A DNA stretch of 33,925 bases from Bacillota bacterium (GTDB taxonomy: Bacteria > Bacillota > Sulfobacillia > Sulfobacillales > Sulfobacillaceae): assembly GCA_021797675.1 (NCBI GenBank), contig JAJZZH010000233.1:1-33925 (forward strand). The letters are read 5' to 3'. Every line of letters begins with the position of its first letter. The stretch's first letter is position 1. A program made the position numbers and the translations under genes. Of the stretch, positions 1-33,925 are shown one piece after another. The notes below the pieces were generated by a model. The model was not told the origin of the DNA, ran no database searches, and saw nothing but the letters and a program-made list of their open reading frames with translations.

Positions 1-1
1 A

Positions 2-238
2 ACATTGCGATTTCTCGACGATCTCACCGTACCCTTCACCAATAATCTCGCGGAACGCGCCTTGCGCATGTTGAAAGTGCGCCAGCACATCTCCGGATCG
101 TTTCGAAGCTCCAAAGGGGCCGAGCGTTTCGCGACGATCCGGGGTTACCCCCAAACGGCACGCCAGCAGGGCCAATCCCTATGGGAGGTGCTGCGCTCCG
201 TCGTGGGAGGCCAGCCGTGGGAACCCGACACCGGATAA
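2..238 (+). pseudogene. IS66-family transposase, C-terminal fragment (cut by window edge)
   Basis: The reading frame is open from the first bases of the window, so the 5' part lies outside. The visible ~78 residues match the end of the IS66 DDE transposase domain. They include a FLDDLTVPFTNNLAERALR stretch, where the conserved Asn-Asn-x-Ala-Glu-Arg segment carries the last acidic catalytic residue. This is followed by K-R-Q-x-I-S-G-x-F-R-S, a G-A-x-x-F segment and a T-A-R-Q-Q-G-Q-S helix. The protein stops at TAA 236-238, without the extra C-terminal domain some IS66 transposases have. I cannot tell whether the gene is intact upstream. No clear IS66 terminal repeat was found downstream. The family call is fairly certain; whether it is active is unknown. 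Confidence 0.8.
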
Positions 239-719
239 CCACCCGGGCTAGTTTTCGGTGCCGTACACGATGGCGCGAGGTGGGAGAGATTCCATCGACC
301 GACAGGGATGGCCACCACCATCCCTACTCGGTGTTGCGCTGCTAAGAGAGAATCGCGGCCAACCAAACCGTTACTTGCTTACCCTTGAGTTTGGTGGGTG
401 GTATACCTAAATAGTTACCAATAATCTCGGCGAAACCGGCTTAGGTACCCACATGGGCAAGTTTGAGTTTCGTATAGCCTTCCTGAACGTGCCCCAACTT
501 GCCCGAACGTACGTCTTGCCCGGAAAAGCTTTCGGAGGCACACTAAAGGGGAATCCCCCGGCCATTGCCCTTTAGGCACCGGGTGCCGGCACTTCGTCAA
601 TTCCCCCGCCGCCCGGAGGCCAGGAATATTCGGGAGTGCATTGCGCGGCGCCTCAAGCCGCCGGATCGGGTTCATTCGAGCGGATTTCGTTTTGCTTTGC
701 CGTGAAAGGAGAGGCCCCG
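239..719. other. Gene-free stretch with degenerate IS remnants
   Basis: I see no convincing gene in these 481 bases. A perfect 8-bp inverted repeat with a 6-base loop lies at 304-325 (AGGGATGG/CCATCCCT) but has no following T-run. A 13-base exact copy of the transposase-coding sequence at 38-50 (ACCAATAATCTCG) recurs at 417-429. There it reads T-N-N-L-G-E in the plus frame, which resembles the IS66 TNNLAER segment before similarity disappears and the frame stops near 573. This suggests a decayed second IS66 copy. The sequence just before the aldo/keto reductase holds its Shine-Dalgarno site (AAAGGAG, about 708-714). Confidence 0.4.
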
Positions 720-1721
720 ATGGAATATCGCTACATGGGAAAGAGCAATTTGCGCGTCAGCAACATCTGCCTGGGGACGATGCATTTTGGTCCCAAAACG
801 ACAGAAAAAGAGGCGTTCGCGATCATGGATCGCGCACTCGAAATGGGGATCAACTTTTTCGATACCGCCAACGTCTATGGCAGCGACGCGCTGCGGTCGG
901 AAGAAATCCTCGGCCGCTGGTTCGCGCAAGGAGGAGGTCGGCGCGACCAGGTCGTGTTGGCCACCAAAGTCTACGGAGAGATGGCACGGGGGGCCCAGGT
1001 TTCCCCCAATGAAGCGCCGGGAATCTCGCTGTACAAGGTCCGCAAACACATCGAAGACTCGCTCCGGCGGCTGAAGACCGATCATATCGACCTGTACCAG
1101 GTGCATCATATCGATCGCCGCATTGCGGACACCGAATACTGGACCATCTTTGATCAATTGGTCCACAGCGGAAAAATCCTCTACACGGGCACCAGCAATT
1201 TCCCGGGCTGGGGACTGGCCAAATTGCAAGCGGCCGCGGAGCACCGGGGACAGATTGGCATCGTGTCTGAACAGGCGCAGTATAACCTTCTCAGCCGGTA
1301 TCCGGAATTGGAAGTCATTCCTGCCGCGAAAGCCTATGGCATCGGCATTATGGTGTACATGCCCCTCGCCGGCGGATTGCTCACGGGCAAAAAGCCCGCC
1401 GTTCCAGGGTCGCGCACCGAGGCCGTAGCCAAAGAATACGCCATGGGAGCTCGACTGGACGACCAGTTGGCCGAGTACTCTCGGCTCTGCCAAGCCATCG
1501 GCGAGCCGGAATCCGCGGTCGCCATCGCCTGGACCTTGGCCAACCCGGCAGTCTATTCCGCCATTGTCGGCGTGCGCACGCTCGCGCATCTGGACGGTTT
1601 GGAACACGCTTCGACGTTGAAGCTCGCCCGCGATGTCATCGCGCGCTTGTCGCAGCTGTTCAATATCAACGCGGGCCGGCCGCTGCGTCCCGGCCCCGCG
1701 CCAGAGGCATTTGCCTGGTAG
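720..1721 (+). CDS. Aldo/keto reductase
   Basis: A 333-aa cytoplasmic NAD(P)H-dependent aldo/keto reductase of the (beta/alpha)8 fold, expected to interconvert a carbonyl and an alcohol on a sugar or small aldehyde. The AKR catalytic tetrad is visible: Asp48 and Tyr53 in FFDTANVYG, Lys83 in LATKVYG and His129 in LYQVHHID. The late segment with G-V-R-T and L (around 280-290) fits the cofactor 2'-phosphate/adenine loop. I chose ATG 720 because AAAGGAG precedes it by a short spacer; an upstream in-frame ATG at 636 has no such site and would add non-homologous residues. The gene stands alone on the plus strand and converges on the catabolic cluster. A role in the same sugar pathway is possible, but only by proximity. 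It is close to the AKR11/AKR12-type or aryl-alcohol-dehydrogenase-like branch; the substrate is unknown. Confidence 0.9.
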   Translation: MEYRYMGKSNLRVSNICLGTMHFGPKTTEKEAFAIMDRALEMGINFFDTANVYGSDALRSEEILGRWFAQGGGRRDQVVLATKVYGEMARGAQVSPNEAPGISLYKVRKHIEDSLRRLKTDHIDLYQVHHIDRRIADTEYWTIFDQLVHSGKILYTGTSNFPGWGLAKLQAAAEHRGQIGIVSEQAQYNLLSRYPELEVIPAAKAYGIGIMVYMPLAGGLLTGKKPAVPGSRTEAVAKEYAMGARLDDQLAEYSRLCQAIGEPESAVAIAWTLANPAVYSAIVGVRTLAHLDGLEHASTLKLARDVIARLSQLFNINAGRPLRPGPAPEAFAW

Positions 1722-1797
1722 GGGATTGCTCGGACAGCAAGCGCCTCGCTATGATGGTCGGCACCAAGCCCGGCCGCCAGGTAGGGTCCTTCACCAG

Positions 1798-1838
1798 CCT
1801 TGGTCGTGAGGAGATGGCCCAAACCCTCACGGCCAAGG
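1798..1838. terminator. 14-bp hairpin between convergent genes (candidate bidirectional terminator)
   Basis: The left arm 1798-1811 (CCTTGGTCGTGAGG) pairs with the right arm 1825-1838 (CCTCACGGCCAAGG) over 14 bp with one G.U wobble and a 13-base loop. It sits in the 126-base gap between the 3' ends of the aldo/keto reductase and the SDR gene, where one symmetric hairpin could end both transcripts. Neither side carries a clear U-tract, so intrinsic termination is not certain; it could instead protect the 3' ends. Confidence 0.45.
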
Positions 1839-1847
1839 CCTCGCCGC

Positions 1848-2630
1848 CTAGACGATTAACGCTCCGCCGTCGACGGGTAGGATCGCGCCGGTAATGTAGC
1901 TCGCCTCGTCGGAGACCAAAAAACGAACCAGGGCGGCCATCTCTTGCGGGGTGCCCGGACGCGGGATCGGCTGCCAGCCGGATGCGCGTTCGGGCACCCC
2001 GCTCCGTTGCCAAGCCGCGCGCTGGCCCTCGTGGTCGCGGTTGATGTCGGTCTCGACCCCGCCTGGCGCCACGGCATTCACGCGAACGTGATAGGGGGCG
2101 AGCGCTACCGCCAACGCCCGGGTTAAGCCGTCTACCCCGGCCTTCGAGGCGATATAATGCACCTGATGGGGTGTCGCGATCGCCGTCGACACGGTGGAAA
2201 TATTCACCACGGCACCTCGGTTTCGCTGCCGGAAGTTGGGCAGGAGCGCTCGTACCATGAAGAACATGGCCGACAAATTGACCTCCAGCGTCTCATGCCA
2301 CAAGGCATCGGTAATATGTTCCAGATCCTCGAATGGGCAGATGCCCGCGTTATTGACCAAAATATCGACGCCGGCGTGGCGCGCTAGGACCTCGGCTACC
2401 GCCGTGTTGACTCTTTCCGATTGTGCGACGTCGACCGGGTACAGCGCCACCCGGCCCCCATCCTGGTGATTTAGATCGCGGATCAGGGCCTCGGCCCTGG
2501 CATCCGGATTGCGGTCAAAAATCGCCACCGCCGCCCCCGCTTCCGCCAGGGCGCACACAATGCCCGCGCCGATGCCGTGACCACCTCCGGTGACAATTGC
2601 CACGCGCCCGGATAACGGTGTGGGATTCAT
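1848..2630 (-). CDS. SDR-family NAD-dependent oxidoreductase
   Basis: A 260-aa classical short-chain dehydrogenase/reductase. It has the Rossmann motif TGGGHGIG (14-21), Asp39 at the end of beta-2 (FDRN), which favours NAD over NADP, NNAG (93-96), Asn118, a Ser-rich strand (NISTVST, 143-149) and the catalytic YIASK (Tyr159, Lys163). The C-terminal G-x-I-L-P-V-D-G-G is typical. ATG 2630 is preceded by GGGAGAGCCC. The same 11 bases ATGGGCTCTCC occur at 2629-2639 and 2719-2729, an apparent short duplication that includes the ribosome-binding region. It is the last gene of the minus-strand cluster, about 100 bases after the rhamnonate-dehydratase-like gene. By family and context it could be an aldose 1-dehydrogenase or a 2-keto-3-deoxy-acid 4-dehydrogenase of the non-phosphorylated L-rhamnose route. 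The substrate is inference. Confidence 0.9.
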   Translation of the reverse strand: MNPTPLSGRVAIVTGGGHGIGAGIVCALAEAGAAVAIFDRNPDARAEALIRDLNHQDGGRVALYPVDVAQSERVNTAVAEVLARHAGVDILVNNAGICPFEDLEHITDALWHETLEVNLSAMFFMVRALLPNFRQRNRGAVVNISTVSTAIATPHQVHYIASKAGVDGLTRALAVALAPYHVRVNAVAPGGVETDINRDHEGQRAAWQRSGVPERASGWQPIPRPGTPQEMAALVRFLVSDEASYITGAILPVDGGALIV

Positions 2631-2730
2631 GGGCTCTCCCGCCTTCCTTCTCGATGCTCTTCGTCTGTGGTCGATGGCGCCCGGGTCTCTCGCCGCGCCA
2701 CATCCTCGGCTGCCGACGATGGGCTCTCCG

Positions 2731-3849
2731 TCAGATCGCGTAGCGGATACCCAGTCCCGGCTCTTCGGACGGATTAATCACCCCGCCCGCCGGGTCCGGG
2801 ACCCCGGCGATCACCACCTGCGGACGGCCCCGCTCGCGGTCCCAGGTACGGACCCACTCGGCATAGGGGGCATTGACCTGGCTCTTGATCAAGTGCAGGC
2901 CGGCGGCCGTAAGCCCCCCGGCGTGAGGCACCACCGCCAGATGGTAGGCCGAGGCCAGGTGGCAAATCCGCCGCGTCTCGCTGATGCCCCCAACCCAAGC
3001 TAAATCGGGCTGCAAGATCGTGACGCCGCCGGTTTCGATAAGGTCGCGAAACCCCCACCGCGTATATTCGTGTTCGCCAGTGGCGATGGCGACCGGACTC
3101 GAATGCTTGCCCAAGGCTTCATAACCGCGATAGTCGTCGGGAGGGAGCGGCTCTTCAATCCAGCGCACGTCGTAGCGCTCCACCGCTTCGCGCATGCGAA
3201 GCGTGTACTCGACGTCCCACGCCATATAGCAGTCAAGCAGGATTTCGCGGTCGGGTCCGATCGCCTCTCGGCAGTCCTGAATCAGCACCAGGTTTTGCCG
3301 GATTCCCGTCTTGCCGTCCGCCGGGCCGTGGGGCATCGCCAGCTTTATCCCCACTCCCGCAAACTCTTTCCAGTCCTCGGGGTCGTTGGTGGTCTGATAG
3401 ACGGGAATCTCGGCCTTGGTGGATCCCCCCAAGAGCTTATAGACGGGCAGCCCCTGCGCTTTGCCTATCACGTCCCAAAGCGCCATATCCACGCCACTGA
3501 GGGCAAATAGGGGGAGCCCCTTGCGGCCGTAGGGCAGCGATGCGCGATACATCTGATCCCATAGGCGCTCGATATCGTACGCGTCCTGTCCGATTAAAAG
3601 ATGCGCCAAATGCTCACCGACGATGGCACGAACCGCCTCCCCGCCGCCGGTCACGCCGTATCCGATCACCCCGTCGTCGGTGGTAAGGCGGATGAGCACT
3701 TCAAAAAATGGGGCCGTCCACGAGGACCGACGCCGATAGTATTCGGGATATATGGACATCGGATTGGCAATCACCGCTTCCCCCAACCACGAGGGGCCGG
3801 GGTGATCGGGATGCACAATCCGTTCGACATCTACCTTCACAATCTTCAT
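2731..3849 (-). CDS. Enolase-superfamily sugar-acid dehydratase, L-rhamnonate-dehydratase-like
   Basis: A 372-aa mandelate-racemase/enolase-superfamily enzyme predicted to dehydrate an aldonic acid to its 2-keto-3-deoxy acid in the cytoplasm. The N-terminal capping domain contains A-N-P-M-S-I-Y-P-E-Y, similar to the PMS-Y segment of RhmD. The barrel carries the Mg ligands in order: Asp in LLDCYMAWDVEY, Glu in WIEEPLPPDDY and Glu in ATGEHEYTRWGF. The GEHEYT His and a later His in VVPHAGG correspond to the RhmD active-site pair, and MPHGPADGK matches the HWGPHDG loop of rhamnonate dehydratases. ATG 3849 follows AAAGAGGAGG closely. An unusual tandem repeat carrying copies of that ribosome-binding sequence lies immediately upstream. 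L-fuconate or a related 6-deoxy or pentonic acid is an alternative substrate. No aldolase or hydrolase for the product is present here. Confidence 0.8.
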   Translation of the reverse strand: MKIVKVDVERIVHPDHPGPSWLGEAVIANPMSIYPEYYRRRSSWTAPFFEVLIRLTTDDGVIGYGVTGGGEAVRAIVGEHLAHLLIGQDAYDIERLWDQMYRASLPYGRKGLPLFALSGVDMALWDVIGKAQGLPVYKLLGGSTKAEIPVYQTTNDPEDWKEFAGVGIKLAMPHGPADGKTGIRQNLVLIQDCREAIGPDREILLDCYMAWDVEYTLRMREAVERYDVRWIEEPLPPDDYRGYEALGKHSSPVAIATGEHEYTRWGFRDLIETGGVTILQPDLAWVGGISETRRICHLASAYHLAVVPHAGGLTAAGLHLIKSQVNAPYAEWVRTWDRERGRPQVVIAGVPDPAGGVINPSEEPGLGIRYAI

Positions 3850-3856
3850 TACACTT

Positions 3857-3961
3857 TGCCTCCTCTTTAGGACTTGCAGGCCTGCCTCCTCTTTAGGACT
3901 TGCCGGCCTGCCTCCTCGCTAGGCCTTGCAGGCTTGCCCCGCGCTCTAGGGCTTGCCGGCT
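3857..3961. repeat. Four tandem 26-27-bp repeats, each carrying a Shine-Dalgarno-like core
   Basis: Units are 3857-3882, 3883-3908, 3909-3934 and 3935-3961. Units 1 and 2 differ at one base, unit 3 at a few, and unit 4 is the most diverged. Read on the minus strand, each ends in a sequence like AAAGAGGAGGCA, and the copy nearest the ATG at 3849 is the working ribosome-binding site. The unit length (26) is not a multiple of three and the region is non-coding. Similarity decays with distance from the start codon, as expected if the array grew from the gene-proximal end. Confidence 0.8.
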
Positions 3962-4045
3962 TGGCTCGCAGGACTGGCACCGGGCTCGCCCGCCGGCCAT
4001 CACCCCTCCCAACCCCCGGTGGCGCCAAAATCCCGCCCCGGACCG

Positions 4046-5212
4046 CTAGCGGGCGTAGCGGGCCAGCGTGCGCCCGGCGGCAATTCCCTCGGCAGGCGTC
4101 AGCCACGGCGGGAGGCTGACGCGTATCCCTGACCCGTCGGGTTTCACAATCATCCGGGCATGTTCCCACACGTGTCGGGCCGCCCGGCCGGGGTCGCCCA
4201 CCGCCACATGCCACAGCGGGCCGCTTCCGGTGAGCTCCGCTCCTCCGGCTTGGCCAAACCCCTCGCCAAAAGCCTCCCCCACCTCCTGGTAACGGCGCAT
4301 GATGGTCGCTTCGTCCCACTGTTGGCGAAAAGTGATGGCCGCCGCCAAACCCACCGTCACCGACCAATCCCGCGTGCCGTATTCGTAGCGCCAGGCACCG
4401 TCGCGCCCGAACGGCCGGCCATCCTCGGCGCGGATCATCGGTGCTCCCGCCTGGGGTCCGTCCAATTCCGCCAGCGCCCGGGGACTGACCCATAACACGC
4501 CAGACCCGGCCGGACCGAAGAGCCACTTATGCCCCGGGAACACATAGAAATCCACCCCCGGAACCAAGAGCGGCCAGCGGGTGCCGGCCGCGTGCGAGCC
4601 ATCGACCAAAACCCAGAGCGCAGGCCGCACGAGTCCATCGAGGATCCGGGCCAAGTCAATGGCCACGCCGCTTTGGTGGCTTACCGAAGACAGTGCCAAC
4701 AGCCGCGTGCGGGGGGTAAGCAGGCGCTGAACCGATCGAACCCAGTCTGCCTCCCTGCCGGCCGTGGGGAAGGTGGCGGTGTCCACTGCCACCCCATACA
4801 ATGCCTTCAGGCGTTCTAAGGGAAAGAGAAGCGCTCCATGCTCGTCCGCCGTGGTCAGGATGCGGTCACCGGCGTGCCATCGGACGCTGGTCAAGGCAAA
4901 GTTGATGCCATCGGTGGCGTTGCCAGTCAGCGCCACCGATCGGGCATCGGTCTTAAGCCAGTCTGCCAGCACCTTGCGCGCACGGTCCTGGGCGGCCATC
5001 ATCTCGAAATACCCATTGGCTCCAGCCACTCCCACACTGGCTCCCGGGCCGGCCGCCATCCACTCGCGGCGCAGGCGTTCCACGGTTTCCGTCACTACCT
5101 GCAGGGCGGGACCCAAGGTCCCGCTATTCAGATACGTGACTCCCGCATTGAGCGGGCACTCGGCGCGCCACCGCGCCCAAAACTCAGTCGATTCCCCGCG
5201 GTCCTGGTCCAC
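4046..5212 (-). CDS. Class V aminotransferase-fold PLP enzyme (IPN-epimerase/cysteine-desulfurase-like)
   Basis: A ~388-aa fold-type I PLP enzyme. The start of the fold is clear (TYLNSGTLGP, 26-35). The PLP-contact segment LVDGSHAAG carries the Asp that binds the pyridine nitrogen, and the Schiff-base lysine is about Lys229 in FPGHKWLFGPAGSG. LSSVSHQSG precedes them, and a C-terminal small domain ends in GIRVSLPPW. No cysteine-desulfurase active-site Cys loop is apparent, so an aminotransferase, lyase or epimerase activity on an amino or sugar substrate is more likely. GTG 5212 is chosen (GGGGGA eight bases upstream); a TTG at 5275 would add an Arg/Gly-rich, non-homologous stretch. It lies 82 bases after the preceding gene. 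Its place in a sugar cluster is unusual and the substrate is not predictable from sequence. Confidence 0.82.
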   Translation of the reverse strand: MDQDRGESTEFWARWRAECPLNAGVTYLNSGTLGPALQVVTETVERLRREWMAAGPGASVGVAGANGYFEMMAAQDRARKVLADWLKTDARSVALTGNATDGINFALTSVRWHAGDRILTTADEHGALLFPLERLKALYGVAVDTATFPTAGREADWVRSVQRLLTPRTRLLALSSVSHQSGVAIDLARILDGLVRPALWVLVDGSHAAGTRWPLLVPGVDFYVFPGHKWLFGPAGSGVLWVSPRALAELDGPQAGAPMIRAEDGRPFGRDGAWRYEYGTRDWSVTVGLAAAITFRQQWDEATIMRRYQEVGEAFGEGFGQAGGAELTGSGPLWHVAVGDPGRAARHVWEHARMIVKPDGSGIRVSLPPWLTPAEGIAAGRTLARYAR

Positions 5213-5294
5213 CTTGCCTGTCCCCCGTTTCGTCTCCCCCCGGGTGCGCCGAACCCCCCCGCCTCGTCGACGCAAACCGATATCCTATACGCCG

Positions 5295-6038
5295 TTAAAG
5301 GACGATACCCGCGGGATATCGTTCGCCCACCGCAGGGTCGTACAAACCCACCACGTGGTCGGCCGCCCGCCGCAAGCGGGCGTACACTCTGAGGCATTCG
5401 GCGCGGTCTTCGGCGATGCCAGGCGGGTGATCGTAAAGCCAATTGTCGCCGTAAAATACGGCATCGGTAAAGGCGTAGCGCCCGGTTGGCGTCTCGGCCC
5501 ACACCACCAGGGAACTTCGATGGTGACAGCCCGCCCATGACACCCGGACCCCTGGCGCCACCGCGTCCTCGTCATGGGTCAAGATCAGCCGTTCCGATAA
5601 GTCGCTTTCTAAGCGCACCAGAATCGGTGAGGGAATCGCCCGCTCCCTGGCCGCCCGCGCCACCGCCCATTCGGGAGCATGAAAGTCAATCCATCCCCGC
5701 CGAGAAAGGTAGAGATACGCGCGAGGAAACTGGTCAAGGTTGCCGACCGCATAGGCTTGAAGCGGCGTCACGATGACGCGCGTTACCCCTTCGGGCTCGA
5801 CCCCCATCGCCCGCAGCGCGGTCAAGACGCCCCCCGGCGGCCGGTCCTCGAGGTCCGGCAAGAGTCCCCCGTCGTCAGCGGGAGCCCCCGTGTTGATCAG
5901 CACGGTTTCCCCCGCCCCCTCCAGAATCACCATCCACAGGGTAAGCGGCAGCGTCTTCCCAAAGCGATCCATCCAAAATACTTCCGGTCCCGGCACCCGC
6001 ATCTGCCCTACCTTGAGGCAGCGGATTCGCGTGATCAA
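5295..6038 (-). CDS. Metallo-beta-lactamase-fold protein without the metal-binding motif
   Basis: A 247-aa protein whose order of elements follows AHL-lactonase-like MBL hydrolases: strand WMVILEGAGETVLINTGA (34-51), a helix, then VIVTPLQAYAVGN where HxHxDH should be. Aligning T90 with the Thr of a THxHxDHxG motif places Pro91, Gln93, Tyr95 and Ala96 at the positions of the two His, the Asp and the next His. Later, SWAGCHHRSS and FTDAVFYGDNW mark the GHTPGH-like and GD-like segments with a His and an Asp kept, but the final His is replaced (VVGLYDP). TTG 6038 is preceded by GGGGAGAGCC. The protein is therefore probably not a normal binuclear hydrolase. It may be a redesigned lactonase or isomerase, or a binding protein. 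Given its neighbours, a lactone or sugar ligand is conceivable but unproven. Confidence 0.75.
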   Translation of the reverse strand: MITRIRCLKVGQMRVPGPEVFWMDRFGKTLPLTLWMVILEGAGETVLINTGAPADDGGLLPDLEDRPPGGVLTALRAMGVEPEGVTRVIVTPLQAYAVGNLDQFPRAYLYLSRRGWIDFHAPEWAVARAARERAIPSPILVRLESDLSERLILTHDEDAVAPGVRVSWAGCHHRSSLVVWAETPTGRYAFTDAVFYGDNWLYDHPPGIAEDRAECLRVYARLRRAADHVVGLYDPAVGERYPAGIVL

Positions 6039-6155
6039 CGGCTAGGCTCTCCCCTCGTGGAAGGCACCCCGCTCACTCCCGCCATCATACCGCGCCCGCT
6101 AGGCCACCCAACGACGTACGGCTCATCCGCCTTCGCGGTCCCGCCCTGCGTCTTG

Positions 6156-8729
6156 TCATTGCCAACCAAGCCGGATTGCCATGCGGGAAGGGATGGCTTC
6201 GCCCCAATCGACCCAGGAAAATCCGGGAGCATGCTGCGTAATGGACTGGGCCGGCATCCATTTCCCGTCCCAAAACGCCTCCGCGCGGCGCAGCCGGCGC
6301 TCTCCACCCGCCGCGAGCAGCCGACGATGGCTTCCCTGCCATCCGCTCACGGTCAACGTCTCGCTCCCTTGGCTGTCGCGCCCGACCGTCAAGCGCCCCA
6401 CCGTGCTGATCCGCGTCCCCTGCGGGTCGCTCAGCACCACCGTCTCCAGCGCCGCGGGCAGCCCCATCAGCCGCAAGAGCACCTTCACCAAGGTCTCCGG
6501 ATTAATGTCGACGCCCTGCACGGGGGTGTTGTCGGGCAAATACCAACTATCAGGATATCCGCCGCGTCCCGGGGCGGCGAGCCGCTGTTGGTAGAGCGCG
6601 CTGTGAAAAATCCCCCGGCCGATTTCCGTCCACGGCCAAGACGCGTCATAGGGATCCAACCGCAGGAGGGCGTCGGCAAAGACCATGCCGTTCCACTGCA
6701 CGGGCCGACCCAACCAGGACACCGTGAAAAACGTCGCGCCAAAAATCGCGATGCTGGCCCAGCGCATAACCGGGCGGTCGGGCTTCTCCCAGACGTATAA
6801 AAAGGGCAGGCCGGTCATCGCCCAGTAGCGCGCCGCGTCGAGATATGGACTCTGCCCGGTCAGCTGGTAGCCGGCCAGATAGGCGTCAACGGCGCGCGCG
6901 GCGGCCAGAATATCCGGGGCATGGACGGGGCATTCCCACACCTGCGCCGCGCGCGGCACGCGAAAGGCCCGCATGGCCTCCAGCGCCTTCAGGCCGCCCG
7001 CGATCATCGCCCGATCGCCCAAGAGCTTTCCCAGCTGAAGCACCGTCTCCGCCTTGGTGGCGGTGATCCCGACCGCCTTGGTTCCTGCCGGGCCCAACGT
7101 CTTTTCGGTTTCGGATTGCGGCGCAAAGACCCAGTTGCCGTCGTCGCCCTGTTCGGCCAAGAGCTTACGTGCCGCGGCGTACGCGGTGGACAGCCCCTCG
7201 GCGCCCTCCGCGTACAAAAACGCTGGCTCGAATCCGGGGATATGCACGCCCCCGCCTGGCAGCGGATCTTCGGGGTGAAAGCGGGCTCCACCCGCCTGCA
7301 CAATGGCTTGCAACTGGCTCGCCGTCCGGTCCTGGCGACCCCCGGCGAGCATCTGGGCCAAAAAGGCATAGGCGGGATAATAGCGAGGGGCCCAGCCCAG
7401 GACATGTCCCCAGCCTTCCGCGCTTGCATCCCAGAACTGCTCGGCGTAGGCCTCGCGGACCACGGCCCATTCGGTGGCATAGTCAAAGGGTGGCACCATG
7501 GCCGACGGCAAGCCGTAGACGGCCGCCCAGTCGTCCAAGGCGGAAAGCACGGACGACGCGGGATGGCGCACGGCCAGGGTCGCCGTGCACTGCAACCGGG
7601 TAGCCGGTGCCCAGCGATATGTTTCCGCCAGCTGAGCGTTTTCGCGGGGATGGTAGCGGGCGCCGCCTGGCAGCGCAAGCCCCATCCGGTGGCGCGGAGC
7701 CGTCCCGTACCAGGCGTCAGGCGTGGAGTACTGCGCAGCATAGCCGGCATCGTCTCCGTTCCAGGGCTGGCGCTGATCCCACAGCAGGCTCACGACCGTC
7801 GACCGCAGGCGAACCGCCATCAGCGGCCAGGTGATCTTGAGCTCGTGGGGACTCATCCTGAGGTGCTCGGGGCCATGGACGTCCAGTTCGCTCGAGGAGG
7901 TCTCCTGATCGACCAGCCACTCTAGACCGGGGAAGAGCCCCTCCTCCCGCTGATCCTCCTCCAAGATGACGGTCGGCCCGTCGAGCAGGCAGAGATTGAG
8001 CGGCCGGTCGGTCCAGGCCTGATAGTTGATGGTCATCGTGGGCATTGCCGGATCGAGGCGATACGTAACGGCGAGACGCACGGTCGCCGGGGCGGCCGCC
8101 GACCAAGCCACCCCGTGGCTCGCTCCTTCGGCGCTGAGTTCGACGGTCAGCCCGTCGGTTCCCGCTTTCACCACCTGAGGGATGAGGGTGACGGCTTGGG
8201 GCGCCTGCGCCGACCCGGCGACCAAACGGCCGATGAGGCCACTGCTGCCCCGTCGTACCCAGGTTTCCTGCTCGCGAACGTACAAAAATCCCACGGGGTA
8301 TCCGTAGGGCTGGCGCGGGCACACCCACCGGATCCCTGCGTTCCGCAGATCGACTCCGTCTTCCACGAGGTTGGCGTCGTTCAGTCCCGCCGGAGGCTCT
8401 TGGGTCAGGATCGGCAAATAGTCGGTCAACTCGAGGGCGTCGTCAGCCTCGCCGAGGCGGACCCGCATTTCCCCCAAACCCACGGCCACGACGGGTACTC
8501 GCCATTGTCCGACGGCCACTTCCTCCGCGGGGCCGAAGCAGTCGTTGCCCGCCCACGCCATGGTCGGCCAAGGCGGCTGATCCGCCTTCTTATCGGACGC
8601 CTTGGCGGCGGCTGGTGAAGCGGCGTCTGCTTCAACCATGCAGCGGACGGTCACCACGGCGCCGACTTCGGCATACGGCACATTGACCGTCAGGCGGACA
8701 CGCCATCCGTCTCGTAGCGCTTCTAACAT
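6156..8729 (-). CDS. Unrecognised 857-aa protein, possible intracellular (alpha/alpha) toroid carbohydrate-active enzyme
   Basis: I do not recognise a named family. The N-terminal ~400 residues are beta-rich (alternating hydrophobic strands, many Val/Thr/Trp). Residues ~430-720 are helical, with repeated aromatic and acidic segments such as WDASAEGWGHVLGWAPRYY, AGGARFHPEDP, VWECPVHAPD and RWASIAIFG. The C-terminal ~100 residues are again beta-rich. This sandwich-toroid-sheet order is the architecture of many polysaccharide lyases and alpha/alpha6 glycosidases. Candidate acid/base residues are plentiful, but I cannot assign them. There is no signal peptide, so it should act in the cytoplasm on imported material. 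ATG 8729 follows AAAGGAGTGAGAAGGACC; upstream codons back to 8822 lack homologous character. It lies 40 bases after the permease gene. Function is inference from context. Confidence 0.8.
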   Translation of the reverse strand: MLEALRDGWRVRLTVNVPYAEVGAVVTVRCMVEADAASPAAAKASDKKADQPPWPTMAWAGNDCFGPAEEVAVGQWRVPVVAVGLGEMRVRLGEADDALELTDYLPILTQEPPAGLNDANLVEDGVDLRNAGIRWVCPRQPYGYPVGFLYVREQETWVRRGSSGLIGRLVAGSAQAPQAVTLIPQVVKAGTDGLTVELSAEGASHGVAWSAAAPATVRLAVTYRLDPAMPTMTINYQAWTDRPLNLCLLDGPTVILEEDQREEGLFPGLEWLVDQETSSSELDVHGPEHLRMSPHELKITWPLMAVRLRSTVVSLLWDQRQPWNGDDAGYAAQYSTPDAWYGTAPRHRMGLALPGGARYHPRENAQLAETYRWAPATRLQCTATLAVRHPASSVLSALDDWAAVYGLPSAMVPPFDYATEWAVVREAYAEQFWDASAEGWGHVLGWAPRYYPAYAFLAQMLAGGRQDRTASQLQAIVQAGGARFHPEDPLPGGGVHIPGFEPAFLYAEGAEGLSTAYAAARKLLAEQGDDGNWVFAPQSETEKTLGPAGTKAVGITATKAETVLQLGKLLGDRAMIAGGLKALEAMRAFRVPRAAQVWECPVHAPDILAAARAVDAYLAGYQLTGQSPYLDAARYWAMTGLPFLYVWEKPDRPVMRWASIAIFGATFFTVSWLGRPVQWNGMVFADALLRLDPYDASWPWTEIGRGIFHSALYQQRLAAPGRGGYPDSWYLPDNTPVQGVDINPETLVKVLLRLMGLPAALETVVLSDPQGTRISTVGRLTVGRDSQGSETLTVSGWQGSHRRLLAAGGERRLRRAEAFWDGKWMPAQSITQHAPGFSWVDWGEAIPSRMAIRLGWQ

Positions 8730-8769
8730 GGTCCTTCTCACTCCTTTGGTGGTGGATCGCATCGCTTGG

Positions 8770-9648
8770 TTAGAGCTTGATCGCCCCGGACGTCGCACCT
8801 TGAATGAAATAGCGCATGCCAAACGCCATCAGGACTATCAACGGCACGGCGGAAATCACGTACGCGGCAAACTCGGGCCCCATCTGGCTAATCGTGTACG
8901 ACGACGTGTACTTCCAAAGTGCCAACGCCACCGGCTGCAGATTCGGCGTATTGATCACCAGCGAGGGCCAGATATAGTCGTTGTAGGTCCCAATCATTTG
9001 CAGCACCCCGACCGTCATCAGCATCGGCCAACTCATCGGAATGCCGATATAGCGAAAGACATCCCACTCTTTGGCGCCGTCGACGCGCGCGGATTCGAAG
9101 ATCTCTTCCGGCACCCCGGCAATATAGCTGCGGACGAGAAAAATTCCCAACACCTGGCCTCCGGAACTCCAAGGCAGAATCAGGGCCAACGGGGTGTTGG
9201 CCAGGTGGATATTCGTCACCAGGACATACATGGGAATGAGGGTCAAGATGCCGGGAATCATGATCAGGGCCAAGATGACCAAGAACAAGGCATCGCGTCC
9301 GGGGAACTTATGGCGGCCGAACACATATCCGGAAATGGCGGCCAGCGCCATCGTGAACACCGTCGAGGCCAAACAGTAGCCGAGGCTGTCCAAGATGTTG
9401 ACGCCCACCCCATTCCAAGCGGTGACATAGTTTTGCCAGAGCCAGGGATTGGGCAACGCCCAAAATTTGACCAATACCTGGCCGTAACTCCGAAACGACA
9501 TAAATAGCGTCAAGATTAAGGGGATAAAGCTGAAAACGACAAACACCGCCAAGGCCAAATGAATGGCCAACTGGTTGCCTGCCGATCGGCCTTGACGGTG
9601 AGTCATCGTTCGCGCCTTGACGCCTACGGTCGCTGATTGCGTAGCCAT
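8770..9648 (-). CDS. MalG-type carbohydrate ABC transporter permease (CUT1)
   Basis: A 292-aa inner permease half with about six membrane segments: first at ~22-44 (LAIHLALAVFVVFSFIPLIL), last near 265-285. The EAA loop EEIFESARVDGAKEWDVFRYI contacts the ATPase, as in MalG. ATG 9648 is preceded by AAGGAGTGGAAGCG; an in-frame ATG at 9705 would overlap the upstream gene and add a charged, non-homologous stretch. It is the partner of the permease encoded just before it and, with the binding protein, forms a type I sugar importer. No ATP-binding subunit is encoded in the cluster, so a shared MsiK/MsmK-type ATPase elsewhere is expected. The substrate is inferred only from neighbouring enzymes. Confidence 0.92.
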   Translation of the reverse strand: MATQSATVGVKARTMTHRQGRSAGNQLAIHLALAVFVVFSFIPLILTLFMSFRSYGQVLVKFWALPNPWLWQNYVTAWNGVGVNILDSLGYCLASTVFTMALAAISGYVFGRHKFPGRDALFLVILALIMIPGILTLIPMYVLVTNIHLANTPLALILPWSSGGQVLGIFLVRSYIAGVPEEIFESARVDGAKEWDVFRYIGIPMSWPMLMTVGVLQMIGTYNDYIWPSLVINTPNLQPVALALWKYTSSYTISQMGPEFAAYVISAVPLIVLMAFGMRYFIQGATSGAIKL

Positions 9649-9691
9649 CGCTTCCACTCCTTGGATCCCTGAACCAGGTTGTCGGACTGCC

Positions 9692-11644
9692 TTAATCGCT
9701 GGCACTCGACCGCACGTACTTCATTTGGAGCACAGTCAGCACCAAAATCACTAAAAACATGGACACTGAGATGGCCGACGAATACCCCATCTCGCTGTAC
9801 TTGGTGGCCGCATAGTACATCTCCAGGCCGGGCACAAAGGTCGACGTCTCCGGCCCGCCGCCCGTCATCACCAGCTGCACGCCAAACGCCTGCAATCCTC
9901 CAATGACCGAGGTGACCAGCACAAATCGGAATTGTCCCGTCAACAGGGGAATATGGATGTTCCGAATCAGGGTCTTCAAGGGCGCTCCGTCAACCCGGGC
10001 GGCGTCGATGAGTTCGCTCGGGATGGCCAAGAGCCCCGCATAAAAGACCAAGATGGCGATGACGTTGGTAAACGGAAACCCCATAAAGATGAGGGCGGCG
10101 AGCGCCAGGTGGGGATTGCCGAGCCAGTTGTGGGCGAGCGCGCCGAATCCCAGCGCGCGCAGGGTTTCATTCAAGAGGCCGACGTTGGGCTCGTAGATGT
10201 TCTCCCAAATCAACAGGCCGGCCACGGCCGGAATCACTAACGGCACGATGAACAGCACGCGATAGACATACTGCCAGCGCGACGACCGCAGATGAAACAT
10301 GAGCTCGGCGACCAGCAGGGGAATGCCGATGCCGCCGAGGGTGATCCCGAAGAAAATCATGATCAGGATGTGCGGAATTCCCGCCAGCAAAAACGGGTCC
10401 TGGGCCATTTTGGCGAAGTTGTGAAAGCCCACGAAATACGATTGTGCGCCCGGATTCCATCGGTACAGCGAATGATACAGCCCGGAGACGGCGGGATAGT
10501 AGTTAAACAGCAAGAGCAGCGCAAAGGTGGGCAGGAGCATGATGTACGAGGTCCGATGCTTAAGGATGGTGCCCACCCAGGCCTGGGCAACGGAGGATCG
10601 CTGGTACTGACGCCAGGCCAGTCCAATGATGGCCAACACCACGAGCCCCACCGCCGCCATCATGATTTTGCCGGTCAGCTTGCCCTGGGCATAGACGGCC
10701 ATGGCTTGGGGCACCGCCACCAGATAGGCGGCGTGATTTTGTGACCCGGCCGCAAGCAGCGCGCCCGAGGCCGATAGCGCGACGCTGGTATTCGGCTGCC
10801 CGGTATTGAGCTGCCAGAGCAAGCCGCCGTGCTGATTGAAAAGAGCGATCAGGTCGGAGTTGTTGGTGGCCGCCGCCACCTCGCGGGCGTGGGCGCTGAC
10901 GGCGACGCCGTTGACTTGATGCCCGAAATCATGGCGCCAGAGCAGCTTTCCATGGCCTTGGAGCAGCGAGAGATGATGATCTTGTGAGCCGACCGCCGCA
11001 TAGTGGCCATGGGGGCTGATGGCCACCGCGTTGATCAGGCCCTGGGTCACATAGGACCACACGTTTTTGCCCGCCGGGGTGACGGCATAGGCGGTGTCGT
11101 TGGAGCCCCCAACCAGGAACAGGGAACCCGACGCCGTGGTCGCCAACGATACCCCCCCGGCGGGCAGATTGACCTGGCGGACCGAATGGCCGCTTCGGGA
11201 ATATTCGTCGAGCAGGGGCACAATCGGGTACGTTACCGCGACCAACCGGGCGCCGTGGGTCACCGCCAGTCCCGCGGGACTCGTCATCAAGCTCCGGCGC
11301 CAGAGCAAGTGGCCGCTTCGGGTAAAGAGAAAAAGGTTGTTGTCCTGATCGGCCATGGCGACGTACCGCCCGCCGGGACTGACCGCTACCAGCGCCACGG
11401 AATTATGGGCCCGGTATTGCCATTGCACCTTGCCCCCGGGAGTCAGCACCGAGAGCACGTTATCCCGCGAGCCTACCGCCACGTAGCGGCCGGAGAGCGG
11501 CGTGGCCACCGAGTAAATCACATCATGCGCGCGAAATACCGCCATCGGCGCCGGCGCCCTCGCCATGACGGGCATCAGCCACACCAAGCCTCCCAGCACC
11601 ATCCCAATCAAGATGGCCATCCAGCGCAAACAGGGGGTTCGCAT
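9692..11644 (-). CDS. MalF-type ABC permease fused to an N-terminal seven-bladed beta-propeller
   Basis: A 650-aa protein, about twice the usual MalF-type length. Order: membrane anchor at ~9-27; seven ~40-residue WD40/PQQ-like repeats at ~35-312, each with a G-x-Y-V-A-V-G-S-x-D-N-type turn and a G-x-L-L-W/V-Q-W strand; a second membrane segment at ~326-345; a basic linker (RQYQRSS, LKHR); then a complete MalF core from ~366 with ~6 helices and an EAA loop (SELIDAARVDGAPLKTLIRNIHIP). The positive-inside rule puts the propeller outside the cell, next to the binding protein. No stop or frameshift separates the parts, and the junction is a natural transmembrane linker. ATG 11644 has GGAGG about 12 bases upstream. 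Context makes it the partner of the MalG-type permease. The propeller may receive or sense the ligand or the binding protein; this is inference. Confidence 0.92.
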   Translation of the reverse strand: MRTPCLRWMAILIGMVLGGLVWLMPVMARAPAPMAVFRAHDVIYSVATPLSGRYVAVGSRDNVLSVLTPGGKVQWQYRAHNSVALVAVSPGGRYVAMADQDNNLFLFTRSGHLLWRRSLMTSPAGLAVTHGARLVAVTYPIVPLLDEYSRSGHSVRQVNLPAGGVSLATTASGSLFLVGGSNDTAYAVTPAGKNVWSYVTQGLINAVAISPHGHYAAVGSQDHHLSLLQGHGKLLWRHDFGHQVNGVAVSAHAREVAAATNNSDLIALFNQHGGLLWQLNTGQPNTSVALSASGALLAAGSQNHAAYLVAVPQAMAVYAQGKLTGKIMMAAVGLVVLAIIGLAWRQYQRSSVAQAWVGTILKHRTSYIMLLPTFALLLLFNYYPAVSGLYHSLYRWNPGAQSYFVGFHNFAKMAQDPFLLAGIPHILIMIFFGITLGGIGIPLLVAELMFHLRSSRWQYVYRVLFIVPLVIPAVAGLLIWENIYEPNVGLLNETLRALGFGALAHNWLGNPHLALAALIFMGFPFTNVIAILVFYAGLLAIPSELIDAARVDGAPLKTLIRNIHIPLLTGQFRFVLVTSVIGGLQAFGVQLVMTGGGPETSTFVPGLEMYYAATKYSEMGYSSAISVSMFLVILVLTVLQMKYVRSSASD

Positions 11645-11702
11645 AGGTTGACGTTGCCTCCATTTCTGCCGAACCTTAGGGGTGTTGCAAACCCGTAGGG
11701 TA

Positions 11703-11734
11703 GCGAGGGAGGAACCTTCAAGGTCCTCCCTCGC
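11703..11734 (-). terminator. Intercistronic hairpin between binding-protein and permease genes
   Basis: A perfect 11-bp inverted repeat (GCGAGGGAGGA at 11703-11713, complement at 11724-11734), with further inner pairing around CCTT/AAGG, sits in the 102-base gap after the binding-protein stop codon. Stable hairpins here are a known feature of sugar ABC operons, where they partly terminate or protect the upstream message so that the binding protein is made in excess. No U-tract follows on the minus strand, so partial attenuation or 3'-end protection is more likely than full termination. Confidence 0.6.
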
Positions 11735-11746
11735 GCCACCCCACGC

Positions 11747-13381
11747 CTAGCCGTGTTTGACTGGCGGCACAGGCTTCTTTTGTGGTGTCTTGAGATCGGC
11801 GGGCGTCATGAGGGCCACGTTTTCCAACGCGGGGACGAAGTACTTCTTGATATTGGCCTCGCTCGCGCGTGCGTAGGCCTTGGTCGACATATGCCCGGAG
11901 AGATATTTCTGCGCTAAAGCCACCCAGGCCACGACGCTCGGTTGGTAGTCGCCGAGGCCGCGAGCAATACTTGCCGCTGTGGTGGGCTTGCCTTCAGAGT
12001 CGCCGATGTATTTGACGGAGGCGAATTCCTTCCCCAGCTTGCCGGGAATGCTGACGCCCTTGATGGCCACCGGGGTAACCGCCCCGTTGGGCGACTTCAG
12101 CGCCGCCTCCTGGGCGACCCGCTGGCCGGCGGGACTCGTCAGCCACATCATGAAGTTCATGTCGAGCGCGGTCTGTTTGGGATTTTTGTTCACAAATCCC
12201 TGGAATCCAATCGGCAGCGAGATGGTGCGGGCGGGCGCTTCGACGTACGGGCCCTGCATTGACGGCATGTTGAAGAAGCCATAAGGGAAAGACTTGAAGG
12301 CAGTGCCCTTCTTGCCCGTGAAGAGCGAATTCTTTAGGTCTTTGGGAAACGCCGAAATGGTCCAGGTGCCGGTTACTTCGGTGGCGGCTTTTTGGCTCAA
12401 AAACAGGCTGTCGGATTGCGTGTCGCCGACCCCGACGAATCCCGGTTCGGCATACGAGAAGATCGTGCGGAGATTGCGGTCGACCGCCATCCATTTTGGA
12501 CTGGCCACATTATACGAGGGGCGTTTAGCTTGTTGGATCAGCCGCCACTGCCGCACCGGGTTGACGATGACTTGGGTCGAGTTGTCGTTGTTGGGATTCT
12601 TAGGGTTGTAATGCCACTTTTTGTTGATGCTGGCCACGTAGTTGTAGTCCCCAGGTCTCGAAACGGCGTCCCGCACGCTGCTGCGCACGTATTGGTCGGG
12701 GTAGATCCGCATCAGCCAGCCGCCCTTGTCGCCCCAGAGGCTATTGTAATTGCCGCCAATGGCGAAGGGAATCGTGCCGGATTTCTTCAGTTTCTTGAAA
12801 TCGGTGATGAGTTGTTTAAAGGTCGTCGGTGTCTTGTAGATGCCCGCCTTATGCCACAGCGCCTTGTTGTACATCCAAATCACCTGAATGACTTGGTAGT
12901 TCAAATCGTAGAGTTTCCCGTTGCCCGGATACCCGGTGTAGGGGTTGTAGCCGATGAGATTCCAATTGAAGTTGTCCAGCCACAAATTATGGGTGTACGG
13001 GTCTTTATGAAAGAGCCAGGGCTGAAAGTTGACGAATTTGCCTTCCGCCTGCAGTTGCGCCACCGTGTTGTTGGTGACCAAGTCAGCCGTAGGATGCCCC
13101 GCCGAAAACTGCGCCGTCAGCCACGTACTGTAGGTGGACGGATTTTGCCACTGGATATTCACCTTGACTCCGGGCTCGATGCGTTCGTAGGCCTTGGCGA
13201 TCGCATGCCAGCCCTGTCCCGGCGTACCTCCAAAATCCACGTTGATGGTGCCATGAAACTGGGGCAGCTTCTGCCCCTTGACGGCAGCGGGACGTACACC
13301 CTGCGGCCATCCGGCACCGAGCGCCCCCATGCCCCCCAACAGAGCGGCAATGCCCACTCCCACCATCACAGAACTCCGCAT
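11747..13381 (-). CDS. Extracellular sugar-binding protein of an ABC importer
   Basis: A 544-aa secreted family-1-type solute-binding protein. Residues 1-25 form a signal/anchor sequence (short basic start, hydrophobic VMVGVGIAALLGGMGALGAG). Then come the two-lobed fold start (TINVDFGGTPGQGWHAIAKAYERIEPGVKV), the segment ADLVTNN, aromatic-rich ligand-loop candidates (NLWLDNFNWN, WGDKGGWLM), a T-W-T-I-S-A-F segment and a C-terminal LTSPAGQRVAQEAALKSPNGA helix pair. There is no lipobox cysteine after the signal, which is unusual for a Gram-positive binding protein; it may stay tethered by an uncleaved signal or be held by its permease. ATG 13381 is preceded by GAGGAGG; an ATG 36 bases earlier lacks one. 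It is first in the catabolic cluster, and the ~450 bases upstream should hold the operon promoter. Confidence 0.9.
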   Translation of the reverse strand: MRSSVMVGVGIAALLGGMGALGAGWPQGVRPAAVKGQKLPQFHGTINVDFGGTPGQGWHAIAKAYERIEPGVKVNIQWQNPSTYSTWLTAQFSAGHPTADLVTNNTVAQLQAEGKFVNFQPWLFHKDPYTHNLWLDNFNWNLIGYNPYTGYPGNGKLYDLNYQVIQVIWMYNKALWHKAGIYKTPTTFKQLITDFKKLKKSGTIPFAIGGNYNSLWGDKGGWLMRIYPDQYVRSSVRDAVSRPGDYNYVASINKKWHYNPKNPNNDNSTQVIVNPVRQWRLIQQAKRPSYNVASPKWMAVDRNLRTIFSYAEPGFVGVGDTQSDSLFLSQKAATEVTGTWTISAFPKDLKNSLFTGKKGTAFKSFPYGFFNMPSMQGPYVEAPARTISLPIGFQGFVNKNPKQTALDMNFMMWLTSPAGQRVAQEAALKSPNGAVTPVAIKGVSIPGKLGKEFASVKYIGDSEGKPTTAASIARGLGDYQPSVVAWVALAQKYLSGHMSTKAYARASEANIKKYFVPALENVALMTPADLKTPQKKPVPPVKHG

Positions 13382-13834
13382 TACGCTTACCTCCTCTTGT
13401 TTAGACCGTTTCATCATCAGGACGCATAAACTTTCATAACCGAGAACTGCGTATCGACATAAAGAAATAATTCGCTATCCGATTTCAAATTCCTGCTACT
13501 TGTCGTCGACACTGCGAATTCTCTGTAATGTATCGCTATCGTCAGATTTCGACGCATGCCAAGGCTGCCTCCCAAGACTTGACCAAGCCCTCGCGGATCT
13601 CGGCAGCTGGGTTTTCCAGCGAGGGAAATACCCCGGCGGTCGAGAAGCTACCAGGTCAGTGCTCAAGGGGGACGTTCGGAGCCATCGGTAATCTCAGCGC
13701 TTGTCGGTAGGGCGACGCAAAGACGTCTCGATCAGCTACACGTTTGCGCGCCGCAGTCTGGGACCGATGCCTGTAGATGTGTCGAAGGCAGTTCGGTTAG
13801 GCTGGGTTGACGGCAGAGACCAAAACTCCCGAAT
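13382..13834. other. Gene-free spacer; presumed promoter region of the catabolic operon
   Basis: No convincing gene is seen. It lies upstream of the binding-protein gene and downstream of the polysaccharide locus, both on the minus strand, so it should contain the catabolic-operon promoter and possibly the end of the glycan transcript. A weak minus-strand candidate is TTGAAA followed after 17 bases by a poor -10 (TCTTTA) within about 13455-13490. I do not regard it as established. A plus-strand string GGGCGACGCAAAG near 13710 recalls the c-di-GMP-I riboswitch core but is in the wrong orientation for any gene here. Base composition shifts from GC-rich to AT-richer across this stretch. Confidence 0.4.
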
Positions 13835-15568
13835 CTAAATCCCTTCATGCTTCAGAGCTGGCAGTGGGCGAAAAAGGTATATGCCACCTCTGTGAATCTC
13901 GTTAGCATAGCCGACATCTCGCATTATCGAAACAAACGATTGCGGGGGGAACGTCGTCGTAGCCACCCATTGCACTTCTTGAGATGCAAGAAGTGCCGCA
14001 AACCGCTTGACAATGGTTGCATCGCTCTTAGCAGGCGGCCATCCAGTAGCTGCCATCTCCTCAACCAACCAATTCTTGGCCCATGGCAATGGTACTGGAC
14101 CGAGGTAGCCAGAGGCATTTCGGAAGTAAAACTTGGTTGCTATCTGTGCACCCATCTCGTTCCCATTGATATAGTAAGGAAATATCAATCCTACTGAATT
14201 ACGCGCGATATACTTTTTGTACGTTGACGATTTCCGAAAAAAAGCTGGAACTGGCGGATTTGTCAACCACAAACTTGGAACTCCTAGCGCATTAGGTAGA
14301 ATAGGAACAATAATAAGCATTCCTAAGACAAGGCGTTTCAGATGTTTTGGTGGCAATTTCAAATCGCTTAGCCCTTTGGCGACAATAATCGATGCATAAA
14401 TGAATCCAAATAACATGAATCTTGAAGGTAACAAGTCCTTTATTAACGGGACCCAAGAGAATAACCGCCAAGCTCCCGGAAATAATGGTATGCCGTCAAG
14501 CCGTACAACATCACCCATCGACAAAAGCACAACAATGCCCAAGTTTATAGCGCATACCTTCATCCATCTATCTCTGAACCAATTGTTCACAGAACTCGCT
14601 ACCAAAAAGACAATCATGGGAAGACCCATATATCCTCCCCACTCAGCCAAATCCCCAGAGAAATTTTGAGTGAGAGAAATTAGGTGCTGACCACCAAGGG
14701 AAATCGCTGTAGGAATTATAAAGTTGAGCACATCAATACCAAAATAATAGGGATCGGAAGGAGGATGATGAAATGGTATTTTGTGCCGCATTTCAACCAA
14801 TACTGGTACAAGGCATATCCCGCTAGCTATCCACGGCGCTACAAATGCTGGAATCACTTTTTTGATAACTGCCCATCCCGCCGGCTGAACAATTGACGTA
14901 ACGAAGGCGAACATCCCACTGAAGAGAGCTAGCGCGGCATAAATCTCCTCCGAGATAAGAAATTGAAACACTAACATTAGGGTGAGGGCTCCACCCAACA
15001 TCCATCTCCGAAGAGTAGGACCATTATTCACCTTTTCCTCAAAAAGCTGAGCCCCTATCAATATCATAAAAGCCATGGGAGCAATGGTAGTCAAATTGAT
15101 ATGGCCCAAAGTTTGCTGAGCTAATTCGTAACTCGAATATCCATATATATACCCACCAATAACACTTGCGAAAGTATTTTTAAAAAACCGTTTTAGAATC
15201 AAGTACATGCCAAAAGGGGCCAGAACCATATCAAGCAACGTAATTGTATTGAAGCTGGCTACTGGTCCGAATACCTGGGTTAAAGGCCAAAATAGCACGG
15301 ACAAAACGGGAATTGAGGTAGTCCACATTAGATTTTCGCCGGTAGGGGCCCATACAAACTTAGTGATCACGGCATGGATTCCATGCCCTAAGGCATATGG
15401 CCACCAGGCCAGCCACCAAAGAAAACTTACCGAATCGGCATTAGAACCCAGCCACCAGCTGGTGAAATGTCTCGCAACAAGATGCCCAAACAATCCAAAC
15501 GCCGTCAACACATATAAACACAAGACCACTATTGTGGATCTTCTTGTTCGAACCGTTTTAGCGATCAT
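13835..15568 (-). CDS. Polytopic GT-C-like membrane protein, probable glycosyltransferase
   Basis: A 577-aa protein with about 10-11 membrane segments. The first extracytoplasmic loop after helix 1 holds GSNADSVSFLWWLAWWPYAL and then W-A-P-T-G-E-N-L. The acidic residue in that loop and the aromatic LWWLAWWP run are typical of lipid-phosphate-sugar-dependent (GT-C) membrane glycosyltransferases. The C-terminal ~130 residues are mostly soluble and end outside the membrane region (E-V-Q-W-V-A-T-T, GIYLFRPLP). ATG 15568 overlaps the end of the preceding gene by 11 bases; its ribosome-binding site is weak (GAAAGAAC). It is the last gene of the glycan transcript and part of its AT-richer half. It could transfer a sugar from a polyprenyl-phosphate donor to the glycan outside the cell. 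Donor and acceptor are unknown. Confidence 0.75.
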   Translation of the reverse strand: MIAKTVRTRRSTIVVLCLYVLTAFGLFGHLVARHFTSWWLGSNADSVSFLWWLAWWPYALGHGIHAVITKFVWAPTGENLMWTTSIPVLSVLFWPLTQVFGPVASFNTITLLDMVLAPFGMYLILKRFFKNTFASVIGGYIYGYSSYELAQQTLGHINLTTIAPMAFMILIGAQLFEEKVNNGPTLRRWMLGGALTLMLVFQFLISEEIYAALALFSGMFAFVTSIVQPAGWAVIKKVIPAFVAPWIASGICLVPVLVEMRHKIPFHHPPSDPYYFGIDVLNFIIPTAISLGGQHLISLTQNFSGDLAEWGGYMGLPMIVFLVASSVNNWFRDRWMKVCAINLGIVVLLSMGDVVRLDGIPLFPGAWRLFSWVPLIKDLLPSRFMLFGFIYASIIVAKGLSDLKLPPKHLKRLVLGMLIIVPILPNALGVPSLWLTNPPVPAFFRKSSTYKKYIARNSVGLIFPYYINGNEMGAQIATKFYFRNASGYLGPVPLPWAKNWLVEEMAATGWPPAKSDATIVKRFAALLASQEVQWVATTTFPPQSFVSIMRDVGYANEIHRGGIYLFRPLPALKHEGI

Positions 15569-16676
15569 TGGTGTTCTTTCTTTTGCGACTTAGCCACGTG
15601 CTAATCTTTGCTCGAGAGAACTTTCTGGCCCATAACCACCGAAATACTTTGGTATATCGCCAACTTCTTGAGCGCTCCATATGTTGGAGTCTTTGATGCA
15701 TCGCTTGATACTTATTATCAGCGCTTCTTACAGCATACTGAAGACCTGTCAAAGCACGCCCGTACAACAGATTCCTTCGCTGCATTTGTTGTATTACTGC
15801 ACCCAGTCGGCGGATCTCTTCACCAGACTCATTCAACTCCTGTTGGATAGCTTCTTTAACCCTAACCTTTTCTTGGAGCTCCGCAATTTGGGCGTAAGTC
15901 TCACGGAGGCTGTCTTGGCATCTGTCAACCTGAACTTTCAGGTTTGTAATCTGTTCTTTCAGATCTGTATTCGCTTTGGCTAGTTGATCAGCTCTCAATT
16001 CGGCCGGGCGAATAAATCGATCATGTACACAAGGTGGGACCTGGAAAAGACTTGAATATCTATCGCGCTCCTCTTCGACTGTGTAAAATCGATTAAGACC
16101 ATCAAAGTACAGAAACGTATAACCTGCAGCCGTCATTATATCTTCCCATTCCTCATGGCACGGGATCGGCGTATTGGGTAGTGTGGCTTCAATTATGACT
16201 ATCTTGGGGCGAAATAGGCGCCAGTCGCCTCCGACAAGCACATCACGTTCGGCGCCTTCGACGTCAATTTTGAGGAAATCTATGGAAACATCGTGGGCGT
16301 ACGAAGCACAGATTTCTCCTAAGGTCATCAATGGAACCTCATATTCGACAAAATCCACATTTAAACCACTTTCATCACTGATAGTAGACAGTCTCGATAG
16401 TTCGAAATCAACGACTTCCCGAAAGTTAACTTGGCCCTTCCTCTTCCCAACGGCAACATTGAGATTAAGATCCCTTTGTCGGGCTTTAACAAGCCTGTTA
16501 AAAAACCGAATATTTGGTTCGACATTAATACCATGCCATCCCTTATCGTAAAAGTGCTTAGTCACGGAATCGATTTCAGGATCCCAGGCTCCTATATCAA
16601 TATAAAATCCTGGTTCGTCGCCGCTGAAGATTCGATTCAGCATCACATCTTCAAAGTTTTGAGCAAACGTCACCAA
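15558..16676 (-). CDS. FkbM-family methyltransferase with long C-terminal coiled coil
   Basis: A 372-aa protein. Residues 1-200 form a SAM-dependent FkbM methyltransferase: AQNFEDVMLNRIF, the SAM-binding segment FYIDIGAWDP, the acidic NVEPN, then IDFLKIDVEGAERDVL and IVIIEATLP. Residues ~222-330 are a heptad-rich coiled coil (KANTDLKEQITNLKVQVDR onward), followed by a basic R/K/W tail (RSWRYTKVFRWLWARKF). Such tails are common on surface-glycan enzymes and may attach the protein to the membrane or to partner GTs. The start is TTG 16676, with an adjacent GTG at 16673 as alternative; family alignment (MITYAQNFEDV-type starts) favours TTG. The upstream G-run is a poor ribosome-binding site. It probably O-methylates a sugar of the exported glycan; the site is not predictable. 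Confidence 0.85.
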   Translation of the reverse strand: MVTFAQNFEDVMLNRIFSGDEPGFYIDIGAWDPEIDSVTKHFYDKGWHGINVEPNIRFFNRLVKARQRDLNLNVAVGKRKGQVNFREVVDFELSRLSTISDESGLNVDFVEYEVPLMTLGEICASYAHDVSIDFLKIDVEGAERDVLVGGDWRLFRPKIVIIEATLPNTPIPCHEEWEDIMTAAGYTFLYFDGLNRFYTVEEERDRYSSLFQVPPCVHDRFIRPAELRADQLAKANTDLKEQITNLKVQVDRCQDSLRETYAQIAELQEKVRVKEAIQQELNESGEEIRRLGAVIQQMQRRNLLYGRALTGLQYAVRSADNKYQAMHQRLQHMERSRSWRYTKVFRWLWARKFSRAKISTWLSRKRKNTNDR

Positions 16677-16695
16677 CTTTGCGCCCCCCCCAGGA

Positions 16696-18630
16696 CTATC
16701 TGGCTAGCTTTAGAATCCTCTTCGAAGTCCACAACGCAACCCGTGTTAACCAGCCCGGCAAAGGCAAATACCTCATGATAATTAACGATAAACTATTTTT
16801 CTCCGCCAAGGAAAGTCGGCTATGAGCGTCAACAAGCTTAGCAAAGGGATTATCATACTCGAGCATGATGCGCTTATTAATGGAGGAGGTCCGTCCACCA
16901 AAAGCCACCGAACATTCCCTGAGCACCGAATCCTGAACATCTTCTTCGACTTCGTATCTGATTTCACGTTTATCGCTGATGTCCCTTAGTACGGTGGGCC
17001 TGTGGGTGTACTCCCATTCCTCTCCGGAAATCATCCTCAACGCGGCAAAATAACGGTGGCCATGAAGATAATTTAGAAAAGAGAACAGTCGGGGTCTTTC
17101 CAAGAGAGACCGCGAAGCCAAATAAGTTCCCCATACCTCATGTCTATCATCAAGATGTCGCGCAGCAGAGAAGTAGTCGCGGAATTCCTGTCCTTTTTTG
17201 TCCTTGTGTTTTAGAACATAATCACTAATTGCAAACCTTGCCTGCGGTTTATCTTCCAATATTCGGACCAACATGCTGATGTGGTCCCGATCCCACAACT
17301 CACCCTCGTTCATCACGATTATGGCATCCGGCAATGGTAAATCATGGATAGATTCTCCGATGAGATGGCCCAAAGAAATACGCGCATTTCTCGTATACAT
17401 CGCCAGGTATCGAACATCACCAATGACCTGACTGTTCTTCACAATTTGCTCGACCGTTCTTTTTTCACCTTCACTACACGATGAATCCAGCATGATATGG
17501 ACTCGGCAATTCCGATATCGTTGAATGCCCACATTCAACAGCAGGCTCTTGAGCTTATATGGTGAAAGATCGTATATTGGAATTATTACATGTACCACAC
17601 GTTCTTGTGTTGTGGCAAGTAATTTGTTTTCCTGGGCTTGAACTCTAGACCCATGCGAAGAAAGGATCTGACGCAACTGATGTTTGAGTTCGAATTGTTG
17701 TCGAAAGATGTCACGGGCCTTTAGAGCCAATCTTCTTGCTTTCTCTGGATTTTCCACAATCCACGAATAGTGATTGAGAATCTGTCTGGCCAAATTTTTC
17801 GTATCGTCGGTCGGAGAAACATATAACAGCGAGTCTCCGAAATTGTCTTGAGCAAAGCGATTGTCATCACAAATCACAACGGCTCCAGCAGCAATACTTT
17901 CAAATAATCGGTTGGACATAAGGCCTGACTGGAGGTGCGCAGGTGACGAAAGAACTAAAGATATGCCGCACTCGGAGATCCTGCGAATCAAAGATACTCC
18001 ATCAAAAGGGATTGGTCCTTGATAACACTTAAATCCTGCCCAGACCTCGACTCCCCGAACAGTCTTTGGACCATAAATCCTAACGATATCTCTATCATCC
18101 AAGTAGCGTAAAACCTCATGATGCCTGCCTTTCGAGCGATCAATCCGTTCCCAATTGATTCCGGCGTAAAATATCTTAGGATGTTTCGGCCATAATGACT
18201 CATCCTCGATGGATAGGCCTACGGTATGATTAAGAAAAGGCAACGGCAGATTGATATCACGGCGATGCCAAGCAACGCGCAAGAGATGGTCATCGGCCCA
18301 TGTTGAACCACACGACAAAAAATCATCATGGGATAGCAGGTTCTCAGAAAATCGTTCGTATCCCCAATCGAAATAGAATCGCAGGGGGTTCCATAAAGCC
18401 ACGTAAGAATATGCCGGATAGCATTTTGGGGATTCAAAATGTAGGTGAATAACGAATTCTACTTCCCCTGATTGAAGAGGCAGCAACGGATTATCGACAT
18501 GATAACCGTTTCTGTCAAGTTCAACAACCTGAACTCCCAATTCCTGAGCAGCCATCTTAATGCGTTGAATATTCTCGTGCTCGGCAGTCGCTTGGTTGGG
18601 CCAAAGACGCACAATACCAATCTTCGTCAT
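16696..18630 (-). CDS. Two-domain glycosyltransferase (GT4/CgeB-like plus GT2-like)
   Basis: A 644-aa cytoplasmic protein with two glycosyltransferase-like halves. The N-terminal part (~1-330) ends like CgeB/GT4 enzymes: LSSPAHLQSGLMSNRLFESIAAGAVVICDD, then a display segment LLYVSPTDD and a helix-rich end. The C-terminal part (~345-640) starts like a GT2 domain (VVHVIIPIYDLSPYKLKSLLLN, RVHIMLDSS) and has DAIIVMNEGELWDRDHIS around the position of the usual metal-binding DxD region. A classic DxD is not obvious, so that half may use another acidic pair or be inactive. ATG 18630 has GGAGAG just upstream; an in-frame ATG at 18642 lies inside that site. It follows the epimerase gene by 14 bases. 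The protein could add two sugars in sequence. Confidence 0.8.
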   Translation of the reverse strand: MTKIGIVRLWPNQATAEHENIQRIKMAAQELGVQVVELDRNGYHVDNPLLPLQSGEVEFVIHLHFESPKCYPAYSYVALWNPLRFYFDWGYERFSENLLSHDDFLSCGSTWADDHLLRVAWHRRDINLPLPFLNHTVGLSIEDESLWPKHPKIFYAGINWERIDRSKGRHHEVLRYLDDRDIVRIYGPKTVRGVEVWAGFKCYQGPIPFDGVSLIRRISECGISLVLSSPAHLQSGLMSNRLFESIAAGAVVICDDNRFAQDNFGDSLLYVSPTDDTKNLARQILNHYSWIVENPEKARRLALKARDIFRQQFELKHQLRQILSSHGSRVQAQENKLLATTQERVVHVIIPIYDLSPYKLKSLLLNVGIQRYRNCRVHIMLDSSCSEGEKRTVEQIVKNSQVIGDVRYLAMYTRNARISLGHLIGESIHDLPLPDAIIVMNEGELWDRDHISMLVRILEDKPQARFAISDYVLKHKDKKGQEFRDYFSAARHLDDRHEVWGTYLASRSLLERPRLFSFLNYLHGHRYFAALRMISGEEWEYTHRPTVLRDISDKREIRYEVEEDVQDSVLRECSVAFGGRTSSINKRIMLEYDNPFAKLVDAHSRLSLAEKNSLSLIIMRYLPLPGWLTRVALWTSKRILKLAR

Positions 18631-18644
18631 TACTCTCTCCACTC

Positions 18645-19628
18645 TTACCCTCGATGACCGTCAGTCAAGAAATAGTCCAGACAACGTTGAATCCCTGTTT
18701 TCAGCGAAGTCGTCGCCTGAAATCCTAGGTCTCGTTGTTTCTTCGTATCGCCGCCTCTGGCGAAGACTCCTTCTGGCTTTTCGGACAATCCAACTATTCT
18801 CGGATCGTAGCCGAAAATGTTGGCTGCTGTACTCGCCAATTCGCGAAAAGACGTCAACAAACCGGTCGACAAATTAACCGCATCTGCGTTGTCAATCCGG
18901 TCTATGGTATCCAAAATTCCAGTGACGCAATCTTCGATATAGATAAAGTCGCGCATTTGCTGTCCTGTTCCCCACACGAACACTTCATCCTTGCCCTTAT
19001 CGTCTATTATCCTCTGACAAATAGCTGGAAATGGATAGCTAAGATCCTGATCCTCGCCATAACCAGAAAACGGACGATAAACTACACTTCGAATCTCATA
19101 TTTTTCGTAAGCGAGCCTAGCCAAATATTCCCCAGTTAGCTTTGACCACCCATACGTAAGGTCCGGCATGCCAATATCTTCCGAAAACGTAATCATGTCT
19201 TCGATTAATAATTGAAAAGCCTCCTTGCGTTGAAATCGAACCGGATATGCAGCGCTCGAACTAAAATAGACGACTTTTCCCGGGCGCACCTTGGTAACCC
19301 AGTTCCACAGCGAGGCGTCGATCGCCAAATCTGTCGCTACCCCTAGTGGGTCGTTTTCTATCATCAGTCGTCCACCAACTATGGCCGCAAGATGGAACAC
19401 ATAGTCGAACTGTTCGTTCGTGTTTTGAAAGTATTCGCGACAATCTTGCTGCACAAACTGAAACCTTGCATTATCGTTAGGACTGAACAACGGCCAGTTA
19501 GAAGGATGGATCCCTCCCGTATATGGAACAATTGGATCTACGCATACGACCTCATAACCACCAGCCAGCAATCGTCTGCATAAATGCCGCCCGACGAAGC
19601 CACTTCCTCCGGTTACCAATGCTCTCAT
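18645..19628 (-). CDS. NAD-dependent epimerase/dehydratase (extended SDR, nucleotide-sugar enzyme)
   Basis: A 327-aa extended SDR acting on a nucleotide-activated sugar in the cytoplasm. It has the NAD motif TGGSGFVG (6-13), a Rossmann acidic residue in VVCVDP, HLAAIVGG, FSSSAAYPV with the catalytic Ser, and the YxxxK pair in LTYGWSKLTGEYLA. It also has VYRPFSGYGEDQD and a QMRDFIYIEDC segment typical of UDP-glucose-epimerase/GDP-sugar relatives. ATG 19628 is preceded by GGAGGG; an ATG 15 bases earlier sits in that site. It lies between a GT4 gene and the two-domain GT gene, all on one strand, so it likely supplies a sugar nucleotide for the glycan. The long insertion after the first motif and the exact sugar (UDP-Glc/Gal, GDP- or dTDP-sugar) cannot be resolved. 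Confidence 0.88.
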   Translation of the reverse strand: MRALVTGGSGFVGRHLCRRLLAGGYEVVCVDPIVPYTGGIHPSNWPLFSPNDNARFQFVQQDCREYFQNTNEQFDYVFHLAAIVGGRLMIENDPLGVATDLAIDASLWNWVTKVRPGKVVYFSSSAAYPVRFQRKEAFQLLIEDMITFSEDIGMPDLTYGWSKLTGEYLARLAYEKYEIRSVVYRPFSGYGEDQDLSYPFPAICQRIIDDKGKDEVFVWGTGQQMRDFIYIEDCVTGILDTIDRIDNADAVNLSTGLLTSFRELASTAANIFGYDPRIVGLSEKPEGVFARGGDTKKQRDLGFQATTSLKTGIQRCLDYFLTDGHRG

Positions 19629-19678
19629 CGTCTCACCCTCCAAACTTAGATGCTAATCACAGTATCATGTTCTGCCAA

Positions 19679-20740
19679 TCACGAACCTATTTTTCGATAA
19701 AAATCCCAATGGGCTCTGGCCATTGACTCTCTTGTTAAAAAGTTCAAATCACCTCGTGAAAACTCCCCTGTAGAAGTGTTATCCACCACAGAAAACATCA
19801 ATTCAGATAGTGATTCGACTTCCATGTCTGTCCATAAAAACACTCTGGAATCCTGCTTTACGCTTGTAATCCAACCGGTACAACTGGCGACAATTGGCAA
19901 ACCGGCTACAAAAGCGTTCAATGTCCCGATTCCAAAACCTTCATACCAAGAAGGTTGCACATAGATATCAGCCGCCTGATATAAGCGTGCAATTGTTATC
20001 TCATCCACGTAACCTGGCATAACCAGACGCTCGGGATGCCTAACCGAAGCTACTGCTTTTTCGAAATCCTCGTCCTTCCATCCCAACATTCCTGCTAGGA
20101 TCAATTGATGCGGAATCCGGTAGCGGTCGACCGTCATATCAAACGCACGAACTAGGCTTCCCAAGTTTTTCCGGGGTTCGATCGTTCCTACGTGGAGAAT
20201 GTATGGCCGATCGCTTTGTCGCGCTTCGACACTCCAGTTCGATCGCAACGAGCTATCACATGCAACTGGGATGATCGCAACTGGGCAACTCGCGTCGGGG
20301 AAATAGCACAACAATTCTTTGGATATTTCCTCCGTTGGAACGATGATGCCATCCGCAACTCGAACGCTAATCGGAACCATTTTCATCAAATATTCCCTAA
20401 CCTCCTTTCGAACCCAGCCTGGATGCTTAAGGTATCCAAAGTCGTGAATCGTGACCACTCGCCTAAACTTACCAAACCTGGGCAATGCATATGCAGGGCC
20501 ATGAAACAACGATCCACCTGAACGGGTCATTGCCCAAGGAAGGCTCGTTTGAAGCCAGGGCAACCCCGGGAATTTCGGCAAGATCACTGCGTTATGTTTG
20601 GTTGCTCGATCAGAAAACAATATGACTCCTTCTGCCTCATTCCTCTCCTCAATACCGCTAACCAAGCTTTCCAAGTAGAACGGTATACCAGTCTTCGGCC
20701 CAGGCAACCCGAGAATTCGGATATCAATTCCGACCCTCAA
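19679..20740 (-). CDS. GT4 glycosyltransferase with altered EX7E motif
   Basis: A 353-aa GT-B glycosyltransferase, family 4 (group 1). The N-terminal Rossmann half begins MRVGIDIRILGLPGPKTGI and has VVTIHDFGYLKHP. The C-terminal half has the donor-phosphate site VGTIEPRKNL, then LYQAADIYVQPSWYEGFGIGTLNAFVAGLPIVAS. The second Glu of the usual EX7E (in PxLEAM) is Asn here (GTLNAF), although the rest is well conserved. The start is TTG 20740, with AAAGGGG about ten bases upstream. It is the first gene of the AT-richer half of the glycan locus and may have its own promoter in the 157-base gap upstream. The enzyme is probably active with a changed donor contact, but reduced activity is possible. 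Confidence 0.88.
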   Translation of the reverse strand: MRVGIDIRILGLPGPKTGIPFYLESLVSGIEERNEAEGVILFSDRATKHNAVILPKFPGLPWLQTSLPWAMTRSGGSLFHGPAYALPRFGKFRRVVTIHDFGYLKHPGWVRKEVREYLMKMVPISVRVADGIIVPTEEISKELLCYFPDASCPVAIIPVACDSSLRSNWSVEARQSDRPYILHVGTIEPRKNLGSLVRAFDMTVDRYRIPHQLILAGMLGWKDEDFEKAVASVRHPERLVMPGYVDEITIARLYQAADIYVQPSWYEGFGIGTLNAFVAGLPIVASCTGWITSVKQDSRVFLWTDMEVESLSELMFSVVDNTSTGEFSRGDLNFLTRESMARAHWDFYRKIGS

Positions 20741-20897
20741 ATGCTTGCAACCCCTTTAAACGACATCCTACACTTCGCGCGTGTCAAACGCGAGGTTTTG
20801 AAGCGCTGGCGACTGACCGAAAGTTCTTGGCAGCGAGCAGTATATCAAAGACATATGTTCCGATCGCTCCGGCGGTTTCATTGGCACGACAAATTCG

Positions 20898-21944
20898 TTA
20901 CCAGTAGATGCCAAGCGTGCACCTCACCATGCTTTCACGGTCAATAACGGAAGCGCCTTGCTCACCATTTGCACGAAGCATCATAAGAATCCGACGTGCC
21001 CAATCCGTCGGTGTTGCAGACGTTCCGACCAGTGATCTTTCCGGCAGCACTTCGCCCATACCGCCCACATCTCGCGCCACAACAATTCGGCCAGCTCTCA
21101 CCGCCTCCAACAACGCATACGGCATGCCTTCCTTTACCGACGTCAACGCGAACACCCGCATCTTTGCCAACCATTCGACAACATTCTCCTGAAATCCTGC
21201 AAATGTGGTGATGTCATTAATCCCTAGCTCTTGCGAAAGCTGTTCGAGCTGTGGTCGCAATGGGCCGTCGCCTACCAAGATCAAACGTACGGCGGGCACT
21301 TCCTTGCGCACTGCGGCCACCGCCTTCAAGAGCACATCCAGGGCCTTTTCCTCCGTAAAGCGAGCAATGGTGCCGATGACGGGATCTTCCGGAAGCGGGA
21401 TGGGTTCGGGAAACGGGTCGATGCCGTTCGGAATGTGCACCAGTCGGGTGCGCTTTGCGCTCCGGTGGCGCTGCAACTCTTGCAAGTCGCGGTTCGACAC
21501 CAAAATCGTGGCCTTGGCCAACGGCAAGAGGCTGAGCTCGATCTTCCGGTACAGCGCCTGCTTCCACTTGGGCATGCGCTCGTTCAGATAGACGAGTCCG
21601 TGAATGGTGTACACGACGGGTATCGCACTCTTTCTGAGCGCCAGTCGCACGAGCGTTCCCGCTTTGGAGCTGTGCGCGTGGACCACGTCGGGATGAAGTG
21701 CTTCGATTTGCTGTCGGAGGTGGTGCAGCGTCCGCAGATCTCGCCACGGGCGAATGGCCCGGGTTAGCGTGGGCACCTGCTGACAGCGAATCTGTTGAGC
21801 CTCCAAACGGGTCGTGAGCCTCCCCTCTTCGCCGTACAGGACATTGACTTCATGGCCCAAGGCCTTAAGCCCACAGGAAAGGTCATAGACATGGCGCTGT
21901 GCTCCACCCCAGTCTGCTGACGTAATGACTTGGACGATCTTCAT
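20898..21944 (-). CDS. GT4 glycosyltransferase
   Basis: A 348-aa GT-B enzyme of family 4. The start MKIVQVITSADWGGAQRHVYDL is the glycine-rich N-terminal loop of the family; VVHAHSSKAGTLVRL and VYTIHGLVY mark the acceptor half. IGTIARFTEEKALDVLLKA and LILVGDGPLR mark the donor half, and EGMPYALLEAV is an intact EX7E. ATG 21944 overlaps the stop of the upstream GT gene by 4 bases (ATGA at 21941-21944), so the two are translationally coupled; longer in-frame starts would intrude into that gene. The C-terminus ends at MVRCTLGIYW, near where such enzymes normally finish, so at most a short truncation has occurred. It marks the junction between the GC-rich and AT-richer halves of the locus. Confidence 0.9.
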   Translation of the reverse strand: MKIVQVITSADWGGAQRHVYDLSCGLKALGHEVNVLYGEEGRLTTRLEAQQIRCQQVPTLTRAIRPWRDLRTLHHLRQQIEALHPDVVHAHSSKAGTLVRLALRKSAIPVVYTIHGLVYLNERMPKWKQALYRKIELSLLPLAKATILVSNRDLQELQRHRSAKRTRLVHIPNGIDPFPEPIPLPEDPVIGTIARFTEEKALDVLLKAVAAVRKEVPAVRLILVGDGPLRPQLEQLSQELGINDITTFAGFQENVVEWLAKMRVFALTSVKEGMPYALLEAVRAGRIVVARDVGGMGEVLPERSLVGTSATPTDWARRILMMLRANGEQGASVIDRESMVRCTLGIYW

Positions 21945-23029
21945 GGTGCCATCCCCTGCTCCACCGCGCGTACCAGGGGTCTCAGGGTGAGCGTCCATGC
22001 ATGATCCTGAACAAACGTCTCCCAGGCAGCTTGCGGCCACGAGGGAGGCGTCGCCAATCCTTGCACGATTCCCCTGGCCAAGCCCTGATCATCTTTGGCG
22101 GCTAAAAGTACTGGCGTTGGATCGATGCCTTCCGCACCAAGGGCGGTAGCCACGACGGGCAGATGGTAAAACAGCGCCTCCATGATTTTGGTCTTCATCC
22201 CCGCTCCCACATACACCGGCGCCACCGCCACCGCGGCGCGCTGATACCAGTCGCCCAAGTCGTCAACCTCGCCGATCCACTCGACGCCAGGAACTCCGGT
22301 TGGCAAGGGATTGGGGCCGCGGCCTACGACCCAGAGTCGGGCGGCCGGATTTGCGTGTTGCACGTGGGGCCACACGCGCTTTGTGAAATGGCGGATTCCG
22401 GCCTGATTCGGATAATAGTGCCAATTCCCCACCGCTATCACCTGATTCGGCTCAGGTCGCCGATCGCCTTTTACCGGGGTCCAGTACCCGTTGGGGGCCA
22501 CGATCACGTGCAGGGTGTGATCGGGGTCGATGGCCTCCCGGTCGTGGTCTGATACCACGGTCGTTGCATAGCGGGTGGCAATGTCACGTTCTGCTTGGTG
22601 GGCTCTGCGCGCCTCGATGCGCCAGAGCCCACCGCGTCTTCGGTAATACAGCGCCAGCGAGTCGGTGAGGTCCACCACCACGTGTTCAGGCGGAAGTTGC
22701 GAATCCAGCCAAGCCGTGGTTTTGAGCTGGTAAAAGAGTACGCGATGATGCTTGGCGGCCACTTGGGTTATGGTTTGCCGCAGGGCTGCATCCATTCTCA
22801 GCGCCACCGTCGACGGCAACCGGGGATATTGTGCCAGGCTGCGCACGCGCTTGGTCACGGGCAGGGCCACCGCATCGACGCCCGCGATGGCGGGACGCGT
22901 AGGACCGGGCTGGCCGAGCAGGGTGACCCGGTGGGTCGCGGCGAGCGTGCGCACGATGGCGTCTAGTCGAACGTGATCGCCTTGATGGGCCGGCCAGGGC
23001 CACTGTTCGCTGACTACGAGGACGTTCAT
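21941..23029 (-). CDS. GT4-type glycosyltransferase
   Basis: A 362-aa GT-B glycosyltransferase. It starts MNVLVVSEQWPWPAHQGDHVRL, the first Rossmann strand and loop of the family. The donor half has VIAVGNWHYYPNQAGIRHF, LWVVGRGPNPLP, AAVAVAPVYVGAGMKTKIMEALFYHLPVVAT and ILLAAKDDQGLARGI. In the motif region the first Glu of EX7E is replaced by G/A-rich VGAGMKTKIME, a form common in a WcaI-like subset, so activity is not in doubt for that reason alone. ATG 23029 overlaps the upstream stop by 4 bases (23026-23029). It lies in the middle of a run of coupled GT genes after the ABC exporter, and is expected to add one sugar to the lipid-linked glycan on the cytoplasmic face. Confidence 0.88.
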   Translation of the reverse strand: MNVLVVSEQWPWPAHQGDHVRLDAIVRTLAATHRVTLLGQPGPTRPAIAGVDAVALPVTKRVRSLAQYPRLPSTVALRMDAALRQTITQVAAKHHRVLFYQLKTTAWLDSQLPPEHVVVDLTDSLALYYRRRGGLWRIEARRAHQAERDIATRYATTVVSDHDREAIDPDHTLHVIVAPNGYWTPVKGDRRPEPNQVIAVGNWHYYPNQAGIRHFTKRVWPHVQHANPAARLWVVGRGPNPLPTGVPGVEWIGEVDDLGDWYQRAAVAVAPVYVGAGMKTKIMEALFYHLPVVATALGAEGIDPTPVLLAAKDDQGLARGIVQGLATPPSWPQAAWETFVQDHAWTLTLRPLVRAVEQGMAP

Positions 23030-24162
23030 GAGCGGAACCATGCACGCTTGCGCACGGGTTGAGCCAGCACCCAGGCGTATCCCTGGTCCGTGCCCTCCGC
23101 CGTGCGGCTCCAGGAGAATGCCGCGGCCCGCTTCCCCCCGTTTTCGATGCAGTCCATTCGAAATTCCGCATCGGATGCCAGGCGGTCGATGGCCAGGGCC
23201 GCGGCGACGTCGTCATGCGGATCAACCAAAATCGCCGCATCGCCCGCCACCTCGGGAATCGCCGTGCGATTGCTGGCAATCACGGGACACCCTAGCGCCA
23301 TCGCCTCCAGGACCGGCAGGCCAAATCCTTCGTACAAGCTGAGATAGATGAGCCCCAAGGCCCTTCGGTAGCAGTCTACCAGGTCGCCGTCGGCGACCAT
23401 GGAGGACAGCTTTACGACCCCCTCCATTCCCAGCGAACGCACCATTTGCCTTGCCTGGGGCATTGCTGCCGGCTCCAAGCCCACCACGTAAAGCTGCACA
23501 TTGGAGACCGTCCGACGAGCAAACGCGGCCAGCACCCCCGCAAGATTCTTCCGGGGGTCCAGGGCGCCAAGGGCAAGGAAATACGGTTCCTTGGCGTAAT
23601 ACGGCGAATTTCCGGCGGTCTTGGCGGCGAGACGGGTTACGCGCACGCGATCGGCGTCGACACCCAGTGTCTCCATCATATCTTGCCGTGCATGCTCAGA
23701 GACGGTAAAAATTAGGGCGCTGGTTCGAATCAAGCGCTGCAACGCATTCATCCGGTAAAAACGGCTCACGTGATGACGCCAGGGAATCTCCGCAGGAAAG
23801 TCCCGTCCGCGATGCCACTCGATGACATCATGCACCGTGAGCACCATCGCCCCCGACCAGCTCAGAGGGCCAATATTCGCCGTGCCGTGAATCACCGTCG
23901 CCCCATCGGCTCGGGCCGCCCGCGGCCACGCCACCTGCTCCCAGACCGCAAAGGGCCGCGCTGCCAGCAAGCGCACGGGATACGCCGAACGAAACTCGCG
24001 AACCACCTCGGGATCGGCGCAAGCGTCGCCGTAAAGGACGACGTCATAGCCTCGAGGAATATCCGCCAGGGCTTGAAACACCCGGTAGACGTACTCCCCG
24101 ATGCCCCGGCGGGGCGAGCGGAGTCCGTAGCGCGCGTCGACGGCCACCACCGGCCGGCTCAC
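23026..24162 (-). CDS. GT4 glycosyltransferase (mannosyltransferase-like)
   Basis: A 378-aa GT-B enzyme. It begins VSRPVVAVDARYGLRSPRRGIGEYVY, a family-4 start with the glycine-rich loop. It continues with VIHGTANIGPL, LTVHDVIEWH, FTVSEHARQDMM, FLALGALDPRKNLAGVLAAF and the intact motif LSLYEGFGLPVLEAMALGCPVIAS, then IPEVAGDAAILVDPHD. The closest general resemblance is to alpha-mannosyltransferases of O-antigen and capsule loci. The start is GTG 24162, overlapping the ABC ATPase stop as GTGA (24159-24162), with GAGAGG just upstream; a GTG or ATG farther upstream would overlap more. It is the gene directly after the exporter. Donor sugar is not certain. Confidence 0.9.
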   Translation of the reverse strand: MSRPVVAVDARYGLRSPRRGIGEYVYRVFQALADIPRGYDVVLYGDACADPEVVREFRSAYPVRLLAARPFAVWEQVAWPRAARADGATVIHGTANIGPLSWSGAMVLTVHDVIEWHRGRDFPAEIPWRHHVSRFYRMNALQRLIRTSALIFTVSEHARQDMMETLGVDADRVRVTRLAAKTAGNSPYYAKEPYFLALGALDPRKNLAGVLAAFARRTVSNVQLYVVGLEPAAMPQARQMVRSLGMEGVVKLSSMVADGDLVDCYRRALGLIYLSLYEGFGLPVLEAMALGCPVIASNRTAIPEVAGDAAILVDPHDDVAAALAIDRLASDAEFRMDCIENGGKRAAAFSWSRTAEGTDQGYAWVLAQPVRKRAWFRS

Positions 24163-25367
24163 GGAGCCTCTCGATCCCACGTATGGGGAAGCGCCAAGAG
24201 CCCCACCGTGTGCCCGAGCGCCTGAATCTGAAACGCGGCCAGGGGCTGCCAGAGCTGAAGCCGCCGCCCTTCCCCATTCAGCAACGCACCGTCGATCTCA
24301 TAGCGGCCGCTGGCCAGCCATAACTCGGGAATCGTGAGCCGAATCGTTTGCCTGCCAGGCGAAAACGTCAACGGGCTCCCGTCGCGCAGACTCGACACGC
24401 CTAAGATCTCCAGGCCGTCCGGCCGACGAATCGTGATCTCTACGTGACCCGTCCACGCCATCGCCGAGGCGTTGTTCCAGCGCGTGGCGATGGTAATCCG
24501 CGATCCGGAGGCGACCCGTTCCCGGGAAGTGCCGTCTTCCGTAATCCCCGCCTCGAGCAATTCCACCGGGGCCGCGTCGCTGCCGGCCAATTTTACCTCG
24601 CCGTCTTCGCCGGCCAGCCCAGCCTGACCGAGCAGGCTCTCGCGGTAGGCCAGCACCACGTCCCGGGGCGCTCCCTGTGCGCGCATCACCCCTTTGTCGA
24701 TCCAGATGGCGCGGTCCATCAGGCGCTCGATGCTGTCCAAGCTGTGCGATACAAGGAGAATGCTGACGCCTTCGCGTTTCATGCGGAAAATGCGGTCCAT
24801 GCATTTTTGCTGAAACGCCTCGTCGCCCACGGCGAGCACCTCGTCGACGATGAGGATCTCGGGGTCGACGGCGGTGGCCACGGAAAATCCCAGGCGCGCG
24901 TTCATCCCCGACGAATAGTACTTGACCGGTGTATCCATGAAATCGGGGATCTCCGCAAAGTCGATGATGGAATCCATCTTGGCTTCAATCTCACGCCGCC
25001 GAACGCCTAAAATCGAGGCGTTGAGAATCACGTTCTCGCGCCCGGTGAAATCGGGATGAAAGCCCGCGCCAAGCTCAATCAGCGCGGAAACCCGACCGGA
25101 GACGTCAATCGCTCCCTGGGTGGGGAGCATGGTCCGGCTCAGAATCTTGAGCAAGGTGCTCTTGCCGGAGCCGTTTTGGCCGATGATGCCGAAACTGAGC
25201 CCCTGATCCATCACCAAGTTGATATCCCGCAGCGCCCAAAACGGCCGCACTTCCGTGCGGGGCCGGCGCCGGGGAACCATTTGCCAAAGCAGATTGCCCA
25301 CGCTGTCAGGGCGGTCGTGGCGGAGTTGAAATTGTTTCCAGACGTGCTCGACGAGGACGTGGGCCAC
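24159..25367 (-). CDS. Polysaccharide ABC exporter ATPase with Wzt-type C-terminal domain (TagH/Wzt-like)
   Basis: A 402-aa ATPase that powers export of a lipid-linked polysaccharide. It has Walker A GQNGSGKST (63-71), a TagH-like GRVSALIELGAGFHPDFTGREN, signature YSSGM (151-155), Walker B ILIVDE (171-176), the D-loop VLAVGDEAF and the H-loop His208. Residues ~265-395 form a beta-rich Wzt_C-type carbohydrate-binding domain (ITIATRWNN, VEITIRRPDG, YEIDGALLN), which in O-antigen systems recognises the completed chain. The start is GTG 25367, with GAGGTGAT eight bases upstream and only two bases after the permease stop, so the pair is surely co-expressed. The Wzt_C domain suggests the exported chain carries a terminal recognition mark; the FkbM methyltransferase is a candidate source. 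Confidence 0.94.
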   Translation of the reverse strand: MAHVLVEHVWKQFQLRHDRPDSVGNLLWQMVPRRRPRTEVRPFWALRDINLVMDQGLSFGIIGQNGSGKSTLLKILSRTMLPTQGAIDVSGRVSALIELGAGFHPDFTGRENVILNASILGVRRREIEAKMDSIIDFAEIPDFMDTPVKYYSSGMNARLGFSVATAVDPEILIVDEVLAVGDEAFQQKCMDRIFRMKREGVSILLVSHSLDSIERLMDRAIWIDKGVMRAQGAPRDVVLAYRESLLGQAGLAGEDGEVKLAGSDAAPVELLEAGITEDGTSRERVASGSRITIATRWNNASAMAWTGHVEITIRRPDGLEILGVSSLRDGSPLTFSPGRQTIRLTIPELWLASGRYEIDGALLNGEGRRLQLWQPLAAFQIQALGHTVGLLALPHTWDREAP

Positions 25368-25369
25368 GG

Positions 25370-26206
25370 CTACATCACCTCGGAAAAGAGCGGCTCCACG
25401 CGTTTAAAGAGCGTGAGCCCTCCGACAAAGACGAGCCCGGCCCACATGGCCGCCGTCCACAAGAAGATGGGCTCGGTAAGATATCCCGTGTAAATGAGGT
25501 CTCGCTCGGCCTGTAAAATGCCCCCCATGGGATTCATCAGCACGATGTCCTGAATCAACGGCTTGGCAGTCGCAATCGAATACATGACGGGCGCAAAATA
25601 CATCCACACCAAGATCAACAGCCCAATCAGCTGATTCATGTCCCGGTAGAGCACGTTGAGCGCGGCCAACATATACGCGATGCCGAAGGTGAAGACGAGC
25701 TGCAGGCCCAACAGGGGAAGCACCCAAAGCGCCGTCCAGTGCACGGGCACGTGATAGATGAGGATGAAAATGATCAGAATCACCAGCGAAAACAGGAAGT
25801 CAATCGTCCGCGCCAGCACCGACGCGGTCGGCAGAACGACGCGCGGAAAATAGAGCTTGGCCAGCAGAGCCGCGTTGCCGCTGATGCTGACCGTGGCCGA
25901 CATCAGGCTGTTGGCGAAAAAGTTCCAAAACGTGATCCCGGTCAGCAAGAAGACGGGATACGGAATGGGTTTAGACGAGGCGTGAAAGATCACGCCGAAC
26001 ACAAAGCCATAAATCGCGGCAATCACCAAGGGATTGATGAGCGCCCAATAGAGGCCGAGCAACGACCGCTTGTACCGCGTTTCCACGTCGCGCACCGCAA
26101 GATTGCGCATGAGTTCCAGCCAGCGGGCGAGATCGCGGGCACGGTGCAGGACGCGCCCCGCCCTTGGCTGCTTTGGCACCGCCGGATCCATCTTCAGCGC
26201 GTTCAT
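25370..26206 (-). CDS. Polysaccharide ABC exporter permease (TagG/Wzm-like, ABC-2 family)
   Basis: A 278-aa membrane subunit with about six helices. The amphipathic N-terminus LMRNLAVRDVETRYKRSLLGLYWALINPLVIAAIYGFVFGVIF is a hallmark of ABC-2 polysaccharide exporters (the R-D-x-x-x-R-Y-K-x-S-x-L-G motif). Further helices are at VFLLTGITFWNFFANSL, DFLFSLVILIIFILIY and LGLQLVFTFGIAYMLAAL. The C-terminus has the usual Y-x-x-P-V-M-Y segment and a membrane-close PMGGI. ATG 26206 overlaps the DUF2079 gene stop as ATGA and has AAGGGGGTGACGCC upstream; the open frame upstream to 26536 is not protein-like. With the following ATPase it moves the lipid-linked glycan across the cytoplasmic membrane. Confidence 0.94.
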   Translation of the reverse strand: MNALKMDPAVPKQPRAGRVLHRARDLARWLELMRNLAVRDVETRYKRSLLGLYWALINPLVIAAIYGFVFGVIFHASSKPIPYPVFLLTGITFWNFFANSLMSATVSISGNAALLAKLYFPRVVLPTASVLARTIDFLFSLVILIIFILIYHVPVHWTALWVLPLLGLQLVFTFGIAYMLAALNVLYRDMNQLIGLLILVWMYFAPVMYSIATAKPLIQDIVLMNPMGGILQAERDLIYTGYLTEPIFLWTAAMWAGLVFVGGLTLFKRVEPLFSEVM

Positions 26207-27711
26207 GGCGTCACCCCCTTGGTTACCGCAGCCGGATGCACGATGGCAAAGGCGCTCACGCCACCCTTTTGATAGAGGACTTTTTGGGTCCGACCCAGGC
26301 GGTGAATCCAGGCGGTGAGCAGTGCCGGCGGCGTGTTGTCGGTGGTATAGGCGGTATCCGTCACCACCACCGTGCCCCGTTTGAGCGGAATCGTGCCCAA
26401 CTGATTGGTGTCGTAGAGCGCGGCCCGGTTGGCAAGGTGCGGCATGATAAAGTTTTGCGCAACCACCGGCCGATGGGCGGGGACGCGTGCGGCGGCGGCG
26501 GCCAACGCCGCCGCATTCGGCGGCGCGCTCCGCCACGTCGTCTCGTGCAGGTGCAAAAGCGTCACCAGCAAAAAGACCGCCGGGATCAAGCCGCGCCAGC
26601 GCATCTTCCAGCTGGGCCGCCAGGTGACGCGCCGGGCAAGGAAGAGCGCGGTCAGCAAGAGTCCCGGAACCATGGCCAGGCTGTACTGGTCAAAGGGCGA
26701 CGTCAGACCGGGGTTTCCGCTGAGCCCATTGTACTCCGCGACCAAGAGCGGTCCCGCGAGCCAGCTGAGATCGCGCAAGCGTCCCCTGAAGAGCCAAAAG
26801 GCACCGACCGGCCCGCCTACCCAGACCAGGTATTCCCAGGGCCTTAGCGCCTCCAGCCAGCCGAGCAGCCGCCACGGTTGGCCGGAGAGGGTCTTCAGCG
26901 CGGCCTGCGGGGTGGCGCCAAAGGCCCGATAATAGGGAAGCCAATAGCTTTGATGCGTCCAATGGGGAATGATCCATTCCGTGCTCACCATGAGCCATGC
27001 CGCCGCGGCCAAGGCCGCCAAGAGGCCGGCCGCGATGAGGTCCCGCCGGCCCGGGCTTACTGCCAAGGCGATGCCGAGGCCCACCACGGCCAGCGCCATC
27101 GCCGCCACGTCCCCGCTGATGAGCGCTCCCGCCAGCGCCAGCGCATAGGCCCCCCATCGCCGGCAGAGCGCAAAGTGGACCGCCGCAAAGAGTAGCGGTA
27201 TCCCGAGGACCACCGGATGAAAGTCGTCGAGATTGGCCGCCCACAAAATGGGATTGGCCAAATAGACGAGGCCCAGGACGTGGCGCGTTCGCGCGGGCAT
27301 TTCGAGATCGGCGCCAATGCGGTCTATGAAATAGTAGCCCATGCCAAGGCTAAACGCCTGCAGCACCAACAGAAAACCCACGCCGCCCAGGTGATACAGC
27401 GGCGCCAGCGCCCACAGGATAAACCCTCCTGACTGGGCGACTATCGGCAGACCGGTGACGCTCGAGGGAGCCAAGAGGCCATGATGCCAGATCGCCCACA
27501 GCCCCTGGCCATAAAGCCCCAGATCCCATCCGGTGGCGAGCCAGGTCTGATAGCGCAAGGCGGACAGCGAGGCGAGCACGGCCGTATAGAGCAGCACCCA
27601 CACCCAGCGACTCAGCAGGTCGGTGCGCACCAAGGAGCCTAGTTCGGCCGACGGCAATACCCGTGGTTGAGCCGCCGGGTGACCTTCTCGCGCAGGCAAA
27701 TGCTCGGCCAT
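26203..27711 (-). CDS. DUF2079-family polytopic membrane protein
   Basis: A 502-aa protein with about ten membrane segments. The first loop holds TGWDLGLYGQGLWAIWHHG, the family hallmark (an Asp after Trp, then a G-L-Y-x-Q-x-L-W stretch), followed by ALAPLYHLGGVGFLLVLQAF and ANLDDFHPVVLGIPLLFAA. These belong to DUF2079, a group related in fold to GT-C enzymes. The C-terminal ~100 residues are soluble (VVAQNFIMPHLANRAALYDTN, VVVTDTAY). ATG 27711 lies one base after the stop of the ligase-like gene; the ribosome-binding region (GGGGAAT) is weak, suggesting coupling to it. Its role is unknown; a membrane glycosyltransferase acting on the exported glycan is possible. Confidence 0.82.
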   Translation of the reverse strand: MAEHLPAREGHPAAQPRVLPSAELGSLVRTDLLSRWVWVLLYTAVLASLSALRYQTWLATGWDLGLYGQGLWAIWHHGLLAPSSVTGLPIVAQSGGFILWALAPLYHLGGVGFLLVLQAFSLGMGYYFIDRIGADLEMPARTRHVLGLVYLANPILWAANLDDFHPVVLGIPLLFAAVHFALCRRWGAYALALAGALISGDVAAMALAVVGLGIALAVSPGRRDLIAAGLLAALAAAAWLMVSTEWIIPHWTHQSYWLPYYRAFGATPQAALKTLSGQPWRLLGWLEALRPWEYLVWVGGPVGAFWLFRGRLRDLSWLAGPLLVAEYNGLSGNPGLTSPFDQYSLAMVPGLLLTALFLARRVTWRPSWKMRWRGLIPAVFLLVTLLHLHETTWRSAPPNAAALAAAAARVPAHRPVVAQNFIMPHLANRAALYDTNQLGTIPLKRGTVVVTDTAYTTDNTPPALLTAWIHRLGRTQKVLYQKGGVSAFAIVHPAAVTKGVTP

Positions 27712-27712
27712 G

Positions 27713-30319
27713 TTACTTAACCATTCCCCACTTCACCAGATTCTGCGCCACCGTGCCCAAGATGCCGGTTTTCGGCCACAATGTGGGCTTGCCGGTGAGA
27801 GCAATAATCTCTATCCACTCGTGTCCGGTCGTGGTCAGCGAAGACGGTGTCACGTTGGCAAACAGTGCCGCCGCCGCTTTGCGATGTCCCTGCATCAGGG
27901 CGTTGAGCCCTTGGGCCAGCTGGCCGGCGCCGGTCGGCGCCGGCAGTTGCAGCGACGCGATCATCCCGGTCGGAATGCTCGCCTGCGCCTTGGCATAGCT
28001 GGCGAACGCGCGGTGGAGATCGCGGGCCGACAGCTGCGCCACACTCCGGCTGCCCTGGCTGAGCCCGGCCACCGCCACGTTGTAGAGCCCTCCCCACGCA
28101 ATATTCAAACTCGCCGTGCGCATCGGCGCCGTCCGAATGGCCTGCATGAATTGGCTCAGCGCTGCCGGGTATTGCTTGGCCTGGACCAGATACCCGCCGT
28201 ACGCCGCATGCACCGCCGCCGAAGTGGGCATGAGCGCCACCGCCCGTTGATACGCTTGGTTGGCCATGGGAAAATCGATGCCGCTCTTAGGCTGGGTGGA
28301 AAGCGCCGCCAGCAGTTCCGCCTTGAGCTGCTGCGCGCTGCCCAGATTGGGTTGATCCCTCAAGGCTACCTGCACGGTCTTGAGAATACTGCGGTAGGGC
28401 TGATGGCGGGTTACCTGTTTGCTTGCCGCCTCGACGTAGCCCTGGGCCTGAGCCAAATTCAACGTGAATAGCGCTAACCCGCACGATATGCCGGCGGCCG
28501 TCCACACCGGCCAGACCGGTTTGGGTGCAACCGGCGTAGGTTGCACTGGCCGCGTCGCCACGCCGACGAGCGCGCTCCAGGCGGCGGCGACCAAAAGCTC
28601 ATCCCAGAAAAACGAGAGGTCCCAGTCCACCAGACTGTGGCCGAGGAGCGCCATTGTCAACGCGGCGAGACTCGCCGCCACCCAGCGCTCCGTGGCGGGC
28701 AACTTGCGCGCGCGCCAAATCGCGTACCCGGCGCCCGCCAGCAAAGCCGCATAGCCGAGGCCGGCCAACGCCCCGCCGTCGATCCACCACTGCACCCACC
28801 CGTCGTGCACTTCGCGCGACGTATAGGGCAGGCTCTGAAAGGACCGGTAGGCGCCCGCCCATCCGCCGGCGCCGTAGCCCACGAGGGGATTGGCCGCCGC
28901 CATCGTCATGCCGTTGGCGACGAAGACGCCCCGCTGCCAGACGGCGAGCTGGCGTCCGCTGACCTCGATGATCCGGCTGTAGATGGACTGGGGCATGACG
29001 TGCACAAACCAGGGCAGGAGGTTGACGGCACCCCCACGGCGTGCTGTCATGGTCAATTTCTCCACCGCGACCGGTGCCTTGGTGGGGGTGACGGTTACCG
29101 CCAAGGCCTGATTGCCCCGACCGAGGGGCGGAATCCGAACGCTCAGCGAGGATTGCACCGATTTTTGCACCAGCGTCGTGGGCTGGTCGAAGCGCGAGTT
29201 GGCCACCAGGGTCAGCGTCGCCGGACCGCTGGTGGTCACGTGGAGCCGACCGCCGATCAGGGGATGCGTAGTGGAAATGGCATACGGTTTTGCCGTCGAG
29301 GCGATCACCGGCTCTTTGCTCTTGTGATGTACATAGACCCCCAATGCGGCCGCCAACGCCAACGCCCCCAAAACGGCGAGTGCCATGGTCTGCTGCAGAT
29401 TCAGGGCGAGTTTACGCCACAGCCAGTCCCCGCCCTGCCACACGGCGACGGCGGCCGCGACCATCGCGAGAAAGAGCAGCGGGCCGAAATGGCTGGTGGT
29501 CAGCGCATCCCGCCAGACGAAGGTGAGCAGCACGCCGCCAACGCCCGCCCCGATGAACTCGGCCGCGATCGTGGTCCAGAGCCCCCGCCGCAACACCACG
29601 ATGAGGCCGGCAATGAGGGCAAAGGGCATCACCAAATCCGCTCCGCGGGAAAGTGACAGGAGCAGTCCCGCCCCGTTGATCATCGCCGCCCCGCGCTTCA
29701 CCCAGAGTTCCCAGCGGCTCTCGACCCGGAGCAGCCCCAGCGCCAGATATCCGGCGCCAAAGACGGCGCCCGCGGTGTCGGGATACTGAAACACCGTGGC
29801 CCATCGATTGGGCGGAAAGATCACGCCGGGAATCGTCAGCCAATGGGCGGTGGTCAACGGGATGGCAAACGCCAAGAGCGCTATCAAGTAACCGGTCATG
29901 GCGACGAATCGCCGGGTGTAGACGATGTCCTTGGCCATCACCAACGCCGCCCCCGCCATCGCGACCAGCGTCCAGTGCAAGAACACGCCCTGTTCGGCGG
30001 TGCCGATATCGACGGCGCGGGTGAGCGCCAGCGTATACCCTAGCGCCGCCGCCGCCCAAGGAATCAACGCATACCAGTGCCGGCGGTCCACCCAGCCGGT
30101 CAGAAAGCCGAGCCCGATCAGCACCAGGCCCGCCGTCAAAAGTGCTGCATAATTAAAAAAGAGGCCTTTCCCCCACGCGGAAATGGCTAACGTCAACCAG
30201 ACCGCCGCCCCGGCGTAAGCCGAAGCCCAAACCGCCAGAAAGCCGCGCGATGCGGGAGCGGGACGGTATCCCGCCGTCTTGCGTGCCCTGCCCGAAGATC
30301 CCATGTTGGCCACCAGCAA
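27713..30319 (-). CDS. O-antigen-ligase/polymerase-like membrane protein with TPR-like tail
   Basis: A ~868-aa protein with 10-12 membrane helices from ~27 to ~630. A soluble beta-rich insert lies at ~335-445 (RLHVTTSGPATLTLVANS, LAVTVTPTKAP). The catalytic-type loop is VHDGWVQWWIDGGALAGL, matching the HN-x-x-L-Q-x-x-x-E-x-G-x-x-G motif of WaaL and Wzy proteins with His kept and Asp in place of Asn. The C-terminal ~240 residues are extracytoplasmic and contain TPR-like helix pairs (ANQAYQRAVALMPTSAAVH, AKQYPAALSQFMQAIRTAP). TTG 30319 is chosen because AGGAGG lies five bases upstream; GTG 30313 and ATG 30304 are alternatives (ATG is 20 bases away). Likely job: polymerising or attaching the glycan outside the membrane. 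It is first in the glycan operon. Confidence 0.83.
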   Translation of the reverse strand: MLVANMGSSGRARKTAGYRPAPASRGFLAVWASAYAGAAVWLTLAISAWGKGLFFNYAALLTAGLVLIGLGFLTGWVDRRHWYALIPWAAAALGYTLALTRAVDIGTAEQGVFLHWTLVAMAGAALVMAKDIVYTRRFVAMTGYLIALLAFAIPLTTAHWLTIPGVIFPPNRWATVFQYPDTAGAVFGAGYLALGLLRVESRWELWVKRGAAMINGAGLLLSLSRGADLVMPFALIAGLIVVLRRGLWTTIAAEFIGAGVGGVLLTFVWRDALTTSHFGPLLFLAMVAAAVAVWQGGDWLWRKLALNLQQTMALAVLGALALAAALGVYVHHKSKEPVIASTAKPYAISTTHPLIGGRLHVTTSGPATLTLVANSRFDQPTTLVQKSVQSSLSVRIPPLGRGNQALAVTVTPTKAPVAVEKLTMTARRGGAVNLLPWFVHVMPQSIYSRIIEVSGRQLAVWQRGVFVANGMTMAAANPLVGYGAGGWAGAYRSFQSLPYTSREVHDGWVQWWIDGGALAGLGYAALLAGAGYAIWRARKLPATERWVAASLAALTMALLGHSLVDWDLSFFWDELLVAAAWSALVGVATRPVQPTPVAPKPVWPVWTAAGISCGLALFTLNLAQAQGYVEAASKQVTRHQPYRSILKTVQVALRDQPNLGSAQQLKAELLAALSTQPKSGIDFPMANQAYQRAVALMPTSAAVHAAYGGYLVQAKQYPAALSQFMQAIRTAPMRTASLNIAWGGLYNVAVAGLSQGSRSVAQLSARDLHRAFASYAKAQASIPTGMIASLQLPAPTGAGQLAQGLNALMQGHRKAAAALFANVTPSSLTTTGHEWIEIIALTGKPTLWPKTGILGTVAQNLVKWGMVK

Positions 30320-30630
30320 ACGCTCCTCCTCTTCCGGGTTATGGGTCCTCGAATTCCGATGTGCCAAGGCGCCACGCGCGCGCCGGTCCAAACCAACCGT
30401 TGGCGCAGTTCGACGCGTTCAAATTTCGACATCGCCCCCAAACCTTGCTTCCCCGGCCGTGAATCAATGGATCCTTGCTACCCCCAAATAATACACAAAT
30501 CGCGTTGCTATAACATTCTCCACAAAAAGGCTGAGTCCTCCCTGAAACCGCGAATTCTCCCATCCTCCAGGCAGGGAATTCCAGTCCCTATCGCGAATAG
30601 CCATTGCAATGGGTTAGGGAGTGAACGACC
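30320..30630. promoter_or_regulatory. Divergent promoter region between the glycan operon and the sugar-transferase gene
   Basis: This 311-base gap separates the divergent 5' ends of the ligase-like gene (-) and the initiating sugar transferase (+), so promoters for both should lie here. Around 30470-30530 it is AT-richer than its surroundings. On the minus strand TATTAT (complement of 30488-30493) could be a -10, but only a poor -35 (ATGTTA) is 17 bases away. On the plus strand TATAAC near 30510 could be a -10 without a good -35. GGGAGTGA before 30631 is the transferase ribosome-binding site. No operator repeat was recognised. Confidence 0.45.
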
Positions 30631-32001
30631 ATGGCATCGATTCGCAGCAATCGTTCCACGATACGCGGTTTCATGATGATTTCCGACGCACTGACCGTCA
30701 ATATCGCGGTTTTTGTCGCGTTCTTGATCCGTTTCCTGGGCTTTCCGCCCGCCTATAACTGGCGGGCTTACTTGGGAGTTGCCCCATGGCTCTCGGTCGG
30801 GGCCATCATCTTGTTGGGCGCCTATGACCTTTATGAATTGGAATGGATCCCCGTCCGCGACCTGCGGCAAAAGATCGTTCCCATGGTCGCCCTATTGGCT
30901 GGACTGTTGGTCCTCCTGTCGTTTCTCCTAGGAGACATCGGGTTTCCGCGCTCGGTGTTCGTGATCAGCAGTCTGCTGGAACTGCCGTTGCTCTACCAAT
31001 CACGGCGCTGGTGGCAACAGGCGCTGTTCGGTGGTCAGTCGACGCATATTGTCCTGGTCTCGGCTGGGGAAGCCACGGTGATCCCCAAGGGCTTGGTGGA
31101 TCTTGGCCCCCATCCCTCCATCAAGGTGGTCGACGGGGCTCGCTACCAACCGGGGATGGCCGCCGATATCTTCTTGTTGGACCCTGCGCTGTCCGACGCG
31201 GTCAAACTGGCCGTCTTGAACGATGCGCTGAGCCGGCGTATTCGCTGCCTCTGGCGCCCTAATGTCTACGACACGCTGATCGCCCAGTCGGAGTTAACCG
31301 TTGTCGGCGGCACACCCTTTCTGGCCATGGAGCCGCTGCCCAATCCTTGGCTTCACCGCCTGCTCAAGCGCGCGCTTGACGTCGTCTTCGCGGCTGGGCT
31401 GCTGGTGCTCAGCCTCCCCTTGGACCTTGTCATCGCGGCGGCCATACTCCTCGACGACGGCGCTCCGGTGCTGTTCCGGCAGGAACGCGTCAGCGAGGGC
31501 AACCGCCGGTTCGAGATGTTGAAGTTTCGGACGCTGGTCAAGGACTACGAACTTCGGCACGGGGCGGGCCTCACGCTGCCCAACGCCGACGGCGTTACGC
31601 GCGTGGGCCGGGGATTGCGCGTGAGCCATCTCGACGAGATCCCGCAGCTGTGGAATGTGCTCAAAGGCGACATGTCGCTGGTCGGGCCGCGGCCCGAACG
31701 TCCTCTGTTCGTCGACCAGTTTGCCGCCGAGATTCCCCCCTATAATCTGCGGCATCAGCTGAAACCCGGCATCACCGGTCTCGCCCAACTCTCTGGCCAC
31801 TATCTTTCCAGTCCGCAAGAAAAACTGCAGATGGACCTCACCTACGGACGGCGTTCCAGCCTGTGGGTAGACTTGAAGATCTTGTTGCAGACCGTCAGCC
31901 ATTTATGGAAAGCGAAGAAAACCGCCGGCGAAGGGTCCGTCGGGGATGCGTCCGCCAACGACCATCGTTCCCGCTCCCATTCTTCCCGCGGTTCCGCCTG
32001 A
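30631..32001 (+). CDS. Polyprenyl-phosphate sugar-1-phosphate transferase (initiating glycosyltransferase)
   Basis: A 456-aa membrane enzyme that moves a sugar-1-phosphate from a nucleotide sugar to undecaprenyl phosphate, the first step of glycan assembly. The N-terminal ~140 residues hold four to five membrane helices (WbaP/WcaJ-type), followed by a Rossmann-like soluble segment (STHIVLVSAGEAT, DIFLLDPALS). The catalytic bacterial sugar-transferase domain (~245-430) begins LLKRALDVVFA, with FRQERVSEGNRRFEMLKFRT, the Asp-Glu pair in HLDEIPQLWNVLKGDMSLVGPRPERP, and RHQLKPGITGLAQLSGHY. ATG 30631 follows GGGAGTGAACGACC. It is divergent from the glycan operon and probably co-regulated with it. 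Glucose, galactose or N-acetyl-sugar phosphate are all possible substrates. Confidence 0.94.
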   Translation: MASIRSNRSTIRGFMMISDALTVNIAVFVAFLIRFLGFPPAYNWRAYLGVAPWLSVGAIILLGAYDLYELEWIPVRDLRQKIVPMVALLAGLLVLLSFLLGDIGFPRSVFVISSLLELPLLYQSRRWWQQALFGGQSTHIVLVSAGEATVIPKGLVDLGPHPSIKVVDGARYQPGMAADIFLLDPALSDAVKLAVLNDALSRRIRCLWRPNVYDTLIAQSELTVVGGTPFLAMEPLPNPWLHRLLKRALDVVFAAGLLVLSLPLDLVIAAAILLDDGAPVLFRQERVSEGNRRFEMLKFRTLVKDYELRHGAGLTLPNADGVTRVGRGLRVSHLDEIPQLWNVLKGDMSLVGPRPERPLFVDQFAAEIPPYNLRHQLKPGITGLAQLSGHYLSSPQEKLQMDLTYGRRSSLWVDLKILLQTVSHLWKAKKTAGEGSVGDASANDHRSRSHSSRGSA

Positions 32002-32299
32002 GTCTACCGCGATCCGGTATTGCGCCGACACCCCGTCAGGCACCGGTGCAAGGACTCGCCATTTCGGGTGACGGCCGCGATGCGCCGCAAGGCGACCACG
32101 TAGCAACGGCAGGACGACCAGCGTCCAGCGGTCGGTGTGCGCAGGACCGTACCTGCTCCATATTAAAGAAGCGATTTGGATCCGCCCACCACCTGGTGCG
32201 CGACCGCCCGCCCGGGAGCCTGAACGCCTTTTTCCGCCACGTTCGAAGCCACATTTCCCTCTTTCTTTTCAAGCTTTGACCCAGAAAGGAGCAAACCCG
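32002..32299. other. Intergenic region between sugar transferase and propeller gene
   Basis: I find no gene in these ~300 bases. A short palindrome GCACCGGTGC lies near 32040, without a T-run. TATTAA near 32160 might be a -10, but no -35 fits. The ribosome-binding site AAAGGAG of the propeller gene is at the end (~32285-32291). Whether the propeller gene shares the upstream transcript or has its own promoter cannot be decided. Confidence 0.35.
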
Positions 32300-33679
32300 A
32301 TGAAATCATGGCGATCCAGGCCGATGGCCGAACTATTGGTGGCCGCAGCCGTGACGTGCCTGGCGACCGCCGGGGTGTCAGGAACCAAGGACTTGGTCCC
32401 GGCCCCGTTTGTGCGATCAACGGCGCCGGTGGGACCGACGCCTTCGAACTGGCCCACGGGGCACCAAAATCTCCGCAATAACGCAGCGTTCTTACCGACT
32501 CGGATTCCCTGGCTGGGCAAGGGCCCTTGGTGGATGGATCGGTTCCGCTACAAGCTATCCAGCGATACCCCGGTGATTCACGGTATCCTCTATCTCACGT
32601 CTGGGGACGTGCATGGACGTAGCCCGTCCCAGCAAGGAACCGTGTGGGCGATATCGGCCCGCACGGGGCGCATTATCTGGCGGCATCAGCTGCCTAACAA
32701 CGCCTTCTCTGAGCCGGTGGTCGATCACGGACGGGTGTTCATTGGCGTGGGCAATATTAGATTTCATGTCCTGCCCCATAGCCACACCTTAATCCGAGGC
32801 ACGGGGGTGAGCGGCATTTGGTGCTTTAACGCAGCAACCGGAGACCTGCTCTGGGTTAACCACACCAGCGGTTCGGACCAGCCGCCCCCCACCGTTGTCG
32901 GCACAACACTTTATGCAGTCAGCGGATCGCGCAAGCTCTATGCCATTGACGTCGCCAACGGCCATCGGCGGTGGACGCTGCCCCTGCCGGCCTATTCGAG
33001 CCGATCCTCACCGCGCGTGGTCGGACATATGCTCTACCTCGGCGGAGCACACGCCTACAGTGTCATCGCGGTCAATCTCCAAACCCGCAAAATTGCCTGG
33101 GTAACACCCATTCGAGGGGCCGTCGAGGGGGTCGACGATACGACGCTCGCTTATGGAAACCATCGGCTGTACACCGCAGCCGTTACGATGGCCAAACCCG
33201 GACCGAGGGGGATCCCTCAACGCCATGCGGTGCTCTATGCACTCGACGCGTCGAATGGACACCAAGTGTGGTCGCGGGTGTTAACGACGGGATCGCCGCC
33301 ATTTTTGAAGGCGACGGGCACCCCTACCCTGGCGGGTTCCGAAATCTACGTGGGCAATGCCCTGACCGGCGTGGTGAGTGCCGTCTACGCGGGCAATGGC
33401 CATATTCAGTGGCAATTCAACGCGGGTTCGCCGGTAAAAAAGCCACCGGTAGTCACGCCGCAACGCGTCTATTTCTTGAGTCTGCACGGTACGCTGTTCG
33501 CATTAAACCACCAAGGCCATCTCATGGGAAAGTCCACGTTGTTACCGGCAGTCAACGTTCGGGGCCCGGTGTTGGCCAACCATACCCTGTTTGCGATAGC
33601 TAACACGGCTACCAACGGATACTTGTTCGCCATGCCCCGAACCCAAATCGTGCGTCCCGTCACGAGGAAGAAGGCATAG
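32300..33679 (+). CDS. Secreted PQQ-like beta-propeller protein
   Basis: A 459-aa exported protein. Residues 1-28 are a signal peptide (MKSWRSRPMAELLVAAAVTC and a small-residue cleavage region around ATAGVSG). The mature part carries repeated PQQ/BamB-type blades, each with an A-x-x-A-x-T-G-x-x-x-W strand: TVWAISARTGRIIWRHQL, GIWCFNAATGDLLWVNHT, LYAIDVANGHRRWTLPL, VIAVNLQTRKIAWVTPI, LYALDASNGHQVWSRVL, VSAVYAGNGHIQWQFNA and a last LFALNHQGHLMG. This gives about seven to eight blades. No catalytic quinone-dehydrogenase residues are evident, so it is likely a binding or scaffold protein. ATG 32300 is preceded by AAAGGAG; the frame upstream to 32135 does not look protein-like. Its place after the sugar transferase suggests, but does not prove, a role in the envelope or glycan assembly. 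Confidence 0.9.
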   Translation: MKSWRSRPMAELLVAAAVTCLATAGVSGTKDLVPAPFVRSTAPVGPTPSNWPTGHQNLRNNAAFLPTRIPWLGKGPWWMDRFRYKLSSDTPVIHGILYLTSGDVHGRSPSQQGTVWAISARTGRIIWRHQLPNNAFSEPVVDHGRVFIGVGNIRFHVLPHSHTLIRGTGVSGIWCFNAATGDLLWVNHTSGSDQPPPTVVGTTLYAVSGSRKLYAIDVANGHRRWTLPLPAYSSRSSPRVVGHMLYLGGAHAYSVIAVNLQTRKIAWVTPIRGAVEGVDDTTLAYGNHRLYTAAVTMAKPGPRGIPQRHAVLYALDASNGHQVWSRVLTTGSPPFLKATGTPTLAGSEIYVGNALTGVVSAVYAGNGHIQWQFNAGSPVKKPPVVTPQRVYFLSLHGTLFALNHQGHLMGKSTLLPAVNVRGPVLANHTLFAIANTATNGYLFAMPRTQIVRPVTRKKA

Positions 33680-33925
33680 CCCGCACGCGGTGCCCCTCGG
33701 CAACGCGGCAGGCTTCATCTGTCAACGTTCCGAAGAGGCACCGCGAGCAGACGGCAAGCCCCGGGCTCGGTGGGCCTGAACCCCGCCTTCGGCCCAAGGA
33801 GCACGAAGAACTCAAAACAACTTCCTGAACCTCCCCACGGCTAAAGCCGGGGGGTTCTGTTTGCGAATTCCGGCAACCTTTTCCCGGCTCTCACCGCCTC
33901 TTGCGAGACGGCTACACCATCCGAG
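33680..33925 (+). mobile_element. IS200/IS605-like terminal hairpin and remnant (no transposase)
   Basis: The hairpin at 33827-33857 pairs GAACCTCC with GGGGGTTC and CGGC with GCCG around a TAAA loop, with a small bulge. The string CCCCACGGCTAAAGCCGGGG is the kind of terminal palindrome found at the right end of IS200/IS605 and IS1341 (TnpB) elements, there read as part of the element end or its omega-RNA. No tnpB or tnpA frame lies in the 147 bases before it; a short frame ending at 33772 (...KPRARWA) recalls a degenerate TnpB tail but is too short to confirm. The remaining bases to the window end show no gene. Confidence 0.45.

Follow-up and report, generated by a model that had tools for sequence, protein, structure and literature searches.

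The window analyzed here is a 33,925-nt stretch of a Bacillota contig, and its minus strand carries an operon for a putative sugar importer in which a single gene encodes both a seven-bladed propeller and a MalF-type permease. The gene order is binding protein, fusion permease, MalG-type partner, orphan protein, metallo-beta-lactamase-fold protein (just below its Pfam cut-off), class V aminotransferase-like protein, dehydratase, and SDR. The main features are listed below.

11747–13417, minus strand: extracellular solute-binding protein (SBP_bac_1, 556 aa; Pfam)
12560–12652, minus strand: residues 256–286 of the binding protein, an insertion common to five fused systems
9692–11644, minus strand: propeller–MalF fusion permease, 650 aa in a single frame, with an ATG start and GGAGG upstream
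11564–11635, minus strand: N-terminal hydrophobic helix, signal peptide or anchor, residues 4–27 (hydropathy; AlphaFold helix 4–27)
10715–11545, minus strand: seven-bladed propeller, residues 34–310, 28 strands (Pfam, AlphaFold, Foldseek)
10616–10672, minus strand: extra membrane helix, residues 325–343, between propeller and MalF core (hydropathy)
10544–10615, minus strand: basic linker, residues 344–367, with four K/R and no D/E, predicted cytoplasmic (hydropathy and sequence)
9695–10558, minus strand: MalF-type core, residues 363–650, six helices (Pfam, PDB sequence matches, hydropathy)
9935–10018, minus strand: EAA loop, residues 543–570 (read from sequence)
8770–9648, minus strand: MalG-type partner permease; frame open to 9705, likely ATG start at 9648 after AAGGAG
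6156–8729, minus strand: orphan protein of ~857 aa directly downstream of MalG (frame to 8822, ~888 aa), conserved in the fused systems of the family
2731–3849, minus strand: enolase-superfamily sugar-acid dehydratase (best model L-rhamnonate dehydratase, 316 bits, below the cut-off of 393)
1848–2630, minus strand: SDR dehydrogenase (L-rhamnose 1-dehydrogenase among many similar matches)

The initial annotation had described one 650-aa frame with an anchor, a propeller, a second membrane segment, a basic linker, and a complete MalF core with its EAA loop, and this layout was confirmed by open reading frame analysis, Pfam, hydropathy, and AlphaFold. The fusion frame is free of stops on the minus strand, and the corresponding plus-strand frame is interrupted by stops. 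Hydropathy gives a helix at residues 9–27, a gap of 297 residues, a helix at 325–343, the linker at 344–367, and six core helices. In Pfam searches, propeller families cover residues 33–317 (best E-value 1e-15), PQQ_2 matches the propeller as repeats only, and BPD_transp_1 (PF00528) matches residues 438–640 with 41.1 bits (cut-off 26.4). The PDB sequence matches are to WD40-type and designed propellers in the first half of the protein and to MalF-type permeases in the second half, where the EAA loop reads ELIDAARVDGA...IP. The fusion architecture is well supported.

A closed seven-bladed ring had been set out beforehand as a refutable prediction, and structure prediction from an alignment of four family sequences bears it out. 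The AlphaFold model places 28 strands (7 × 4) between residues 34 and 310, with pLDDT of 84–95 in most 10-residue blocks of the propeller and 76 in the lowest; the MalF core of the same model has low confidence because the alignment is shallow. The top Foldseek match of the propeller is the closed seven-bladed structure 7BIE (TMt 0.87, rmsd 2.1), which spans the whole ring, and the domain is accordingly modeled as a closed WD40/PQQ-like ring of four-stranded blades. The propeller is predicted to be held outside the membrane, between the signal or anchor helix and the extra transmembrane helix, on the basis of the positive-inside rule applied to the basic linker. By eye, the N-terminus of the family orthologs resembles a cleavable signal peptide (e.g., SVALA|SS in G005), and that of the distant homolog in G466 looks like an uncleaved anchor. 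The extracytoplasmic placement originally proposed therefore agrees with both the linker and the signal-like N-terminus, as a prediction from sequence.

The search for other propeller–permease fusions and their synteny, proposed together with the initial annotation, returned relatives within the family and one outside it. Intact orthologs are present in two other genera of the window's family (G011, 65% identical; G005, 57% identical), both of which preserve the arrangement binding protein–fusion–MalG–orphan. Two further copies are cut by contig ends: that of G003 is 95% identical over the C-terminal 150 residues, and that of G008 ends in the extra helix, where a stop lies five bases from the contig end. 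The phylum survey also recovered G466, a distant genome with a colinear 681-aa fusion (29% identical over 614 aligned residues) that adjoins a binding-protein gene and a MalG-like gene. Within the propeller, third codon positions vary most (0.73 vs. 0.34 and 0.25); this variation and the intact orthologs in two other genera indicate that the fusion is more than a chance juxtaposition. We also considered whether a sequencing or assembly error had joined two genes. The stop in the G008 copy could be read in that way, despite its position at the contig end, but intact fusions occur in three separate family assemblies and in G466. These rule out such an error as the source of the fusion, and we assign it a nearly negligible probability.

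In the Bacillota genomes covered by the surveys, the fusion is genuine but rare. Across ~980 genomes of the phylum, no fusion was found beyond one family and one distant genome, with only the top three candidates scored per genome in the phylum survey and in that of the class of G174, such that copies could be missed. A propeller-profile search of the window's own class (154 genomes) found no propeller–permease fusion outside the window's family; the class of G466 (17 genomes) yielded none besides G466, and none was found in the classes of G174 (399 genomes) and G168 (73 genomes). Two close-relative patterns, scanned against one genome for each of 84,980 species, recovered the loci of G011, G005, and G008 and no others; all three come from assemblies of an uncultured "Bacillota bacterium". 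Coverage of the fusion protein reaches 80% in no plasmid record. Among the 33 MalF-type matches in the window's own genome, only the fusion itself aligns through the propeller. The literature searched, with partial coverage, contains no description of a propeller fused to a MalF-type permease. The early suggestion of a new transporter architecture can be retained for a variant of the CUT1 importer, seen in one family and G466 among the ~980 genomes of the phylum; global novelty of the architecture is unproven, since phyla beyond Bacillota were reached only by the narrow two-pattern scan.

The four complete fusions group together in a tree of 54 permease cores (support 90/97; 92% of bootstraps), and their clade is nested inside one of ordinary CUT1 permeases. 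The binding proteins of five fused systems likewise form one group (100/100) in a tree of 47 binding proteins. Based on these two clades, a single origin of the fused system as a unit is favored; vertical descent with loss and horizontal transfer would both fit the trees and cannot be told apart. Extracytoplasmic domains commonly show lower identity, and propeller identity is 42–56% in pairs of sequences for which core identity is 79–84%. Between G466 and the family the propeller is only 17–18% identical, so homology of the two propellers rests on colinearity and the two trees. Conservation along the protein is lowest in the signal region, followed by the extra helix and linker, and within the propeller it largely tracks the generic consensus of the repeat.

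The usual description of a sugar ABC importer is a small conserved pore with a separate binding protein, the known exception being the P2 domain of E. coli MalF. The fusion has PF00528 above its cut-off, six core helices, and an EAA loop, and its operon supplies a MalG-type partner and a binding protein on the same strand; it is best classified as a CUT1 permease variant, with sugar transport predicted. It shares the MalF core, EAA loop, MalG partner, and adjacent binding protein with ordinary CUT1 MalF/UgpA-type permeases, but these are about 300 aa long and have neither a propeller nor the extra N-terminal helix pair (the nearest unfused paralogs are 44–45% identical in the core). The P2-bearing MalF of E. 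coli and Thermotogales is likewise a MalF-type CUT1 subunit with eight membrane helices and a large extracytoplasmic domain. However, P2 comprises ~180 residues between TM3 and TM4 (PMC2246101), whereas the equivalent loop of the fusion has only 39 aa (residues 387–425) and the propeller sits between two helices that precede the six core helices. GlnPQ and OpuA also have an extracytoplasmic domain covalently joined to the permease, but there the attached domain is the binding protein itself (PMC8025302); in the fusion it is a propeller, and the binding protein has its own gene. For sugar ABC importers the fusion represents a second extracytoplasmic attachment, differing from P2 in both placement and fold.

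Several neighboring genes bear on the possible cargo. The dehydratase and SDR genes of the operon, and an alpha-L-rhamnosidase-like protein adjoining the L071 group of nearest unfused systems, make a rhamnose-type or similar glycoside a reasonable guess. Three other genomes of the family encode the orphan protein downstream of their fused permease (50–79% identity). It has no match in Pfam, NCBIfam, or PDB (PDB profile search included), and its structure model, with a mean pLDDT of 42, is not usable. Downstream of the G466 fusion (L068:10894–14575) lie a DUF624 protein and a protein of 973 aa that Pfam does not match and that is unrelated to the window's orphan by BLASTP.

The most likely role of the propeller, though a tentative one, is to serve as a platform on which the co-inherited binding protein docks. 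Docking, pre-binding of sugar, and ligand sensing had all been offered as possible roles in the initial annotation, and each is still a hypothesis. A MalF-type subunit of a CUT1 importer would have acquired the propeller at its N-terminus, and from there the propeller may hold or position its cognate binding protein above the MalF/MalG pore, a task that in E. coli MalF falls to the TM3–TM4 P2 domain. The candidate contact is the insertion at residues 256–286 of the binding protein, which is largely absent from 18 related binding proteins. Since the operon has no identified ATPase gene, the importer is assumed to use a shared MsmX-type ATPase whose gene lies elsewhere. Two precedents are consistent with docking: MalF-P2 of E. 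coli directly contacts MalE (PMC3150292), and AztD, a propeller of the periplasm, delivers zinc to AztC, an ABC binding protein (PMC6689063). AztD resembles the proposed arrangement in being a beta-propeller that works with the binding protein of an ABC importer, and differs in being a separate periplasmic zinc-binding protein not joined to a permease (PMC6689063). The fused systems, with an apparently single origin and one binding-protein clade in every case seen, provide ready material for studying how a permease-borne domain changes binding-protein docking. Permeases are nonetheless normally co-inherited with their binding proteins, so the shared clade is not specific evidence for the propeller; the resemblance of its conservation to the repeat consensus also counts against docking.

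The main rival to docking is that the propeller itself binds sugar in a lectin-like manner, concentrating poly- or oligosaccharide at the importer or passing it to the binding protein, which we regard as possible but doubtful. Propellers often bind glycans, and most blades repeat polar Asn, Asp, or Gln residues at two places, where the inner strand begins and in the turn that follows the second strand; many of these residues are invariant in the family. Such positions also belong to the generic repeat consensus and occur in designed propellers, G466 keeps them poorly, and Pfam matched no lectin family. As a candidate binding site, they are inseparable from the repeat consensus and were not retained. 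The transfer of ligand from AztD to a binding protein (PMC6689063) fits sugar binding as well. The propeller seems unlikely to be an outside ligand-handling module, fused to the pore, that captures oligosaccharide and forwards it either to the cognate binding protein or directly to the pore; if it were one, the importer would have two successive extracytoplasmic recognition steps.

A structural role, in which the propeller stabilizes the MalF–MalG assembly or shields its outer face in harsh habitats, also appears rather improbable. The record names of relatives (CF.Solf.bin.16 and FK_Sedi_B) suggest solfatara and sediment metagenomes and the propeller evolves faster than the core, both points in favor of such a role, but the other 32 MalF-type matches in the genome lack a propeller match, and habitat alone thus does not require one. 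Transporters can double as sensors, and a ligand-sensing propeller could signal through the permease by way of the extra helix and linker. The weak conservation of this very segment and the operon, in which no fused or adjacent signaling domain was seen, make a sensor quite improbable.

Returning to the docking platform, tethering of an unanchored binding protein by the propeller was considered and set aside as not discriminating, since a lipobox is missing from almost every binding protein in this genome, whether or not its system is fused; the binding protein of the G011 fused system carries one. Among about 30 CUT1 binding proteins encoded beside MalF-type genes in the window's own genome (G000; loci L075, L076, and L104–L132), a simple motif test found one lipobox, in L128, and this near-absence would be unusual if the host is a monoderm.

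Elsewhere in the window, the minus strand at 13835–30391 holds a polysaccharide cluster. This includes an 892-aa protein without a Pfam match, a Wzt/Wzm-like exporter, several glycosyltransferases, an FkbM methyltransferase, an epimerase, and a DUF2079 membrane protein.
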